This document shows, in pieces, positions 1 to 64,000 of a stretch of 64,000 nt of DNA (positions within the stretch are counted from its first letter, which is position 1; each line of letters opens with the position of its first letter). Below the pieces are notes generated by a model. That model worked only from the letters and a program-made list of their open reading frames with translations. It ran no database searches and had not been told where the DNA came from. Location of the stretch: the NCBI RefSeq assembly GCF_001598215.1, contig NZ_BCXJ01000002.1, positions 620,001 to 684,000 of the forward strand, read 5' to 3'. The stretch is from Shouchella clausii. Its GTDB lineage: Bacteria; Bacillota; Bacilli; Bacillales; Bacillaceae_D. The position numbers and the translations under genes were made by a program.

Positions 1-168
1 GACGTGGTATGCCCACAGGTTGGGACAGATCCTATCATTGCTTTTATACTTGACTTTAGGAAAAAGTCCGTGACAGGCTTAACTACACAGACTCTGCTAA
101 ACCGCAGTATGAAACGACTAACCTTAACGGAAATCATAGGGCTGCACACTAAAAATTTCAGCGTATAA
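1..168 (+). CDS. Possible 3' end of an unidentified gene
   Basis: Frame 1 is open from the first base to a TAA at 166-168, giving 55 codons of a protein whose start lies outside the window. The peptide includes the stretch TLLNRSMKRLTLTEIIGLH and ends in NFSV. I do not recognise it. A 55-codon open frame can occur by chance, and the codon use includes several rare codons (CTA, ATA, AGG), so this is only a candidate partial gene. Confidence 0.3.
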   Translation, partial: DVVCPQVGTDPIIAFILDFRKKSVTGLTTQTLLNRSMKRLTLTEIIGLHTKNFSV

Positions 169-515
169 TGGCCGATTTTTAAGAGGAAGAATACACTAGC
201 GAGCTAACGGGAGGGAATAAAGCAATGACTTTGGCAAAAGGCCGATCCTCCATTTGCCTAAAAATGATTGCTTGCTTTACGGCTTGTCGGTTTGAAAGGT
301 AGTTAACGGGATGTCGCCACCGTTTGATAGCTACATGGACGTGGATATGTCCCCGATTCCAGTTGACGATAAGCAACAATCGGCATGCCGGAAACGGGGC
401 TTATAAAAAAATAGATAAAAATGCATTGCATTTGAATGAGCAACGGTCTAATGGAAAAGGGGGTTCCTTTTGGAAAGGCACTAGAGAGCCGTAGCTCTAT
501 GCACCCGTTGCCTTC
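169..515. other. Intergenic stretch without a supported gene
   Basis: About 350 bases between the possible partial gene and the GDPD gene. A 66-codon open frame exists on the minus strand (179-379), but it starts at TTG without a ribosome site and resembles no family I know. A small inverted repeat, agagc-cgta-gctct, lies near 485-500 without a clear T tract. Nothing else is supported. Confidence 0.4.
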
Positions 516-1247
516 CTACATAAACGCTTCACGAAGATGAAGCGCTCGTGTCGGAAAATCTGTGAAAACGGCTGGACAGCCCCAAGAAAATAACTTTTTC
601 AAAGTTGTCGTGTCATTGACAGTGAAAGCCCGAACGGCAGTATTTGCCTGTTTCATTTCTTCGATTAATTCTTTTGACACGTACATACTGTCTAAATGGT
701 AGCCTTTTGCCCCTAACTGCTTCAGATAGCTGGTTGCTTTAAATAAAGGCCCTTTTACAAGTGCGGCCGTTTCAATGAAAGGTAAATGGGCTTGGAATTT
801 TGCTAGCAACATATGGTCAAATGAAGAAACAACAAGACGCTCTTTAAACCGGTTATCACGAATGAGCGGCAAAATCGCATCAATGACCCGCTCATGCGGC
901 TGGCCGTACCCTTTTACTTCTAAGTTTAAATGGAGCGACGGATAACTCGCTGCCCAGTCGAGCAGTTCAGACAGGAAAGGGATGTTTTCTTGTTTTTGGT
1001 ACGTTTGCTTGGCAGCTGCATTCAATTGTTTCAACTCATTGGCCATGTATTGGCAAACAGGGCCTTGCCCATTGGTTGTTCGGTTGACCGTGCGGTCGTG
1101 AATGACAACAGGTACATCATCTTTCGTTAACTGGACATCAAATTCAATCCCGTCTGCCCCTGCTTTTGCTGCTTGTTCAAAAGCCTTCAGCGTGTTTTCC
1201 GGATAAGATCCAGATGCACCACGGTGGGCATAAATCAACGTTTTCAT
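516..1247 (-). CDS. Glycerophosphodiester phosphodiesterase (GDPD family)
   Basis: 243 residues, a complete short cytosolic GDPD. These enzymes hydrolyse glycerophosphodiesters to glycerol-3-phosphate and an alcohol, using a TIM barrel and a divalent metal. The N-terminus shows the family signature: AHRGASGSYPENT (catalytic His with the Glu of PENT), then GIEFDVQLTKDDVPVVIHD with the metal-binding Glu/Asp and the second catalytic His. No signal peptide is visible, so it probably acts inside the cell on recycled phospholipid head groups. An AGGAGGTG ribosome site precedes the ATG. It stands alone, reading the same way as the FAH-family gene upstream but separated by about 75 bases. Confidence 0.9.
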   Translation of the reverse strand: MKTLIYAHRGASGSYPENTLKAFEQAAKAGADGIEFDVQLTKDDVPVVIHDRTVNRTTNGQGPVCQYMANELKQLNAAAKQTYQKQENIPFLSELLDWAASYPSLHLNLEVKGYGQPHERVIDAILPLIRDNRFKERLVVSSFDHMLLAKFQAHLPFIETAALVKGPLFKATSYLKQLGAKGYHLDSMYVSKELIEEMKQANTAVRAFTVNDTTTLKKLFSWGCPAVFTDFPTRALHLREAFM

Positions 1248-1323
1248 CCATGCACCTCCTTTCCCCTCACGTTCATCAAAGGTTTGTCTTATGGTTAGCC
1301 AACTGAGACACCAAAGGGCTGTT

Positions 1324-1959
1324 TTATTCCTTGCTTTCCATTCTTACAAAGAAAGTCCCCTTTGTTTCTCCTTGAAATGCAAGGTTAAACTGATCGCCAT
1401 CAGCGATTGCCCCGACACCTTCTGGCGTGCCTGTAAATAGCAAATCGCCCTTTTTTAAGCCAAAAGCAAGGTGGCATTCCTGGACAATTTCACTAAACGA
1501 AAACAACATATTCTCCGTATTGCCTAGCTGGACGATCTTGCCATTTCGTTCGAGAGAAAAATCGATGCTTTTGCTTTCTTGTTCTCCTGGAAATGGGAAA
1601 AATGGCGTTAGGATGGCAGAGTTGCGGAATCCTTTGGCACGGAGCCAAGGGTGCCCTTTTTGCTTTAGCTTGCTTTGCAAGTCGCGCAACGTTAAGTCGA
1701 CACCTACTGCCATCTCCGTGACGACATCATCAAGTGTATCTCCATCCTCCATGTCTTTGTCAATTTTCAATACAATCTCGGCCTCATAATGGATGGCCCC
1801 TTTGTCACTTGGATAAAGAAGCGTGCTTCCGTTAGCCAACACAGCTGCGCTTTTAGGTTTGCCAAATAACAAAGGTTCCGTCGGTACTTCGTTTCCTAAT
1901 TCTTTCGCATGGTTGGCATAGTTACGGCCAATACAATAAATGCTCGCGATTTCCTCCAT
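1324..1959 (-). CDS. Fumarylacetoacetate hydrolase (FAH) family protein
   Basis: 211 residues, the single-domain FAH size seen in acylpyruvases, oxaloacetate decarboxylases and 2-hydroxyhepta-2,4-diene-1,7-dioate isomerases. Visible family features are CIGRNYANHAKE at the N-terminus, FGKPKSA, the metal-binding pair in HYEAEIVLKI, the Asp of VGVDLTLRDLQ, and GTPEGVG near the C-terminus. The exact substrate cannot be read from the sequence; cleavage or decarboxylation of a small 2-oxo diacid is the usual role. It lies 46 bases downstream of the aminotransferase gene and probably shares its transcript, hinting at work on oxo-acids, but that link is inference. Confidence 0.85.
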   Translation of the reverse strand: MEEIASIYCIGRNYANHAKELGNEVPTEPLLFGKPKSAAVLANGSTLLYPSDKGAIHYEAEIVLKIDKDMEDGDTLDDVVTEMAVGVDLTLRDLQSKLKQKGHPWLRAKGFRNSAILTPFFPFPGEQESKSIDFSLERNGKIVQLGNTENMLFSFSEIVQECHLAFGLKKGDLLFTGTPEGVGAIADGDQFNLAFQGETKGTFFVRMESKE

Positions 1960-2005
1960 TCCATCCCCCTCTGTGTCATTGCACGGACGACACGATTTTA
2001 TTGCC

Positions 2006-3175
2006 TTATTTAAACAGATTTAAGTTGCCAATTCGTGCGATCGCTTCACGCAATGTCGTTTTGTTTGCGAGGAGTCCGATACGCACATATCCTTCTCCAT
2101 ACTGGCCAAACCCGTTTCCTGGAGCGACGACGAGATGAGCTTTCTCAAGAAGCAGTTCGCTAAATTCCTCGGACGTATAGCCTTTTGGTACAGGGAACCA
2201 GGCAAAAAACGAACCTGATGGACGTTCAGCTTGCCAGCCAATTTCCTGTGCTGCCTCCCAAAGGACTTCGCTCCGTTCTTTGTACAGACTGACCAGCTCG
2301 TGTACACTGGACTGATCGGATTGCAACGCGCAGGCAGAAGCTGCTTGAAGGCCGCCGAAGAGGCTACAATGATAATGATCTTGCAACTCTTCTAGCATCG
2401 CAACAATTTCCTTATTTCCAAGCACAAAACCGACGCGCCAGCCTGCCATATTGTACAATTTCGACATAGTAAAAAGCTCTACACCTACATCTTTTGCCCC
2501 TTCTTGCTGCAAAAAGCTGCATGGCGTGCCTTCAAACCCAATTGCACCGTAAGCAAAATCATGAATGACGGGAATACCGTGGGAACGGGCAACAGCGACC
2601 GTATTGGCAAAAAAGCGCGCGTCGGCTGTCGCGCCCGTTGGGTTATTAGGATAATTTAGAAACATCATGTTTGCTTTATCCAACACATCAGAGCCTAGCT
2701 CATGATAATCTGGCAGAAATCGGTTGTTCCTTAACAACGGCATTGGTTTCGCTATTGCTCCCGTTATCGCGATGCCTGACAAATAGTCTGGATAGCCTGG
2801 ATCAGGTACGAGTGCCATGTCACCCTTATTTAATAAACATTGGCATAACTCAACAATGGCCGTCTTTGTTCCTGGTACAATGGCGATCTCGGTTTCAGGG
2901 TCCAACTCCACTTCATACTGCTGTTTGTAATACGCAGCGATTGCTTCCTTTAAAAACGGATACCCTCGAAAAGGGCCGTATCGATGAAACCGGGGCTCGC
3001 AGCTTGCCTCACGCAGCGCCTCCACAATAAAAGCAGGAGTCGGCTGATCGTGGTTGCCTTGGCCTAAATTAATGAGATCATTATGTTCTTGAGCCATTCG
3101 TTGTGCTTTGTTTACTAACTTCGCAAAAAATTGACTTGGCAGCTGTTCCATCATTGCCGCTTGCTGTATGTCCAT
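2006..3175 (-). CDS. mtnE: PLP-dependent class I aminotransferase, MtnE-like
   Basis: 389 residues from the preferred ATG at 3175. A second ATG two codons upstream (3181) sits directly against the GAGTGGGGG ribosome site and is less likely. The fold type I hallmarks are present: NLGQGNHDQPTP near the start, NYPNNPTGA, and the Schiff-base Lys in FTMSKLYNMAGWRVGF. The whole sequence follows the Bacillus MtnE (YkrV) pattern, the aminotransferase that converts 4-methylthio-2-oxobutyrate to methionine in the salvage pathway. No other salvage gene (mtnK, mtnA, mtnW, mtnX, mtnB, mtnD) is next to it, so it may be a paralogue with another 2-oxo-acid substrate. The neighbouring nitroreductase gene ends 21 bases upstream. 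Confidence 0.75.
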   Translation of the reverse strand: MDIQQAAMMEQLPSQFFAKLVNKAQRMAQEHNDLINLGQGNHDQPTPAFIVEALREASCEPRFHRYGPFRGYPFLKEAIAAYYKQQYEVELDPETEIAIVPGTKTAIVELCQCLLNKGDMALVPDPGYPDYLSGIAITGAIAKPMPLLRNNRFLPDYHELGSDVLDKANMMFLNYPNNPTGATADARFFANTVAVARSHGIPVIHDFAYGAIGFEGTPCSFLQQEGAKDVGVELFTMSKLYNMAGWRVGFVLGNKEIVAMLEELQDHYHCSLFGGLQAASACALQSDQSSVHELVSLYKERSEVLWEAAQEIGWQAERPSGSFFAWFPVPKGYTSEEFSELLLEKAHLVVAPGNGFGQYGEGYVRIGLLANKTTLREAIARIGNLNLFK

Positions 3176-3196
3176 TGCCATCCCCCACTCACTGTG

Positions 3197-3940
3197 TTAG
3201 TCCTCTTGCAAAAAGCCCTTTTCTTTCAAGAAGGCATCCAAATGAGGCCGCTTCCGTTCTTTTGTGTAAGCCGCCATCGATGCAGTCCAGCCAGTGGTTC
3301 GTTTGCCATTCGTGCGCTTCGCATAATAAGCGCTCATTGTTTCATCATAGGCAGAAAGGGCATCCTCCTGATCGCTTTGATATGTTTCTTGGTGGAGAAC
3401 AGCTTTTAAAGGCAGGCGCGGCTTTTGTCCAGGTTCACTGTCAGGCTCGCCTATCGCCATCCCCATTACCGGGAATACATATGTAGGCAAATGAAGCAAA
3501 TCACTTACTTCCTTTGGTTGATTACGGATGCCGCCAATCATCACTCCGCCAAGGCCCAGCGATTCAGCGGCAAGCATAAGATTTTGGGCAAATAAAGCGG
3601 CATCAACAGCGCCAACAAGAAGTTGCTCCGCCCCACCGACGTCAAAGGAAACCTGATGCTGTTTGCTGGCACTTGCATGCCGTGAGAAATCTGCGCAAAT
3701 AACAAAAAACACACGACACTCATTTACCCAACGTTGACCGCCTGTTAAATCGGCGAGTGTTTCTTTTCGTGCGGGATCTTCTACAGCTATAACGGAGTAT
3801 GCCTGCACGTGATGGGACGTTGACGCCCACTGCGCCGAGCTGACAATCGTTTCAATTTGTTCCTTTGTGACACGCTTATTTGTAAAAGCGCGAATTGACC
3901 GATGACTGGTCATAAGCTTTAGCACATCATTGCTTTCCAT
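3197..3940 (-). CDS. nfrA: NfrA-type FMN nitroreductase / NAD(P)H oxidoreductase
   Basis: About 247 residues from ATG 3940, which is preceded by AGGTGGTGG; an in-frame ATG at 3961 would add seven residues but has no ribosome site. It matches the B. subtilis NfrA layout: N-terminal HRSIRAFTNK (FMN contact), AQWASTSHHVQAYS, AAESLGLGGVMIGGIRN in the core, and KRTNGKR near the end. The family are FMN-containing homodimers that use NAD(P)H to reduce nitro compounds, flavins or oxidised thiols, and NfrA is stress-induced in B. subtilis. It probably heads the transcript continuing into the aminotransferase and FAH genes, since the gaps are only 21 and 46 bases. Confidence 0.85.
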   Translation of the reverse strand: MESNDVLKLMTSHRSIRAFTNKRVTKEQIETIVSSAQWASTSHHVQAYSVIAVEDPARKETLADLTGGQRWVNECRVFFVICADFSRHASASKQHQVSFDVGGAEQLLVGAVDAALFAQNLMLAAESLGLGGVMIGGIRNQPKEVSDLLHLPTYVFPVMGMAIGEPDSEPGQKPRLPLKAVLHQETYQSDQEDALSAYDETMSAYYAKRTNGKRTTGWTASMAAYTKERKRPHLDAFLKEKGFLQED

Positions 3941-4052
3941 CTCCACCACCACCTGTTTCATTTTTTTGCTGATAATGGTAGTGTACTAAAAATGCCGAGA
4001 AAGAGGAACTATTAGCCGCATGATCAGCCGATTTTCTTACTAAAGAATACAA

Positions 4053-4088
4053 AAAGAGAACCGTATCAATGTGGCAACGGTTCTCTTT
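4053..4088 (-). terminator. Intrinsic terminator of nagA-nagB
   Basis: Inverted repeat AAAGAGAACCGT...ACGGTTCTCTTT just after the nagB stop, followed on the minus strand by TTTTTG. The stem is long and symmetrical and could work in both directions. Confidence 0.8.
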
Positions 4089-4103
4089 AAACACAAAGCT
4101 ATT

Positions 4104-4847
4104 CTACAAATGTGCTTTCTGCGTATAAGCGCTTGCCGCTTCTTCGTCAGCAATCACTGTGACATTTGGATGCTTGTTTAATATAGAAGCTGGGAACACC
4201 TCATTTACTTCATTTGCGCATAGTTTGGCGAACGCTTCCGCTTTTGCTTTCCCGGAAATAAGCAACAGGATTTCTTTTGCTTCCATAATCGTTTGAATCC
4301 CCATTGTGATCGCTTGCTTTGGCACATCTTCTAAAGTGGGGAAATACCTAGCGTTAGCTTTGCGTGTTTCTTCGGCCAACTCGACAACATGAGTTCTGCT
4401 AGAAAAGGGTGTCCCTGGCTCATTAAAACCGATATGGCCATTGCTGCCGATGCCGAGAAGTTGAATGTCAATTCCGCCCGCTTCGGCAATCATGTTTTCA
4501 TAAGCACGGCATTCTTCTTCAAGCGACGCAGCCATTCCATTTGGCAAATGCGTTTTTTCTTTTGGAATATCGACATAATCAAACAACCGTTGCTTCATAT
4601 AGTGGCGGTAACTGTTTTTGTCCTCAGCAGGCAAGCCTACATATTCATCTAAATTGAACGTTTGCACATGTGAAAATGATTGGCCGTTTTCCTTTGCTTT
4701 TGCAATCAAAGCGGTATACGTGTTTTCTGGTGTGCCCCCTGTCGCAAGTCCGAGCGTTATTTTCGGAGACTGCTGAATTCGCTCAAACAAGAGTGCTGCT
4801 GCTTTTTGGCTCATTTCTTCATAATTTTTTACGTGAATTATATTCAT
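4104..4847 (-). CDS. nagB: Glucosamine-6-phosphate deaminase
   Basis: 247 residues, normal length for NagB. It converts glucosamine-6-phosphate to fructose-6-phosphate and ammonia, the last step feeding amino sugars into glycolysis. Visible motifs are LGLATGGTPENTY (phosphate loop), TFNLDEYVGL with the catalytic Asp (residue 67), and GIGSNGHIGFNEPG holding the active-site His. Its ATG overlaps the nagA stop in an ATGA arrangement with AAGGAGG seven bases upstream, inside nagA, so the two are translationally coupled. Expected regulation is repression by NagR, encoded divergently beyond nagA. Confidence 0.95.
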   Translation of the reverse strand: MNIIHVKNYEEMSQKAAALLFERIQQSPKITLGLATGGTPENTYTALIAKAKENGQSFSHVQTFNLDEYVGLPAEDKNSYRHYMKQRLFDYVDIPKEKTHLPNGMAASLEEECRAYENMIAEAGGIDIQLLGIGSNGHIGFNEPGTPFSSRTHVVELAEETRKANARYFPTLEDVPKQAITMGIQTIMEAKEILLLISGKAKAEAFAKLCANEVNEVFPASILNKHPNVTVIADEEAASAYTQKAHL

Positions 4848-6031
4848 ACGTCATCCTCCTTGCCATATGCTTTTTTCCCTAAACAATAGGTGTACAACAC
4901 ATCGCCATCTTTCGTGAGCACAGTAAAATCGCCATCTTTCCCAGGCGCCAATGACCCTTTTTTCGCTTCAATGCCAATTTTTTTCGCTGGGTTGTAGGAA
5001 GCCATTTGCACCGCTTGTTCCAATGAGCAGCCAGTATAAGCAACCATATTTGCTACCGCCTTGTTCATTTGCAAAACAGAACCGGCAAGCGTACCATCAG
5101 AAAGCGTCGCTCTTCCACCGTTAACAGAAACATCCTGGCCCCCTAAATCATAAGCACCGTCAGGCAACCCTTTTGCCCTCATCGAGTCAGTAATAAGCAG
5201 ACACTGATTCGTGCCCTTTGCTTTCCAGGCTAGCTTCACCATTTCTGGATGGATATGAATGCCGTCTACAATCAATTCAATGTCGAGTTCATCAAGAAGG
5301 AGCGCCCCACCGGCTACGCCTGGTTCACGATGATGCAAAGAACGCATGCCATTGTACATATGCGTTACTTGATTTGCGCCTGCTGCGACAGCTTGCTCCA
5401 TTTCACTATAAACAGCATCCGAATGGCCAATTGACGGATTCGCGCCTTCTGAACGCAAATAGGCTGCCAACTCGCTTCCATTTCGTTTCTCCGGGGCGTA
5501 GGTTACTTGTTTAATCTTGCCTTCTGCTAAGTCCATCCATTTTTTCATGATTGGTACGGATGGTTCTACAATGTACTCGAGAGGCTGTGCGCCTTTTTTC
5601 GTTTCATTTATAAAAGGCCCTTCAATATGTAGGCCGACAATCTCTGCTTCTTTATCCGCCCGTCTATAAGCGACGACATTTTCAATCGCGCCTTCAATGT
5701 GCTCATGTTTTTGGGTAATGGTTGTTGCAAGAAAAGCGGTCGTCCCCTCAGCCGGCAAATTTGCTGCCATTGTTTGCAGCGCATCCTTTGTACGGTCCAT
5801 TACATCGGCACCATAGCCGCCATGTATGTGCACGTCAACAAAGCCTGGGACAACAATTGCATCTGCTGGAACCGTTACCTGTACAGTGTCATCGTTTTTA
5901 TGATTGTCGCCGTCGCCAACACCAACCGCAGTAATTTTGCCATTATCGATCGCAAGAAAACCTCTGTCGTATTTACAACACCCTGGTTCCCCTGTAATCA
6001 ACTGCCCCCCTGTTACAACGATACTTGCCAT
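4844..6031 (-). CDS. nagA: N-acetylglucosamine-6-phosphate deacetylase
   Basis: 395 residues, amidohydrolase superfamily. It removes acetate from N-acetylglucosamine-6-phosphate to give the substrate of NagB. Metal-site signatures are visible: GFVDVHIHGGYGADVMD, LHIEGPFI, IGHSDA, and VTHMYNGMRSLHHREPG, with the catalytic Asp in LLITDSMRAKG. The gene is the first of a two-gene operon, overlapping nagB by four bases. Its promoter lies in the nagA-nagR gap and overlaps the presumed NagR operator. Product: cytosolic enzyme of amino sugar catabolism and cell-wall recycling. Confidence 0.95.
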   Translation of the reverse strand: MASIVVTGGQLITGEPGCCKYDRGFLAIDNGKITAVGVGDGDNHKNDDTVQVTVPADAIVVPGFVDVHIHGGYGADVMDRTKDALQTMAANLPAEGTTAFLATTITQKHEHIEGAIENVVAYRRADKEAEIVGLHIEGPFINETKKGAQPLEYIVEPSVPIMKKWMDLAEGKIKQVTYAPEKRNGSELAAYLRSEGANPSIGHSDAVYSEMEQAVAAGANQVTHMYNGMRSLHHREPGVAGGALLLDELDIELIVDGIHIHPEMVKLAWKAKGTNQCLLITDSMRAKGLPDGAYDLGGQDVSVNGGRATLSDGTLAGSVLQMNKAVANMVAYTGCSLEQAVQMASYNPAKKIGIEAKKGSLAPGKDGDFTVLTKDGDVLYTYCLGKKAYGKEDDV

Positions 6032-6072
6032 GCGATCACCTTCCTCGTTTCATCATTCCCTTTGTTTCTTTT

Positions 6073-6101
6073 AGTATACGCTCTAGTCGTTTAGTTGTCT
6101 A
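6073..6101 (-). promoter_or_regulatory. SigA-type promoter of nagA-nagB
   Basis: On the minus strand TAGACA (6096-6101), a 17-base spacer and TATACT (6073-6078), about 40 bases before the nagA start. The -35 box lies inside the presumed NagR operator, which fits repression. Confidence 0.65.
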
Positions 6102-6108
6102 TACCAAT
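6093..6108. promoter_or_regulatory. Presumed NagR operator
   Basis: The minus strand reads ATTGGTATAGACAACT, close to the imperfect palindrome (TGGTcTAGACCA type) bound by DasR/NagR (YvoA) GntR-HutC regulators. It covers the nagA -35 box and abuts the nagR -35 box, so one bound dimer could control both directions. Assignment is by resemblance and position. Confidence 0.65.
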
Positions 6109-6136
6109 TACAACGTAAAAAAAATTATGGTATACT
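6108..6136 (+). promoter_or_regulatory. SigA-type promoter of nagR
   Basis: TTACAA (6108-6113), 17-base spacer, TATACT (6131-6136), 30 bases upstream of the nagR ATG. Confidence 0.65.
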
Positions 6137-6166
6137 GACTTTATTATATGTTCGGAGGATAAAGGC

Positions 6167-6889
6167 ATGATTGACAAACAGTCTCCTATTCCGATTTATT
6201 TTCAAATTGAGGAGCTTATTAAAAAGCAAATTGCCAACGGGATTTTAAAACCAGGCGAAGCATTGCCGTCTGAGCGAGAATTTGCAGACATGTACGGCAT
6301 TAGTCGCATGACCGTTCGCCAAGGCATCAACAATCTTGTCCAGCAAAAAAAACTATACCGTGAAAAAGGACGAGGCACATTCGTTTCGTGGCCTAAAATT
6401 GAGCAACCACTCTCTAAAATGACCAGTTTTACAGAAGATATGAAAAGCCGCAACATGGAGCCTGGTTCAAAGTTGCTTTCTTTTAAAACCACTAAAGCGG
6501 ATGAACCGATTGCCAAAGTGCTCGCAGTTGAGGAAGGCACAGCTATTTATGCGATTAAACGTGTGCGTCTAGCAGATGAGCTTCCTATTGCCTTGGAACG
6601 GACTTATATTGCTTGTGAGCTCGCCCCCCATTTAACCGCTGACACATTGAACCATTCGCTTTACTCCTACTTTGAACGGACATGCGGCTATTCGATTTCT
6701 GATGCAGAACAGACAATCGCAGCCGTCCTCGCTGACGAAGAAGATGCCCGTTGGCTTACGGTGCCTGTCGGCTCCCCACTTTTGGCGATTCGCCGGCAAA
6801 CAAGACTTGAGGACAATCGTGTATTAGAAGCCGTTTATTCCCATTACCGCGGTGATCGCTACCATTTTGTAACGAAAATGGTGCGTTGA
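6167..6889 (+). CDS. nagR: GntR/HutC-family repressor of N-acetylglucosamine genes
   Basis: 240 residues. The N-terminal winged helix runs from PIPIYFQIEELIKKQIANG through LPSEREFADMYGISRMTVRQ to the wing KGRGTFVS. Residues from about 80 form the UTRA effector domain of the HutC subgroup, with FTEDMKSRNMEPGSK and RLADELPIALERTYI. In B. subtilis the orthologue (NagR/YvoA) represses nagAB and nagP and is released by glucosamine-6-phosphate or N-acetylglucosamine-6-phosphate. Divergent placement from nagA, with an operator-like site between, supports the same job. A GGAGGATAAAGGC ribosome site precedes the ATG. Confidence 0.9.
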   Translation: MIDKQSPIPIYFQIEELIKKQIANGILKPGEALPSEREFADMYGISRMTVRQGINNLVQQKKLYREKGRGTFVSWPKIEQPLSKMTSFTEDMKSRNMEPGSKLLSFKTTKADEPIAKVLAVEEGTAIYAIKRVRLADELPIALERTYIACELAPHLTADTLNHSLYSYFERTCGYSISDAEQTIAAVLADEEDARWLTVPVGSPLLAIRRQTRLEDNRVLEAVYSHYRGDRYHFVTKMVR

Positions 6890-6917
6890 AGTTGTAAAGA
6901 CAACCTCATTCAGACTT

Positions 6918-6946
6918 GAGGCGCCTGACTCATTAGCAGGCGCCTC
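6918..6946 (+). terminator. Terminator hairpin after nagR
   Basis: GAGGCGCCTG...CAGGCGCCTC, a perfect 10-bp GC-rich stem about 30 bases after the nagR stop. The following T tract is weak (TAACTTCT). Confidence 0.6.
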
Positions 6947-7032
6947 TAACTTCTGTGCATAAGCTGCTATGAAACGGCAGCTGTTCTTCATTGCAAACTA
7001 TCCATCTAAAGAGCAGTGCCACTTGTTTTCGG

Positions 7033-7902
7033 TCATGAGCTAATATAATCCCCACCATTAATATGGATCGCCTGTCCGGTCATGTAGGAAGAGTCGTTAG
7101 AAGCAAGGAGCACATAAGCACCAACAAGTTCACTCGGTTGCCCTGCTCGTCCCATTGGCGTCGTTGTGCCAAACTCAGATACTTTCTGCTCGTCAAAAGA
7201 AGCAGGAATCAACGGCGTCCAGATCGGACCAGGGGCTACGCTGTTTACGCGAATATGTTTTGAAGCAAGCGCTTGTGCCATCGAGCGGGTAAAGGCTGTA
7301 ATGGCACCTTTGGTACTCGTATAATCAATCAACGTCACATTGCCCCGATAGGCATTAATGGAAGACGTATTGATAATAGCGCTGCCTGGCTTCAAATAAT
7401 CAAGCGCTGCTTTCGTATAATACACATACGAATAGAAATTCGTCGCAAATGTACGGTGAAGCTGTTCGGCTGTAAGTTCCCGTAAATCGTTGACTGGATG
7501 CTGCTCTGCAGCGTTGTTGACTAAAATATCTAGACCGCCAAGTTCCGTGACTGTGCGTTCAACGCTCTCCTTACAAAACGTTTCATCACTTATATCGCCA
7601 GAAATGGTAATGCACTGGACACCCTCTTGTTCGACGCGCTGCTTTGTTTGCTCCGCGTCCTCATGCTCATCTAAATAGACGATCGCAATATGGGCGCCTT
7701 CTTTAGCATACCCGACTGCCACCGCGCGGCCGATACCCGAATCGCCACCAGTAATAAGCGCTACTTTGCCGCGAAGTTTTCCTGTACCTTTGTAATCGTC
7801 GTCTTCATAGATCGGGCGCGGTTCCATCACCGCTTCATCCCCTGGTTGCTTGTCTTGTTTTTGCGGCGGAATGCCGTTTGCTAAATAATTGTGTAAGTCC
7901 AC
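7033..7902 (-). CDS. SDR-family oxidoreductase, general-stress type (YhdF/Gsp39-like)
   Basis: 289 residues: about 45 N-terminal residues rich in charged and Pro residues (MDLHNYLANGIPPQKQDKQP), then a classical short-chain dehydrogenase. It has TGGDSGIGRAV (cofactor loop), NNAAEQHP (NNAG variant), the catalytic Ser of NTSSINAY and Tyr-Lys of YTSTK, and VAPGPIWTPL. The extended N-terminus is typical of the Bacillus general stress protein 39 group (YdaD, YhdF, YhxC), which are NAD(P)-dependent with unknown natural substrates. A SigB-like promoter upstream fits a stress role. It is monocistronic, with a clear AGGAGG site before ATG. Confidence 0.85.
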   Translation of the reverse strand: MDLHNYLANGIPPQKQDKQPGDEAVMEPRPIYEDDDYKGTGKLRGKVALITGGDSGIGRAVAVGYAKEGAHIAIVYLDEHEDAEQTKQRVEQEGVQCITISGDISDETFCKESVERTVTELGGLDILVNNAAEQHPVNDLRELTAEQLHRTFATNFYSYVYYTKAALDYLKPGSAIINTSSINAYRGNVTLIDYTSTKGAITAFTRSMAQALASKHIRVNSVAPGPIWTPLIPASFDEQKVSEFGTTTPMGRAGQPSELVGAYVLLASNDSSYMTGQAIHINGGDYISS

Positions 7903-7940
7903 TTTGTAGATTCCTCCTCTTCTTCTTCATTAGTATTGGT

Positions 7941-7967
7941 ATACCTCAAAAGAAAGGGTATTTAAAC
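7941..7967 (-). promoter_or_regulatory. Candidate SigB promoter of the SDR gene
   Basis: Minus strand GTTTAA (7962-7967), 15-base spacer, AGGTAT (7941-7946), about 40 bases before the start. It is near the SigB consensus GTTTAA-N13-15-GGGWAW with one mismatch in the -10 box. Confidence 0.45.
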
Positions 7968-8096
7968 ATAGGTACTTTTCATCCGTTAAACCGCCTGAAA
8001 TTTTTACTAAAAACTGCATACAAACGCGGTTTGATCATGCTAATCTGTCATTAAGGTGTACATAACTGCCCTTTTTCATGCAAAAACAATTCTACT

Positions 8097-8125
8097 TGGA
8101 CAGCCTTTAAAAAAAGCGGTATACT
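8097..8125 (+). promoter_or_regulatory. SigA-type promoter of the beta-helix gene
   Basis: TGGACA (8097-8102), 17-base spacer, TATACT (8120-8125), 24 bases before the GTG start. Confidence 0.6.
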
Positions 8126-8149
8126 CTAGCATAGATTGAGGTGAAAACG

Positions 8150-9925
8150 GTGAAAACAATCCACGTAACGAGAAAACTTCTTTCCAAGTACAAAACGATT
8201 GAAGAAGCGTTGCTTGATGCTAGCGATGGGGATACGATCAAAATAGATCCAGGAACATACCAGGAGTCTGTGACAATTGCCAAGTCTGTTCATTTAGTCG
8301 GCCTCGGCGAACCGGAAACAGTCATCATTCAAGCGCCAATGGAGATCATCAATAAAGCGTCGGTGTCGATAAAAAACATATCTTTTGCCGAATGCGAGAA
8401 AGGGCTAACTGTTAAAAACGGATATGCGCAATTGACTCATTGTCAGTTTACTCGCCTGAAAAAATGGGGGATCCATGTTCTTGAAGATGGCCATCTTGAT
8501 TTAACCGACGCCACGATTCGCCACAGCGGCATCGGCCTATTTGTAGTTGGACGAGCCCGCGCTGAGTACTGCGCCTTATACAGTCAACGGGGCAGTCAAG
8601 TATGCGTAAGCGGAAACGGCCGTTTTGTCATGAAACACTCGCATATTTACCAAGGAAAGAGCGCGGCCATTTATTTTGACCAGAACAGCCGCAGCTTTGT
8701 GGAAAATTGCCAAATCTACGGCCATCATTCTGAAAATATGCAACTTAAATCAATGGGCAACAGCGAAGCAGCTTTAAAAGATTGCTTGATCTATGAAAGC
8801 TCTTCTGGAGGTGCACTTGTCCTTGGCGAATCGAAGCTGACATTGAATTCATGTACATTGACTAATAATGCACCGAAACAAGTAGTCGTTTTAGGCGGGG
8901 AAACGATTATCCAAAACAGTTTGTTTGAAGCCGGACAAATTGGAGTGGACATTAACGATAACGGTACCGCGCAACTTGAAGCAACGATTCTCACGTCGCA
9001 CGAAGACGATCATATTCGTGTTGGCGCTGGCGCCCTTTACGTGTATAGAAGCACGATTAAATTTGGGCAAAAATCAGGTGTAGTCCTGACGAAAAACGCC
9101 TATGCCCATATCGAATCATGTGATTTGTTCGGCCACATGATGCCACAATTAGCAGTGAGCGAAAAAGCACGTGTAAGTCTAAAACACAGCGCTATCTTTT
9201 ATGGCAAACATTATGGGTTTTGGCTAACGGAACAAGCAAGTGCAGATGTAGGCCACTGCCGCTTTTATGAAAATGAACTCAATCAACTCGTTATTGCTGA
9301 CAAAAGTGAAGCCGACCTAGAAGACATACAAGTCTTTGATGGAGCGCAAAGCGGCCTTTATATTCATGATCATAGCCATGCGAATGTGGTGAATTCAACT
9401 TTTTACCATCATAATGACCTTTACCCGCAAATTTATGTAAGTAGCCATTCAACCATTACAATGAAAGAAAGCAAGCTTTATGACAGTTATGAGAGCGGCA
9501 TCCGCTTTGATATGGAAGCGAGCGGGCTCCTGGAACATTGCCAGTTTAGCGGCCATTATGAAGCGCAAATTGATATCCAACATAGCGCGCCAACGATTCG
9601 AGAATGCGTCATCGAGAACGGTGGAACCTGCGCCATCCGCCTGCTCCATGCTGGCGGCTTCATCGAAAATTGTACATTTAGTGGCCATGAACACAATATT
9701 GCCATTGGGGGCGAATGCGACACAGACATTATCGGACAAGAAGCTGACGCATTGCGCCAATATGCTGAAGCATTAAGCGTGACAGAGGAAATGGAAGCAC
9801 AGCTCTCACAAGCTGAAATGCGGGCAGCACTAGAAAAAGCACAAAAAGACGCAGAGCGTGAAGAGCGGACAGTGGAAATTGTCGGCCTTGTAGAGGAATT
9901 GGAAGAACAACTCGGAAAAAAATAA
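8150..9925 (+). CDS. Right-handed parallel beta-helix repeat protein
   Basis: About 591 residues starting at GTG 8150, which follows a well-spaced TTGAGGTG site; a GTG three codons upstream (8141) overlaps that site and is unlikely. The start, KYKTIEEALLDASDGDTIKI, with DPGTYQESVTI, is the opening seen in pectin-lyase-fold proteins. Residues from about 60 to 540 are a long run of roughly 22-24-residue coils with recurring patterns such as ENCQIYGHHSENMQLK and VENCQIY/LEHCQFSGH. The last 50 residues are a charged helix rich in Glu, Gln and Ala (probable coiled coil). No signal peptide or membrane segment is seen, so it appears cytoplasmic, unusual for a fold common in secreted sugar-active enzymes. 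No catalytic residues can be assigned. Confidence 0.8.
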   Translation: MKTIHVTRKLLSKYKTIEEALLDASDGDTIKIDPGTYQESVTIAKSVHLVGLGEPETVIIQAPMEIINKASVSIKNISFAECEKGLTVKNGYAQLTHCQFTRLKKWGIHVLEDGHLDLTDATIRHSGIGLFVVGRARAEYCALYSQRGSQVCVSGNGRFVMKHSHIYQGKSAAIYFDQNSRSFVENCQIYGHHSENMQLKSMGNSEAALKDCLIYESSSGGALVLGESKLTLNSCTLTNNAPKQVVVLGGETIIQNSLFEAGQIGVDINDNGTAQLEATILTSHEDDHIRVGAGALYVYRSTIKFGQKSGVVLTKNAYAHIESCDLFGHMMPQLAVSEKARVSLKHSAIFYGKHYGFWLTEQASADVGHCRFYENELNQLVIADKSEADLEDIQVFDGAQSGLYIHDHSHANVVNSTFYHHNDLYPQIYVSSHSTITMKESKLYDSYESGIRFDMEASGLLEHCQFSGHYEAQIDIQHSAPTIRECVIENGGTCAIRLLHAGGFIENCTFSGHEHNIAIGGECDTDIIGQEADALRQYAEALSVTEEMEAQLSQAEMRAALEKAQKDAEREERTVEIVGLVEELEEQLGKK

Positions 9926-9956
9926 TCCTTTAGCAGATAAGAATTAGCTACAAATT

Positions 9957-9983
9957 GAGGCGCCTTCTTGTAGAAGGCGCCTC
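9957..9983 (+). terminator. Hairpin after the beta-helix gene
   Basis: GAGGCGCCTTC-TTGTA-GAAGGCGCCTC, a perfect 11-bp stem 31 bases after the stop. It lacks a strong T tract (ATTATAGTT). Its stem shares GAGGCGCCT with the hairpin after nagR. Confidence 0.6.
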
Positions 9984-10099
9984 ATTATAGTTCATTGAAA
10001 GTATTATTCAGACCGACACAAAAGGAAATAAATAGCAAAAATTCGTTCCATTTAATATTTACATGTTAAATCTGCCTCTGTCTCGCAACCTATAAAGCA

Positions 10100-10573
10100 T
10101 TAATTCACAGGCTTATCCATTTTCCGCAAAAATGCGATTTGCCCGATATGGTAGGCATTATGCGTTGCTGCATTTGCAATTAGCCCCCACCATTCGGCCT
10201 CTACCGGATAGCCTTTTACCTTCTCTGACAATTGCTTTTCTGTAATTAAGTCCTGCCAACGCAACAAAATGTCCAGCAGCTCCGTTTGCAAAGTTTGGAA
10301 ATTTTTATCTTTGGGGACAAGAAAACTATCCGCATTCTTTTCGATGCCAGGTACTCTATTTGCGTCCGCTTTTTCATAGCGTGTCTGCCATGTTTGATTC
10401 CAGTAGATTAAGTGTTGGACAATCTCGGCAATGCTATGGCTCGATTTGTCAGGTTTCCAAAACGCCTCTGTTTCCGTGATCCCTTTGACAGCTTCTTGGA
10501 ACGGGACATACCAGCTGGGGTCATTTGCATTTGCTAATAATTGGTCTAACAATACTGTCTTAGCATCAACCAT
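10100..10573 (-). CDS. DinB family protein
   Basis: About 157 residues from ATG 10573, which lies 11 bases after AGGAGG; the longer reading from a TTG at 10582 would sit only two bases from that site. It is a four-helix-bundle DinB/YfiT-like protein with the expected metal-binding His pattern: HSIAEIVQHLIYWNQTW in the second helix and ATHNAYHIGQI near the C-terminus. DinB-fold proteins are metal-dependent and include bacillithiol or mycothiol transferases as well as members of unknown function. No thiol-pathway neighbour is present, so the reaction remains open. Confidence 0.85.
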   Translation of the reverse strand: MVDAKTVLLDQLLANANDPSWYVPFQEAVKGITETEAFWKPDKSSHSIAEIVQHLIYWNQTWQTRYEKADANRVPGIEKNADSFLVPKDKNFQTLQTELLDILLRWQDLITEKQLSEKVKGYPVEAEWWGLIANAATHNAYHIGQIAFLRKMDKPVN

Positions 10574-10662
10574 TTTTCTCAACTCCTCCTATAGATCTTC
10601 TAAAACATCGGATTTGGCAGTTTCCACTGGAACTCCTTTCTTCCTGTACCGCTATTTATCCA

Positions 10663-10851
10663 CTATTTGCCTCCTATTTTATTAAAAGCAAAAGGAAACC
10701 ATACACCTACTATCGCAGAAGTGATATAGGGCGTAAAGTATACTAGGGTTGGAACCATGTCAATCACCCTAAATTGTGACAAAACGAATAGTAGCCCGCT
10801 TCCTAAAAAATACCCGCTAACTATGCCAATAAGTGCGAATCCTAGCATCAT
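10663..10851 (-). CDS. Small two-segment membrane protein
   Basis: 62 residues with two hydrophobic segments (MLGFALIGIVSGYFLGSGLL and a second around YFTPYITSAIVGVWFPFAF) and a short basic tail. Its ATG overlaps the stop of the upstream DUF6220-like gene (ATGA), so the two are translationally coupled and probably act together in the membrane. I do not recognise a family. Confidence 0.6.
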   Translation of the reverse strand: MMLGFALIGIVSGYFLGSGLLFVLSQFRVIDMVPTLVYFTPYITSAIVGVWFPFAFNKIGGK

Positions 10852-11240
10852 TGATGCCCCTCCTTTCTATGTCCCAATGCGTATCCGACCGCTCTTGGTA
10901 CGAACGCAGCAGCTAGAATAACAAGTGTGGCTCCCGCAACTGGATGCAGGGCGCCAATAAACGCTGCTTGACGCCCAATGTTGGCCGTTGCATACATGAT
11001 AAAAACCAATAGGAACAAGCTGGCGATGAAAACATAATCAGTCTTTTTCACTTTACAAAGGACAGCTATTAAGAGTAAGACAATTGGCAAGTTAAGGCCA
11101 AACAAACGAACAAATAGTGTATGGGTTAACCAGTAGCTGCCTTGGCCGAACAAAGCCATACCTGCAAAGAAAAATTGCACCAAAACACTGATAAAAAACA
11201 AGATTGCGACACTGGCATAAATAATTTTCATGATTCGCAT
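10848..11240 (-). CDS. Four-segment membrane protein, DUF6220-like
   Basis: 130 residues with four predicted membrane helices: residues about 3-27, 45-62, 68-85 and 95-117. It resembles the DUF6220 family of small Bacillus membrane proteins, of unknown function. The motif NIGRQAAFIGALHPVAGATL in the last loop and helix is the best-conserved-looking part. The ATG is preceded by AAGGGGGATGAGTGT. It forms a two-gene unit with the 62-residue membrane protein downstream through a four-base overlap. Confidence 0.6.
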   Translation of the reverse strand: MRIMKIIYASVAILFFISVLVQFFFAGMALFGQGSYWLTHTLFVRLFGLNLPIVLLLIAVLCKVKKTDYVFIASLFLLVFIMYATANIGRQAAFIGALHPVAGATLVILAAAFVPRAVGYALGHRKEGHQ

Positions 11241-11335
11241 ACACTCATCCCCCTTTTTCTAAATAACTCACACGACCATATTAGCTAATTAATATTGCGA
11301 AAAGATGACGACGCACATGAAGAGGAGAAATCAGG

Positions 11336-11494
11336 TTAGTGGTCCTTCTTTAAATGGTTGAAAAACAAGACAAGACAAGCTCCCGCCACTCCAAACACCA
11401 CTTTATCCAGCACGACCCCAATGCCTTCCTTCCCGAATACGAGCAAGCTGGCAAAGACGCCACATCCAAACCCCGCTATTGCTTTTAAAATCAT
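11336..11494 (-). CDS. Small membrane protein, 52 residues
   Basis: From ATG 11494, which has an ideal AAGGAGGTGAAGCG site, the product is 52 residues: MILKAIAGFGCGVFASLLVF, a short linker with Lys-Glu, a second hydrophobic stretch ending LVLFFNHLKKDH. A longer reading from 11536 lacks a ribosome site. Two membrane segments with a basic C-terminus; function unknown. It stands alone between the membrane pair and the histidine kinase terminator. Confidence 0.55.
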   Translation of the reverse strand: MILKAIAGFGCGVFASLLVFGKEGIGVVLDKVVFGVAGACLVLFFNHLKKDH

Positions 11495-11587
11495 CGCTTC
11501 ACCTCCTTGCTTTAACTTACAGCAACCATATTGCAAACGATTGAAGGCCAGGTGCGCTGCAGATGAAATGGCTAATTAATCTTCATA

Positions 11588-11615
11588 CAAAAAACACTTC
11601 CGCCAGCCGAAAGTG
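11588..11615 (-). terminator. Terminator of the two-component operon
   Basis: Minus strand CACTTTCGGCTGGCGGAAGTG (stem with short loop) followed by TTTTTT, directly after the kinase stop. Confidence 0.8.
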
Positions 11616-11619
11616 CTTT

Positions 11620-12939
11620 TTATTGTTTTGGCAGGATAACAGTAAATGTTGTTCCTTTCCCCATCGTGCTTTTCACATCAATGGTTCCCCCAAGAATCTG
11701 TACAAATTCTTTCGCAATGGCCAGTCCTAGTCCACTCCCCCCTGAATTGCGGTCTCTTGCTTTTTCCGTGCGGTAAAACCGGTCGAATATAAAAGGCAGC
11801 GCTGCCGAATCAATCCCTTGGCCTGTGTCTTTTACGTTTATAACGATCTTGCTATCCTCCTCCAATAATTCGACGGTAATTTCCCCGTATTCCGGTGTAT
11901 AGCGGATCGCATTCGTCATTAAATTATGCAGAACTTGGGTCATTCGTTGCTCATCAACAGTAAGAAAAACGAATTCCTCTGGTAAAGACATTGACAATTG
12001 CTGTTTTTTCTTATCAGCTTCATATTTGAGGTGACTACAGACATTTTCCACAACTGAGGCTACATTTACTCGTTTTAACGAGAGAGGCAGTTGGTCAGAT
12101 TGGGCCAATGAAAGTACTTGTAAGTCATCAATGATTGATTGGAGCCTAGCTACATCATCTTGCAATGGCAACAACTCATAAACCGGGATTTCTGCTTGAC
12201 CTAACTGAAATGATTCAAGCTTCCCTCTAATAATTGTTAATGGCGTCCGCAATTCATGGGCAATATCCGCAGTCAGTTGTTTGCGGTTTTCTTCAGCAAG
12301 CTCAAGTTGTTCTGACATCTTATTTACAGTATGTGAAATTTTATTATACTCATCCGTTGAATAGCTAGGAACTCGTCTGCTAAACTGGCCTTGGCCGATC
12401 TTGGTTAAAACCGGGATCAATGATTCTAAAGGAGCGGTTAACGTTTTCGAGACAAAATAAGCGATAACGGTGCATATTATTGTCACAATTACTGAACTTG
12501 CTACTAATGCGATCGTCATGTTGTCCCTGTAAGCATATTGCAATATCGTTAAGATTTGAATCGAGTCATCAATAAAATAAACCGTTGCTCCCTCAGCTGT
12601 ATGTGGGAGGTCCAACGTTACGGACATTCCTAAATGCTTTAGTGTTTCAATCGTTTCTTCGCCTTGCGAATAATAGCGCTCTCCAGAATCAGAAACGACT
12701 GCAATGGAATAAGGCGCAGGCACAAGTAGCTGATCGTTCATTTCTACCCAATCGCCGTCAAATTCTAAATAGGCTTCCGTAATGGCCGCTTTGATTTGAT
12801 CGCCTTTTTCCGCATGCGCGTCGTCAATAAAGTGATTTAACATCGTGTTTAACGTCACTTGCGTAACAAGAAGAGACAATAACATCGTTATTCCAATATA
12901 TACGACAAGCGTCAAAAACAGCCTTTTGCGTACCTTCAC
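11620..12939 (-). CDS. Sensor histidine kinase with HAMP domain
   Basis: 439 residues. Membrane helix at about 7-29, an extracellular sensing region of about 110 residues (30-140), second helix at about 142-164, HAMP linker (about 165-217), then the dimerisation/phosphoacceptor domain with ADIAHELRTPLT (His 228) and the ATPase domain with NLMTNAIRYTPEYGEI (N box), VKDTGQGID (G1), FIFDRFYRTEKARD (F box) and GGSGLGLAIAKEFV (G2). An EnvZ/PhoR-type kinase. The start overlaps the response-regulator stop by four bases. The signal is unknown. The next operon encodes a DrrAB-type exporter, so sensing of an envelope-active compound is possible but only inferred. Confidence 0.9.
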   Translation of the reverse strand: MKVRKRLFLTLVVYIGITMLLSLLVTQVTLNTMLNHFIDDAHAEKGDQIKAAITEAYLEFDGDWVEMNDQLLVPAPYSIAVVSDSGERYYSQGEETIETLKHLGMSVTLDLPHTAEGATVYFIDDSIQILTILQYAYRDNMTIALVASSVIVTIICTVIAYFVSKTLTAPLESLIPVLTKIGQGQFSRRVPSYSTDEYNKISHTVNKMSEQLELAEENRKQLTADIAHELRTPLTIIRGKLESFQLGQAEIPVYELLPLQDDVARLQSIIDDLQVLSLAQSDQLPLSLKRVNVASVVENVCSHLKYEADKKKQQLSMSLPEEFVFLTVDEQRMTQVLHNLMTNAIRYTPEYGEITVELLEEDSKIVINVKDTGQGIDSAALPFIFDRFYRTEKARDRNSGGSGLGLAIAKEFVQILGGTIDVKSTMGKGTTFTVILPKQ

Positions 12940-13631
12940 TTCGTATCACCAAACCGATATCCAAAACCAAATACCGTTTGTATATACTCTGGCTTAGATG
13001 GATGATCTTCTATTTTTTTACGCAATCGGCTAATATGGGCATCGACCGTCCGTTCATCATTTAACAGTTCATCTCGCAACGCTAAGTCAAGCAATTGCAA
13101 GCGACTGTATACAATATTTGGCCGTTGAGCCATCAAATACAGCAACTTAAATTCAGTTGGCGTCAACTGTACTTCAACTCCCCGCTTCCATACCCGGTAT
13201 TCGTTTTCCGAGATGACGAGCTCGCCTCGTGCCAATGTTGTCTTTTCTTCAGCATGCCCTTTCTGCACGGCCAAGCGCCGATTTAATGAATGGAGCCTTG
13301 CTGCTAATTCTCGTAGAGAAAAAGGCTTTGTAATATAGTCATCCGCTCCGGCCTCAAGCCCGAGCACCTTATCGCTTTCTTCTGACCTTGCTGTTAATAA
13401 AATAAGGCCTATGCCCGGGTTTTTTGTTCGCAGTTGCCTGCAAACGTCTACCCCACTCATGCCAGGCATCATCCAGTCGACCACCGCAATAGTAACTGAA
13501 TGGTTTGCTTCTACCTGAATGGCTTCTATTCCATTCCGTGCTGTGTACACACGGTACCCTTCTTTCTTTAAAAAATCCTCTACTAATTCGAGCACTTCTT
13601 TCTCATCATCCACAACCAATATCGAATCCAT
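12936..13631 (-). CDS. OmpR/PhoB-family response regulator
   Basis: 231 residues. Receiver domain 1-120 with the acidic pair DDE at 8-10, phosphoacceptor Asp 52 in AVVDWMMPGMSG, the Thr of LLTARS and the Lys of DYITKPFS. The winged-helix DNA-binding domain occupies about 130-229: LTPTEFKLLYLMAQRP, then DERTVDAHISRLRKKIED and the C-terminal hairpin TVFGFGYRF. It is cotranscribed with the kinase (ATGA overlap) and probably with the small membrane protein 18 bases upstream. Targets cannot be read; an adjacent ABC exporter operon is one candidate. Confidence 0.9.
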   Translation of the reverse strand: MDSILVVDDEKEVLELVEDFLKKEGYRVYTARNGIEAIQVEANHSVTIAVVDWMMPGMSGVDVCRQLRTKNPGIGLILLTARSEESDKVLGLEAGADDYITKPFSLRELAARLHSLNRRLAVQKGHAEEKTTLARGELVISENEYRVWKRGVEVQLTPTEFKLLYLMAQRPNIVYSRLQLLDLALRDELLNDERTVDAHISRLRKKIEDHPSKPEYIQTVFGFGYRFGDTK

Positions 13632-13649
13632 CTTTTCCTCCTAGGCTCA

Positions 13650-14099
13650 TCACTTTTCTAAAAACAATCCTATCCGCTTAACCGCCGCCCCAATCACGCC
13701 AACTATCAGGCCAACGACAGCGCCAGTTGCAACGCTGCTTATAAACGCAATTGGCCGTGCAATTAATTCTGCTGCTGTGTTGGAGAGATGACTTAAATTG
13801 CCGCCTAGACGTAAAGAGTCACCAAAAACATGACTCCAAAACAATTGATGAAACAGCCCAACATAAAAGCCATACCATAAACCAATGCTAAACAGCACTA
13901 CAAAAGGTTTTTTCACTTTCTTCCAAACAACATACCCCATCCAAACAATAGCCGGTACAAACACGAGAAATTGATTAGCGACTCCGTTTGGCTCAACCAA
14001 TCGTAAATCATGGGCAATGACTCTTGGCACCCCTAGTAAAGCCAGCAACAAAACTGTTCCCAACGAAACCCCTGTCCAACGGAAAAATCTTTTAGCCAT
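13650..14099 (-). CDS. Membrane protein of unknown function, first gene of a two-component operon
   Basis: 149 residues from ATG 14099, which has AAGGGAGTG seven bases upstream; a 12-residue longer reading exists but lacks a site. About four hydrophobic segments: 8-26, 40-56, 65-82 and a Gly/Ala/Val-rich one at 120-140. No family recognised. It lies 18 bases upstream of the response regulator and so is likely its operon partner; a membrane accessory of the sensor system is a reasonable guess without direct evidence. Confidence 0.65.
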   Translation of the reverse strand: MAKRFFRWTGVSLGTVLLLALLGVPRVIAHDLRLVEPNGVANQFLVFVPAIVWMGYVVWKKVKKPFVVLFSIGLWYGFYVGLFHQLFWSHVFGDSLRLGGNLSHLSNTAAELIARPIAFISSVATGAVVGLIVGVIGAAVKRIGLFLEK

Positions 14100-14190
14100 T
14101 TTAGACACTCCCTTATTATGCTTTTTCTTATTCATAAGGGTACGCTAGTCATGTTGCGAAGTTATGACGATTATAGGCACGGAAAAAAGG

Positions 14191-14224
14191 AAACGACCAG
14201 CAAATGCCTAAGCGCTGGTCGTTT
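14191..14224 (-). terminator. Terminator of the DrrAB-type ABC operon
   Basis: AAACGACCAGC...GCTGGTCGTTT, an 11-bp stem after the permease stop, followed on the minus strand by CCTTTTTTCC. Confidence 0.7.
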
Positions 14225-14228
14225 TGTT

Positions 14229-15068
14229 TTACTTCTTATTTCGGTACAAATACATCGTGAGCGGAGCAAAAACAGCTGTAATCAAAAACGATACAGCTAC
14301 TACCCAGCCTACCTGTTCACCAGTAGCCGTTCCATGCATGAAGCCACGGACGGCATCGACTAAAAGGGAGATTGGATTGATGTCGACAAAGACCTGGAGC
14401 CACGATGGCAACGTGCCTGGATCGACGAAGACATTGCTGACAAAAGTGAGCGGAAACAGCACCATCATGCTGACCATCATGAGTGACTTATCAGAACGCA
14501 TAATAAGGCCTAGTGTCGTCCAAATCCACGATAAACTGAAGCAGAAAAGCAAGATTAGCGCAACGGCAGCAATGACGCCAAGCGCTCCCCCTTCTGGACG
14601 AAACCCAAGAATAAGGCCAAGTATAATCATTATCGCCGATGCCATTGTATAGCGGACTGTGTCTACCAGCAACGAGCCGATCAAGGCCGAAGGCAGCCAG
14701 ATTGGCAACGTTCGGAAACGGTCAAAGATGCCTTTTCGAATATCGTTGTTTAAATCAAGTCCAGTATACATCGTAATTTGCGCGACGGTCATGACAAGAA
14801 TCCCTGGCAGGAGGAATTGCAAGTATTCATTTGTAGAGCCAGAAATCGCGCCGCCAAATAAATAAGTGAACATCAACAGGAAAATAACCGGAAAGACTGT
14901 CACATCAAACATTTGTTCAGGAATGTGCTTAATCCGCAGCAGCGCCCTAGTCGCGAATGTCATTGACGCAGCGAGTGGATTCGGGCGAGGTGGGCGCCTG
15001 CTTTTGGCAATCGCATCCGCTAATTGCATGCTTTGTTCTTGTTTATTTCCTTCCATTGCCTCGTTCAT
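14229..15068 (-). CDS. ABC-2 type exporter permease (DrrB-like)
   Basis: 279 residues with about six membrane helices, preceded by a roughly 45-residue cytoplasmic stretch. It carries the ABC-2 features of daunorubicin-type exporters: [19 protein letters not shown] in the first helix region, the loop [13 protein letters not shown], and [12 protein letters not shown], the DRFRTLP signature typical of DrrB. It probably pairs with the upstream ATPase to export a hydrophobic drug or lipid. Its ATG overlaps the ATPase stop by four bases. Confidence 0.9.
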
Positions 15069-16048
15069 TCACTTTCCTCCTTTTCTTCCTCTGGTGTTTG
15101 CACCATTTCGCCAGTCAGCGTCAAAAAGACTTCATCTAGACTCGGCTGTCCAAGGGAAAATGTACGGACAGCTATGTTTGCGCTCGCTAACTTTCCTACA
15201 GCCGCTGCCGCAACATCTGGATTACCCGTTTGCGCGGTAAGCGACGTCGGGTCTTTTCCAGGATGCACCATGGTGTTCTGATCTTCCGCCAGCAATTGCA
15301 TCGCCCTTTCCCGATCGCTTGCATGTTGCAGCGTCAAGTGGAGTGTATTCGTGCCAACCGATGCTTTCAACTCACTGCTTGTGCCTTCAGCAATAATCTT
15401 GCCATGGTTGATAACGGCAATCCGGTCCGCAAGCTGGTCAGCCTCCTCCAAATATTGCGTCGTTAGGAGCACGGTCGTCCCAGCATCGACTAATGTACGG
15501 ACAATATCCCACACTTGGTTGCGGCTCCGGGGATCAAGCCCTGTGGTTGGTTCATCAAGAAACAGCAGTTCAGGCGTTACAACAATGCTGGCCGCAATGT
15601 CTATGCGGCGCCGCATCCCGCCTGAGTAATTTTTCACTTGCCTTTTTGCGGCTTCCTCTAATCCAAATGCATGGAGCAATTCTTCCCCTCGCCGTTTTGC
15701 TTGTTTTCGCTTATATCCCATAAGCCGGGCAATCATCGTCAAATTTTCAATGCCAGTTAAATCTTCATCAATGGAAGCGTATTGTCCTGTTAAACTGATC
15801 CGGCTTCTGACTGCATCTGTTTCTTTGGCGAGGTCATGGCCAAAGATCTTCGCCTCACCGCCATCTGGTTTTAAAAGAGTCGCAAGCATGCGGATTGTCG
15901 TCGTCTTTCCCGCCCCGTTTGGCCCAAGAAACCCATAGACCGTTCCTTTTACGACAGACAAATCGACACCATCAACAGCCCGATGCTTGCCAAATACTTT
16001 CACGAGGCCTTTCGCCTCGATCGCCTTTTCTTCTGCCATTTGTCCCAA
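15065..16048 (-). CDS. ABC exporter ATPase (DrrA-like)
   Basis: 327 residues, start TTG 16048 behind AAGGGGGC (an ATG three codons later is poorly spaced). Walker [12 protein letters not shown] loop GQYASIDE, signature [11 protein letters not shown], Walker [13 protein letters not shown], and switch His region [11 protein letters not shown] where Gln replaces the usual His, as in daunorubicin-type DrrA proteins. The roughly 90-residue C-terminal part contains the DrrA-type extension [11 protein letters not shown]. It forms a two-gene exporter with the permease. The natural substrate is unknown; family members export daunorubicin and other amphiphiles. Confidence 0.9.
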
Positions 16049-16370
16049 CTATATTCAGCCCCCTTTTTTACCAACATTACTCCTATTCAGTCAAACGCTT
16101 ATTTATGCTCAACGGCTTATCCACAAATGATCACGCCTTGCGCCTGACACTTGGAAAAATACGCTACATCATGATGATCACAGCAAAACAGATGGCGCGC
16201 ACTTCATTCCGTTAATCAAGTATAGCACCTTGTTCGATGTTACTGAATGATTTTGTCTGAAATATAAAACAAACGTTGCTAGCCAATCATACTTCGCTGG
16301 ACTGTTAACGTCGCAGACTCTCATTTTATTTTCCCAGCTGGCAAGAATAATAAAATAACCTTCAATAAAG

Positions 16371-16411
16371 CAAACATCTCGCCTCGTTTTACACACGAGG
16401 CGAGATGTTTG
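16371..16411 (-). terminator. Terminator after the MFS exporter
   Basis: CAAACATCTCGCCTCG...CGAGGCGAGATGTTTG, a perfect 16-bp stem with a nine-base loop, directly after the MFS stop at 16420. One of the strongest hairpins in the window; the minus-strand T tract is short (CTTTATTG). Confidence 0.75.
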
Positions 16412-16419
16412 TGTTTTCG

Positions 16420-17901
16420 TTAAGAATGATTTGGGGCTTCCGTCAAGTCCTCTGCCCTTCCTGGCAACTCTTCATTGCTGTCTTCGGCAGGTTTTGCCCG
16501 TTTCATGAAAAAGGCTAGCACTAACGCAATGATTGAAACGTATACCGTAACCATGAATGCGTCGTTGATCCCTTCAACCATTGCCTGTTGGCCGAGAAGC
16601 GCAGGATCAATTGTGCCAGCTAGCTCCTCTGCATGGATTCTTGTCTGTGTAGACATAATCGTCACAAGCAACGCGGAACCAACCGCCCCTGCCACTTGGT
16701 TTAGCGTATTATTCATCGCAGTTCCGTGTGGATTCATTCGTGCGGGGAGCTGGTTTAAACCGTTTGTCATGACAGGCATCATCAACATAGACATGCCAAA
16801 CATCCTAAATGAATACAACATAATCAACTCTGTATAGGAAGTATCAAGAGCCAATGTCGTGAAAAAGTAGGAAGTAACAATCGTGATCAACAGGCCGATG
16901 ATCGCTAAAACGCGCCCGCCAAATTTGTCAAACAAACGTCCCGTGATTGGGGACATCGCTCCCATGATCAAAGCGCCTGGCAACATGAGCAAACCTGCAT
17001 GGAATGGCGAAATGCCGCGAACAGTTTGAATGTAGAGTGGCATGAGCAACATTCCGCCAAACATGCCCATCGTCACTGTAAGCGAAATCGCCGAAGATAA
17101 AGCAAACATCGGGTATTTATATATCCGAAAGTCCAGCATGGGCTTTTCCAGATGAAATTGCCGCGTAATAAACAGCACAAGGCCAATCACGCCGATGACG
17201 ATTGTCCCGTACACTTCTAGGCTGGCCCATCCTTTATCTCCAGCAGCACTAAACCCATACAATATCCCGCCAAAACCGATGCTTGATAAAATAACAGACA
17301 TCACATCAAGATGTGTATGCACCGATTGTTTATTGTCATACAGTCGAAATACAGCGAGTAAAAGGGTAACAATTGCGAACGGCAGCATCATATAAAACAA
17401 TACACGCCATTCATAATGTTCTACAATCCAGCCTGACAACGTCGGGCCAATCGCCGGGGCAAATACCATGACGAGGCCAAAAATGCCCATTGCCGATCCG
17501 CGCTTTTCAACTGGAAAGGATGTTAACATTACATTCATTAACAACGGCATCATAATCGCCGATCCTGAAGCTTGAATGACACGCCCTGCCATAAGTAGTG
17601 GAAAACCGTGGGAGAAACCAGCTAATGCGGTTCCTAAAGTAAACAGTGTCATTGCTGTTAAAAAAAGCCCGCGTACGGAAAATTTTTGGATTAAAAACGC
17701 TGTAATGGGTATAAGAATCCCGTTTACAAGCATATAGCCAGTCGTTAACCATTGAACAGTCGCAGGAGAAATATCAAAGTCTGCCATGATAGACGGCAAA
17801 GCCACATTAAGCAACGTATTGTTTAGTAACGCAATAAATGCACCGGCAAGCAGCATCGCAATCATTTTATATGGCGGTTTCGTTGGTGTATTTTCTGTCA
17901 T
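16420..17901 (-). CDS. MFS drug exporter, DHA2 (EmrB/QacA) family
   Basis: 493 residues with about 14 membrane helices, the DHA2 topology of proton-coupled drug exporters. Visible marks are NVALPSIMADFDISPATVQW in the first periplasm-side segment, GRVIQASGSAIMMPLL (motif B region) and the motif C region FAPAIGPTLSGWIVEHYEWRVLFY. Gene order and size resemble B. subtilis LmrB/YhcA-type exporters. A GAGGGGG site precedes ATG. The divergent TetR gene is its likely repressor. Confidence 0.9.
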   Translation of the reverse strand: MTENTPTKPPYKMIAMLLAGAFIALLNNTLLNVALPSIMADFDISPATVQWLTTGYMLVNGILIPITAFLIQKFSVRGLFLTAMTLFTLGTALAGFSHGFPLLMAGRVIQASGSAIMMPLLMNVMLTSFPVEKRGSAMGIFGLVMVFAPAIGPTLSGWIVEHYEWRVLFYMMLPFAIVTLLLAVFRLYDNKQSVHTHLDVMSVILSSIGFGGILYGFSAAGDKGWASLEVYGTIVIGVIGLVLFITRQFHLEKPMLDFRIYKYPMFALSSAISLTVTMGMFGGMLLMPLYIQTVRGISPFHAGLLMLPGALIMGAMSPITGRLFDKFGGRVLAIIGLLITIVTSYFFTTLALDTSYTELIMLYSFRMFGMSMLMMPVMTNGLNQLPARMNPHGTAMNNTLNQVAGAVGSALLVTIMSTQTRIHAEELAGTIDPALLGQQAMVEGINDAFMVTVYVSIIALVLAFFMKRAKPAEDSNEELPGRAEDLTEAPNHS

Positions 17902-17924
17902 TCAATAACCCCCTCTAAACTGTC

Positions 17925-17943
17925 GGTCCAATATATATACACC
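17925..17943. promoter_or_regulatory. Possible TetR operator
   Basis: GGTCCAATATATATACACC, an imperfect palindrome (GGT...ACC around an AT core) 24 bases before the MFS start, in the gap shared with the divergent TetR gene. Suggested by position and symmetry only. Confidence 0.3.
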
Positions 17944-18087
17944 AGTTCTATTGCAATAACGAGATTTATCATACTCCTTTCCATTCCTCTTTTCAAGCGA
18001 AAAATTTGCGATTTGTTTTTTTTACAAATGTACGGTAGCATTAAAATTGGACGACTGGTTCAGATCATTCAATACGGGGTGACGCAA

Positions 18088-18978
18088 TTGCAGAAACGGA
18101 AAGAACATGTCATCGAAACAGCGCTTAACCTATTTTTAAAATCGGGCATCCAAGGGACTTCTATCCAAACGATTATTGACAAAAGCGGGATTTCAAAAGG
18201 AACGTTTTATAACTATTTTCAGTCTAAAAATGACCTCCTATACGGAATCATTAAATTGATACACAATAAAGTTTTAGCCAAGCGGAAAGAAATTGAAGAT
18301 GATCCTACCATTACAGGGATGGAACAATTTACAAAACAAACGATCCTGTTTAGCAAGACAAACAAAAAGTACAACCTTTTTCCTTTATTTGAACAAATTT
18401 TTTTATCTGACGATCCTTCGTTAAAAAAACTTTTCCAGCAATATTTCTTCCATGAAATCGAATGGATCCAAAAACAGTTTGTTCGTTTATTTGGCGAAGA
18501 AATAAAACCATACAGCTTGGATGGCGCCCTAATTTTTAACGGCATTGTCCATCAATTTATGCGTGTAAAAACGATTTCAAAAAAAGAAGAAGACCGATTT
18601 TATGAAAACGTGATTCGCTATGCAGCTGAAAGGGCAGGAGAGTTTTTCTCCACCATGCAACAAACACCAAAAGCACCTTTATTTACAGAAAGTTTGTTGC
18701 GGGATTGGCTTGACCAAAAAGCCACAACACCAATGAAGAATCAACGGCATTTTGAAACAGCGCACAATACCCTTAAGACAGCGATTCTTTCCGCAAACCA
18801 CGATACACAAATAGAAAAAGGCTTGCTCGAGGGGCTGGAATTTATTGAGCATGAACTAAAACAGCAGGAACCACGAACATTTGTAATCGAGAGCATCCTC
18901 CTCTCCTTTACAGCACATGCTTCAGAATGGAAAGAAACATTGCATCACTATAAAAAAGCGCTTGAACCTTTTATGTAA
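18088..18978 (+). CDS. TetR/AcrR-family repressor
   Basis: About 296 residues from TTG 18088, which sits five bases after GGGGTGA; a longer open frame from 18013 has no site. The N-terminal helix-turn-helix is clear: HVIETALNLFLKSGIQGTS, then TIIDKSGISKGTFYNYFQSK. The remaining 235 residues form a ligand domain that is longer than the usual TetR length of about 190-220, with the extra residues at the C-terminus. It is transcribed away from the MFS exporter, so it most likely represses that exporter and responds to a compound it pumps. Confidence 0.85.
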   Translation: MQKRKEHVIETALNLFLKSGIQGTSIQTIIDKSGISKGTFYNYFQSKNDLLYGIIKLIHNKVLAKRKEIEDDPTITGMEQFTKQTILFSKTNKKYNLFPLFEQIFLSDDPSLKKLFQQYFFHEIEWIQKQFVRLFGEEIKPYSLDGALIFNGIVHQFMRVKTISKKEEDRFYENVIRYAAERAGEFFSTMQQTPKAPLFTESLLRDWLDQKATTPMKNQRHFETAHNTLKTAILSANHDTQIEKGLLEGLEFIEHELKQQEPRTFVIESILLSFTAHASEWKETLHHYKKALEPFM

Positions 18979-19124
18979 CCGTTCCCTCAAACGATTTACA
19001 GACAGCGCTCGAAAATGGTTGTTTAACTGACCTTTAAGAGAAGGAGAACATTCACGGTTTAATTGAGTTAACGTTTATGGATGTACTTTTTTCTGCTATA
19101 CTTTTTAAAAAGGAGTAATGCTTA

Positions 19125-19301
19125 ATGACGATCATCATGTTGGTTGCAATTTTTGTTGTGACGTTTGTAGTCGTTTTTTTGTTAAGTGGCTTAATCGACA
19201 CACTTTTAAAAAACAACCCCAGTATAAAACGGTGGTTCCTCTCATCACTGGCTATTACTGGCATCATCTTTGTGCTCTTTTGGTCTTCGAGTCTCATTTA
19301 A
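19125..19301 (+). CDS. Small two-helix membrane protein, 58 residues
   Basis: ATG 19125 lies nine bases after AAGGAG. The 58-residue product has a long hydrophobic N-terminal helix (IIMLVAIFVVTFVVVFLL), a short hydrophilic turn with KNNPSIKRW, and a second helix (FLSSLAITGIIFVLFW). An overlapping frame from ATG 19118 gives a Cys/His-rich peptide that looks like noise. No family recognised. It immediately precedes a broken coiled-coil gene with which it may once have formed a pair. Confidence 0.55.
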   Translation: MTIIMLVAIFVVTFVVVFLLSGLIDTLLKNNPSIKRWFLSSLAITGIIFVLFWSSSLI

Positions 19302-19360
19302 CATTCTAGCAACGAATTCATCACGATCATACGTTAACGACAATAATGAGAGGTTTGAAT

Positions 19361-19674
19361 ATGAGCAATGATTTACTGAAGCAAATTTTGAATAAGCTAG
19401 AAAACATCGAAGCTGAACAGCAAAATATGAAAGTTGGGTAGCAAAGCATGAAAGCCCAATTAGATGAGAATACACGACTGACGAGGGCGCTCTATGACAG
19501 GCAGGAAGAAACAGATGCGAAGTTAACGTCTCTTGCTGAGATATGAATTTTATGAAGAGGGAAATGACGGCCCTTAAACAAGGGCAAGAGCGGCATGAAA
19601 AAATTTTAGAGTCGCTCGCCATGCGTTCATTAGAACAAGAGACAGAGCTCCGGGAGTTAAAACGAATAAAATAG
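19361..19674 (+). pseudogene. Broken coiled-coil protein gene
   Basis: The reading from ATG 19361 encodes a Gln/Glu/Leu-rich heptad pattern (SNDLLKQILNKLENIEAEQQ) interrupted by TAG at 19439-19441, continues in the same frame as a coiled coil to TGA at 19544-19546, then resumes in another frame from 19543 (KREMTALKQGQERHEKILES) to TAG at 19672-19674. One nonsense mutation and one frameshift therefore split a roughly 104-residue helical protein. Function unknown. It is a degraded gene unless sequencing errors explain both lesions. Confidence 0.7.
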
Positions 19675-19694
19675 TGTCGTTGCAAAAGGAAAAA

Positions 19695-19709
19695 CCCCCT
19701 AAACGGGGG
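19695..19709 (-). terminator. Terminator overlapping the end of yhbH
   Basis: Minus strand CCCCCGTTTAGGGGG followed by TTTTT. The last yhbH codons and its TAG lie inside the hairpin. Confidence 0.8.
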
Positions 19710-20871
19710 CTTCCTCTGCCGATTTTTGAAAGAAAAATTTTAGGGCGTGGTATACATCGCCTTTTTCTTTTAAAATATAGTGCATAAAACGGGGATCTGT
19801 CATGTTTTTGTACGCACTCATTAACGTCGAATGGCGCGAATATTGATTGACTTCCCCGTAGCCAAACAAATTGGAACGTTCCATTAGCTGGTTAACAAGT
19901 TTTAAGCAACGTGCGTTATCGGACGTTAGGTTATCACCGTCTGAAAAATGGAATGGGTAAATGTTATACGCACGTGGGTTGTATTTCTCGTCAATCAACT
20001 CTAGCGCTTTCCTATAAGCGGATGAACAAATTGTCCCCCCGCTTTCTCCCTTTGAAAAGAAATCCTCTTCGCTTACTACTTTCGCTTCTGTATGGTGGGC
20101 AATAAATTCGATTTCAACTGTTTCGTATTTTGTACGCAGGAAACGAGTCATCCAAAAGAAAAAGCTACGTGCCATATATTTTTCAAACCGCCCCATTGAA
20201 CCACTTGTATCCATCATTGCAATGACAACCGCTTTCGATTCTGGCCGGATCGTTTCCGTCCAAGTTTTAAACCGTAAATCGTCCTTGTAAATCGGCATAA
20301 TGTTCGCTTTGCCATTTAAAGCGTTGCGTTTAATGGCGGCTAAAATCGTACGGCGTTTGTCGACATTTCCCATTAATCCTTTTTTGCGAATATCATTAAA
20401 GGAAATATCTTCCACTACAAGCTCTTGTTCTTCTTTTTTTTGTAAATTTGGCAATGCAAGCTCAGAAAAAAGCATTTCTTCTAACTCCACGATCGAAACC
20501 TCAGCTTCATTATAATCTTCGCCTGCTTGGTCGCCTGCGCCTGACCCTTTGCCAGCGCCTGCCTGTTTGTCGCCATTTGGATCACGAGCAACGACATCGC
20601 CGATTTTGCTGTCGCCTTTCCCTTGGCCAACATGTTGGTTTTTGTCATAGTTGTAACGAATTTTGTATTCATCTAACGAGCGGATCGGAATTTTGATCAC
20701 GTCTTTTCCATTGGACATAACAATGTTTTCTTCACTAACTAAGTCAGGCAAGTTTTTTTTGATGGCGTCCCGTACTTTTTCTTGGTGTCGACGTTGGTCT
20801 TGGAACCCTTTTCGATGGAGGGACCAGTTTTCCTGGGAGATCGTGAACTGCCGGCCGTTGTCTTTTTCCAT
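19699..20871 (-). CDS. yhbH: Sporulation protein YhbH (DUF444, VWA-like)
   Basis: 390 residues. DUF444 proteins are partners of the PrkA kinase across bacteria. The N-terminal third is charged and includes the Gly/Lys-rich linker [11 protein letters not shown]...[16 protein letters not shown]; the C-terminal half carries a von Willebrand A-like domain with the metal-site start [20 protein letters not shown] and [13 protein letters not shown]. In B. subtilis yhbH directly follows prkA and is needed for normal sporulation. Here the two remain on the same strand but 2.7 kb of other genes separate them. GAGGAGGGAAGGT precedes the ATG. Confidence 0.92.
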
Positions 20872-21208
20872 ACCTTCCCTCCTCAGTAAGGTTTGTTTAC
20901 GTTTATCGATTGAAAGTGGAACGTTTCTAGTTGATTGTGCATATCATAAACTGGTGCAAAATATTGTTGCATGGCTACTTTTCTTATCCTATGTAAGACA
21001 AGAGCAAGAGTTGCCAAGAAATTTTCGTTGGACAAGCCAAACCGCGCCATAGTAACGATGAAAAGGCTAACTGATTACAAGGATTTCGTATGTATGCGTT
21101 TTTGCAAAGGCATCGTTTTTCCATCGCTAATCTCGAAGCAAACATAAAAGCAGACGCCCCCATTTCGTACGTTTTTTGCTACACTAATCTAAAAAGCAGG
21201 GAGAGCCT
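20872..21208. other. Intergenic region between divergent yhbH and ATPase genes
   Basis: About 340 bases that must hold the yhbH promoter (minus) and the ATPase promoter (plus). On the minus strand CAATATT followed 14 bases later by GATATGCA is a weak match to a SigE-type promoter, which would suit a sporulation gene. No ORF, hairpin or repeat was found. Confidence 0.35.
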
Positions 21209-21952
21209 ATGACAGCTAAACATATGTACATTACACAGTTACACTACGACAAGCCTGCTAATGGGCAAGATCTTGGTTTTCCTCATACCCTTCCATTCCT
21301 ACAAGGCTTTGATAGCCTTTCTTTTAAAAAACCTGTCACGATTTTTGTCGGTGAAAACGGAACAGGCAAGTCAACGTTGATTGAAACACTAGCAGCGTTA
21401 GTGGAATTAAACCTTGAAGGTGGCTCAAAAAACCACCGCTTTGAAACAGAAGCAAGCCATTCTTCTCTCTATCAGTATTGCCGCTTAACTAGGGGGGCCT
21501 ACCGCCCACGCGATGCTTACTTTTACCGGGCAGAAACGTTTTATAATTTAGCTACAGATATGGATCAATTTGCAGAAGGAGAAGGAGTGTTATCACAAAA
21601 ACTATTTGGCCGGAATTTACATACATTTTCTCGCGGTGAGGCAATGACAACGTTAATGAATCATCGTTTTTTCGGCAATGGCTTTTATTTGATGGACGAA
21701 CCAGAAACTGGACTGTCTGTAAACTCCCAGCTTCAAATCCTCCTTGCCATCAAGGAACGGATCAACAAAAATTCGCAGTTTATTTTCGCCACCCATTCTC
21801 CGATTTTAATTTTGTATCCAGGAGCACAAGTGTTTCAACTAAGCGATGAAGGTATTGAGGAAATCGCTGCAGAAGAGACGCAGCTTTTTAAAGATTGGCG
21901 CATGATTATGGAACGTAATTCCTATTTTATTCACCAACTCTTCTCTGACTGA
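21209..21952 (+). CDS. ABC-like AAA ATPase of the predicted-ATPase (SMC/RecF-like) type
   Basis: 247 residues. Walker A FVGENGTGKSTLIE at about residues 46-59, a signature-like HTFSRGEAMTTL, Walker B GNGFYLMDEPETGLSV, and the switch His in FATHSPILILYPG. It has no membrane segments and no partner permease, so it is of the stand-alone AAA_21/AAA_23 kind that works on nucleic acids or as part of toxin or defence systems, though many have unknown roles. GGGAGAGCC precedes the ATG. It sits alone between yhbH and the signal peptidase pair, in the block that separates yhbH from prkA. Confidence 0.8.
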   Translation: MTAKHMYITQLHYDKPANGQDLGFPHTLPFLQGFDSLSFKKPVTIFVGENGTGKSTLIETLAALVELNLEGGSKNHRFETEASHSSLYQYCRLTRGAYRPRDAYFYRAETFYNLATDMDQFAEGEGVLSQKLFGRNLHTFSRGEAMTTLMNHRFFGNGFYLMDEPETGLSVNSQLQILLAIKERINKNSQFIFATHSPILILYPGAQVFQLSDEGIEEIAAEETQLFKDWRMIMERNSYFIHQLFSD

Positions 21953-21958
21953 ATGCAA

Positions 21959-21984
21959 AAACGAGTGCTGTTTCGCACTCGTTT
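21959..21984 (+). terminator. Terminator of the ATPase gene, first copy
   Basis: AAACGAGTGC-TGTTTC-GCACTCGTTT, hairpin seven bases after the stop. A second copy differing at one base lies at 22163-22188, on the other side of a repeat element. Confidence 0.7.
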
Positions 21985-22162
21985 CAGACTGTAGGCAAAC
22001 GCTCGCATACGTCGTCGTTTGCCTCACTCATATGCTTTGAAACTGTCGTTTCATGCGCAAGAAAACCACTGCTCATGAACCCCCGTTCTATTCGCATCTT
22101 CCCTCGGCTGACAAGCGTTTTCTATCAGTCTGAGGGCGGTTATCGACTTTGTCGACAACCTC
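21985..22162 (+). repeat. Terminator-associated repeat element, copy A
   Basis: 178 bp inserted between two copies of the same 26-base terminator. The element begins CAGACTGTAGGCAAACGCT and its inverted partner ends at 22132 with AGCGTTTTCTATCAGTCTG, giving terminal inverted repeats of about 19 bp. It is followed by a conserved tail, GGCGG and then the hairpin GGTTATCGACTTTGTCGACA. Related copies are at 30899-31053, 37039-37206 and 57641-57729. No ORF. Confidence 0.75.
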
Positions 22163-22188
22163 AAACGAGTGCTGTTTCGTACTCGTTT
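22163..22188. terminator. Terminator hairpin, second copy
   Basis: AAACGAGTGCTGTTTCGTACTCGTTT, 25 of 26 bases identical to the first copy at 21959-21984. It now abuts the stop of the first signal peptidase gene on the opposite strand and may serve as its terminator. Confidence 0.65.
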
Positions 22189-22189
22189 A

Positions 22190-22759
22190 TCAATCCATAA
22201 AGCCAAATTCGGACACCGGCCAGAACCGCAATCCGACTTTGCCAATGATTTCATCTTCATTAACTGGGCCAATCACACGGCTGTCTAAGCTAGCAGGGCG
22301 GTTGTCACCCATTACAAAGACATGGTTCTCTGGGACGGTTTCTTCAAATGAGTAATCTTCCGTATACGCGGGCCCTGAATAAGCAGCTTTTGCTTCTTCC
22401 AAATAAGGCTCTTCGACTTGCTCGCCATTAATGTAAAGGATGTCGTCCTCAAAGCGAATCGTATCGCCTGGTAAGCCAATCACCCGCTTGATATAGCTAT
22501 CTTCCTCCGTCGCGTGGAACACGATGAGATCAAACCGCTCAGGCTCGCCAAATTGATAACTTAATTTATTTACAATAAAACGCTCACCGTCATGAGCAGT
22601 CGGCACCATTGAGACGCCGCGAACTTCAAAGCTGGTCATCACAAATGTCCGGACTACAAACGCAAGAATAAGCGCAATTGCAATCGCCTTTACCCAGCCC
22701 CAAAACTCTGATTTCTTTTCCGCTTCTGCCACTGCTGTTCCTCGCTTTCCGTCTTCCAT
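22190..22759 (-). CDS. lepB: Type I signal peptidase, copy 1
   Basis: 189 residues of the Sip type. One N-terminal membrane helix (about 22-41), then the catalytic Ser 50 in VRGVSMVPT and the general base Lys 91 in YIKRVIGLPGDT, followed by box D/E (VFVMGDNRPASLDSR, GKVGLRFWP). It cleaves signal peptides of secreted preproteins on the outer face of the membrane. It is a tandem duplicate of the gene at 22965-23528, about 84% identical by eye. Differences are spread over the membrane anchor and substrate-facing regions. The start is the same MEDGKRG in both. Confidence 0.92.
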   Translation of the reverse strand: MEDGKRGTAVAEAEKKSEFWGWVKAIAIALILAFVVRTFVMTSFEVRGVSMVPTAHDGERFIVNKLSYQFGEPERFDLIVFHATEEDSYIKRVIGLPGDTIRFEDDILYINGEQVEEPYLEEAKAAYSGPAYTEDYSFEETVPENHVFVMGDNRPASLDSRVIGPVNEDEIIGKVGLRFWPVSEFGFMD

Positions 22760-22964
22760 TCATGAGCATCCTGCCCGTGTTTTTATTAACGTATCATTAA
22801 TTCAAAAAAAGAACAAGAAATCCTCCACGAGGGGAAGGGAAAGATTTCCTACCTACTGACCCGCCTAAGAGAGATTTTCCAATTTGATGCATAGCTTGTT
22901 ATCGAGCGATCCCTCTAAAAGCACGGTGTTGTTTTTGATCGAAGGCTTCCACTTCGCTGACTCA

Positions 22965-23528
22965 TTATAAGCCAAATTCAGATAGCGGCCAGAACCGCAA
23001 TCCGACTTTGCCGATCATTTTATCTTCGCTAACTGGGCCAATAGCGCGGCTGTCTAAGCTAGTAGGGCGGTTGTCACCCATTACAAAGACATGGTTCTCT
23101 GGGACAGCCTCTTCAAATAAATAATCTTCCGTATACACGGGTCCTGAATCAGCAGCTTTTGCTTCTTCCAAATAAGGCTCTTCGACTTGCTCGCCATTAA
23201 TGTAAAGGATGTCGTCCTCAAATCGAATGGTATCGCCTGGTAAGCCAATCACCCGTTTGATGTAGCGGTCTTCTTCCGTCGCTTGGAACACAATGAGATC
23301 AAACCGTTCAGGCTCGCCAAATTGGTAACTCAACTTATCAATGATAAAATGCTCCCCGTCATGAACAGTCGGCACCATCGAGGCACCTTGAACCTCAAAA
23401 CGTTCAATCACAAATGTCCGGATTCCAACTGCAAGAATAAAGGCAATTGCAATCGTCTTTACCCAGCCCCAAAACTCTGATTTTCTTTTTGCTTCCGCCA
23501 CTGCTGCTCCTCGCTTTCCGTCTTCCAT
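22965..23528 (-). CDS. lepB: Type I signal peptidase, copy 2
   Basis: 187 residues, same architecture as copy 1: membrane anchor about 22-41, catalytic Ser 50 in VQGASMVPT, Lys 91 in YIKRVIG, MGDNRPTSLDSRAIGP. Both catalytic residues and all boxes are intact in both copies, so both are probably active. The C-terminus ends two residues earlier than copy 1. Bacillus species commonly hold several Sip enzymes with overlapping specificity; a local tandem pair like this is a recent lineage-level expansion. It follows prkA by about 90 bases and its terminator. Confidence 0.92.
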   Translation of the reverse strand: MEDGKRGAAVAEAKRKSEFWGWVKTIAIAFILAVGIRTFVIERFEVQGASMVPTVHDGEHFIIDKLSYQFGEPERFDLIVFQATEEDRYIKRVIGLPGDTIRFEDDILYINGEQVEEPYLEEAKAADSGPVYTEDYLFEEAVPENHVFVMGDNRPTSLDSRAIGPVSEDKMIGKVGLRFWPLSEFGL

Positions 23529-23584
23529 TCGCGAGCATCCTGCCCGTGTTTTTATTAACGTAGCATTAAATCAAAAAAAGGACA

Positions 23585-23618
23585 AGAAATCCTCCACGAG
23601 GCGACGCGGAGGATTTCT
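23585..23618 (-). terminator. prkA terminator
   Basis: Minus strand AAGAAATCCTCC...GGAGGATTTCTT followed by GTCCTTTTTTT, just after the prkA stop. A degenerate second arm-pair at about 22822-22855 marks the duplication of the signal peptidase unit. Confidence 0.8.
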
Positions 23619-23621
23619 TGC

Positions 23622-25517
23622 CTACCGGTTCAAAAGCGAGCCAACATAGCGGAGTAATTCGTTAGCTGAAACGGAGTTATAGCCATGTTCATCAATGAGT
23701 CTTGCGATGACGTCATTCATTTTTTTCAACTGTGATTCATCTGGCGTTTTCACAGAAGTCGTGATTTTTACAATATCTTTTAAATCGGCGAATAACTTTT
23801 TCTGAATCGCTTCACGCAACCGTTCATGGGAGTTGTAGTCGAATTTCTTCCCTTTTCGGGCATAGGCAGATATGCGAATTAAAATCTCCTCACGAAATGC
23901 TTTTTTGGCATTTTCGGATATGCCGATTTGTTCTTCGATTGAACGCATCAGCTTTTCGTCTGGCGACATTTCTTCCCCTGTAAGGGGGTCGCGGAGTTTG
24001 TTTTTGTTGCAATAAGCTTCCACATTGTCAAGGTAATTGTCCATTAGCGTCTTCGCTGATTCATCATAAGAGTAGACGAATGCTTTTTGGACTTCCTCTT
24101 TGGCAATCATATCGTACTCTTTGCGGGCAATGGTAATGTAGTCGATATACCGCTCTTTGTCTTCCTTAGAAATCGAAGCATGGGCGTCAAGCCCTTCTTT
24201 AATAGAACGGAGCACATCCAACGCTGAAATTGAGGTTAGTTGCTTGCGGATAATCGCTGACGAAATGCGGTTGATCACATAACGGGGGTCGATCCCGCTC
24301 ATGCCCTCGTCAGGAAACTCTGCCTGCAATTCTTTCACATCCTGACTGTTGTATCCTTCAACCGCTTCCCCGTCATAGAGCTTCATTTTTTTCACTAAGT
24401 CAATTCCCGCCTTGTGGGGCTCTTTTAAACGAGTCAAAATCGTAAAGATAGCTGCTACCTTCAAAGCATGGGGGGCAATATGGACATGGGCTAAGTCGCT
24501 TTCAGCGATCATTTTTTTGTAGATCCGTTCTTCCTCCGAAACTTTTAAGTTGTAGGGGATTTTCATGACGATGATTCTTGAATGGAGTGCTTCATTTTTT
24601 TTGTTGGAAATAAACGATTTGTACTCTGACTCGTTCGTATGGGCCAAAATGAGTTCATCAGCCGAAATGAGCGCAAACCGCCCTGCTTTAAAATTGCCTT
24701 CTTGCGTTAATGACAGCAAATGCCATAGAAATTTTTCATCGCATTTCAGCATTTCTTGAAATTCCATCATACCACGGTTTGCCTTGTTTAACTCCCCATC
24801 AAAGCGGTATGCACGTGGATCCGATTCAGAACCAAATTCAGCAATAGTCGAGAAGTCGATGCTTCCAGTCAAATCGGCAATGTCCTGCGATTTTGGATCT
24901 GACGGCGAAAAGGTGCCAATCCCGGTTCGTTTGTCTTCTGAGAAAAACACCCTTTCCACTAAGACATCTTCAATTCGCCCTCCGTATTCCTCCTCTAACC
25001 GCATCATATTTAAAGGCGACAAATTGCCTTCAATTTTTATGCCATACTCCTCTTCAAAGTCTTTGCGCAAATGCAGTGGAATCAAATGGAGAGGGTCCTC
25101 ATTCATCGGACATCCTTTAATGGCATAAACGGCGCCTCTGTCGGTACGTGAATAGTTCTCGAGGCCCCGCTTCAACATCGTTACGAGTGTTGATTTTCCG
25201 CCGCTAACTGGCCCCATTAACAACAAAATCCGCTTGCGGACATCGAGTCGTTTCGCAGCCGAATGAAAATACTCCTCTACCAGCTTTTCGAGCGCTTCCT
25301 CCAGCCCATAGATGGAATCTTTAAAGAAGGAATACACTTTTTTTCCGTTTTTTTCTTCTACTCCGGCGTCTTTTATCATATTGTACACGCGTGAGTGGGC
25401 TGTTTGAGTGACCCATGGCTTTTCCTTAATTAATGCTAAATAATCGGCAAACGTCCCTTCCCACTTTAAGCGTTCTTCTTCTTCTCGGTATTGTTCAATT
25501 TTTTTTAGAATATCCAA
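23622..25517 (-). CDS. prkA: Serine protein kinase PrkA
   Basis: 631 residues, full length. The N-terminal AAA domain has Walker A GPVSGGKSTLV at about residues 102-112 and covers roughly residues 20-380; the C-terminal kinase-like region follows. PrkA is a Ser/Thr kinase (with reported ATP-dependent protease activity in B. subtilis) required for proper sporulation and coupled functionally to the YhbH family. Good AGGTATAC-type upstream region, no obvious operon partner downstream because the signal peptidase duplication and ATPase now lie between it and yhbH. The same gene order queG-yhbB-trmL-...-prkA-yhbH occurs in B. subtilis. Confidence 0.95.
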   Translation of the reverse strand: MDILKKIEQYREEEERLKWEGTFADYLALIKEKPWVTQTAHSRVYNMIKDAGVEEKNGKKVYSFFKDSIYGLEEALEKLVEEYFHSAAKRLDVRKRILLLMGPVSGGKSTLVTMLKRGLENYSRTDRGAVYAIKGCPMNEDPLHLIPLHLRKDFEEEYGIKIEGNLSPLNMMRLEEEYGGRIEDVLVERVFFSEDKRTGIGTFSPSDPKSQDIADLTGSIDFSTIAEFGSESDPRAYRFDGELNKANRGMMEFQEMLKCDEKFLWHLLSLTQEGNFKAGRFALISADELILAHTNESEYKSFISNKKNEALHSRIIVMKIPYNLKVSEEERIYKKMIAESDLAHVHIAPHALKVAAIFTILTRLKEPHKAGIDLVKKMKLYDGEAVEGYNSQDVKELQAEFPDEGMSGIDPRYVINRISSAIIRKQLTSISALDVLRSIKEGLDAHASISKEDKERYIDYITIARKEYDMIAKEEVQKAFVYSYDESAKTLMDNYLDNVEAYCNKNKLRDPLTGEEMSPDEKLMRSIEEQIGISENAKKAFREEILIRISAYARKGKKFDYNSHERLREAIQKKLFADLKDIVKITTSVKTPDESQLKKMNDVIARLIDEHGYNSVSANELLRYVGSLLNR

Positions 25518-25666
25518 TGCGTATACCTCCGTCCTCGTGTAAGCGAGATTACTTAACGTTATGCCGAATGACGCATGAACATGCTACTTTTTCGAAATTG
25601 AATCTCTGTCCGTCCCAACAAAACAGTGGTATACTAAACCCATATTAATAGAAAGCGAGTTTTGTC

Positions 25667-27511
25667 ATGAAAACAGGGACAGGCTGGATATTAATTGTGG
25701 TTTTAGCCTTATCAACCGTTTTTTTATTTTCAAACGTAACAGCGGAAATCACAAACGTACAATCAGTGAGACAAATAGTCAATGAGCACATTGACCGTGA
25801 CGCCCTCTACTTGTCTTCCAACAGTACCATTGTCGATGCCAATGGACGAACGTTTGCGGAATTAAATAACGGAACGAACCGGGTTTACTTGCCTTATAGC
25901 GATATTCCTGAGACGGTCATTTATGCTTTTATCGCCACTGAGGACAAGCGTTTTTTTGAGCATCATGGCTTCGATGCAACAGGCATTGCCAGAGCTTTTC
26001 TTGCCAATGCAAGCGAAGGCGGCATTGACCAAGGGGCAAGCACCATTACCCAACAAATGGTGCGCAATATCTTTTTAGACCATTCCCGTACATATAAGCG
26101 AAAAGTGAGTGAGCTGCTTTATGCCTATGAGCTGGAACAACAGTATTCTAAGGACGAAATTCTTGAGCTTTATTTAAATTCCATTTACTTCGGCAACGGC
26201 GCTTATGGCGTTGAGGCAGCGGCGCAGCTTTATTTCAGCGAAACAACGAACCAGTTGTCCCTTGCGCAAATTGCGTTTTTGACAGCCATTCCGAATAATC
26301 CAACTTATTATGATCCTTTTAAAGACGAAGCCACCCATACCCATGAACGTAAAGAATGGGTTTTGCAAAAAATGGAAGAGGAAGGGTTCATTACGTCTAC
26401 CGAGCATAACGAAGCATTGGAAGAATCGATCGCCTTGCATCGTTCGCAGCTTACAAACGAATTTCCTGATTACAGCGATTTTATTTTAGCTGAATTTAAA
26501 ATGCTTATCCGCCAACAAGAGAATATGGAGGAAGCGCCAAGCGAGGAAGTCGAAGCGCGCGTTAACGAACTGCTGAAACAAGGGGTGACGATTGAAACTG
26601 CGCTTGATCCAGATCGGCAACAGCGGCTAGTCGACAGCGTGGTGCGAGAATTGCCTGACAACGCACAAGGAGCTGCGATGGTGATTGATAATGACGAACG
26701 GACGATTGTCGCTATTAGTAACGGAAGAGGCTACGAACGTGGCAACTTCATGTACGCGACACAGTCGTTTCGCCACCATGGGTCCGCCTTCAAGCCATTG
26801 ATCGACTATGTGCCTTATTTAGAAGAAACAGGCGCTCCGCTGACCGCTACTTTTAACGGCAATCCATCGCCTAACTGTGATCAAAACAGCAGCAAACAAA
26901 CGGTTGGCTGTGTGAATAACTACAATCATGCTATGCCTGGCGTTGTCACCATGCGAGAAGCATTCAAGCATTCCTACAATGTCCCGGCGGAATACATGCT
27001 GGCACAAGTCGGCGTCGAAAAAGCGCTATCTTACTTAGAGCCTTTCTCTTTTAGCAAACTTAATGACGAGGAGCGCGGCCTCGCTCTTGCCTTAGGCACC
27101 GTCGATGTCTCTGTTTATGAGATGGCCCAAGCCTATTCCACTTTTGCACACGACGGCAAATTTGCCCCAGCACATGGCATCGTGCGCGTCGTTGATGAAC
27201 ACGGGGAAACGCTCTATCAATGGGACGATGTGGAAGAAGTGCTTGTCTGGTCAAAGGAAACGAATGACAAAATGCGGACGTTGCTGGCGGATGTAATTGC
27301 TTCAGGGACAGGCAAAGGATTGACGTTGGGGCAAAGTGGCTACATCGGCGGAAAGACAGGGACGAGCAGTCAATACCGCGACCTTGCCTTTTCTGGACTA
27401 ACCGACAAATACACGGCTTCGGTATGGGTAGGAAGGGATAAAGGTTTCGTAGAAGACTTGTCGCCAAGACGACCAGCAATGAATATTTGGGAAACGGCCG
27501 TGCGCGAGTAG
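25667..27511 (+). CDS. Class A penicillin-binding protein (PbpF/PbpG-like)
   Basis: 614 residues, shorter than B. subtilis PBP2c/2d (about 690-715). N-terminal membrane anchor at about 6-25, then the GT51 transglycosylase domain with EDKRFFEHHGFD, GASTITQQMVRNIFL, ELYLNSIYFGNGAYGVEAAA, and the transpeptidase domain with the nucleophile Ser in GSAFKPLIDY, SYN in HSYNVPAEYM, and GGKTGTSSQYRD. The shorter length comes from a reduced C-terminal tail. It polymerises and cross-links peptidoglycan outside the membrane; PbpF and PbpG have sporulation or spore-germ-wall roles, which would suit its position beside prkA. Transcribed divergently from prkA. Confidence 0.92.
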   Translation: MKTGTGWILIVVLALSTVFLFSNVTAEITNVQSVRQIVNEHIDRDALYLSSNSTIVDANGRTFAELNNGTNRVYLPYSDIPETVIYAFIATEDKRFFEHHGFDATGIARAFLANASEGGIDQGASTITQQMVRNIFLDHSRTYKRKVSELLYAYELEQQYSKDEILELYLNSIYFGNGAYGVEAAAQLYFSETTNQLSLAQIAFLTAIPNNPTYYDPFKDEATHTHERKEWVLQKMEEEGFITSTEHNEALEESIALHRSQLTNEFPDYSDFILAEFKMLIRQQENMEEAPSEEVEARVNELLKQGVTIETALDPDRQQRLVDSVVRELPDNAQGAAMVIDNDERTIVAISNGRGYERGNFMYATQSFRHHGSAFKPLIDYVPYLEETGAPLTATFNGNPSPNCDQNSSKQTVGCVNNYNHAMPGVVTMREAFKHSYNVPAEYMLAQVGVEKALSYLEPFSFSKLNDEERGLALALGTVDVSVYEMAQAYSTFAHDGKFAPAHGIVRVVDEHGETLYQWDDVEEVLVWSKETNDKMRTLLADVIASGTGKGLTLGQSGYIGGKTGTSSQYRDLAFSGLTDKYTASVWVGRDKGFVEDLSPRRPAMNIWETAVRE

Positions 27512-27567
27512 CCTGGCCATCAATGGGAACGAAGGCAAACGGACGTATAGAGGGTTGATAACATACA

Positions 27568-27666
27568 AAAAACCGGTTCCCGACTCTCGACTAAAGACAA
27601 GCGCCCTATTTAGTCTAGTATGGCAGGTCAACGTTGCCGACCGCCTCATCGGGTCTTCCGGTTTTT
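27568..27666. other. Structured non-coding element with nested stems
   Basis: Outer stem AAAAACCGG (27568-27576) with CCGGTTTTT (27658-27666), continued by CCCGA (27579-27583) with TCGGG (27649-27653). Inside are a hairpin GACTAAA (27589-27595)/TTTAGTC (27609-27615) and a smaller GGTC/GACC hairpin around 27626-27642, a possible multi-branch fold of about 100 nt. It sits between the PBP gene and a minus-strand small ORF. The T run at the end could make the outer stem a bidirectional terminator. Confidence 0.5.
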
Positions 27667-27675
27667 CGTAACGTG

Positions 27676-27765
27676 CTATTGTTTATGAGGGTTGTCCTCA
27701 TAGCCTCCAGCAAAAATTGAAATTAAAAAGACGACACAAACGCTCATCATCAAAAACGTTCTCAT
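27676..27765 (-). CDS. Very small membrane peptide, 29 residues
   Basis: ATG 27765 has GGAGGAGTAGGAAAA upstream, an ideal site. The 29-residue product has a hydrophobic core (MSVCVVFLISIFAGG) and a polar tail (YEDNPHKQ), like the many one-helix small membrane proteins of Bacillus. It lies on the strand opposite both neighbours, just upstream of the structured element at 27568-27666. Function unknown. Confidence 0.5.
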   Translation of the reverse strand: MRTFLMMSVCVVFLISIFAGGYEDNPHKQ

Positions 27766-27891
27766 TTTTCCTACTCCTCCTCGCAGGGGCTCGGCTGATT
27801 CCATTTCATTATAGCGAATCTGCTCACACTTGAAAAGCATTCCAGTAAACTTTCTAAAACGTTTTCACTTAACGGAAAGGGGTTTTTCACT

Positions 27892-28206
27892 ATGTATGTT
27901 GTTATGAATGAATTGCATGTACCACCAGAAAGAAAAGCGGTGCTGACTGAACGGTTTCGTCAATCGGCAGAGCGCATGGCAGAAGTGCCAGGTTGTTTAG
28001 AGTTTTTGTTTCTCACAAACATTGAAGAAACTGGAAAACAAATTGTTTTTACAAAATGGGCATCGAAGCAAGACTATGAAAATTGGCTTTCCAGCCCTGC
28101 TTTCGCTAACGCTCACTCTGGCAAACCAAAGCAAGAAAAGCCTGCCGCTTCTGCTAATGAGCTTTTTGCCTATGAAGTCGCCCACCATTTTTGCAAAGAC
28201 AACTAA
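27892..28206 (+). CDS. Antibiotic biosynthesis monooxygenase-fold protein, HmoA-like
   Basis: 104 residues, an ABM-domain dimer of the heme-degrading monooxygenase type. It begins MYVVMNELHVPPERKAVLT and holds VPGCLEFLFLTN and KWASKQDYENWLSSPAFA, the pattern of B. subtilis HmoA/HmoB and the IsdG group. These bind heme and degrade it oxidatively to release iron. No heme transport gene is adjacent. GAAAGGGG precedes the ATG. It is followed 37 bases later by a YufK-like membrane gene, probably on the same transcript. Confidence 0.8.
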   Translation: MYVVMNELHVPPERKAVLTERFRQSAERMAEVPGCLEFLFLTNIEETGKQIVFTKWASKQDYENWLSSPAFANAHSGKPKQEKPAASANELFAYEVAHHFCKDN

Positions 28207-28243
28207 AACGCCACGATCAACATTTTGTGTTAAGGAGACGACC

Positions 28244-28801
28244 ATGACAAATCGGTATTTAACCGGACATCTTCCATTAATTAGCATATTGCTTTTTAGT
28301 TTAGCGTTAGCGCTATTTGGCCAATCCTTTGCCATTGGCTGGCTTGAAAATAATGGCATTCTTTCTAGCATGACAGAGTTGATCCGGGAAAACGAAATCC
28401 GCCTTGGGGTCACGATTCTGTTTTTACTGGCCTTTTTTATGCTATTTTCGGCTTTAAAATTGATTGCCGATACAGTGTTTTCACTGTCATTGCTGTTTTT
28501 TTCAAAAGATGAAGAAGGCGCGCTTTGGCAAAAGGTACAAGGAGGCGCCTGGATTTTTCTTGGGGCAAGCATCCTATCCCTGGCTGCCGTAAAAATGATC
28601 TTTGTCATTTTGTTACTGTTTGTTGCCGCTGCCTTTAGCTATTTGTTGTTTGCCATTTACCGAATTGCCGACTCTTTAACGATTCCTGGCTTAATTGGTT
28701 TTGTTTGTTTTCAGCTTTTGTTTTGGGCCGCGTTTTTAATTACCATCATCTATTTCGCTATCCGCCTTTATAATTCTTTTGTCGCCAGCCTTCCTCTATA
28801 A
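28244..28801 (+). CDS. Membrane protein, YufK/DUF5366-like
   Basis: 185 residues from ATG 28244, preceded by AAGGAGACGACC; an earlier in-frame start at 28022 lies within the upstream gene in another frame and is spurious. Five to six hydrophobic segments cover most of the protein (about 9-28, 50-74, 96-118, 120-142, 147-172). Length and hydrophobic pattern match the B. subtilis YufK family, of unknown function. Confidence 0.65.
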   Translation: MTNRYLTGHLPLISILLFSLALALFGQSFAIGWLENNGILSSMTELIRENEIRLGVTILFLLAFFMLFSALKLIADTVFSLSLLFFSKDEEGALWQKVQGGAWIFLGASILSLAAVKMIFVILLLFVAAAFSYLLFAIYRIADSLTIPGLIGFVCFQLLFWAAFLITIIYFAIRLYNSFVASLPL

Positions 28802-28808
28802 CAGCACG

Positions 28809-28846
28809 AACAAGCTCGCACACAGCAACGAGGCGAGCTTGTTTTA
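28809..28846. terminator. Bidirectional terminator between yufK-like gene and trmL
   Basis: AACAAGCTCGC...GCGAGCTTGTT with TTTTATT after it on the plus strand. It lies between convergent genes and reaches the trmL stop. Confidence 0.75.
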
Positions 28847-29317
28847 TTGGACGTTTGGAAACCCTTGCTGCCTTAGTGCTTCATACAGAACAATTGCAGC
28901 TGTATTGGATAAATTAAGGGAGCGGATCAAATCGGTTTGCGGAATACGGAGACAGCGTTCAGTGTTTGCCTCGGTCAGATGGTTAGGCAAACCTGTCGTT
29001 TCCTTGCCAAAGACAAAGAAATGGTCAACCTCTGTGTTACGAAAGTCAAAGTCTGTATAAGGTTTAGAGCCAACTGTCTCAATATAATAGAAAAGCCCTT
29101 CTGGATAAGTTGCAAACAGCTCTTCAATCGAATCATAATAGTGAATCGTCACATTAGGCCAATAATCACAGCCAGCCCGCTTCAACATCCGATCTTCAGT
29201 TGAAAACCCGAGCGGGCGTATTAAATGGAGCGTCGCATTGGTTCCTGCGCATGTGCGGGCAATGTTTCCTGTATTTGCTGGAATTTCAGGTTGGTATAGG
29301 ACAATATGTAAACTCAT
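28844..29317 (-). CDS. trmL: tRNA (cytidine/uridine-34 2'-O)-methyltransferase
   Basis: 157 residues from ATG 29317, five bases after GAGGTG. A minimal SPOUT methyltransferase (old B. subtilis name CspR). Marks: HIVLYQPEIPANTGNIARTC at the N-terminus, HLIRPLGF, then the knot residues FVFGKETTGLP and the C-terminal LRIPQTDLIRSLNLSNTAAIVLYEALRQ. It methylates the wobble ribose of certain leucine tRNAs with SAM. Its place beside yhbB and queG matches B. subtilis. Confidence 0.95.
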   Translation of the reverse strand: MSLHIVLYQPEIPANTGNIARTCAGTNATLHLIRPLGFSTEDRMLKRAGCDYWPNVTIHYYDSIEELFATYPEGLFYYIETVGSKPYTDFDFRNTEVDHFFVFGKETTGLPNHLTEANTERCLRIPQTDLIRSLNLSNTAAIVLYEALRQQGFPNVQ

Positions 29318-29426
29318 GAAAAGCACCTCGGTCTTTACTCAAATATCGCCATTATAGCATGTATTGCCTCCTTTTCCTAGTTTTCATTGCTGTCCCCTAA
29401 TACAAGTTGCCACAGTTTAAAGCCTT

Positions 29427-30317
29427 CTAGTCAACGACAATGCGGAAAAATTTATATTGGATATCTGCTGTATAAGCAGGTGAGTTTTGGTAAGTCCAAT
29501 AACGCATGCGGCTATTGACTGTCTGCGCATTGACGAGGGGTTCATTGCGCAAATCTTTCGCTACAACAATCGCTGTATGGTCCCATCTCCCCGACCCATC
29601 AAAGTCATAGCAAATGACATCGCCAGGCAACAATTGGCTTGCTCGTTGTTTTTCCTCGCCACGGAGTCCTTTTTGGGCGCCGCTTAAATACCAGCGAAAA
29701 GAATGGGCAACAGACCAGCTTAAACTCATCGATTGGCTGTTTTCATACCACCAACCGTGGTGTGTGTTGCCTTTAGCGGTCATTGGGGCGCCTCCAGCAA
29801 ACAGGCATTGTGATATAAAATTGGTGCAATTGTCTTCAAAGCGCTTAAACGCGGGATTATAATCATTCCACCACCTTTCCGCATATCGGACAGCATCACG
29901 GCGGTTGTACTCACTGCGATTTTGACTTTGCTCGTCTCGAGCCTCAACGCTTTCATTCTGTGCGTCTTGCACTGGCCCTTGAAGCAGACGGACATCGGCA
30001 CGTAGCCTGCCCTCTGTAAAGGTTGCCCTACGTTTAAATACCCTTTCTTCCATATAGCTACCTTTATCTTGAACAATCAACCGTTCAAGCAAAATCGCGT
30101 AATCGACTTGTGTCACTTGTTCATGGGTGCGTACAGATATGATGTCGCCTGATGCTTGGGAACGGACGACTTCTGCTCCCCTTTTTTCCATCTCTTTCCG
30201 CTCTTGTTCAATCGCTTTTTTTTCCTCATCGTCAAAGATGGACGCATCTCCTTTTACATACGCTCGATTCATTCTCTCTACCCGGTCATGAATTGCTTTT
30301 ACAAGTTTTTTTTTCAT
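29427..30317 (-). CDS. yhbB: Putative amidase-domain protein YhbB
   Basis: About 296 residues from ATG 30317, eight bases after GAGGAGG; upstream ATG codons in the same frame overlap that site. The N-terminal half is charged and helical. The C-terminal half, about 140-296, is a papain-like/amidase_6 domain with RDAVRYAERWWNDYNPAF, the catalytic Cys in DNCTNFISQCLFAGG, and the His region DHTAIVVAKD. No signal peptide, so unlike secreted wall amidases it appears cytoplasmic or membrane-associated via a partner. It occupies the same place as yhbB of B. subtilis. Confidence 0.8.
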   Translation of the reverse strand: MKKKLVKAIHDRVERMNRAYVKGDASIFDDEEKKAIEQERKEMEKRGAEVVRSQASGDIISVRTHEQVTQVDYAILLERLIVQDKGSYMEERVFKRRATFTEGRLRADVRLLQGPVQDAQNESVEARDEQSQNRSEYNRRDAVRYAERWWNDYNPAFKRFEDNCTNFISQCLFAGGAPMTAKGNTHHGWWYENSQSMSLSWSVAHSFRWYLSGAQKGLRGEEKQRASQLLPGDVICYDFDGSGRWDHTAIVVAKDLRNEPLVNAQTVNSRMRYWTYQNSPAYTADIQYKFFRIVVD

Positions 30318-30425
30318 CGCCATCCTCCTCTCTTCCAATCATATGGCGTTTTTTAAAAACAATGATTGAATAATTATTTATATAAATGTATAATTAAACA
30401 AAAATGATTACGGAGGCCCTTCTAA

Positions 30426-30887
30426 ATGATACGGTTCGCACAACAGGCAGACGCCAACGCCCTTCATCATTTATTGCAACTTGCTTTTAGCAAATATGAC
30501 ACCGGTTTGACCGATACGCCAGCCCTTACAGAAACGCCAGCCTCTCTAAAAGAAAAGATTGCTTCAAGCCACAAGGCACTCCTTCTCATAAAAAATGGCC
30601 AAATTTCGGCAATGTGTTTATTTCAATTCGTAAATGGCAGTTGCCATTTTATCCGTCTCTGTGTCCATCCTGCATACCAAGGTCAAGGGCTGGGTACTTT
30701 GCTTCTGAAAGAAATGGAACAGCACGCGAACGCCCAAGGCTGTTCTTCGATATGTTGTCAAGCACGGAAAGCCAACTGTGCTTACTATGAAAAACAAGGC
30801 TACAGCATTTGTGGGTACCACGCTCAATCTGACTTGTATTTGTTAAAAAAGATGCTCAAGGAAAGGCAAACAAGGCAGTGTGCATAA
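30426..30887 (+). CDS. GNAT-family N-acetyltransferase
   Basis: 153 residues of a single GNAT domain. The acetyl-CoA loop is visible as VHPAYQGQGLGTLLLKEMEQ, with YYEKQGYSICG near the end. Substrate unknown. The gene ends inside a terminator hairpin: its TAA is in the loop of the hairpin at 30872-30898. ACGGAGG precedes the ATG. It is convergent with ogt, from which a repeat element separates it. Confidence 0.85.
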   Translation: MIRFAQQADANALHHLLQLAFSKYDTGLTDTPALTETPASLKEKIASSHKALLLIKNGQISAMCLFQFVNGSCHFIRLCVHPAYQGQGLGTLLLKEMEQHANAQGCSSICCQARKANCAYYEKQGYSICGYHAQSDLYLLKKMLKERQTRQCA

Positions 30888-30898
30888 GCACACTGCCT
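30872..30898 (+). terminator. GNAT gene terminator, first copy
   Basis: AAGGCAGTGTGC-ATAA-GCACACTGCCT. The last codons and TAA of the acetyltransferase gene form the left arm and loop. An identical 27-base copy is at 31054-31080. Confidence 0.75.
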
Positions 30899-31053
30899 CC
30901 AGACTGTAGACAAACGCTCGCATACGTCGTCGTTTGCCTCACTCATATGCTCATGAACCCCCGTTCTATTCGCATCTTCCCTCGCCTGCACTCCTCGTCT
31001 GACAAGCATTTTCTATCAGTCTGAGGGCGGTTATCGACTTTGTCGACAACCTT
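30899..31053 (+). repeat. Terminator-associated repeat element, copy B
   Basis: 155 bp between two identical 27-base terminator copies. Starts (after one C) with CAGACTGTAGACAAACGCT at 30900; the matching end TCTATCAGTCTG is at 31012-31023; then the tail hairpin GGTTATCGACTTTGTCGACA. It matches copy A closely with an internal deletion of about 30 bases and a short insertion. Confidence 0.75.
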
Positions 31054-31080
31054 AAGGCAGTGTGCATAAGCACACTGCCT
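31054..31080. terminator. Terminator hairpin, second copy
   Basis: Identical to 30872-30898 over 27 bases, followed by TGTTTTATG. It lies just beyond the ogt stop and can serve ogt (minus) as well. Confidence 0.7.
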
Positions 31081-31084
31081 TGTT

Positions 31085-31612
31085 TTATGAGGATATTTTT
31101 AATGCTCCTTCGAGGCCTAGTAATAATTGCTTTTTCGTCAAGCCGCCTCCGTACCCAACCATTGCCCCATTGCTGCCGATTACTCTATGGCATGGGATCA
31201 CGATAGGAAGGGGATTTTGATTATTGGCACCGCCTACTGCGCGAACGGCTTTAGGCGCTCCTATTGCCTGGGCAATATCTTTGTACGATTTTGTTTTACC
31301 ATAGCCAATGTTTTGTAGTTCTTTCCATACTTTTAGTTGAAACGGCGTACCGATTAAATCGAGGTCGGCATCAAACTCAACACGGAGACCATTAAAGTAT
31401 TCGCGCAGCTGGCAACAAATATCAAGATCTTCGTTTTCGTCTAAATGAATCCATTGAGGCCGTATTCCCGCTTTTGACAGCTTTGCCGTAACTTGTGCTT
31501 TGTTTATTTGACCAAAGTGGATTTGGCAAACTCCTCGCTCCGATGCGACAATGGACAACAATCCAAGGGGACTCTCCATTTCTTTGACGTACATTTGCTT
31601 AAGCGAACTCAT
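31085..31612 (-). CDS. ogt: Methylated-DNA-protein-cysteine methyltransferase
   Basis: 175 residues. The active site PCHRVIGSNG with the alkyl-acceptor Cys is intact, as are the arginine-finger region (IGAPKAVRAVGGANNQNPLPI) and the GYGGGLTKKQLLL tail. It removes methyl groups from O6-methylguanine by transferring them to its own Cys. The first 15 residues (MSSLKQMYVKEMESP) form a short extension before the core. GAAGGGAATGGC precedes the ATG. It may be cotranscribed with queG, which ends 39 bases upstream. Confidence 0.93.
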   Translation of the reverse strand: MSSLKQMYVKEMESPLGLLSIVASERGVCQIHFGQINKAQVTAKLSKAGIRPQWIHLDENEDLDICCQLREYFNGLRVEFDADLDLIGTPFQLKVWKELQNIGYGKTKSYKDIAQAIGAPKAVRAVGGANNQNPLPIVIPCHRVIGSNGAMVGYGGGLTKKQLLLGLEGALKISS

Positions 31613-31651
31613 GCCATTCCCTTCTTCCCTGAAAAGATTAAAGCATCTTTA

Positions 31652-32803
31652 TTATTGGGGCCCATTCTGTTTTTTTAACAGTTCGAGCCCTTTTTCGATT
31701 TCAATTTGCACAAGCTGGTCCGTTTCTGTCTCTTTCGCTGTTAGCAGCGCTTTTTCCTCTTTTTCCGACCCACCAATTTTGCCAATCGCCCAAGCTGCCG
31801 TGCCGCGGATAACAGGCCGAGGGTCAGAAGCAAGCAATTCACGCAGTTTCGGCAAAGCGCTTTTTTCCTTGTAGTGAGCAAGGGCGATAATGGCATTGCG
31901 TTGGATCGGCTTTTTGCCGCGCCATGAGCCTGCCATATGGCCAAACTGCTCTTTAAATTCACGATTGCTTATCGACAACAACGGCTCTAGTAATGGTTTG
32001 CACAACTCTGGATCTGGTTCCATTTCTGGATGATGATGGCTGTCGATTCCTTTATTATATGGGCATACTAGCTGGCAGGTGTCCCATCCGTATAAATAAT
32101 TTCCGATCTTTTCCCGATACTCATCAGGCATCAATCCTTTCGTTTGCGTTTGGTACGACAAACAAGCTTGTGCATTCAGTTCCCCTGGACCTACAAGAGC
32201 GCCAGTTGGACACGCATCAATGCATTTGGTGCATGAACCACATAAATCTTCAAGCGGTTCATCCAATGGAAGCGGTAGGGATGTTAATAAGTTGCCAAGG
32301 AAAACAAAGCTTCCAAATTCAGGCGTAATCGTAAACGTATTTTTCGCTGACCAGCCTATGCCGGCACGTTCTGCTACAGCTCGGTCTGATAAAGCGCCTG
32401 TGTCAACCATTCGCACCATTTCCGTTTCCCCAACCCGTTCGCGTAAAAACGCCTCCAGTTTTTTCAAACGGTCATTTAGTACGGTGTGGTAATCTTGTCC
32501 CCATGACGAGCGCGAAAAAACGCCGCGCCTTGCCCCTGGAATGCTTTTAGGCGCTTTTTTCATTTTTGTCGGATAGGCAACGGCAATCGAGATAATCGTA
32601 CGTGCACTTGGCAAGCTGAGCCGCGGATCGACCCGTTCTTCCAATACGGGATGCTCAAAGCCTGAAGCATATCCTTTCTCTTGGTGCTCGATTAAACGGT
32701 CTTTTAATGACAGAAATGGATCAGCAGATGCAATTCCCAGTTTATCAACGCCGATTTCAGCGCTGTAAGCGAGCAAATCGGCTTTCAGTTGGGCGTAATC
32801 CAT
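31652..32803 (-). CDS. queG: Epoxyqueuosine reductase
   Basis: 383 residues from ATG 32803, behind AAGGAGACAAGGGC; the 24-residue longer frame has no site. QueG reduces epoxyqueuosine in tRNA to queuosine using cobalamin and two [4Fe-4S] clusters. Visible marks: SWGQDYHTVLNDRLKKLEAF, the ferredoxin motif CGSCTKCIDACPTGAL, the second cluster in CQLVCPYNKG, and C-terminal HEAT-like repeats (about 285-370) that bind tRNA. It needs B12, like the alternative methionine synthase whose riboswitch is seen in front of metE. Confidence 0.95.
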   Translation of the reverse strand: MDYAQLKADLLAYSAEIGVDKLGIASADPFLSLKDRLIEHQEKGYASGFEHPVLEERVDPRLSLPSARTIISIAVAYPTKMKKAPKSIPGARRGVFSRSSWGQDYHTVLNDRLKKLEAFLRERVGETEMVRMVDTGALSDRAVAERAGIGWSAKNTFTITPEFGSFVFLGNLLTSLPLPLDEPLEDLCGSCTKCIDACPTGALVGPGELNAQACLSYQTQTKGLMPDEYREKIGNYLYGWDTCQLVCPYNKGIDSHHHPEMEPDPELCKPLLEPLLSISNREFKEQFGHMAGSWRGKKPIQRNAIIALAHYKEKSALPKLRELLASDPRPVIRGTAAWAIGKIGGSEKEEKALLTAKETETDQLVQIEIEKGLELLKKQNGPQ

Positions 32804-32889
32804 GCCCTTGTCTCCTTTTTTGCAAAACGCTTTTATTGATTTAAGCAACCGATACGACGATAATAAATGTATCACTTTAGGAGGTCGCT

Positions 32890-33429
32890 ATGACTATTGG
32901 TTTGCTTTATACCTATCATATCGAAATTGGCCCATCATCACAAATGTTAAAAGGACGTCTCCAGTTTTTTCAAGAATTGCTCCATTTTGATTTGCAGGAC
33001 GCTCCGCTTAACGCTTTTGTTGCGCAAGAAAACTGGCCCCAAAAAGGGACGCTCCATCATGAGGCTTTGTTTGCCTCGCTTCAAGAAGGGGACTTTTTTA
33101 AACCAGTCCATTCAGCAGTGGACTTGACTCGTTTTTTCATGCTTGAGTATAAATTGCCAATTACCTTTCATGACGCCGATGCCCTGACAACACCGTTAAT
33201 GGTTGATCCAAAACAGGCTACTGTTTCCGATCAATTAGGCTTGATTTCAAGCCCAGATACGTTTGCTTTGCGAACAGAAGCATCGGAAACGACGACAAAC
33301 GGGCTACATGTTTTTTACTTTCCGAACCACTTACACGAGGACAAGCGCTTGCCTTTGCTCCAAGCAGCGGGCAGCATGTTTACCCATGTACATGGCGGCA
33401 GCACATCGATTCAGCTTGTGGAAAGTTAA
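32890..33429 (+). CDS. Hypothetical protein, 179 residues
   Basis: ATG 32890 follows a perfect TTAGGAGGTCGCT site, and codon use matches the neighbours, so it is very probably real. The sequence (MTIGLLYTYHIEIGPSSQML...) has no membrane segments and no signal peptide; aromatic and His residues are frequent, as in HHEALFASLQEGDFFKPVH and the C-terminal FTHVHGGSTS. I do not recognise a family. It is divergent from queG and lies 70 bases before dps, with the SigB-type dps promoter directly after its stop. Confidence 0.6.
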   Translation: MTIGLLYTYHIEIGPSSQMLKGRLQFFQELLHFDLQDAPLNAFVAQENWPQKGTLHHEALFASLQEGDFFKPVHSAVDLTRFFMLEYKLPITFHDADALTTPLMVDPKQATVSDQLGLISSPDTFALRTEASETTTNGLHVFYFPNHLHEDKRLPLLQAAGSMFTHVHGGSTSIQLVES

Positions 33430-33438
33430 CCGTCCGAT

Positions 33439-33464
33439 GTTTAAGAAAAATGGCGATCGGGTAT
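33439..33464 (+). promoter_or_regulatory. SigB promoter of dps
   Basis: GTTTAA (33439-33444), 14-base spacer, GGGTAT (33459-33464): an exact SigB consensus, 35 bases before the dps start. SigB drives dps in B. subtilis. Confidence 0.75.
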
Positions 33465-33499
33465 AGTAACGGTAGGCTTACCATAAGGAGGAATCATCC

Positions 33500-33961
33500 A
33501 TGGCACAAGAAAAAATCCAACAATTATTGAACAAACAAGTAGCAACCTGGAGTGTTTTATATGTGAAATTGCATAACTACCATTGGTATGTGAAGGGCCC
33601 GCACTTTTTTACACTCCACGAGAAATTTGAAGAGTTATACAATGAAGCCGGAGAAACAGTGGACGAGTTAGCTGAACGCCTGCTTGCCTTAAAAGGTCAA
33701 CCGGTGGCAACAATGGATGAGTTTCTGCAACTATCCGCGATTAAAGAGGGCGATAAAACGCTGTCTCCAGATGAAATGGTTCGTGACTTAGTACGCGATT
33801 ACGAAAAAATTTCTGATGAGCTCAAAAGCGGCATTGACACATGCGGCTCCCTTGGCGACGATCCAACCCAAGACATGCTCATTGGCTTGCAAGAAAAAAT
33901 CGAAAAACACGCATGGATGCTTCGTGCTTATACAAAAGAAACGTCAGACGTTCGCTCATAA
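33500..33961 (+). CDS. dps: Dps-family DNA-protection ferritin
   Basis: 153 residues, a ferritin-like Dps subunit that forms a 12-mer, oxidises and stores iron and shields DNA under stress. The inter-subunit ferroxidase ligands are visible: HNYHWYVKGPHFFTLHEKFE with the His and Glu residues, then YNEAGETVDELAERLLALKG. TAAGGAGGAATCATCC precedes the ATG. Expressed from a consensus SigB promoter, so general-stress and stationary-phase control is likely; a PerR box was not seen. Confidence 0.93.
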   Translation: MAQEKIQQLLNKQVATWSVLYVKLHNYHWYVKGPHFFTLHEKFEELYNEAGETVDELAERLLALKGQPVATMDEFLQLSAIKEGDKTLSPDEMVRDLVRDYEKISDELKSGIDTCGSLGDDPTQDMLIGLQEKIEKHAWMLRAYTKETSDVRS

Positions 33962-34004
33962 AAAAGCGGTGCACAAATAAAATGATGCGAGTTGCTATAG
34001 TCTG

Positions 34005-34031
34005 AAAGCTGCCAAAGGGCAGCTTTTTTTA
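34005..34031 (+). terminator. dps terminator
   Basis: AAAGCTGCC-AAA-GGGCAGCTTTTTTT, about 45 bases after the dps stop. Confidence 0.85.
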
Positions 34032-34053
34032 TGTACAAGCTCAATGCGCCTCT

Positions 34054-35103
34054 TTAATGGTTCATCTCCGAATAAGTGTACGCACATAGAAGGCGATATG
34101 TGGCTTCCAGTGAAGACTGATGTGTCCGTTCCATCGAATGGGAACCTTCAATGCCTGGCCCAATTAAGCCATGGACTAAATCATGGCCTGCCTTAATAGC
34201 AGCAGATGCATCTGAGCTATAGTAAGGATAAATGTCTAGTTTGTATGGAATCGACTCTTGTTTGCATAGCGAAACAAGGTGTGTCCGCAGTCCATAATGA
34301 TACGGGCCGCTTCCGTCTTTTGCACAAATGGAAACAGTAAATTCATCGGTTTGCTGCCCATCGCCAATGGCTCCCATATCAACGGCAACATATTCAATCA
34401 CCTTTTCGGGAATCCCAGCATTTCCGCCGTAGCCAATTTCTTCATTGTTTGAGATGAGGAAATGGGTCGTATAAGGAAGCTTTATCTTGCTGCCCGCCAG
34501 TTGTTTCATTAACTGCAAAAGCAAGGCCACGCTCGCTTTATCATCCAAATGGCGCGATTTTATAAAACCGGACGGAGTTTGCTCGAAACGAGGAGCAAAA
34601 CTAATGAAATCTCCTACGGCAATTCCTAGCGCTTTCGTGTCTTTTTCATCATGGACAGCGGCATCAATTCGTACTTCGATATTTTCTTCATTCCGTTTTG
34701 CAGTGTCTGCATCTTTGTAAACATGGACAGAAGATTGATGCATGACAATCGTTCCTGACACCGTACTTTTGTCGGCTTTATGAATGAGGCAGTATTCCCC
34801 TTCAATGGAGGGAAACGCGTATCCGCCGATTTTGTCAATTGCCAAGCGCCCGTTCTCTTTAATGTCTTTCACAATCGCCCCTAATGTATCAACATGGGCA
34901 GTGAGCATCCGCTGCTTATCATTGTTTTTCCCTTCGATCGTGGCAAGGAGCGCACCTTTATTTAACAATTGCGTTTGGACCCCGACATCCTCCAAAAATC
35001 GCCTAATATAGGCGATCGCTTCACCGGTGTACCCTGAAGGACTCGGAATGTGGACCAAGTCTTTCAAAATCGAGATAATCCCCTGGAGTTCTTTATCATA
35101 CAT
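34054..35103 (-). CDS. M42-family metallopeptidase
   Basis: 349 residues, a dinuclear zinc aminopeptidase of the TET/FrvX/YsdC group. Metal and catalytic residues appear in order: TAHVDTLGAIV, KSRHLDDKASVALLL, NNEEIGYGGNAG, VAVDMGAIG and the C-terminal GSHSMERTH. Such enzymes form tetrahedral 12-mers that trim peptides in the cytosol. AAGGAACAGACAA precedes the ATG. It reads alone. Confidence 0.9.
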   Translation of the reverse strand: MYDKELQGIISILKDLVHIPSPSGYTGEAIAYIRRFLEDVGVQTQLLNKGALLATIEGKNNDKQRMLTAHVDTLGAIVKDIKENGRLAIDKIGGYAFPSIEGEYCLIHKADKSTVSGTIVMHQSSVHVYKDADTAKRNEENIEVRIDAAVHDEKDTKALGIAVGDFISFAPRFEQTPSGFIKSRHLDDKASVALLLQLMKQLAGSKIKLPYTTHFLISNNEEIGYGGNAGIPEKVIEYVAVDMGAIGDGQQTDEFTVSICAKDGSGPYHYGLRTHLVSLCKQESIPYKLDIYPYYSSDASAAIKAGHDLVHGLIGPGIEGSHSMERTHQSSLEATYRLLCAYTYSEMNH

Positions 35104-35171
35104 TTGTCTGTTCCTTCTTTCTATATAGCCTTCCTACCATCATAGCGACTTTGCTACAAACTCGCAATTGT

Positions 35172-35918
35172 TCAAAGTTCTAGTTTGCGTGTGAGAAAAA
35201 CAGATACACTCACGTAAACAAAAACTGCTACTAACGTATCAATGAGCATTTGCAACAGACTTGTCTGAGCAAGCAGCACGATTAGATTGCTGTCGTAAGG
35301 CACAGTGTTGTTCGCTTCAAATTTAATGGAAATATACGGATAAAAAACCCAGACAAGACCAATATAAACGACAATAATTACAACTTTTTTCCATCCCCGG
35401 GGAATGCCCAATAACAAAAACAACAATAAAAATACGATTAAAATACCGCTAATTGGGCTAATAAGCAGCGCCCACAAATATTCCCAACCAAACACTGGCA
35501 ACACGTCTAATCCTTTTATGATTTGAGCCGCATTTTCTACACTTGATGTCCATAGTGTCATCACCAAGAACAGCGAAAAAGCAAGTACCATTTGAATATA
35601 TTGCCATCCTAATACAGCCACTAATTTGCTCGCCAACTTCACATGGATCGAGCCAGGCATAGCGTACCAATCATATTGTGTTCGCTTCCGCCACTCTTTC
35701 CAAATGGCCTCGACTGCGATAGCTAAACATAATACAAACATGAAAAGGAAAAACAATGCGCCTGTCGCCGTCAACGCTTGTATTCCAAAAGGTTCGCCAA
35801 TTCGTACTTGCAGTGCCTTTAGGAGAATCACGCCAGTGAACAAGAGCAGAATAATGATCGTGTTCACAGGAAGCAACATAAGGAAATCACGTTTAAGATA
35901 GAACCAAAATACTTTCAT
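35172..35918 (-). CDS. ABC transporter permease subunit
   Basis: 248 residues, about six membrane helices with the first at about 11-33 and the last at about 222-244, typical of an ABC-2-like exporter half. No signature motif beyond the hydrophobic pattern. Its ATG overlaps the ATPase stop by four bases, so the GntR-ATPase-permease genes are one coupled operon. Compare the B. subtilis yhcE-yhcF-yhcG cluster. Exported compound unknown. Confidence 0.8.
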   Translation of the reverse strand: MKVFWFYLKRDFLMLLPVNTIIILLLFTGVILLKALQVRIGEPFGIQALTATGALFFLFMFVLCLAIAVEAIWKEWRKRTQYDWYAMPGSIHVKLASKLVAVLGWQYIQMVLAFSLFLVMTLWTSSVENAAQIIKGLDVLPVFGWEYLWALLISPISGILIVFLLLFLLLGIPRGWKKVVIIVVYIGLVWVFYPYISIKFEANNTVPYDSNLIVLLAQTSLLQMLIDTLVAVFVYVSVSVFLTRKLEL

Positions 35919-36613
35919 TTTTTGCCCACCTCTGCAAACAAATCCTTAAGGGACTGCCCTTTCGTTAAGCGCCATTCCTCTAAATCGGTAATGATATCCG
36001 CACCTTCCTCGCGTAAAAAAATAACCCCATCTGCAAGCATTTCCACATCTTCATACGCATGGGTCGCCATGATGATCATCCGCTCTTCTTCCACAAGAAA
36101 ATCCGTTAACACAGCAACCATCGCCTCTTTCTTTGCCGTATCGAGATTAGCGAGCAATTCGTCAATAAAAATAAAAGGCTTCGGTTTGGCAAGGGCGACG
36201 ATTAACGATAGCAAGTGTTGCTGCCCTTTTGAAAGCGCCCCCCATTTAGCCCCTTCTTCCAATCCGGCTGTTTTGCACATTTCCAACGCACGGCGATGTT
36301 GGAATGTCACGTAAAGCGTTTTTTGGTCATGCAAAATCGTTTCTATCCGTTTATGCGGCTCGAAGCCGCCCTCTTCTGAGACATAACTTGCTAATTGAAC
36401 ACGCGCCGCTCGCCTCTGTTCGCCATCGAGGGAGATGCGGCCCTTTCCAGCTGACGCAAGTCCCGCACATACTTTTAAAAATGTCGTTTTGCCTGCACCA
36501 TTTGCGCCTAGAAGTACGATAAAGCGGTTTTTTGTCATCTCTACTGATAAATTTGCAAAAACACGCTTTCTTCCATACTTCTTTTCCAGTGATTCGACGA
36601 CTAGTGCACTCAT
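35915..36613 (-). CDS. yhcG: ABC transporter ATPase
   Basis: 232 residues. Walker A LLGANGAGKTTFLK, Q-loop region LASYVSEEGG, signature ALSKGQQHLLSL (a variant of LSGGQ), Walker B FIFIDELLANLD in which the usual EP pair is replaced by EL, and the switch His of IMATHAYEDVE. The length equals B. subtilis YhcG, also encoded after a GntR gene. It overlaps both the GntR stop (upstream) and the permease start (downstream) by four bases. Confidence 0.85.
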   Translation of the reverse strand: MSALVVESLEKKYGRKRVFANLSVEMTKNRFIVLLGANGAGKTTFLKVCAGLASAGKGRISLDGEQRRAARVQLASYVSEEGGFEPHKRIETILHDQKTLYVTFQHRRALEMCKTAGLEEGAKWGALSKGQQHLLSLIVALAKPKPFIFIDELLANLDTAKKEAMVAVLTDFLVEEERMIIMATHAYEDVEMLADGVIFLREEGADIITDLEEWRLTKGQSLKDLFAEVGKK

Positions 36614-36978
36614 GGGTTTCCCATCTCCTTTAATGACCGTTCTAAAGAGGCGCTAATTTCTTGATTGGAAAAACCGAGCTTTCTCATAAATGTAATTAAT
36701 GCTTGCATTTGCGCATCAGCCAATGTTTCCTTCAGCTGTTTGATCACGGTTAAATCGGTTGTTACAAAAGTACCTTGACCCCTTTTTGAGAACGTAATTT
36801 GTTCACGGTCCATTTCTAAATACGCCCGTGAAACGGTGTTTGGGTTTACTTGCAATCGTTGCGCCGTTTCCCGGACCGAGGGCAGCTTGTCTCCAGGAGC
36901 CAACTCGCCGCTGCATATTTGCTGATAATAATATTCGGCAATCTGTGTGTAAATAGCCTTATTCGGATCAAATTGCAT
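36610..36978 (-). CDS. yhcF: GntR-family regulator, YtrA subgroup (YhcF-like)
   Basis: 122 residues from ATG 36978, nine bases after a GAGGGGGGAGTG site; GTG 36990 lies within that site. Winged helix: AIYTQIAEYYYQQICSGEL, LPSVRETAQRLQVNPNTVSR, KRGQGTFV; the remaining 40 residues are a short helical dimerisation tail, not a UTRA domain, which is the YtrA type. YtrA-like regulators usually repress their own ABC exporter operon and respond to envelope-active drugs. It is the first gene of the ATPase-permease operon (four-base overlap). Confidence 0.85.
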   Translation of the reverse strand: MQFDPNKAIYTQIAEYYYQQICSGELAPGDKLPSVRETAQRLQVNPNTVSRAYLEMDREQITFSKRGQGTFVTTDLTVIKQLKETLADAQMQALITFMRKLGFSNQEISASLERSLKEMGNP

Positions 36979-37016
36979 GCTGCGGATCACTCCCCCCTCT
37001 TTTCTAAATGAATAAA

Positions 37017-37037
37017 GCCAGGCGAGTTACGCCTGGC
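37017..37037 (-). terminator. Terminator of the second ABC operon
   Basis: GCCAGGCG-AGTTA-CGCCTGGC followed on the minus strand by TTTATTC. The repeat element C lies between it and the operon's last stop. Confidence 0.7.
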
Positions 37038-37038
37038 A

Positions 37039-37206
37039 CAGACTGTAGCCAAACGCTCGCAGATCCTTCGCTTCATTGCTCACCTCGTTCATATGCTTTG
37101 AAACTGTCGTTCATGCGCAAGAAAACCACTGCTCATGAACCCCACGTTCTATTCGCATCCTCACTCGGTTTCGCGCATCGGCTGACAAGCGTTTTCTATC
37201 AGTCTG
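37039..37206 (+). repeat. Terminator-associated repeat element, copy C
   Basis: 168 bp from CAGACTGTAGCCAAACGCT to AGCGTTTTCTATCAGTCTG, abutting the terminator hairpin 37017-37037. It shares the inner segment TTTGAAACTGTCGTTCATGC with copy A but lacks the tail hairpin, and the flanking terminator is not duplicated as a whole: only GGC follows at 37206. Confidence 0.75.
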
Positions 37207-37229
37207 GCTTTAAACACCCGACTTTTTTA

Positions 37230-37988
37230 TTAAAGCACATCTCGCTTTTGAAAAACAACATGTGCCACAAGGAGAATCAAGGCAATATGAGCAGCCAAAA
37301 AGCCGAGTGATGCCCACATGTTTGCAAACGGCTCCGGCATTGTCCCAAATTCATGATAGTTGCTGTAAAAATCAATATGAGACAGGACCATCCACTTCGA
37401 CCATTCGTATCTTACAATGAAAAATTGTACGATCGAGCCGAAAAACATTGGTAAAAACGTAATAATGATCGTTAAAGCGGTGCTTTTTGTTAGGACAGCA
37501 ATCAATGTTGCAAGCGCCATATAAAAGACTAGCGTCGGCAATTGATAAAGGGCTGTCACGGCCGTATCTTTTATTATTTCCAACACGGTTATGTCCGACT
37601 GGAAAGCAATAAGCCCTGCAGCTGTTGTGACAAGAACAAGAAGCCCAAAGGCAAGCCCTGCCAAGAGGAAATTGCCCGCCCACTTGCTTATTAAAATCTT
37701 CGTCCGTGATGTAGGGCGAATTAACAATTGTTTGACCGTTCCATTTGCATGTTCGCCAGCAATGGCGCCTGCAATTAAAACGACCCCATAAAGCATAATA
37801 AAAGTTGGAAATAACATGACGCTTATTTCAGAAAAATCTTCGGCAGCAATCGTAATGTCAGTGTTTGCTTGGACGAGAAGAGCGACGCCAAGTGCCCCTA
37901 CCATGAAGACAGCCATTACGATCGAAAAGAGCCACATTTTTCGTCCGTACCACGACTTTAGCCACTCATTATGAATAAGACCGATCAT
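37230..37988 (-). CDS. ABC-2 family permease
   Basis: 252 residues, about six membrane helices. N-terminal LIHNEWLKSWYGRKMWLF and the motif IAGEHANGTVKQLLIRPTSRTKILISK, the classic ABC-2 'GEHxxGT-K-LL-RP-SR' stretch, place it with bacitracin/lantibiotic-type and NatB-like exporters. Its ATG overlaps the ATPase stop by four bases. Partner of the ATPase upstream. Confidence 0.85.
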   Translation of the reverse strand: MIGLIHNEWLKSWYGRKMWLFSIVMAVFMVGALGVALLVQANTDITIAAEDFSEISVMLFPTFIMLYGVVLIAGAIAGEHANGTVKQLLIRPTSRTKILISKWAGNFLLAGLAFGLLVLVTTAAGLIAFQSDITVLEIIKDTAVTALYQLPTLVFYMALATLIAVLTKSTALTIIITFLPMFFGSIVQFFIVRYEWSKWMVLSHIDFYSNYHEFGTMPEPFANMWASLGFLAAHIALILLVAHVVFQKRDVL

Positions 37989-38908
37989 GATGCATCCTCC
38001 TTCTGCCCTTCCGTTATTGAAAAATAGGCGTCTTCCAAACGGTTGCGGTAAGACATTCCATAGACGTTGACTCCCGCTGCAACGAGGGCATTGACAAGCT
38101 TTGGTATTTGCTCATACGGTTGTTTTTCTAGTTCCAATTTCCCTGCAACTTCCCCTACTTTTCCGAAGTCAGCAAGCACGCTTTTTGCTTGCTCTACAGG
38201 CTCTGCTTCAATTTGAATATTAAAAGTCGCCGCTTTTTCTTTAACAGCAGTATTCATTGAAATTTGTTCAATGACTTCCCCCTGTTTAATGATAATGGCT
38301 TTGTCACACAACATTTCGATTTCGTTTAGTTGATGGCTCGAGACAAGCAACGTGACACCGTCTTCTCGTGCGAGCCGTTGCAAATAATGGCGCAAATCGC
38401 GGATTCCCTTCGGATCAAGGCCGTTTGTCGGCTCATCAAGAATAAGGACAGAAGGCTTATGAAGCAAGGAGACGGCAATGCCAAGCCGTTGCTTCATACC
38501 GAGTGAATAAGATTTGACTTTTTTTCGCATCGCCCCTTCTAGCTCTACAAGCGCGACCACCTCATCAATCCGTTCTTTTGAAACAGGAGTAGCGCTCATC
38601 CGTGCAAAGTGCTCGAGATTTTGTCGTCCTGTTAAGTAGCCGTACAAATCTGGATCTTCGACAATGGCGCCGATATGTGCCAACGCCTCTTCACGGTTTG
38701 TACGCACTGATTTCCCTTCTATTTCCACATCTCCTGAGTCAGGGGCAATCAAGGAAACAATCATGCGGATTGTGGTAGTCTTCCCTGATCCATTAGGTCC
38801 TAAAAAGCCATAAATCGCTCCCCGTTCCAATTGGAATGACATGTTTTTTATAATCGGCTTTTTCCCAAGCGATTTGTTGAGCTCTTTTACCTTTAAAGGG
38901 TACTCCAT
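37985..38908 (-). CDS. ABC exporter ATPase, BcrA-like
   Basis: About 307 residues from ATG 38908, eight bases after AGGAG (an earlier GTG overlaps the site). Walker A GPNGSGKTTTIR, Q loop AIVEDPDLY, signature SYSLGMKQRLG, Walker B SVLILDEPTNGLD, switch His LLVSSHQLNE; then an 85-residue C-terminal extension. It groups with bacitracin-resistance BcrA-type and YhcH-like ATPases and forms a two-gene exporter with the permease (ATGA overlap). Substrate unknown; self-protection against peptide antibiotics is the common role of the family. Confidence 0.88.
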   Translation of the reverse strand: MEYPLKVKELNKSLGKKPIIKNMSFQLERGAIYGFLGPNGSGKTTTIRMIVSLIAPDSGDVEIEGKSVRTNREEALAHIGAIVEDPDLYGYLTGRQNLEHFARMSATPVSKERIDEVVALVELEGAMRKKVKSYSLGMKQRLGIAVSLLHKPSVLILDEPTNGLDPKGIRDLRHYLQRLAREDGVTLLVSSHQLNEIEMLCDKAIIIKQGEVIEQISMNTAVKEKAATFNIQIEAEPVEQAKSVLADFGKVGEVAGKLELEKQPYEQIPKLVNALVAAGVNVYGMSYRNRLEDAYFSITEGQKEDAS

Positions 38909-38917
38909 TTTCTCCAC

Positions 38918-39263
38918 TCCTATCCTTATGTTCTAGTGTTCTATTTAAATAGTACACTAATATTAAACTGGTTGCAAGGAAAATAAAAAGCTACTTCTCG
39001 GCATGTAACCATATACGTTCCCGCAAGTCTTCTTTAAATTTTCGGCTCTGTGAATTTGATACGTTTCCAAAATGCTGTTACAATAAGAACGAACGTTCTC
39101 ATCCAAAGGGTTGAAATGAGCAAAGTGTTTCGTTATTTAGGTTTTATTTCATTAACGAAGCAAGATGTTTAGATATAAAACGTAATAAAACAAGAAAATT
39201 TATGATTAGCGGATTCTAGAAGGCATTGGATGACGTAGTATAAAAAATAAGGAGTACAAAGCA
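38918..39263. other. Intergenic region before the MepB-like gene
   Basis: About 340 AT-rich bases. It must contain the promoters of the BcrA-like operon (minus) and the MepB-like gene (plus). AGAAC-GAACGTTCT at 39086-39099 is a near-palindrome without a clear regulator. No ORF or terminator seen. Confidence 0.35.
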
Positions 39264-39770
39264 GTGAATGAATTTTATCAGGCGTTAACATATGTAAATA
39301 AAATTTTTTATGAGCCAAATCACTTAATTATAAATGCTATTCAAGAAGAAGCGCAAAACTCAGATTATGGAGCTGGTATATTTCAACTAAATTCAAAATC
39401 GGTTAGATTTAGAGTCGCAAAAATCACACCTAACAAGATAGGACAGTTTGTTGTTTTTTGGGAAAAAGATCAAGCCAATAAAAATCAAGCCTTTTCATAT
39501 GAAAAGGCTACTGATTTATTGGTTATCAATACTTTTACTAGTGACAATCATTTTGGCCAATTCGTTTTTCCGAAAGAAGTTCTTGTAAAACAAAATATCC
39601 TTAAAACACCCACTACAAAAGGAAAAATGGCTATTAGAGTTTACCCTAGATGGGAACATCCCACTAGCAAACAAGCGCTTGAAACACAAAAATGGCAGTT
39701 AGCATACTTTATAGAGGTGAACAATACAAATCGTTTTCCAGCACAAGAACTAGTAAAGCTGTATTCTTAA
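39264..39770 (+). CDS. MepB-family protein
   Basis: 168 residues from GTG 39264, nine bases after AAGGAG. It matches the MepB family: EEAQNSDYGAGIFQLNSKSV, KITPNKIGQFVVFWEKD, TSDNHFGQFVFPKEVL and KGKMAIRVYPRWEHP. In Staphylococcus aureus mepB lies beside the mepA drug exporter but has no established function. Here it stands alone. The gene and its flanks are clearly more AT-rich than the surroundings, consistent with acquisition from elsewhere. Confidence 0.8.
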   Translation: MNEFYQALTYVNKIFYEPNHLIINAIQEEAQNSDYGAGIFQLNSKSVRFRVAKITPNKIGQFVVFWEKDQANKNQAFSYEKATDLLVINTFTSDNHFGQFVFPKEVLVKQNILKTPTTKGKMAIRVYPRWEHPTSKQALETQKWQLAYFIEVNNTNRFPAQELVKLYS

Positions 39771-39882
39771 CTAATTCCTAAGTTGGCTAATTAGTAACTA
39801 ACAGATGCGTTATTGAAGAAGAACAATCAAATTTAGAAGAGCCACAGGTTTGATCCTTTTCTGCTACACCTTCAACACTGCA

Positions 39883-40710
39883 CTAGTACATTTCAGTTGA
39901 TTTTTTATATTCATAAGGGGTTTTCCCCATGACTTCCTTAAATACTTTTCTAAACGATTTGACGTTAGGGAAGCCGGTCTCATAGGAAATCTCCGTAAGC
40001 GATTTGTTCGTAGTATCGAGCAAATCGATTGCCTTCTCTAGACAAAGGATCTGCTTGTACTCCGTAAATGTCTGCCCTGTATACTCATGAAACATCCGGG
40101 ACAAATAAGCCTCAGAATAACCGCATATGCGGGCTGTTTCGGCCAAACTGATGTTTTCGGTATAATGCTCTTTAATAAAGTCTAGGATCGTTTGGATTTT
40201 TTGTCGATCGGCTCTGCTAGTAGCAGGGGAAAGCTCGGCTGTTTGGCCGAAATGGCGCACCAGCCTGTATTTCAACTCAATGATCCGGCTTTGGGCCAGA
40301 ATATAGTCATACGTGCCTGTTGAATAATGGAGGTTGTATATTTCCATAAGCAGCGTTCTTAGATTGGACAGGACCTGCTCATCCAGCTGTTCTTCTGAAG
40401 TGTTCAACTGGATAAGAACTTGTTCGCTGGCAAAAAAAGATTCCGGAAAATACAGCACAAGTACGCGGTTCTCCGTAAGGCTTTGAGTGGAGTGGGGGAC
40501 ATTGCTGTTTATGAACAGCATATCCTTGTCCATCAGAGTGGTTACTTTTCCTTCGTGCCAGACTCGCAAGCTTCCGTTAATGCAGTAAATCAGTTCCATG
40601 TTGCTGTGAAAATGCATGGGAATGACTCTTTCTGTCGTCCTCGCCTGGAAAATAAAAAGGTTAATCAGCTTTTTACGATCTATTTCGATATGTTCATACA
40701 TCTTTTTCAT
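39883..40710 (-). CDS. AraC-family transcriptional regulator
   Basis: 275 residues. N-terminal cupin-like sensor domain (about 20-150) with MHFHSNMELIYCINGSLRV, then two helix-turn-helix units in about 175-275: ENISLAETARICGYSEAYLSRMFHEY and the second ending SYETGFPNVKSFRKVFKEVMG. It is probably the activator of the adjacent PTS-GH3-GH32 operon, which is on the same strand 375 bases upstream. GGGGTGGC precedes the ATG. Confidence 0.85.
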   Translation of the reverse strand: MKKMYEHIEIDRKKLINLFIFQARTTERVIPMHFHSNMELIYCINGSLRVWHEGKVTTLMDKDMLFINSNVPHSTQSLTENRVLVLYFPESFFASEQVLIQLNTSEEQLDEQVLSNLRTLLMEIYNLHYSTGTYDYILAQSRIIELKYRLVRHFGQTAELSPATSRADRQKIQTILDFIKEHYTENISLAETARICGYSEAYLSRMFHEYTGQTFTEYKQILCLEKAIDLLDTTNKSLTEISYETGFPNVKSFRKVFKEVMGKTPYEYKKSTEMY

Positions 40711-40848
40711 TTTGCCACCCCGTCACCAAACCGTGAACATGAACCTGCTTGTTTCCTTGGAACTAGAACCAGTCCCTTTTACCTATAGTATACCGATAGT
40801 AAAATACGCAAACAAGCGTCAATCCATCAAAGGCATGAACGCAAAAAA

Positions 40849-40886
40849 AGAAGGCAGCTTCGCCCGCGATGGGGCAACTGCCTTCT
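40849..40886 (-). terminator. Terminator between AraC gene and sugar operon
   Basis: AGAAGGCAG...CTGCCTTCT with an inner GCCC/GGGC pairing; the minus strand continues TTTTTTTGC. It lies 200 bases after the GH32 stop and ends that operon before the AraC promoter. Confidence 0.7.
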
Positions 40887-41086
40887 CTTACCTGCTTGTA
40901 CATTCCAAAGGGAGAGTCAGAGTACAAGGCAAGCCCGTAATGACGGGTACGTCAGAATCGTTCGCTTCTGCCTCATTTATCTTTATACTTCCAGCAGGTT
41001 CAAATATGTTGGGAACAATTACCGGCTAATCGCTGACAAGCCTGCAGTATAAATCGTGGCGTTTTTGAGCGATTGAAAATGATGAG

Positions 41087-42469
41087 TCACTCCTCGTCTA
41101 TACTTTCTCGCAAGCGGTACATGCTTAAGACAGCTTCGCTGCAGTCTGACTCAAGCCGCACGCTGCGCTCGTTCGTATCCTCTAGAAAGTACCGCAAAGA
41201 GAACACTTCCTCACCTTGATTCACAAATAGCTCTATGCTGGAGCTTTCAATGAACATATGCAATTCTGCAAGCGGCTGGCCGAGCACAGCTCTACGGTGT
41301 TCCTTCTCGTTCGTTAACCAGTTCGTTCTCCAGACGGTCAAACTGTTATGCTCATGATTATAGTCGATCTGTACGGAGTTTCTAATAATGAGCTGGAAGC
41401 TTTCAGGTTGCTTCATAAACCGGATCATGACCTCAGCTGCCAGGGAAGGCAAGCTCCATTGACCGCTGTTGCTAATTCCTTCGTGCATTTCATGCTGCCT
41501 TAATAGCTGGAGTTCATGTAACGGTCTCTGATATAGCACGCCGTCTGCGAGAATGATTTCCCTCGGAAGAGTCAATGCATGAACCCATCCTTCCTCGATT
41601 GTCGGGACAGCTTGCTCTGTTTCCTCCGTCATTGCGCTCATCCACCCGAACATCAAGATTCGATTGTCGACCTTGAACGTTTGCGGGGCATAAAAATCAA
41701 ATCCCCGGTCGAGCTCGTTGAAGTCAGACAACGTGCCAAGAAATTTTCCGGTCTCTGAAATGCGCCCTACAATATAACCTGATTGATTCGGATTTTTATA
41801 TTTGTCGCCTTCCTCTGGCAAGCCTTGCGGAGAAAAGACAAAGACATCATGTTCAGAGAACTGGAGCACATCGGGACATTCCCACATATATCCGAAAGAA
41901 TGTTCCTGTTCGAGAAACGATCCCTGGCACGACCAGCTGATCAAGTCCTCGGACTTATAGACAAGGGCATCTCCCGTAAGATCTTCTCGCTGGGCCCCTA
42001 CGATCAGCCACCAGTTGCCTGAATCGTCTTTCCAGACTTTCGGATCGCGGACATGTCTCGTATAACCAACAGGATGCTCGAATAACGGGCCGAGCTTCTG
42101 GAATTGTTGCCCGTCTTCAGAAACCGCCGCGCATTGATAACTTGCCCGTGTCCCATCTTCATTGATGACGTTACCTGTATAGAACAGGTACAGCTTTCCT
42201 TCATGAACGATGCTCCCGCCGGAATAGATGCCGTCCTTGTCGTACCATTCCGAAGGTACCAATGCCATCTCTTTCCTGTGCCAGTTCACTAGGTCATTGG
42301 AAACGACATGGCCCCAGCTTTTGTTTTTATGTTCGGTGCCATAGGGATTCCACTGATAAAAAACATGATATTGACCTTGGAAATAGGCAAGCCCATTCGG
42401 GTCATTTAATAGGCCACGTGTCGGCGTAATATGATACTTCAGGTTATAAGCGTCACTTTTACTCATCAT
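41087..42469 (-). CDS. GH32 sucrose-6-phosphate hydrolase / fructofuranosidase
   Basis: 460 residues, five-bladed propeller plus C-terminal beta-sandwich. Catalytic residues are in place: nucleophile Asp 23 in LNDPNGLAYF, stabiliser Asp 142 in VRDPKVW and acid/base Glu 197 in WECPDVL. No signal peptide, so it acts on an imported, probably phosphorylated, sugar and releases fructose; this is the ScrB/SacA type. It overlaps the GH3 stop by 11 bases with GGGGGGAC before ATG, so it is translated with it. Last gene of the PTS operon. Confidence 0.9.
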   Translation of the reverse strand: MMSKSDAYNLKYHITPTRGLLNDPNGLAYFQGQYHVFYQWNPYGTEHKNKSWGHVVSNDLVNWHRKEMALVPSEWYDKDGIYSGGSIVHEGKLYLFYTGNVINEDGTRASYQCAAVSEDGQQFQKLGPLFEHPVGYTRHVRDPKVWKDDSGNWWLIVGAQREDLTGDALVYKSEDLISWSCQGSFLEQEHSFGYMWECPDVLQFSEHDVFVFSPQGLPEEGDKYKNPNQSGYIVGRISETGKFLGTLSDFNELDRGFDFYAPQTFKVDNRILMFGWMSAMTEETEQAVPTIEEGWVHALTLPREIILADGVLYQRPLHELQLLRQHEMHEGISNSGQWSLPSLAAEVMIRFMKQPESFQLIIRNSVQIDYNHEHNSLTVWRTNWLTNEKEHRRAVLGQPLAELHMFIESSSIELFVNQGEEVFSLRYFLEDTNERSVRLESDCSEAVLSMYRLRESIDEE

Positions 42470-44714
42470 GTCCCCCCGCCCGTAAAACGAAGTTAAACGT
42501 CAGCGGCGTTTCCTGTGAGCTCGTGCCGATATAAACCTCAAAATCCCCTGGCTCGCTCTCGTACTTCATACTCGTTCCATAAAATTTAAGCATGTCTTCA
42601 GAAATTGAAAACTGAACAGTTCCTGTTTCGCCGCTCCGCAAAAAAATCTGCTTGAAATCGGCCAACATTTTTATTGGTCTGGCTACACTGGCGAATCGGT
42701 CGCGGATGTATAGTTGGATCGTTTCCTTCCCATCATACTTTCCGGTATTGGTAATAGATACCTCGATGTCGACTGACTCATTGGCGCTCATTTCCTTGCG
42801 GCTGACGGACAGCAGGCTGTAGTCAAACGTCGTGTAGGATTTTCCGTACCCGAACGGATATAGCGGTTCATTCGCTTCATCGATATACCGTGAGGCAAAA
42901 CGGTAAAAACCATTTTCGGGCAAGTTTGGCCTTCCCGTTTTAAGCTCGTTGTAATAAACTGGAATTTGGCCAACACTGCGAGGAAATGTCATCGCCAGCT
43001 TCCCTGACGGATTGGCTGTTCCATATAGGATATTGGCCAGCGCTTCCCCACCCATTGTTCCCGGGTACCAGGCCTGGATGAGGGCATCAGCTTGGGCGGA
43101 TACTTCAGTTAAAATTAACGGACGGCCGCTGTACACGATCACAACAAGTTTTTTGTTCAGTTGACTGACTTCGTGGAGCAACTTCAGTTGCGGCTCTGGC
43201 AATGTAGGATTCGTGCGGGAACCGCCTTCTCCGCTTTGATAGATGCTCTCTCCCAACGCCAGAACCACCACATCGGCTTCGCTAGCCTTGCGAATCGCTT
43301 CCTGAAGCAACACATCCTCGTCAACTGTTTCAACAGGCAGTTTGTCTACATACTTGCCAAGCGCATCTCTCGCATAATCAGGCAGGAGGTGTGAACCCCT
43401 GCATACGGAAATTTGCTCAGGATCCACATGCTTCAGCAGTCCTGTTTTCAAATTCACCGTATCCCCTTCGTCCCCCTTAATCGCCCACATGCCAAGGGTA
43501 GAGGTTTCCTCTGCGTACGGGCCAATTAAAGCGATCTTTGCCTGTTTCGACAACGGCAGCAGTTCTTGTTCATTCTTCAACAAAACGATGGATTGCTCTG
43601 CCAAAGACCGGGCGGCCGTCTTATGTTCGTCTGACAAGATGCGCGTTGTCGGCAGCTGACGGGTGGCCTTTAAACCGCGGAATGGGTCCTCAAACAGCCC
43701 TAAGTCGTTCTTCAGCTTTAAGACACGGTACACAGCGTCATCCAGAAGCTGCTGCAATTCCTCACTACCGGTTATTACGTTTTCCAACTGGTTGGCGTAA
43801 ACGGCTGTCTTCATATCGATATCAACACCCGCCACCAAAGCGAGCTTGGCGGCCGCTGCTTCGTCTTCCGCGTAACCATGCATAATCAGTTCTTCTACAG
43901 CTGCATAGTCTGAGATCAAGACTCCGTCAAACTTCATTTCCTGCCTAAGCAGATCCCGGTTCAGCCATTCGTTGCCTGTGGCGGGGATGCCGTTCAGCGT
44001 ATTAAAGGCAGTCATGACAAGTTTGACTCCTGCGTCGATCGCAGCCTGATAGCCAGGCAAATAATATTCTCTAAGCATATGCTCCGACATATCCACGGCG
44101 TTATACTCCCGTCCGGCTACAGGTGCGCCATAGGCGGCAAAGTGTTTGACACAAGCAGCAATTTTGTCGGCAGGAATGCTGCTTTCCCCTTGTCGGCCCT
44201 GGATGCCGTACACCATGCTTTCCGCATACTTCTTAGCCAACAGCGTGTCCTCACCGGACGACTCCATTACCCGGCCCCAGCGAGGATCTCTGACGATATC
44301 GACCATCGGGGAGAATGTTACGTGCACACCTTCCTCATAACATTCCCGGGCAGCAATCGATGCCGCGTGCTCAATACACTCAAAGTTCCAGCTGCACGCT
44401 TGGGCAAGGGGAATCGGGAAGATCGTCCGATAGCCGTAGATGATATCCGCCATGAACAGCAATGGGATTTTATGATTGGATTTTTCCAGATAATCGGTTT
44501 GCAGCCGAATAATTTTATCAGGATCGGTCACGTTGAGGATCGAACCGGTGTTATACACATTATAATTTTGGTGCAGCCCCAGTTTTTTAAGCGGTCCTGT
44601 GACAACCGTATCTAGATCTCCTTCAAAAAAATCACCAGTCAGCTGAACAAGCTGGCCGATTTTCTCTTCAACAGTAAGACTGCCCAATTTCTCAAGCAGC
44701 TGTTTATTTTGCAT
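42459..44714 (-). CDS. GH3 beta-glucosidase, BglX type
   Basis: 751 residues without signal peptide. N-terminal TIM barrel (about 1-330) with VRDPRWGRVMESSGEDT, KHFAAYGAPVAGREYNAVDM and the nucleophile Asp 269 in GVLISDYAAVEEL; a sandwich domain; and a C-terminal fibronectin-III-like domain from about 640. Family enzymes hydrolyse beta-glucosides or beta-xylosides. An intracellular GH3 between a PTS and GH32 gene is unusual and suggests a sugar with both a beta-glucosidic and a fructosyl bond. It is not the NagZ type, as the KHFPGHGD motif is absent. Confidence 0.9.
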   Translation of the reverse strand: MQNKQLLEKLGSLTVEEKIGQLVQLTGDFFEGDLDTVVTGPLKKLGLHQNYNVYNTGSILNVTDPDKIIRLQTDYLEKSNHKIPLLFMADIIYGYRTIFPIPLAQACSWNFECIEHAASIAARECYEEGVHVTFSPMVDIVRDPRWGRVMESSGEDTLLAKKYAESMVYGIQGRQGESSIPADKIAACVKHFAAYGAPVAGREYNAVDMSEHMLREYYLPGYQAAIDAGVKLVMTAFNTLNGIPATGNEWLNRDLLRQEMKFDGVLISDYAAVEELIMHGYAEDEAAAAKLALVAGVDIDMKTAVYANQLENVITGSEELQQLLDDAVYRVLKLKNDLGLFEDPFRGLKATRQLPTTRILSDEHKTAARSLAEQSIVLLKNEQELLPLSKQAKIALIGPYAEETSTLGMWAIKGDEGDTVNLKTGLLKHVDPEQISVCRGSHLLPDYARDALGKYVDKLPVETVDEDVLLQEAIRKASEADVVVLALGESIYQSGEGGSRTNPTLPEPQLKLLHEVSQLNKKLVVIVYSGRPLILTEVSAQADALIQAWYPGTMGGEALANILYGTANPSGKLAMTFPRSVGQIPVYYNELKTGRPNLPENGFYRFASRYIDEANEPLYPFGYGKSYTTFDYSLLSVSRKEMSANESVDIEVSITNTGKYDGKETIQLYIRDRFASVARPIKMLADFKQIFLRSGETGTVQFSISEDMLKFYGTSMKYESEPGDFEVYIGTSSQETPLTFNFVLRAGGHDE

Positions 44715-44732
44715 GGTTCTCCCCCTAATTGT

Positions 44733-46139
44733 TTATTTCAGATTTGATTTCTCTTTAAAGCCAACCATCCATGTAAGGGCGAACGCTACCCCAAATCCAA
44801 TGACGCAGACTGCAATGTACGGGATGATTTGCGCGTTCAAGTACAGCAGCATACCTGGGATGACTGTGATCGACATGCCTGTTGCCTGGACATCGAGGAT
44901 CCGGGCAAAGAATCCAGCGACGGCGCCACCGATCAAGCCCATCAGGAACGGCTTGCCGTAACGGATATTCACACCGAAAATGGCCGGCTCCGTAATGCCT
45001 AACAGTGCAGATAGAGAAGAAGGATAAGCAATCGACTTCGTTTTGAGGCTTTTCGCCTTCATGCCAACGGCCAAGGCGGCTCCTGCTTGTGCAGCGATCG
45101 AACCAGAACTGATCGCATTGACCATATTCCAGCCAGTGTCACTCAGCATTTGAATTTCGATCAAGTTTAAGGCATGATGGAGCCCAGTCACAACGATAAA
45201 TTGATTAATGCCACCATAGATGAAGCCGCCAATTCCGAACGGCAACTGCAGGATCCATGTAACTGCTGACAAGATCAACATTTCTACTTCGTGGAACACA
45301 GGACCGAGCACAAACAGTCCTAGCATTAGGGCGATCAGCAAGGTTAGAAATGGCGTCAAAATTAAATCTAACGCAGCGGGAACGAGTTTGCGGATCCTTT
45401 TTTCTAGCAACGCACCAACTATACCGATAATAAACGCAGGCAACACCGATCCCTGATAACCGGCTACTTTTATAAATCCAAGGAACATTAGCGGTTCCTG
45501 AACATTCTGGGCGATATCCCATGACGTTGGCAGGGAAGGGCTGACGAGCATTAAGCCGAGCACAATCCCAAGCAGCGGTGATCCGCCAAACACCCGGAAG
45601 GTTGACCAACATACGAGCACGGGCAAGAAACCAAAAGCAGTGTCTGTCAAAATTTGCGTGAACACTAAGAAATTGTCGGAAATGCTGTCTGGAGTAAGTC
45701 CAAACCATGCGAGGATGGCAGGCTGTGTAATAAGGCCTCTGACACCCATAAATAATCCCGTAGCAACCAACGCTGGGATAATCGGTACGAATACGTCCCC
45801 GAAAACCCGGATCATTCGCTTAAAGAAATGATCATCTTGCTCAGAAGCCTTCTCTTTCAATTCCGCTTTGGAAGTAGAAGAGACGTCCTCTCCAATCATC
45901 GCTTCATATACCCTATTGACGGTACCGGTTCCAAAAATGATTTGATATTGCCCGGAAGTAAAAAAGACCCCTTTAGCCTTGTCCACGTTCTCAATAAATT
46001 CATCATCAATGATGTCCCGATCCTTGACGATCAGTCTAAGACGTGTGGCACAATGTGCCATCGATATGATATTTTCTTTTCCCCCAAGCCCTTTAATTAC
46101 ATCCTGAGCAATTTTTTGATATTCCTTTTCAGGCCCCAT
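44733..46139 (-). CDS. PTS transporter subunit EIIBC, sucrose/beta-glucoside family
   Basis: 468 residues from ATG 46139, preceded by AAGGAAGAGACAG; the longer frame has no site. EIIB domain 1-80 with the phosphocysteine Cys 30 in ISMAHCATRLRLIVKDRD, followed by EIIC with about 10 helices, including GGINQFIVVTGLHHALNLIE and LGITEPAIFGVNIRYGKPF. It lacks an EIIA domain, as in SacP/ScrA, so it relies on EIIA-Glc from elsewhere. It imports and phosphorylates its sugar. First gene of the operon; a cre-like site lies upstream. Confidence 0.9.
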   Translation of the reverse strand: MGPEKEYQKIAQDVIKGLGGKENIISMAHCATRLRLIVKDRDIIDDEFIENVDKAKGVFFTSGQYQIIFGTGTVNRVYEAMIGEDVSSTSKAELKEKASEQDDHFFKRMIRVFGDVFVPIIPALVATGLFMGVRGLITQPAILAWFGLTPDSISDNFLVFTQILTDTAFGFLPVLVCWSTFRVFGGSPLLGIVLGLMLVSPSLPTSWDIAQNVQEPLMFLGFIKVAGYQGSVLPAFIIGIVGALLEKRIRKLVPAALDLILTPFLTLLIALMLGLFVLGPVFHEVEMLILSAVTWILQLPFGIGGFIYGGINQFIVVTGLHHALNLIEIQMLSDTGWNMVNAISSGSIAAQAGAALAVGMKAKSLKTKSIAYPSSLSALLGITEPAIFGVNIRYGKPFLMGLIGGAVAGFFARILDVQATGMSITVIPGMLLYLNAQIIPYIAVCVIGFGVAFALTWMVGFKEKSNLK

Positions 46140-46189
46140 CTGTCTCTTCCTTTCAATTAATAAGTAGCTTCCTGCTTCTAAGCATATCA

Positions 46190-46204
46190 AGATGGCGCTT
46201 ACAA
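46190..46204 (-). promoter_or_regulatory. Candidate CcpA (cre) site of the PTS operon
   Basis: Minus strand TTGTAAGCGCCATCT compared with the cre consensus WTGNAANCGNWNNCW: one mismatch. About 50 bases before the PTS start, suited to catabolite repression. Confidence 0.55.
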
Positions 46205-46473
46205 TCAGCGGTATTATTTTACGTGATTAAGGGCAAATTTTGACCTTTTGTACCTTTTCCCCTGGCAAAACGGGCGAAACAACAATATATGTAAGCTATT
46301 TCTAAATTCTGGACGTCACTTCCGTTGCAATGTAAGTAAACATAAAGTGTATTTTGTCCAAAGATATTCTTTATAAACCTTAAATTGATGAGTACTATAA
46401 TTGTCCATGCCATCTAGATTCGCCTCTAGTCTTTATTTATGGCAATGATCGATACAATGGTTGGTTAGGATTG

Positions 46474-46502
46474 AAAAAAAGACCGTCAGAAGACGATCTT
46501 TT
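46474..46502 (-). terminator. Terminator of the KAS-BVMO cluster
   Basis: Minus strand AAAAGATCGTC-TTCT-GACGGTCTTTTTTT, four bases after the BVMO stop. It closes the six-gene cluster. Confidence 0.8.
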
Positions 46503-46505
46503 ATT

Positions 46506-48164
46506 TTAAATTTTTTCTTCGTTATAAGTAGGAATCATTGAAAATCCCTCATAATCTTTGGCTGCAATACGATCACATATTTGACGATAGTTGCCGACGC
46601 CTCCCAGATAAGCTAAGAACCCTCTTGGCTTACCTTCGATATTCGCTCCCATCCACCAGGAATCCGTCTTGGTAAACAACGTAGCGTCAGCAATCACCTC
46701 ACAATGCTTGCTCCAGCCTTCTTCTGCCTCCACCGTTGCTTCAAAGGCTTCAATCTGGTTCTGGCGAAGGTATCCAATACAGTCGGAAATCCATTCAACG
46801 TGCTGCTCAATGGAAACCAACATATTGCCTATCACAGAAGGACTCTGAGGGCCTGTAATCATAAAAAGATTAGGAAAATCAGCGACTGCTATTCCTAGAT
46901 AAGTCCTTAATCTTGCTCCCTCTTCCCACTTTTCCTTCAACGAGATTCCAGACTTACCATGGATATCCATTTTGAATAAGGGCCCTGTCATGGCATCAAA
47001 TCCAGTTGCACATACAATCATGTCCAGTTCATACATTGCTTCCGCTGTCCGAATCCCCGTTAAGGTGATCTCTTCAATCGGGACCGACCTAACATCAACC
47101 AAAGAGACATTGTCACGGTTAAAGGTTTCAAAATAATGACTGTCAATAATCGGCCGCTTTGTACTGTAATAGTACGTGGGCATTAGCTTCTCTGCTACAT
47201 CTGGGTCATGAACGCTTTCCCGTATCTTGGATCGAACGAAATCGGCGATCGTTTCATTTGCTTTTGGATTGAAAAGCACATCTCCATAGCTATACAACAA
47301 GGAAAAAAGCTTGCCTTCCTCCCACGCTTTCTCAAATACTTGCTGCCGCTCTTCTGGTGAATCTTCCAGCGCCGACCGTTCACTGAACTCGTATGGTATA
47401 CCATGCATCGATGCACACATCTGTTTCTTAATGGCACTGTAGTTTTCTACTGTTTTCTGTAGGTACTCCGGTTCGTACGGATGATTTTTTGCTGGGGCGC
47501 TGTACTGCGGCGTACGTTGAAAAACAGTTAGATGCTTCGCTTCTTCGGCAATAATCGGGATGGACTGGATACCGCTTGAGCCTGTCCCAATCACACCGAC
47601 CCGCTTACCGGTAAAGTCTACCCTTTCATGCGGCCAATGGCCGGTATGGTACAACTCGCCTTTGAAGCTATCTAAGCCCTTAAAATTCGGCATATTTGAG
47701 GCAGATAGGCACCCTACCGCTGTGATAAAGTATTTTGCCGACACCTTCATGCCATTGCTAGTTTGGATATTCCATCTATGGGTTTGATCATCATAATGGG
47801 CTGCCATAACCTTCGTCCCTAATTGGATATCACAACGCAGGTCGAACTTATCCGCGACGTAGTTGATATAACGTAAGATTTCCGGCTGATCTGCATACCT
47901 TGATGTCCATGTCCACTCATGAAGCAGTTCTTCAGAAAACGTGTAGTTATAATAGATGCTTTCTATGTCACAGCGCGCTCCAGGATAACGATTCCAATAC
48001 CATGTCCCTCCGACACCTTCACCAGCTTCATACACTCGGACGGATAAACCAGCTTCTCGTAAACGATGAAGCATATACAAACCCGAAAATCCTGCGCCGA
48101 CAACAACCGCATCAAAGTCAGAGCCTCGGCTTGCTTGTTTAGTAGATACTGCCTTTGACCTCAT
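46506..48164 (-). CDS. Baeyer-Villiger-type flavin monooxygenase
   Basis: 552 residues. FAD Rossmann motif VVGAGFSGLYMLHRL, the BVMO fingerprint FKGELYHTGHWP (FxGxxxHTxxWP), and the NADPH Rossmann motif VIGTGSSGIQS. Length and motifs match cyclohexanone/phenylacetone monooxygenases. These insert oxygen next to a ketone carbonyl, giving esters or lactones. As last gene of the KAS cluster it may oxidise a ketone made by the upstream enzymes. Substrate not predictable. It lies 80 bases after the SDR gene. Confidence 0.9.
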   Translation of the reverse strand: MRSKAVSTKQASRGSDFDAVVVGAGFSGLYMLHRLREAGLSVRVYEAGEGVGGTWYWNRYPGARCDIESIYYNYTFSEELLHEWTWTSRYADQPEILRYINYVADKFDLRCDIQLGTKVMAAHYDDQTHRWNIQTSNGMKVSAKYFITAVGCLSASNMPNFKGLDSFKGELYHTGHWPHERVDFTGKRVGVIGTGSSGIQSIPIIAEEAKHLTVFQRTPQYSAPAKNHPYEPEYLQKTVENYSAIKKQMCASMHGIPYEFSERSALEDSPEERQQVFEKAWEEGKLFSLLYSYGDVLFNPKANETIADFVRSKIRESVHDPDVAEKLMPTYYYSTKRPIIDSHYFETFNRDNVSLVDVRSVPIEEITLTGIRTAEAMYELDMIVCATGFDAMTGPLFKMDIHGKSGISLKEKWEEGARLRTYLGIAVADFPNLFMITGPQSPSVIGNMLVSIEQHVEWISDCIGYLRQNQIEAFEATVEAEEGWSKHCEVIADATLFTKTDSWWMGANIEGKPRGFLAYLGGVGNYRQICDRIAAKDYEGFSMIPTYNEEKI

Positions 48165-48244
48165 CTTACTGTCCCTCCTAATCGTTTAATTGAGGCATAG
48201 CTTTCGTCTGCGAAGGTTCATCTTTTAAACGTTCACTATGGATT

Positions 48245-49063
48245 TCAGGATAATGTTTGGGTCATATGTTCAAGAAACGCTTCTTCGCCCAACTCTCTAC
48301 GAAGCTTCAAAAGCGCTTTTGCATCTTCACCAACAACATACCTCAACTGGTGAGTTCCGTCCGTCGCTGCCTGATAGATGGTCTCCGCAATCAATTGTGG
48401 GGATGATATGCTGTCAGAATTTATGGTTGTTTCCTGTAGTGCTGACTGGGCCGATTTGAAGTATTCTTGATAATCTGTCAACGAATCATCGGACACTATC
48501 TCGATCGATCTTCCGAAAAAGTCAGTTTTGACCACACCAGGCTCAATCAACTTTAATCGGATATTTTGAGAAGCAAGTTCGAATGTTAAAGCTTCAGTGA
48601 AGCCTTCAACTGCAAATTTAGTGGAGTGATACAGCGACAATGTAGGAAACCCTATTTTCCCCCCCATTGAAGAGATATTGATGATTATTCCATCATTTTT
48701 AGCTCTGAAATGAGGAAGAATAGTCTTTATCGTCCTCATAAGGCCAAATACGTTTACTTCAAATTGTTTTTCAATTTGCTCGTTTGAAGCTGCCTCAAAG
48801 ATGCCCATAGTGCCGTAACCAGCATTATTTAATAGGACATCGATGGTACCAAATCGCTCTATTCCAACCTTTACGGCTTCTTGAATTGTCGCTTGTTGCT
48901 CAACGTCGAGCTTGGTTACTAAAACATTGTCTAGCTGAGACAGTTCCGTTTCTTTTTCCGGTGAACGCATGGTAGCAACCACATTCCATCCTTTTGCAGC
49001 AAAATGCCTGGCTGCGGCTTTTCCAATTCCAGACGATGAGCCAGTAATCAAAATCGTTTTCAT
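48245..49063 (-). CDS. Short-chain dehydrogenase/reductase
   Basis: 272 residues, classical SDR: LITGSSSGIGKAAARHFA, NNAGYGTMG, the catalytic Ser in INISSMGGKIG and Tyr/Lys in YHSTKFAVEGF. The C-terminal region is longer than in FabG and resembles retinol/17-beta-hydroxysteroid-type reductases. In this cluster a keto-group reduction (or the reverse oxidation) of an acyl intermediate is plausible. Start ATG 49063 with GAGGAGGAAAATAA before it. Confidence 0.88.
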   Translation of the reverse strand: MKTILITGSSSGIGKAAARHFAAKGWNVVATMRSPEKETELSQLDNVLVTKLDVEQQATIQEAVKVGIERFGTIDVLLNNAGYGTMGIFEAASNEQIEKQFEVNVFGLMRTIKTILPHFRAKNDGIIINISSMGGKIGFPTLSLYHSTKFAVEGFTEALTFELASQNIRLKLIEPGVVKTDFFGRSIEIVSDDSLTDYQEYFKSAQSALQETTINSDSISSPQLIAETIYQAATDGTHQLRYVVGEDAKALLKLRRELGEEAFLEHMTQTLS

Positions 49064-49113
49064 TTATTTTCCTCCTCGTAGATAAAGAATCATTTCTAGT
49101 TTTATTACATAAA

Positions 49114-50349
49114 TCACTGGTATTTTCTAAAAACAATTACAGCACTAGATCCTCCAAAACCGAAGGAATTTGATAAACCAATATTTAGGGTCGCGTTATT
49201 TTCTTTCTCTCTAACAATATTAAGATTTACCTTTGGATCAAGATGATTTATGTTTATCGTAGGGGGAATGATGTTTTCTTCTAACGTTTTAAGTAAAGCG
49301 ATTGCTTCCACTCCGCCTGCGGCACCCAATAGATGACCGATCGTTGACTTATTCGCTACTACAGGTATTTCTTCAGCCCGCTCTTTAAACAATTTAGTAA
49401 TAGCCATCGTCTCAGAAATGTCTCCTACCTTCGTACTCGTCGCATGTGCACTAATGATGTCAACCTCGTCAATGGTTATACCTGCATTTAACAATGCATT
49501 TCTCATCGCTAAGAAGGCACCTATTCCTTCAGGATGACTAGCGATTGGATGATACGCATCTGAATTTAATGCATAGCCAACCATTTCACCAATAATAGGC
49601 GCATCTCTCTTTAGAGCATGTTCCAAAGATTCCAGAATCAATATTCCTGCACCTTCACTCATAACAAAACCATCACGATCCTTATCAAAGGGCCGACTTG
49701 CCAACGTTGGAGTATCGTTCCTTGTCGATAAGGCTTTTGCGTTACTAAAACTGGCAACGGAAACCTTATTTATTATTCCCTCACTACCACCTGCAAACAT
49801 TACATCCGCTTCATTATTTTGAATGGCTTTATACGCTTCGCCTATTGCTGTGTTTCCAGCCGAACACGCTGTTACGGTGCCTAAGGTAGGTCCTAATGTA
49901 CCAAAACGAATCGAAATATTTGCCGCCGCCATATTATCGATCATCATTGACATTAAGTTAGGATTTACCCTACTCGCTCCACGATGATTAAGAAGATCAA
50001 CACTTTCTATTAAAGTATCTATACCTCCTGCACCAGTTCCCACGTATACCCCTATACGCTCACGATTTATTTTATCTAATGGTAACTCCGATAGCTCAAA
50101 TGCTTGTTCTGCGGCAGCTAAGGCAAATTGGGTAAATCGTGACAGTTTTCTGGCTTCTTTACGCCCCCAACGGCCTTCTGCATCGAAATTCTTTACTTCA
50201 CCTGCAATTCTAGTATTTAAATCGGATGAATCAAAAGCTTCTATCGTTGAAATTCCAGATTTCCCTTCAATTAAATGATTCCAGAACGTTTCTACACTGT
50301 TGCCTATTGGTGAGATGACTCCCATGCCCGTGACGACTACTCTTCTCAT
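49114..50349 (-). CDS. Beta-ketoacyl synthase II (FabF-like) of a biosynthetic cluster
   Basis: 411 residues, normal KAS II length. The Cys-His-His triad is intact: Cys 162 in TVTACSAGNTAI, His 302 in ISAHATSTKVGD, His 339 in KSTIGHLLGAAGG. It elongates acyl-ACP with malonyl-ACP. It sits far from any fatty-acid operon, between the acetoacetate decarboxylase and an SDR, so it is probably a dedicated copy with its own chain preference. Sequence composition is more AT-rich than the surrounding core genes. AAAGGAGTGACTAT precedes the ATG. Confidence 0.9.
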   Translation of the reverse strand: MRRVVVTGMGVISPIGNSVETFWNHLIEGKSGISTIEAFDSSDLNTRIAGEVKNFDAEGRWGRKEARKLSRFTQFALAAAEQAFELSELPLDKINRERIGVYVGTGAGGIDTLIESVDLLNHRGASRVNPNLMSMMIDNMAAANISIRFGTLGPTLGTVTACSAGNTAIGEAYKAIQNNEADVMFAGGSEGIINKVSVASFSNAKALSTRNDTPTLASRPFDKDRDGFVMSEGAGILILESLEHALKRDAPIIGEMVGYALNSDAYHPIASHPEGIGAFLAMRNALLNAGITIDEVDIISAHATSTKVGDISETMAITKLFKERAEEIPVVANKSTIGHLLGAAGGVEAIALLKTLEENIIPPTININHLDPKVNLNIVREKENNATLNIGLSNSFGFGGSSAVIVFRKYQ

Positions 50350-50432
50350 ATAGTCACTCCTTTCAATGGTTTCGAAGGAAATCTACACGAAATATTCGCC
50401 TTTCAATCGGATGGCGATGCTATTGGATACAT

Positions 50433-51173
50433 TTACTGTCCCACCAAATAGTCATAAACAACGTCCGGCATGGATAACGCCAAATCAGTAACAATATGCG
50501 ATGCTGATACAACCTCAAGCACGGGAAGATCAGCCATTGGAGCCAGAGCATGGGCAAACAATTGCAGCCTGGCCTGAGCCGTCCAGGCACCATGAATGGT
50601 TATATCTTTGATCTGAGCACGCACCAGCCGGCATACCTTCTGACTTCCATCATAATTCGGCACAATTTTTAGCATATATGTTGGCTGGCAAATCTCTTGC
50701 CGGGCCTTCTCCGGGTCGAGAGGCTGATGTTTATATCCCATTGTCGCGGTGGCCACACGTAAGGACCCATAGTCCAGAGTTCCGACTAATGTGTCCGAAT
50801 CAATGTACAGTCTTGGAGAGCCCAGTTTTTTCGGATATGCGCTGATCTCCCGCCCAGAAGCGATCGCAGGATGATTATCCACGTACATGGCATGTAGGTA
50901 TTCACCCCTCTCCCCATTGAAGCTCACCGGTATTACCTGGCCCGCTTCTGTATAAGCCCCCAAACCGGTAACATCCGGCATGTACATGATCTCAAATTTG
51001 ACCAAAGGTTCATCAATTTCAAGCGGCTCAGGAACTACGCGTCTCAGAGCTTCCATATCCGTACGGTATAGAATATTTAGATACTCCCGATTATAAAAAA
51101 AGTATGGGCCGACAGGAAAAGCAGGAGCCCCCAATGGGGTCGACATTTGCTTGCGTACATCATTTATCTTCAT
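50433..51173 (-). CDS. adc: Acetoacetate decarboxylase
   Basis: 246 residues from ATG 51173, directly after the methyltransferase stop with AAAGGTGATGACCAG as site; the longer frame runs through the methyltransferase and is spurious. It closely follows the clostridial Adc: VPEPLEIDEPLVKFEIM, VIPVSFNGERGEYLHAMYVD, and the Schiff-base Lys 115 with its pKa-lowering neighbour Lys 116 in REISAYPKKLGSPRL at the same numbering. It decarboxylates acetoacetate to acetone and could accept other 3-oxo acids. No ctfAB (CoA transferase) genes are nearby, so the acid would have to come from the KAS products or thioester hydrolysis. Confidence 0.92.
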   Translation of the reverse strand: MKINDVRKQMSTPLGAPAFPVGPYFFYNREYLNILYRTDMEALRRVVPEPLEIDEPLVKFEIMYMPDVTGLGAYTEAGQVIPVSFNGERGEYLHAMYVDNHPAIASGREISAYPKKLGSPRLYIDSDTLVGTLDYGSLRVATATMGYKHQPLDPEKARQEICQPTYMLKIVPNYDGSQKVCRLVRAQIKDITIHGAWTAQARLQLFAHALAPMADLPVLEVVSASHIVTDLALSMPDVVYDYLVGQ

Positions 51174-51180
51174 CTGGTCA

Positions 51181-52119
51181 TCACCTTTCCGCTTTTTGGA
51201 CTTCCATAAAAACAATTGTCTGGTGATCTTCCACAAATATATCAACATCATTAATCTTTTCTTTAGGAAGTTCTGCTAATAATTCTTGCATTTGATCCTC
51301 ATTGCGATAAATGAGCCACCAATCCATGACAGCTTCCATATACGCAATAGTGGGAGAGCCTGGATGATAGTTAATGATTAACAATCGACCGCCTGGATGG
51401 AGCAGCTCAAACAATTTTTTTGTTAATCGTTTAGCAAGTTTGTCTGAAAGATAATCATATACACCAAGAGAGTATATAAAGTCAAATTTAGGAAGAGGCA
51501 CTTTATTTCTAATAATGTCAACAACAGAAGCTGGGATCGTTTCTCCAAAGCCCTGTATTGCTTCTGCAGCAACCGAAAGAGCCTTCTGATCTTGATCAAT
51601 GGCGACAAACTTTCCAATCGTTTTGTTTTTCACCGCATCGCAATCCGATGTTTCTCTTAAATGACCACAAGCGACCGAGAGAATAGAAGGATTCGCAACA
51701 CGTTCTGAGGTTTGGTTTATCTTTTTGGAAAGGATACGTCTTCTTTCCCGGTTCGCATTATTAGCATGAGCTAGACGGTTGAGGTCGTACCATAGAAAAT
51801 CGGCAATCTCTGATTGTTCATTATCGTAGGGTGATAATTCTAATTTTTCAAAATCGTACTGTAGGTCCAACATTAGGGGATCGCCAGCATACCCTCGCGG
51901 TTTTTCAAAAGCTCGACGAGATAGAGGCTCTTGCCAGAAAAAACGGCTTACTGGATGCTCACGATAGTAAGTGATAAATTTTTTCCAATCTTCTGCAGAA
52001 GAATGTTGACGTATGCCTCTTAATTCATTATAAAGAGTGCTTAAAGCCTCAGTGTATTGGCCTTGGCTAATTTTCGTTTCAAGATTATTAAGTAAATTTC
52101 CGGTGACAGTTTGTCCCAT
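51181..52119 (-). CDS. SAM-dependent methyltransferase, PhcB-like
   Basis: 312 residues from ATG 52119, behind AGGAGGAAACTAAAAAG. The N-terminal 110 residues include SRRAFEKPRGYAGDPLML, a pattern I associate with the Ralstonia PhcB group annotated as 3-hydroxy fatty-acid methyl ester synthases. The C-terminal Rossmann domain has the SAM-site stretch ILSVACGHLRE and VAIDQDQKAL, then FDFIYSLGVYDYLSD and LHPGGRLLIINYHPG. Role in the cluster: methylation of a carboxylate or hydroxyl of the product. The PhcB link is from memory of the family and needs a search. AT-rich compared with neighbours. Confidence 0.75.
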   Translation of the reverse strand: MGQTVTGNLLNNLETKISQGQYTEALSTLYNELRGIRQHSSAEDWKKFITYYREHPVSRFFWQEPLSRRAFEKPRGYAGDPLMLDLQYDFEKLELSPYDNEQSEIADFLWYDLNRLAHANNANRERRRILSKKINQTSERVANPSILSVACGHLRETSDCDAVKNKTIGKFVAIDQDQKALSVAAEAIQGFGETIPASVVDIIRNKVPLPKFDFIYSLGVYDYLSDKLAKRLTKKLFELLHPGGRLLIINYHPGSPTIAYMEAVMDWWLIYRNEDQMQELLAELPKEKINDVDIFVEDHQTIVFMEVQKAER

Positions 52120-52300
52120 CTTTTTAGTTTCCTCCTCTTTAGCACTCTGCTTCAAACATACGGTATATCTATAACCTGTTTACCGGTTTTTTAGCACGAA
52201 AACAAACAAAAACTAGCTATAGTTTTGTAAACATTTGAAATTCACACACGCCGTGTATAGTCGATCCATACAAAGCTTACTTTTTAGATTCAGATACGAC

Positions 52301-53290
52301 TTACCAAATAACAGAGCAAACAGACCACGAAAACCCAACTCCAAAACCAACTAACATAAGCTTGTCTCCCCGTTTTATTTTGCCATCCCTTAATTCATGA
52401 TACAGGGCGATCGGGATCGTAGATGAGACTGTATTTCCGTACTCACGCAGTTGAATGGAAAACTTTTCTTCGGGAATTTCTAACCTTTCCCTTAGCGCCT
52501 TCATCATATGTTCATTCGCTTGATGAAAAACAAAATAGTCATAGTCAGTAATCGTCTCATTGTTTTGCTGAAGAAATTTTTTAACACAGCTTGTAACTTC
52601 TTTCGAAGCAAATTTAAAAATTTTATAACCATTCATATATAAATTTACTCTTGAACGGATATTGCCTTTATCATCTTGCCGTTCCATTAGTGAGTCAGTT
52701 GTTTGTCGTTCGCGCATTCCACCAGCGGGAACAATTAGATTCTCGCCACCGCTTCCATCAGTACCAAATTCAAAAGGCCCTATAGAAGAATAAGATCGCT
52801 CACAACTCGTTATTAAAGTGGCAGCTGAACCATCTCCGAATAATTCTGTGACCGAATAGTCTCTTGGATGAATAAATTTACTGTAGGTATCTGCAGTAAT
52901 CAATAAAACATTCTTTGCTGTTCCTGTTTCAACCAATCCTTTTGCGAGCGATAAACCATACACAAAACCTGAACAACCAAGATTTATATCTAAAGCTCCG
53001 CAGGAGGTTGGCAAACCAATTCGATCTTGAATTAAACAAGCAGTCGTAGGCAAGTAATGATCAGGTGATTGTGTACACAATAATAAAAAATCGATATCTG
53101 CAGGTCTACACACATTTGAATCAAACAGTTTTCGGGCAGCTTCACAAGCTAAATCTGAAGCAAGTTCATCTTCTCCAGCAATATGTCGTGAATGGATACC
53201 GATTTTTTGAGTTAGTTTGCTTTCCGGATCGTTTTGAACTTTATGATGAGGAACAAAAAATTCAATGGATTTGATGTAGCTTGAATACAT
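52301..53290 (-). CDS. Beta-ketoacyl synthase III-like (KAS III) condensing enzyme
   Basis: 329 residues with the full Cys-His-Asn triad: Cys 106 in DINLGCSGFVYG, His 256 in FVFHQANEHMM, Asn 286 in EYGNTVSSTIP. KAS III enzymes start chains by condensing an acyl-CoA with malonyl-ACP. Some DarB/CerJ-like relatives instead form esters or condense two acyl units. The GFGVGFSWS tail is normal for a functional FabH. It is the first gene of the cluster, with GAGGGGGATGGC before its ATG. A short overlapping upstream ORF (53262-53351) reaches 29 bases into it. Confidence 0.9.
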   Translation of the reverse strand: MYSSYIKSIEFFVPHHKVQNDPESKLTQKIGIHSRHIAGEDELASDLACEAARKLFDSNVCRPADIDFLLLCTQSPDHYLPTTACLIQDRIGLPTSCGALDINLGCSGFVYGLSLAKGLVETGTAKNVLLITADTYSKFIHPRDYSVTELFGDGSAATLITSCERSYSSIGPFEFGTDGSGGENLIVPAGGMRERQTTDSLMERQDDKGNIRSRVNLYMNGYKIFKFASKEVTSCVKKFLQQNNETITDYDYFVFHQANEHMMKALRERLEIPEEKFSIQLREYGNTVSSTIPIALYHELRDGKIKRGDKLMLVGFGVGFSWSVCSVIW

Positions 53291-53351
53291 GCCATCCCCC
53301 TCGTTTGCGACAGATTTCTATTTTTACATTGTGCGCTCTTTTTGTAGCCAT
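53262..53351 (-). CDS. Possible 29-codon leader ORF upstream of the KAS III gene
   Basis: ATG 53351 stands nine bases after a perfect AAGGAGGTG. The 29-residue peptide is basic (MATKRAHNVKIEICRKRGG...) and its stop lies inside the KAS III gene, in another frame. The KAS III ribosome site lies inside this ORF. It could couple or limit translation of the cluster. It may also be a coincidental start. Confidence 0.4.
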   Translation of the reverse strand: MATKRAHNVKIEICRKRGGWHVFKLHQIH

Positions 53352-53847
53352 GATGTTGTTCACCTCCTTAAATAATAAAATCCGACACTCTCTGTCAGCA
53401 ATGAACAGGGGAATTTTTATATTTCACTTTATACTCCTCTTCTTAATCCTTGTTAGTATCCTATTACTGTAAAATCAACCCCCCCAAAATTGAATTTAAT
53501 AGTCAGTAAAATTGAACAGAATAAATTAAAATTAAATATTTGCAATTTTAATGGTAAATAAACTCCTTATGTTTAAAATAATTATTCGTGAAGAGTTGCC
53601 AAAACCATAATTCTATTTTTTCACAATTTAATAAATCTGTTTCAAAACGAATCTATTATCTATTAATAGATTACACTTCTATCATTTTAATTACAAGAGT
53701 TTTTTTGATTAAAAATTCGATTTATTTATTGGAAATCCTTTATTCATCATGCTTTTTTTGGGGATTTCCTCCATACTAGTATTCTATTATACTTTTATTA
53801 CATATAATTTACTAGATTTCTATTAATTTTATTAATAGATTATTAAA
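53352..53847. other. AT-rich non-coding region upstream of the KAS cluster
   Basis: About 500 bases, far more AT-rich than the rest of the window. The part near 53380-53500 must hold the cluster promoter (minus-strand TTGATTTTACAGTAATAGGATACT contains -35 and -10 like boxes at poor spacing). The remainder to 53847 is nearly all A/T with no ORF or hairpin. It looks like the edge of an acquired segment. Confidence 0.5.
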
Positions 53848-53870
53848 AAGCTGCGCTCAGAGCGCAGCTT
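53848..53870 (-). terminator. gabD terminator
   Basis: AAGCTGCGCT-CAG-AGCGCAGCTT, perfect 10-bp stem, followed on the minus strand by TTTTTAATAATC, four bases after the gabD stop. Confidence 0.85.
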
Positions 53871-53874
53871 AGCT

Positions 53875-55284
53875 TTACATTTTTAAAGAAACGTACTTGC
53901 TTTCAAGAAATTCTTCTAATCCTTCACGGCCTCCCTCACGGCCAACCCCGCTTTGCTTGAAACCACCAAACGGCGCCTGGGCAACCGATGGGCCGCCGTC
54001 GTTTAAACCGACTACACCGTAGTCCAGCTTTTCTGTAACTCGAATCCCGCGGTTTAGATCAGTGGTAAATAAGTAGGCGGCAAGCCCGTAAATTGTATCA
54101 TTTGCCCGTTTGACGACTTCTTCTTCTGTCTTAAAAGTAGATATCGGCGCAAGGGGCCCGAACGTTTCTTCTGACATGCATGCCATGTCGTCGGTTACTC
54201 CTGCTATGACAGTTGGTTCAATAAACAGCCCGTCTCTGCTGTTTCCTCCTGTTAGTACTTCTGCCCCTTTGTCTTTTGCATCTTGAATATGGGTAAGGAC
54301 TTTATCAACTGCATCTTCATCAATCAGTGGGCCGATGTCTGTCTCCTCGTTCAACCCATTCCCCACTTTCAACTGCTCGACTGCTTCTTTCATTTTCGTT
54401 GTAAACGCCTGTGCAATGGACGCATGCACGTATATACGATTGGCGCATACGCACGTCTGTCCGCCATTACGGAATTTGGAGGCGATTGTTTCTTGGACAG
54501 CGTTATCGATATCGGCATCTTCAAACACAAGGACCGGTGCATGTCCGCCAAGCTCCAAAGAAATTTTCTTAACGGTTTGCCCCGCTTCACTCATAAGAGT
54601 ACGGCCGATTTCTGTAGAGCCGGTAAACGTCAACTTGCGGACGCGCTCGTCTTCCTGCCACGCTTTTGAGATTTCGCTAGTTGAGCCAACAACAACATGG
54701 AGCACGCCTTTTGGCAACCCGGCTTTTTCAGCAAGCTCTGCTAGCTTCAATGCAGTCAATGGCGTTTGCGATGCTGGTTTGATCAGCACTGTGCAGCCTG
54801 CCGCCAACGCCGGTGCCACTTTTCGCGTAATCATGGCGGCCGGGAAATTCCACGGTGTAATCGCGGCGACGACACCCACAGGCTGTTTTATCACAAATAA
54901 ACGTTTATCAGGGGATGAAGCCGGAATGGTTTCCCCGTATATGCGTTTGCCTTCTTCTGCATACCACTTTATAAATGAATTGGCATAGGTGATTTCCCCT
55001 CGCGCTTCGTTGATTGGTTTGCCTTGTTCCATTGTCATTAATCGAGCTAGTTCCTCTTTCTGTTCAGCAATAAGATCATGCCACGCCTCTAATGTTGCGC
55101 TTCGTTCATAAGCTGTACGCGCTGCCCATGCCGGCAACGCCTCGTAGGCACTATCGGCGGCGATTTTTGCCTCCTTCGCTCCTCCTTTCGGCACCGAGCC
55201 GACAACTTCGCCAGTAGCCGGATTAACAACGTCAAACACATCCAGCCCTTCGCTGACCCATTCGCCATTTATAAAAAGTTTCAT
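53875..55284 (-). CDS. gabD: NAD(P)-dependent succinate-semialdehyde dehydrogenase
   Basis: 469 residues, aldehyde dehydrogenase family. Cofactor site AITPWNFPAAMITRKVAPAL, catalytic Glu in LELGGHAPVLVF and catalytic Cys in RNGGQTCVCANRIYVH. The start INGEWVSEGLDVFDVVNPAT and C-terminal GVGREGGREGLEEFLESKY are typical of GabD/glutarate-semialdehyde dehydrogenases. It oxidises succinate semialdehyde to succinate in 4-aminobutyrate use; no gabT is adjacent. A related short aldehyde substrate is possible. Monocistronic with its own terminator. Confidence 0.88.
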   Translation of the reverse strand: MKLFINGEWVSEGLDVFDVVNPATGEVVGSVPKGGAKEAKIAADSAYEALPAWAARTAYERSATLEAWHDLIAEQKEELARLMTMEQGKPINEARGEITYANSFIKWYAEEGKRIYGETIPASSPDKRLFVIKQPVGVVAAITPWNFPAAMITRKVAPALAAGCTVLIKPASQTPLTALKLAELAEKAGLPKGVLHVVVGSTSEISKAWQEDERVRKLTFTGSTEIGRTLMSEAGQTVKKISLELGGHAPVLVFEDADIDNAVQETIASKFRNGGQTCVCANRIYVHASIAQAFTTKMKEAVEQLKVGNGLNEETDIGPLIDEDAVDKVLTHIQDAKDKGAEVLTGGNSRDGLFIEPTVIAGVTDDMACMSEETFGPLAPISTFKTEEEVVKRANDTIYGLAAYLFTTDLNRGIRVTEKLDYGVVGLNDGGPSVAQAPFGGFKQSGVGREGGREGLEEFLESKYVSLKM

Positions 55285-55470
55285 CTTATCGAACTCCTTT
55301 TAGGCTTTTTTTATTCTGTTCCCTTTCCCTCTATATGTAAACTTCGAAAGGAGGCTCTGATCTGGTGAACACAGAACTGATATTTTTTCAGAAAGAATTG
55401 AATTATCGATTTAATAAAGGTATACTAAACATACGTATGTAACCGCTACCAATTTTGAATGAGGTGCACC

Positions 55471-55977
55471 ATGCCAATCGAATTACCTTTACGCCAACTG
55501 CAAAACGCTTTGAAGCACCAGTTTGATGTGTATGAAGACGACCACCTTGGCCATCTCCCACTGCGCTTCAGCGCCCATTATCAACGGCGCGATGAACGTT
55601 ATGTCCTTTCCAAGAAAGCAACTGTATGGAGCGTTGAAAACAACCAGCACTTTTTCTTTTATGAACCGAAAGAAGCAACAATGGAAGCGTTTTCTGAATT
55701 TGTGCACGAGCTTGATGCTCATATTCAAACAAACGTGAACCATTCATCTCAGCATATGTCGTCGATTTACGTCGGATTTCTATTAACGGAAAAAGCGCCT
55801 TCACCTGAGTTGCGTCAGGCGGCGCAGCGCTGCCGCCGCTTATCATTTATCAAATGGGGCATGCATGGCTGGGTAGAACGCTATGTGGGAATTTTGCTTC
55901 ATGACGGAAGCCAGCTTTATGCGCACAGAAAAGGAAAGCCCTTTGTTGAACCATTTCTGCAAATCTATCAAACGTGA
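55471..55977 (+). CDS. Hypothetical protein upstream of cstA
   Basis: 168 residues from ATG 55471, four bases after GAGGTG. No membrane segment or signal peptide. Aromatic and His residues are common (HFFFYEPKEATMEAFSEF, KWGMHGWVERYVG). I do not recognise a family. It lies nine bases before cstA on the same strand, so it is probably in its operon and may be needed for or regulate the transporter. Confidence 0.6.
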   Translation: MPIELPLRQLQNALKHQFDVYEDDHLGHLPLRFSAHYQRRDERYVLSKKATVWSVENNQHFFFYEPKEATMEAFSEFVHELDAHIQTNVNHSSQHMSSIYVGFLLTEKAPSPELRQAAQRCRRLSFIKWGMHGWVERYVGILLHDGSQLYAHRKGKPFVEPFLQIYQT

Positions 55978-55986
55978 GGTGGTCTT

Positions 55987-57612
55987 ATGAATTTTGTAAC
56001 GCTTATGCTCATTTGCGGTGCCTTGTTAATTGTCGCCTATTTCACTTATGGAAAATACTTGGAGCGCCGTTTAAAAGTTGACGGAGATCGGAAAACGCCT
56101 GCACATACGCTTTATGATGGGAAGGAGTACATTCCGACGAAAACGCCTGTACTTCTTGGCCACCATTTCACAACAATCGCAGGCGGCGGTCCGATCACTG
56201 GGCCAATCGCGGCGATTGTGTTCGGATGGCTGCCTGCCGTTCTGTGGATTATGATAGGCAGCATTTTTGTAGGCGGCACCCATGATTATGCATCTTTGCA
56301 AGCTTCCATACGCCATAAAGCCAAATCGATCGGCGAAGTCATTAAAGAGCATATGGGGAAACGTGGGCAGTTAATGTTCTTAGCCTTTTCGATAGCGACG
56401 TTAATTCTGATCATTGGCGTCTTTATCATTCTTGTCGCAAATACATTTGTGTCGTTTCCAGGTGCGGCCACTGCTTCCCTTTTGTTTATCGCTGTTGCAA
56501 TGGGCTTCGGCGTTCTCGTCAACCAAGTGCGCATCCATTTAGCGCTCGCGACGTTGCTTGGCGTCATCGCCATGGCGCTATCCATTTGGGTTGGCCTAAA
56601 CTTTCCAATCACTTTTAGCGCCACTGCTTGGTCGCTCATTTTAATCGTCTACGCCTATTTGGCATCCATTCTACCTGTCTGGTTTTTGTTGCAGCCACGG
56701 GATTACTTAAATTCATTCTTGCTCTATTTTCTTATTGGCGGCGCTTTTTTAGGCTTATTAATCGCTAGGCCAACTATCCAAATGCCTGCCTTTACTGGTT
56801 TTTATAATGATACGCTTGGCTTTCTGTTTCCAATTTTGTTTATTACGATTGCTTGCGGGGCGATTTCTGGCTTCCATTCACTCGTTTCCTCAGGAACGAC
56901 GTCCAAACAGCTGAATAACGAAAAAAATGGCCGCTTTGTCGCTTATGGTTCAATGCTGATCGAAGCATTTGTCGCCATCATTGCGATTGGCTCCGTTGCT
57001 TATTTGACACTTGGCGAATTTAACGCGCTCATGGCCGAACTGAACGATCCGATTAGTGTGTTTTCCGTTGGCATCGGCCACTTTATGAACACGTGGGGAT
57101 TGCCTGTGGCAGCCGGAGTTACGTTTACCGCTCTCGCCGCATCGGCATTCTTAATGACAACACTTGACTCAGCAACGCGGCTCATGCGTTATGCGGTTAC
57201 GGAACTAGGCGAAAGCACGAATTTGCAGTTTCTTCATAACAAGCATATAGCTACAATAATCGGTTTAATAGGCGCAGCTACGCTTGCCCTTTCTGGAACA
57301 TGGCAAAGCGTATGGCCGCTGTTTGGCGCAGCCAACCAAATGCTTGGGGCATTGGCGCTGCTTGCCATTACGCTATGGCTAGTGAAAACAAAATCGAAAG
57401 CATTGTTTGTGGTTATTCCAATGGTGTTTATGTTCATTGTCACCACATCAGCGCTCCTCGTCATGATGTATTCGAATTTTCTTGCAGGTAATTATCTTCT
57501 TGCCGTCGCTTCCTTCATTCTATTTGTCATGTGTGTATTTCTTGGCATAGAAGGCGCCCGCAGTGTTGCAAAGCCCAAAAACAAGCAAAAGCCAACTGAT
57601 TTAAACGCATAG
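55987..57612 (+). CDS. cstA: Carbon starvation protein CstA (pyruvate/peptide transporter)
   Basis: 541 residues, about 15 membrane helices. Marks of the family: GHHFTTIAGGGPITGPIAA, GGTHDYASLQASIRHKAKSI, the loop SGFHSLVSSGTTSKQLN, and WPLFGAANQMLGALAL. CstA proteins take up pyruvate, or peptides, under carbon starvation. The length is a little below that of B. subtilis CstA. GTGAGGTGGTCTT precedes the ATG, overlapping the upstream ORF's end region. The upstream gene is likely cotranscribed. Confidence 0.92.
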   Translation: MNFVTLMLICGALLIVAYFTYGKYLERRLKVDGDRKTPAHTLYDGKEYIPTKTPVLLGHHFTTIAGGGPITGPIAAIVFGWLPAVLWIMIGSIFVGGTHDYASLQASIRHKAKSIGEVIKEHMGKRGQLMFLAFSIATLILIIGVFIILVANTFVSFPGAATASLLFIAVAMGFGVLVNQVRIHLALATLLGVIAMALSIWVGLNFPITFSATAWSLILIVYAYLASILPVWFLLQPRDYLNSFLLYFLIGGAFLGLLIARPTIQMPAFTGFYNDTLGFLFPILFITIACGAISGFHSLVSSGTTSKQLNNEKNGRFVAYGSMLIEAFVAIIAIGSVAYLTLGEFNALMAELNDPISVFSVGIGHFMNTWGLPVAAGVTFTALAASAFLMTTLDSATRLMRYAVTELGESTNLQFLHNKHIATIIGLIGAATLALSGTWQSVWPLFGAANQMLGALALLAITLWLVKTKSKALFVVIPMVFMFIVTTSALLVMMYSNFLAGNYLLAVASFILFVMCVFLGIEGARSVAKPKNKQKPTDLNA

Positions 57613-57614
57613 AA

Positions 57615-57638
57615 AGCATGGGGCAGACGCCCCATGCT
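57615..57638 (+). terminator. cstA terminator hairpin
   Basis: AGCATGGGGC-AGAC-GCCCCATGCT directly after the stop. Its expected T tract is separated from it by repeat copy D; TGCTTTG follows at 57731. Confidence 0.7.
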
Positions 57639-57640
57639 GA

Positions 57641-57729
57641 GGTTGTTGACAAAGTCGATAACCGCCCTTCAGACTGATAGAAAACGCTTGTCAAACGTCG
57701 AAAGTATGCGAGCGTTTGTTTACAGTCTG
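57641..57729 (-). repeat. Terminator-associated repeat element, copy D (short, inverted)
   Basis: Read on the minus strand: CAGACTGTAAACAAACGCTCG at 57729, then only about 20 bases of interior, then GACAAGCGTTTTCTATCAGTC ending at 57670, then the tail with the GGTTATCGACTTTGTC hairpin to 57641. The interior of copies A-C is missing. It again abuts a terminator hairpin. Confidence 0.75.
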
Positions 57730-57749
57730 AGTGCTTTGTCGCCAAAAAG

Positions 57750-60044
57750 TTAAATGGTCTTCGTCTCAAGTGTTTGCCGGGCTTCTTTCGCTGCCTCTAC
57801 CATCACTTTTAATGCGGCCACTGTTTCTGGTTCTTGCCGTGTTTTCAAACCGCAGTCTGGGTTGACCCAAAATTGCTTTGGATTTAAGACATTCAGCGCA
57901 CGCTCAATGTTACGGGCAATTTCTTCTTTAGCCGGGACGCGGGGGCTGTGAATGTCATACACGCCGAGGCCAATGCCTTTGTTATACGTGTAATCTTCGA
58001 ATGATGAAATTAGTTCGCCATGGCTACGGGACATTTCGATTGAAATGACATCTGCGTCAAGCCCGTCAATTGCTTCGATAATATCTTGGAAATCAGAATA
58101 ACACATATGCGTATGAATTTGCGTCTCTGGCTTTACTTGGTTGACCGTCAACTGGAAGGCCGTTACCGATTGGTCAAGATAGCTTTGCCATTTGGCGCGC
58201 TTAAGCGGCAATCCTTCCCGCAAAGCAGGTTCGTCTACTTGAATGACACCAATCCCATGTTCTTCAAGGGCAAGGACTTCTTTGCGCAAAGCGAGAGCAA
58301 TTTGATTAACCGCCTCGCCTTCCGTAATATCAGCCCTTGGAAACGACCAATTGTAAATCGTTACTGGGCCAGTTAGCATCCCCTTAACAGGTTTGTCTGT
58401 TTTGGACTGGGCATAAACCGTTTCTTTCACGGTCATTGGTTCTTTAAAGTAAACATCTCCATAAATAATAGGCGGTTTGACGCAACGTGACCCATAAGAC
58501 TGAACCCAGCCATATGTAGTAAACTGGAAGCCACCAAGCTTTTCGCCAAAAAATTCAACCATGTCTGTCCGTTCAAATTCGCCATGGACAAGGACGTCGA
58601 GCCCGAGCTGTTCTTGGATAGCGATCCAGCGGTCTATCTCGGCGTTAATGAACGTTTCATAGCCAGTACTGTCCAATTTTCCTTTGCGCCAGTCTAACCG
58701 TTTTTTACGGATCTCTTTTGTTTGTGGAAAACTGCCAATCGTCGTCGTCGGTAACAGCGGCAGTTTCAGTTTGGCCGCTTGCAACTTGGCCCGTGCAGGA
58801 GCGTCTAAGCCACGAGATGGGTCTTCGCTGCTGATTTGCGCTACTTCTTGTTGGACCGATTGATTGTTTCGGGCCTCTGAAGCATTTAATCGCGCTAACG
58901 CGTGTTTGCTCGCTTCTAATAACGAAGGTGGCTCTTGACCGTTGACCACTTTCGCCAATGAAACGATTTCGCTTATTTTTTCATCCGCAAATGCAATCGC
59001 TGCTTTTAATTCATCTGCAATATTCTCTTCTGATTGGACCGTTACTGGCACATGCAATAGGCTAGATGACGGCTGGAGAATGAGCCTTTCCCGTTCGACA
59101 ACCTCCAACACTTCCTCTAGTTCGCCATATACAGCTGTAAGGTCCGTCCGCCAAATGTTACGCCCATCAATAACGCCAAGTGCTAACAGCTTATCGTTTG
59201 GAAACCCTTTTAAACGAAGATTTTGCAATGTTTCTTCTTTTCCAGCTACAAAGTCAAATCCCAGCCCAGCAACCGGAAGCTGTATAAAGCGGTTATAGTC
59301 ATCAACGCTCTCAAAATAGGTTTGCAGCAAAAGCTTGGCGTTTGGCGCTCGTTGCGCTAATGACTGATACGTTTCCTCAACAACAGCCCACTCTGCTTCG
59401 GTCACATCGCCAGCCAAAATCGGTTCATCTACTTGAATCAATGGCGCGCCTGCCTGTGCCAATTCGGCCAGTACTTGTCCGTACAAAGGCACAAGTGTCT
59501 GCACATGCTCCGAGAAGGATTTATTTCCATATTGTTTTGCTAGTTTCACAAAACTGACTGGGCCAAGGAGTACCGGCTTGCCGTTAATGCCAAGCTCATT
59601 TTTCGCCTCTTCGTACAAACGCAGCCAGCGGTTATCGACAAGAGCTGGTTCTCTCCTAGCCGTTAACTCTGGGACAATATAGTGGTAGTTGGTGTTGAAC
59701 CACTTTGTCATTTCGGCTGCGACAGCATCATCGGTTCCCCGGGCAATTGCAAAATACGTTTCCTCTTCCACTTTTCCGCCATCATACGCAAACCTTTCCG
59801 GCACAATTCCGAAAGCAACAGCCGTGTCTAGCACATGGTCATAATCACTAAAATCGCCTACTGGAATAAGATCAAGGCCGAGCTGTTGCTGTTTTTGCAA
59901 ATAAGATAGCCTTAACGATTTCTGTTCCTGCAAAAAAGCAGCTTTTGAGCGCTTTCCTGCCCAGAATGCCTCAAGATTTTTTTTCCATTCTCGCTGGCCG
60001 CCAATCCGCGGATACCCTAATGATGAACTTCTCACTTTGCTCAA
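57750..60044 (-). CDS. metE: Cobalamin-independent methionine synthase
   Basis: 764 residues from TTG 60044, close after GGGGTGGAG; longer frames run into the leader. Two TIM barrels: the N-terminal one starts SSLGYPRIGGQREWKK; the C-terminal one carries the zinc ligands in HTHMCYSDF and NPDCGLKTR. It transfers the methyl group of 5-methyltetrahydropteroyl-triglutamate to homocysteine. Controlled by tandem SAM and cobalamin riboswitches in the leader: high SAM or high B12 each stop transcription early, so this B12-free enzyme is made only when both are scarce. Confidence 0.96.
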   Translation of the reverse strand: MSKVRSSSLGYPRIGGQREWKKNLEAFWAGKRSKAAFLQEQKSLRLSYLQKQQQLGLDLIPVGDFSDYDHVLDTAVAFGIVPERFAYDGGKVEEETYFAIARGTDDAVAAEMTKWFNTNYHYIVPELTARREPALVDNRWLRLYEEAKNELGINGKPVLLGPVSFVKLAKQYGNKSFSEHVQTLVPLYGQVLAELAQAGAPLIQVDEPILAGDVTEAEWAVVEETYQSLAQRAPNAKLLLQTYFESVDDYNRFIQLPVAGLGFDFVAGKEETLQNLRLKGFPNDKLLALGVIDGRNIWRTDLTAVYGELEEVLEVVERERLILQPSSSLLHVPVTVQSEENIADELKAAIAFADEKISEIVSLAKVVNGQEPPSLLEASKHALARLNASEARNNQSVQQEVAQISSEDPSRGLDAPARAKLQAAKLKLPLLPTTTIGSFPQTKEIRKKRLDWRKGKLDSTGYETFINAEIDRWIAIQEQLGLDVLVHGEFERTDMVEFFGEKLGGFQFTTYGWVQSYGSRCVKPPIIYGDVYFKEPMTVKETVYAQSKTDKPVKGMLTGPVTIYNWSFPRADITEGEAVNQIALALRKEVLALEEHGIGVIQVDEPALREGLPLKRAKWQSYLDQSVTAFQLTVNQVKPETQIHTHMCYSDFQDIIEAIDGLDADVISIEMSRSHGELISSFEDYTYNKGIGLGVYDIHSPRVPAKEEIARNIERALNVLNPKQFWVNPDCGLKTRQEPETVAALKVMVEAAKEARQTLETKTI

Positions 60045-60085
60045 ATTTCTCCACCCCTTCATGTTTTTATCATGCCCATACAAAA

Positions 60086-60114
60086 AATCCCCTTTACGCA
60101 GTTAAAAGGGGATT
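60086..60114 (-). terminator. Terminator of the cobalamin riboswitch
   Basis: AATCCCCTTT...AAAGGGGATT followed on the minus strand by TTTTTTG, 40 bases before metE. Formed when the upstream cobalamin aptamer is bound. Confidence 0.85.
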
Positions 60115-60189
60115 GGAAAGTTAGCCAATTGTTAACTCGTGCCTAGACACAAACGTTCTATTGGCTTTGTTATCCACTCCTCTCTATAT

Positions 60190-60330
60190 CCACGTAGAGT
60201 CAAGCAGTACAAGCAGGCAGGCAATCTGACTTCACGAATGTTGTGTAATCGTGTCACAGTGGCGGGACCGTCCTGGATTTTCACCAGCTTCCCCTTTTAA
60301 GCAGCCGAAGCCGCACCTGTTTGCATCTAT
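60190..60330 (-). promoter_or_regulatory. Cobalamin (B12) riboswitch
   Basis: Minus strand carries the conserved core: ACAGGTGCGGC, AAGGGGAAGCTGGTGAAAAT, CCAGGACGGTCCCGCCACTG and later the GCCTGCCTGC region, as in B12-box RNAs. It lies between the SAM terminator and the B12 terminator. Boundaries are approximate. Confidence 0.9.
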
Positions 60331-60334
60331 AAAA

Positions 60335-60371
60335 TTGAAAAACACCCGTTCCGGGACTGGAAAGGGTGTTG
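60335..60371 (-). terminator. Terminator of the SAM riboswitch
   Basis: Minus strand AACACCC...GGGTGTT hairpin followed by TTTTCAATTTT. First of two attenuation points of metE. Confidence 0.85.
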
Positions 60372-60388
60372 TTCTCACGAAATGAATC

Positions 60389-60497
60389 CCCTTATCTGCC
60401 AAAGTTCCCTTTGCTGGATTTAGCACCTTTTCATCGCAATGAATGGTTGCTGAAGCTTCATTGGGCCAGTCCCTCCGCTTCTCGTTATAAGAGTGTT
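60389..60497 (-). promoter_or_regulatory. SAM-I (S-box) riboswitch
   Basis: Minus strand carries the S-box signature: ACTCTTATAACGAGAAGCGG (P1 start), GGAGGGACTGGCCCAATGAA, GCTTCAGCAACC, GGTGCTAAATCCAGCAAAG and AGATAAGGGG closing P1. It precedes the SAM terminator and the cobalamin riboswitch, the tandem arrangement known from B. clausii metE. Confidence 0.93.
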
Positions 60498-60716
60498 TTT
60501 ATGAAAATGTGTTGTTCATACTGTAGCAGAAGTTTTCATAGTTGTCAAAACAAAAATCGCACAGTCTAAAGTGTGGGCGCTATTTCGATAACTTACTCAT
60601 CTTCCTTATGTGCCAGCATTTTCCGTCTCTTGCGTTTTTGCCAAAACAGGCAAACACCTTTTTTTCTTTGCGGAATCTGTTAAAATAGGAGAGTTGATTC
60701 ATAAGGAGGAACATCG

Positions 60717-61733
60717 ATGCCTAAACGAAACGATCTGTGCCCATGCGGGAGCGGAAAAAAATATAAAAAATGCTGTATGAATCGCTCAACTAACCAGGCA
60801 ATGGTCGTGCAAGACGAACTAAACCAGCTTGAAACAGAATTGCTTTACATGGCATTTACCCGCTATCAAAAACAGTTAACAAATTGGGTGCAAAGCTACC
60901 ATTCCGTTTATCCTGAAGCAGATAAAACGGTGACTGAAACACTTTCAAGCATGTTGCTTGTTTGGTTGATTTTTACAAAGCCCATTCAAGAGGACGGGAC
61001 AACGATTTTTGATGTTTTTTATGAAGGGAAAAAGAGAAAGCTTAAACGCCCGAAAACGGCTTTCCTGTTGGAAACTTGGAAACAAACACGCCCAGCTGTT
61101 CTTGAAATTAAACAGCAAACGGATGAGCGCGTGTACAAAAGCGTCGATTTGTTAACGGGACAGCAGATCGACCATATATTGCCAACTGAGCATGAGAAGA
61201 CCGCACGACCAGGCTCCACTGTCATCGGCTTTCCGGCAAAATCTGATCCGCATATGTCCTTTATTGGCCCTGTTATTAGCCATTTGCCTGAAAAAACGGC
61301 TACTATCAAACAAAAAGTCGCTTCGTTTGTAAACGAAACAGAAGACGCCTTTTTGCAGAAGTGGCCACAGCTGTTGTCAGCCCTTTTAAATAGCGAACAG
61401 GCTCCGACCGTTGCTCCTGATCAGTTCCGCTGGCATACAGACAAACAAAAGGAAACAGCCGAAGCATTGCTCAATGGCCTCCGCCTTGATCGATGCCCGC
61501 CGGAAATTGAAATGCTTGCCTTAGAGAAATGGAACCAGTTTTGCCAGGAACACAATCCGGCAATCCGCAAGCCAGCAGCGTACGCTGCTGCGATGGAATA
61601 CGCCCTTCAAACGATTGCGCCTATTTCCGCTACACAAAAAGCACTTGCTAAAAAGTACGGCGTTAGCCCATCAACGATTTCTGCCCGCTCAGCAGAAATT
61701 GTGACTGTGCTAAAAGAAACAGCAACGGCCTAA
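60717..61733 (+). CDS. SEC-C motif protein with C-terminal helix-turn-helix
   Basis: 338 residues. It begins with the zinc-binding SEC-C motif NDLCPCGSGKKYKKCC, as at the end of SecA, followed by an unfamiliar 260-residue middle and a helix-turn-helix-like ALAKKYGVSPSTISARSAEI at the C-terminus. The combination suggests nucleic-acid or nucleoprotein binding. AAGGAGGAACATCG precedes the ATG. Function unknown; it stands alone divergent from metE's leader. Confidence 0.75.
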   Translation: MPKRNDLCPCGSGKKYKKCCMNRSTNQAMVVQDELNQLETELLYMAFTRYQKQLTNWVQSYHSVYPEADKTVTETLSSMLLVWLIFTKPIQEDGTTIFDVFYEGKKRKLKRPKTAFLLETWKQTRPAVLEIKQQTDERVYKSVDLLTGQQIDHILPTEHEKTARPGSTVIGFPAKSDPHMSFIGPVISHLPEKTATIKQKVASFVNETEDAFLQKWPQLLSALLNSEQAPTVAPDQFRWHTDKQKETAEALLNGLRLDRCPPEIEMLALEKWNQFCQEHNPAIRKPAAYAAAMEYALQTIAPISATQKALAKKYGVSPSTISARSAEIVTVLKETATA

Positions 61734-61738
61734 TGGCT

Positions 61739-61768
61739 GAACAGCCAAACTCTCCGCTTTGGCTGTTC
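61739..61768 (+). terminator. Hairpin after the SEC-C gene
   Basis: GAACAGCCAAA-CTCTCCGC-TTTGGCTGTTC, perfect 11-bp stem six bases after the stop, followed by GATTCTCGTTT. Confidence 0.65.
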
Positions 61769-61780
61769 GATTCTCGTTTA

Positions 61781-61924
61781 GGCGCCTTGCGCTTTTGCTA
61801 TCGTCTAGCTTCAGGCGCCATCAGCTCGAGTCGCTTCGAACCAGCCGCTGAAGTAAAATGCTACTTCATCTTCTGGTCCTCCAGCGCTTGTCGCTGATTA
61901 CCGGGCGCCTTACGCTTTTGCTAT
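61781..61924. repeat. Short interspersed repeat bounded by 21-bp direct repeats
   Basis: GGCGCCTTGCGCTTTTGCTAT (61781-61801) and GGCGCCTTACGCTTTTGCTAT (61904-61924) flank about 100 bases containing GTCTAGCTTCAGGCGCC, the hairpin TGAAGTA-AAATGC-TACTTCA and the hairpin CAGCG-CTTG-TCGCTG. It resembles non-coding repeats scattered through Bacillus genomes. Its right end touches the ribosome site of the next gene (AAGGAGG). Confidence 0.6.
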
Positions 61925-61937
61925 AAGGAGGGGTTTG

Positions 61938-62372
61938 ATGCATAAGGGTTCTTCGCTGCTCACTGTATGCGTGACCGTGTTTTTTATCATTGTCATCTCA
62001 GCAGCGGCGCTCGCTTTCGTTTTTGGTTTATATTATTTAGGGATGGCCGGTTTGTTCCAACTGCTTGGCATCCACTATGACTCTGTTCAGGCATTAGCTT
62101 TGTTTGTCTTGCTTTTTTTGCTGATCGGCATTTTTATTGAATTGTTTGCTAAAGTGTTCAATACGTTGCTTCTCCCTGCTGTCGCAAGCAGACCGCTTCA
62201 AAAAATACTAGAGTTTTGCATAAGATATACATTCACACTTCCTGTTGTTTTTTTGCTAAACCACTATATGTCTACCATCCACATTAAGCTGATGTCGCAA
62301 GCAGCCCTTGCTGCATTTGTCGTTGCACTTGAAATGCTAATTGCCAATGATGATTACAGCCAAAAAGGCTGA
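61938..62372 (+). CDS. YrvL-like membrane protein
   Basis: 144 residues from ATG 61938, seven bases after AAGGAGG. Three to four membrane segments: about 10-37, 47-68, 84-102 and 116-132. It resembles the YrvL regulatory membrane protein of Bacillus (FGLYYLGMAGLFQLLGIHYDS). YrvL of B. subtilis affects SigO/RsoA-dependent genes; a role here is only inferred. The upstream repeat places its translation start next to repeat DNA. Confidence 0.6.
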   Translation: MHKGSSLLTVCVTVFFIIVISAAALAFVFGLYYLGMAGLFQLLGIHYDSVQALALFVLLFLLIGIFIELFAKVFNTLLLPAVASRPLQKILEFCIRYTFTLPVVFLLNHYMSTIHIKLMSQAALAAFVVALEMLIANDDYSQKG

Positions 62373-62580
62373 TAAAACATCTGCTTACCGATAGGTGCTT
62401 GCCATTAGGCAGGTGATCTGTCTTGTTAAATAGATCGAATTTTCCGTCATAAGCTCATGCGTCCTTTTTGTTTAGCGTAACTTTTACAATCTATTACATT
62501 ATAAAACACTATTAAACGTTTTTTTCTGCTATGATTTGAGTAAGCCCATTTGGTGCTGATCATCTTTAAGGAGGAATAAT

Positions 62581-64000
62581 ATGCCGATACGAAAATCGAT
62601 GCAACCCTTGATTCTGCTTGTTTTTGCTCTATTCTTCTGTTTTACCGTCCCACAATCCGTTTCTGGAGAAACAGGTGAAAAAACGCTTCATATCATTCAC
62701 ACCAATGATATCCATGCTAGCTTTGACGAGTATGGGAAAGTGGCAGCTTACATACAGAAAAAGCGGCAAACATCCGACCATTTTCTATATGTCGATGCCG
62801 GTGATTTTGCGAGCGGCAACCCTGTCGTCGATTTAAACAATGGAAAGCCAATGATTGATGTATTTAACCTTGCTGGCTTAGATGCGTTTACCATTGGCAA
62901 CCATGAATTCGACTACGGGCAAGACCATTTAAAAACGAACATGGGACATGCAGACTTTCCTTGGCTTGCCGCCAACCTTGATACAGGGGCGACGGATGTC
63001 GAAAATACGAAACCTTATGTGTTATTAGATGCGGATGGCATCTCCGTTGCATTATTTGGCTTAACGCAAGCGCCACCAGCAACAGCACCAGCAAATGTAG
63101 TTGGTATGGATTTCGATAATGATTATATTGGAACAGCGCTTGCTTATAAAGACGAACTAGAAAGTCAAGCTGATGTCGTTATTGCTCTTACTCACATCGG
63201 CTACGACCAAGACCGCCGCCTTGCAAATGAGGTCGAGTATTTTGATGCCATTATAGGCGGCCATTCTCATACGACATTAAACGCCCCTGCCGTCGTAAAC
63301 GGCACGCCAATTGTCCAAACTGGCTCCAATTTGCAACATATTGGTGAACTTGAGTTTACCTACAATGAAACGACTGATGAGGTGACAGAAGTTTCAGGCC
63401 AGCTTACAGCTGTATCCTCCTTAACAGAAACGGATAAAGACGTCCAAGCTGTTATTGACAAGTACAACGAAGAGATGGATGAGCTTCTCGGCAAAGTGAT
63501 CGGCTATTCAAACACCGGGCTATCCCGTGACGGGCGCTATGATCGCGATGCTCCTCTCGGCAATTTTTGGACAGATGCCATGCGTGCCTTTGCCGATGCA
63601 GATATCGCCTTAACGAACAATGGCGGTATCCGCGACAGCATTGCCCCAGGCGAAGTGACATTAAACGATATCTATAAAATTGAGCCTTTTGCCAACGAGA
63701 TTATGGTAATTGAAATGACAGGCGAAGCGATCGAAAACGTCATCGCCTATTCATACGCCCGTGATGATCGCAACCAAATCGATTTGCAAACATCAGGTCT
63801 CCACTACGAAATAATAACAGGAATGACAGGCAACTTTATTGACGTGAACGTATCAATCGATGGCCAGCCACTTGAGGCAGACTCCACTTATAAAGTCGCA
63901 GTTGCTGACTATATTGGCACTGGCGGATCAGGCTACCATTTTGAAGGCGAAATCTTACAAGAAACAGTAGGCCTAATGACGACGGCAATGGAACAATATG
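62581..64000 (+). CDS. Secreted 5'-nucleotidase / metallophosphoesterase (UshA type), partial
   Basis: 473 codons to the end of the window without a stop; the C-terminus is missing. Signal peptide MPIRKSMQPLILLVFALFFC with probable cleavage after about residue 29. Metallophosphoesterase motifs: HTNDIHASFDEYG, VDAGDF, GNHEFDYG, LTHIGYDQ and GGHSHT; then the 5'-nucleotidase C-terminal domain from about residue 300 (GYSNTGLSRDG, NNGGIRDSI, IGTGGSGYHF). It hydrolyses nucleotides or 2',3'-cyclic nucleotides outside the cell. AAGGAGGAATAAT precedes the ATG. It may end in a cell-wall anchor that lies beyond the window. Confidence 0.92.
   Translation, partial: MPIRKSMQPLILLVFALFFCFTVPQSVSGETGEKTLHIIHTNDIHASFDEYGKVAAYIQKKRQTSDHFLYVDAGDFASGNPVVDLNNGKPMIDVFNLAGLDAFTIGNHEFDYGQDHLKTNMGHADFPWLAANLDTGATDVENTKPYVLLDADGISVALFGLTQAPPATAPANVVGMDFDNDYIGTALAYKDELESQADVVIALTHIGYDQDRRLANEVEYFDAIIGGHSHTTLNAPAVVNGTPIVQTGSNLQHIGELEFTYNETTDEVTEVSGQLTAVSSLTETDKDVQAVIDKYNEEMDELLGKVIGYSNTGLSRDGRYDRDAPLGNFWTDAMRAFADADIALTNNGGIRDSIAPGEVTLNDIYKIEPFANEIMVIEMTGEAIENVIAYSYARDDRNQIDLQTSGLHYEIITGMTGNFIDVNVSIDGQPLEADSTYKVAVADYIGTGGSGYHFEGEILQETVGLMTTAMEQY

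Follow-up and report, generated by a model that had tools for sequence, protein, structure and literature searches.

A putative strain-variable specialised-lipid locus in Shouchella clausii with constant tailoring genes and two chain builders

Gene content and borders of the locus

We examined a 64,000-nucleotide stretch of the Shouchella clausii genome (hereafter, the window) and report the genes and features of one locus, followed by the segment that differs between two strains of the species.

53848..53870, minus strand: terminator hairpin and U run, 3' of the upstream aldehyde dehydrogenase gene; upper border
52301..53290, minus strand: KAS III, 329 aa, active site C106-H256-N286; putative dedicated initiating ketosynthase
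51181..52119, minus strand: class I SAM-dependent methyltransferase (MT), 312 aa, KPRGYAGD motif
50433..51173, minus strand: acetoacetate decarboxylase Adc, 246 aa, P114-K115-K116
49114..50349, minus strand: FabF-type KAS II, 411 aa, C162-H302-H339; putative chain-building module of the window allele
48245..49063, minus strand: short-chain dehydrogenase/reductase (SDR), 272 aa, Y145..K149
46506..48164, minus strand: class I Baeyer-Villiger monooxygenase (BVMO), 552 aa, phenylacetone/steroid monooxygenase type
46477..46502, minus strand: terminator hairpin and U tail, 3' of BVMO; lower border
49095..50442, minus strand: segment swapped between alleles (KAS II in the window), from blastn against the second strain

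The initial annotation had described six genes on one strand ahead of a terminator, and this was borne out by the minus-strand open reading frames (ORFs), all of them full length, and the U-tailed hairpin after BVMO; the catalytic motifs that it had called intact in KAS III, KAS II, Adc, SDR and BVMO are likewise all in place. The starts of MT and Adc were set at ATG, the ORF listing giving a longer TTG start at 52155 for MT and a start at 51251 for Adc. The intergenic gaps from KAS III through BVMO measure 181, 7, 83, 50 and 80 nt, respectively, and the 181-nt gap between KAS III and MT suggests that KAS III may be its own transcript. The upper hairpin (fold of 53843-53880) reached -16.0 kcal/mol (z -3.0; 1 of 200 shuffles as stable) and the lower one (fold of 46471-46510) -13.6 kcal/mol (z -5.1; 0 of 200 shuffles as stable); neither was among the results of a consensus terminator scan. 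An RNA element in the leader or the gaps was rejected, since the Rfam search of 46000-54500 returned no match at E up to 1.

Besides the six genes, no ORF longer than 80 aa was detected between 46400 and 53870, and all three PF00550 (carrier-protein) matches in the genome lie outside the locus; thus, the window locus has no carrier protein of its own, and a thioesterase, NRPS or modular PKS gene would not fit into it. Among the ORFs of more than 80 aa, none was found for a thioesterase or a CoA transferase that could free a 3-oxo acid for Adc.

The best solved relative of KAS III was 3gwa (345 bits; runner-up 194 bits). KAS III was present in 2 of the 13 genomes of the genus, with 93% identity in S. 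rhizosphaerae (G302), whereas the remaining 11 have no close copy. Further copies in its own genome match it at 38% and 29% along most of their length; the FabH that adjoins a FabF is 33% and 44% identical over two stretches. KAS II scored 537 bits against TIGR03150 (cut-off 494) and shares 46% identity with the FabF that adjoins a FabH in the same genome. This fabH-fabF pair (G000:C4:186.7-188.8 kb) was called housekeeping from its adjacency, and housekeeping orthology of KAS III and KAS II was rejected on their identities to it. With one FabF-type KAS, no CLF and no ACP, the window locus does not encode a type II PKS, which combines KS, CLF and its own ACP. The best plasmid match of KAS III was found on B. 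glumae pBGF3 (52% identity; next match listed 40%), where vioA and genes for ACP, SDR and acetyltransferase accompany it on the downstream side of flagellar genes (a flagellar/glycan island), whereas the window locus has no ACP and no sugar genes.

The predicted structure of MT (pLDDT 84.9) matched class I methyltransferase folds, and the best 50 matches listed in the fold search were class I methyltransferases and related SAM enzymes with varied substrates; MT is 82% identical in S. rhizosphaerae and 61% in the second strain. Adc belongs to its family by score (PF06314, 280 bits; NF002614, 390 bits against a cut-off of 150) and by the catalytic Lys115 with its neighbour Lys116. Its closest solved relative is the acetoacetate decarboxylase 3bh2 (393 bits), which we take to be the clostridial enzyme and whose PKK motif it keeps. 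Unlike the clostridial enzyme, it lies outside a solventogenic sol operon (CoA transferase and adc), with no CoA transferase and no further ORF above 80 aa in the locus. SDR scored 175 bits against PF00106 and is 73% identical in the second strain. BVMO carries the class I motif FxGxxxHxxxWP from residue 167 and two Rossmann motifs, and it is 83% identical to the copy of the second strain. The closest class I BVMOs of solved structure were 1w4x (661 bits) and 4ap3 (593 bits), which places phenylacetone and steroid monooxygenases, both of which use methyl ketones, as its closest solved relatives.

The locus in a second strain

The comparison within the species covers two genomes, that of the window and that of a second strain (G305). 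The G305 locus keeps MT, Adc, SDR and BVMO in the window order, and in the place of KAS II it carries about 7.1 kb encoding KR, ACP, KS, CLF, FabZ, PPTase, a PUFA-type dehydratase and FabI; KAS III is absent from G305. A fixed six-gene pathway, as first proposed, was thus not borne out. The KS, CLF and ACP of G305 (L086, 3492-6215) together make up a type II PKS: the CLF is a second KS-like protein with Gln replacing the active-site Cys, and the ACP is a PP-binding protein. FabI scored above the NF006369 cut-off and FabZ passed one of two NCBIfam FabZ cut-offs, while the top solved match of the KS was 9s5h, followed by 6kxd, which we take to be an ishigamide-type KS. In the KR frame, none of the start codons ATG, GTG and TTG precedes the nucleotide-binding motif, and the first in-frame ATG would give 204 aa, so KR may depend on an unusual start or may be impaired. 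The BVMO motif GTGSSG of the window reads GTSSTG in G305. With ACP and PPTase inside the G305 locus, the missing carrier protein of the initial annotation is a trait of the window allele and not of the locus.

In blastn, homology between the two alleles ends at the 3' end of Adc and restarts 31 nt before the start of SDR, and the sole match inside the swapped segment (206 nt, 65%) lies within the two KS genes; the aligned sequences thus show the allelic swap to fall at gene borders. The flanks are nearly identical (99.1-99.4% below BVMO and 98.8% above KAS III), and the shared genes have 76-83% DNA identity. Their dS values were 0.90 for MT, 0.80 for Adc, 0.90 for SDR and 0.42 for BVMO (0.009 for a flanking PTS gene), with dN/dS of 0.30, 0.09, 0.19 and 0.23, respectively, so the four shared genes have diverged and yet are under purifying selection. 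The claim of a dedicated, non-housekeeping small-molecule cluster gained support from the divergence of both KAS and from finding Adc, MT, SDR and BVMO together in a second strain.

According to an excerpt of PMC10698177, the highly reducing type II PKS subfamily comprises KS-CLF, KR and DH. G305 likewise has ACP, KS, a CLF with the Cys-to-Gln change, KR and FabZ, as in the ishigamide type, and differs by an extra PUFA-type dehydratase and FabI; the window allele, unlike these systems, has neither CLF nor ACP, and Adc, BVMO and MT set both alleles apart from them. The excerpt also describes the cispentacin-type Amc system as a compact ACP/KS/CLF/hotdog set that uses the host FabI (PMC10698177). 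G305 has a similarly compact set, and the AmcB, AmcE and AmcF model scores of its proteins were all below cut-off. Decarboxylation is carried out by the hotdog enzyme AmcE in the cispentacin system (same excerpt, PMC10698177), and presumably by Adc at the Shouchella locus.

The FabA-type dehydratase of G305 (414 aa, two FabA-type stretches) recalls the PfaC-type dehydratases of PUFA synthases in that it matches dehydratase regions lying next to PfaD or KS domains, with 47% identity to an Azospirillum plasmid copy that adjoins KS-like frames and 32% to a Streptomyces copy adjoining PfaD. Unlike in PUFA synthases, it is encoded as a separate protein among type II genes, and it is missing from the window allele; the multidomain PfaA-D set was not found, the stand-alone PfaC-like dehydratase of G305 being its only counterpart. 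A match was found in none of the 299 genomes of an order sample, a result that is uninformative for want of a positive genome, and 15 of 398 genomes of a phylum sample gave weak partial matches; the window's own genome had none.

Relatives and wider distribution

In S. rhizosphaerae, KAS III is present, KAS II has no counterpart at the corresponding place, and SDR lacks residues 1-172 and is frameshifted in the rest; dN/dS against the window was 0.09-0.22 over four compared cluster genes. In another relative (G299), all that is left is a BVMO with a frameshift and an MT match of 45 nt. With the locus broken in both, it appears to be dispensable. The expected co-occurrence in relatives was confirmed in a narrow sense: the genes were seen linked in Shouchella alone, and 2 of the 3 relatives that have any of them show apparent decay.

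The window allele itself could be a decaying hybrid that lost an original type II PKS builder, gained KAS II incidentally and makes no product. The decay in S. rhizosphaerae and G299 and the lack of an ACP or release enzyme fit this reading, which we consider unlikely given that each of the six window ORFs is full length and keeps its active-site motifs, that the breakpoints sit at gene borders and that dN/dS is low in the comparisons with both G305 (0.09-0.30 over the four shared genes) and S. rhizosphaerae.

No second copy of the gene set was found in the order sample (299 genomes including 5 of the 13 of the genus, with S. rhizosphaerae and G305 outside it), where MT, Adc, KAS III and BVMO were searched singly. 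MT was matched in 11 of 299 genomes at E up to 0.001, strongly only in its own (E 1e-220) and in G181 (43%, E 6e-72); Adc in 7, strongly in its own, G183, G298 and G263; KAS III in 1 and BVMO in 12, both at E up to 1e-60. No other cluster gene was found in 19.9 kb around MT of G181 or Adc of G183, G298 and G263. Outside its own genome, BVMO surroundings were read in 8 of 11 genomes, at 9 places (contig ends shorten four to 5.8-16 kb; G035, G171, G235 and further BVMO copies lie outside this set), and contained no MT, Adc or KAS; one place had SDRs at 29-37% and two had distant aldehyde dehydrogenase matches. In G205, BVMO and a weak Adc match (24%) lie 64 kb apart on one contig, and G295 gave weak MT and Adc matches; neither was counted as a set. 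Among 12 loci with MT relatives, the 11 besides L018 had no adjoining KAS, Adc or BVMO, and two Archangium relatives adjoin SDR/KR matches at 27-30%. Plasmid records with an MT relative below 60% identity numbered 144, and the surroundings were read for 2 of them.

In the open-licence PMC literature, we found no paper joining BVMO, acetoacetate decarboxylase, ketosynthase and methyltransferase in a gene cluster, and Baeyer-Villiger was not found together with acetoacetate decarboxylase and methyl ketone. Judged by titles and the beginnings of abstracts, none of the papers there on Bacillus clausii type II polyketide synthases evidently concerns this locus.

Proposed function and alternatives

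The locus is probably a strain-variable one for a specialised, polyketide- or fatty-acid-like lipid, in which the constant MT, Adc, SDR and BVMO tailor an acyl chain from an exchangeable builder. In the window, KAS III would start the chain and the dedicated FabF-type KAS II would lengthen it, while the host fatty acid synthase would lend ACP, reductase and dehydratase; the G305 builder would be a highly reducing type II PKS set that includes ACP and PPTase. Adc could then turn a released 3-oxo acid into a methyl ketone and BVMO turn this into an acetate ester, while SDR may adjust a ketone or hydroxyl and MT may cap a carboxylate or hydroxyl, or methylate carbon. The conversion of a methyl ketone to an alkyl acetate by a BVMO has precedent (excerpt of PMC12724338). 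Against the specialised-lipid reading stand the missing thioesterase or CoA transferase, the broken locus in S. rhizosphaerae and G299, the 181-nt gap after KAS III and, in G305, the start of KR and the altered BVMO motif.

The same genes could serve a fatty-acid methyl-ester signal, with KAS III and KAS II setting chain length, a PhcB-like MT (PhcB being the Ralstonia quorum-signal methyl ester synthase) and Adc, SDR and BVMO modifying or degrading the signal. The KPRGYAGD motif presumably resembles that of PhcB, and MT relatives adjoin GGDEF phosphodiesterase genes on Nitratireductor and Rhizobium plasmids. The methyltransferase activity of PhcB is essential for the 3-hydroxy fatty acid methyl ester autoinducers, as stated in an excerpt of PMC6989110. 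The window locus has no sensor kinase ORF, however, and none was obvious beside the one Burkholderiales relative inspected by eye, which makes this reading quite improbable. Least convincing, and in our view very unlikely, is an operon for ketone/acetoacetate catabolism or detoxification (Adc giving acetone or another methyl ketone, SDR interconverting alcohol and ketone, BVMO forming an ester for hydrolysis, both KAS as bystanders): Adc is close to proteins named acetoacetate decarboxylase and subterminal degradation of the BVMO type exists (excerpt of PMC12724338), but esterase, thiolase and CoA transferase are all absent from the locus, in the G305 allele a biosynthetic PKS set lies between the shared genes, and KAS III and KAS II are both non-housekeeping.

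Extending the specialised-lipid reading, homologous recombination might let strains of one species swap whole chain builders (KAS III/KAS II against the type II PKS set) that sit amid constant tailoring genes, and the resulting strain-specific ketone or ester lipids would act as a signal or a polymorphic chemical signature; we regard this as a rather doubtful, speculative proposal.

If the specialised-lipid reading is true, the locus would be a natural example, inside a single species, of modules being exchanged in a fatty-acid/polyketide pathway: one set of decarboxylase, BVMO, SDR and methyltransferase would be paired with two very different chain builders. The swap offers a direct experimental handle, namely closely related strains with different builders. 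Shouchella includes industrial and probiotic bacilli, and the locus would point to an uncharacterised metabolite class in this genus.

Gene content of the locus and its KAS genes

We examined the six-gene locus of S. clausii together with its counterpart in G305, a second strain of the same species. The two gene sets were as follows.

46506-53290, minus strand (window): KAS III, methyltransferase (MT), Adc, KAS II, SDR and BVMO
L086 (G305 locus): MT, Adc, FabG-like KR, ACP, KS, CLF, FabZ, PPTase, FabA-type dehydratase (414 aa), FabI-type enoyl reductase, SDR and BVMO

The initial annotation described six same-strand genes in the window, and the ORF listing recovered all six as complete minus-strand genes with these coordinates; every catalytic residue it named that we checked sits at the position given. 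Profiles assigned the proteins to KAS III (PF08545/PF08541), class I methyltransferase, Adc (PF06314), FabF-type KAS II, SDR and flavin monooxygenase, and the closest solved relatives of the BVMO were phenylacetone monooxygenase (661 bits) and steroid monooxygenase (593 bits). Folding placed a terminator hairpin after BVMO, which closes the unit, and a second one at the end of the upstream aldehyde dehydrogenase gene. The intergenic gaps, from ORF coordinates, were 181 nt (KAS III-MT), 7 nt (MT-Adc), 83 nt (Adc-KAS II), 50 nt (KAS II-SDR) and 80 nt (SDR-BVMO), and no further ORF longer than 80 aa was found in the locus. The carrier-protein domain (PF00550) had three matches in the whole 4.66 Mb assembly (C6:224858, C1:173357 and C2:148707), none of them within the window. 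We also observed a 29-codon ATG ORF (33 codons from an upstream GTG) at 53351-53262 (minus strand), with a strong Shine-Dalgarno sequence, that overlaps the KAS III start in a different frame, possibly allowing translational coupling. Its counterpart in Shouchella rhizosphaerae (G302; L077 2255-2344) has 29 codons, equal position and end point, and a different N-terminus.

The window KAS II shared 46% identity with FabF of an adjacent fabH-fabF pair elsewhere in the genome (G000:C4), which we took as housekeeping because the genes are adjacent, and 40% with another KS on C1. The KAS III shared 38% and 29% with other own-genome copies, and 33% and 44%, over two stretches, with FabH of that pair. 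The proposal of an uncharacterised dedicated cluster was borne out, and on sequence identity we regard the KAS genes as dedicated, not housekeeping. The best solved relative of KAS III was 3gwa (345 bits; next, 194 bits). Its best plasmid match (52%) comes from Burkholderia glumae, where flagellar genes are followed by this gene together with vioA, ACP and SDR, and two Deinococcus matches (40%) each adjoin an ACP gene; ACP was thus a neighbour in all three, whereas the window allele is without one. A separate own-genome cluster (L106, G000:C1:157500-177000, at about 8199-16034) contained a KS with 40% identity to the window KAS II, a PPTase match, a PF00550 domain (34 bits) and, by eye, an ABC transporter, a methyltransferase and, after the carrier domain, an aminotransferase/synthase-like frame.

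Distribution and the sister allele

In 10 of the 12 other genus genomes we inspected the downstream region that follows the orthologous aldehyde dehydrogenase gene (11 kb fetched); G245 and G304, which lacked a full close match, were excluded. Cluster genes were present in three (G305, G302 and G299), and none were found within the 11 kb in the remaining seven. G302 carries KAS III (93% identity), MT (82%), Adc (87%) and BVMO (81%); KAS II and SDR residues 1-172 are missing and the rest of SDR is frameshifted. Of the cluster, G299 retains a frameshifted BVMO and 45 nt matching MT, and nothing else. By eye, the post-aldehyde dehydrogenase hairpin sequence occurs twice in G299 (L076), between that gene and BVMO, with extra sequence between the copies, adjoining the decayed cluster. 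Among 299 genomes of the order, strong scores for two or more of MT, Adc and KAS III occurred only in the window's own, and no MT, Adc or KAS was found near BVMO relatives in the nine neighbourhoods examined.

G305 was classed as the same species, which its flanks support: identity to the window is 99.4% in the 7.3 kb below BVMO and 98.8% in the 2 kb above. KAS III is missing from its locus. Gln replaces the active-site Cys in the second KS-like protein (ATGQCAG, from residue 168), as in chain length factors. The KS best matched 9s5h, then 6kxd, among solved structures, and the dehydratase shared 47% identity with one from an Azospirillum plasmid and 32% with a Streptomyces globosus dehydratase whose gene adjoins that of PfaD. 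The KR frame (L086 2695-3453) has no ATG, GTG or TTG start ahead of the nucleotide-binding motif, and its first in-frame ATG (2839) gives 204 aa; translation may begin at an unusual codon, or the protein may be shorter. The second Rossmann motif of the G305 BVMO (L086 10711-12375) is GTSSTG, versus GTGSSG in the window, and NADPH binding may differ. Both features would count against a fully working G305 set. Elsewhere in another Shouchella genome (L108, G301:C1:2186000-2205900), KS, KR, FabZ and ACP matches occur together, the KS with 44% identity to that of G305.

Divergence and exchange

We estimated dS and dN/dS by Nei-Gojobori, in which high dS values are approximate. Between the window and G305, dS was 0.90 for MT, 0.80 for Adc, 0.90 for SDR and 0.42 for BVMO, versus 0.009 for the adjacent PTS gene; dN/dS was 0.30, 0.09, 0.19 and 0.23, respectively, and about 0.30 or less for all genes compared. 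Between the window and G302, dS for KAS III (0.26) was near that of flanking genes (0.20 and 0.22) and was higher for MT (0.46), BVMO (0.49) and Adc (0.90), while G305 and G302 BVMO differed by 0.22, near their flank (0.23). This mosaic agrees with recombination among diverged alleles, not with simple descent. Window-G305 homology runs out at 50443, at the 3' end of Adc (whose last position is 50433), and is found again from 49094, 31 nt ahead of the SDR start; the only match in between is one of 206 nt (65%) within the KS genes. The outer breaks lie at 46397/46393, below the BVMO terminator, and at 53646, in the leader. Since homology breaks at gene borders, the exchanged parts are whole genes.

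Proposed chemistry and reading of the locus

Beside the observed gene content, motifs, swap and selection, we infer the following chemistry. The chain-building genes would make a 3-oxoacyl chain; after chain release, for which no enzyme was identified, Adc would give a methyl ketone, which BVMO would convert to an acetate ester. The enzymes nearest to the window BVMO act on methyl ketones. Acetate esters are formed from 2-hexadecanone and 2-dodecanone by a Rhodococcus BVMO whose similarity to phenylacetone monooxygenase is given as only about 30% (PMC12724338). SDR and MT may modify the product at hydroxyl, ketone, carboxylate or carbon positions. The MT structure model (pLDDT 84.9) has a class I fold, and the fold search gave no telling substrate match for it. 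Its KPRGYAGD motif may resemble that of PhcB. MT relatives on Nitratireductor and Rhizobium plasmids (L071 and L072) each adjoin a divergently oriented gene for a GGDEF-domain phosphodiesterase.

Judging from two strains of one species and two decayed relatives, the locus is probably better described as polymorphic, with chain builders that can be exchanged.
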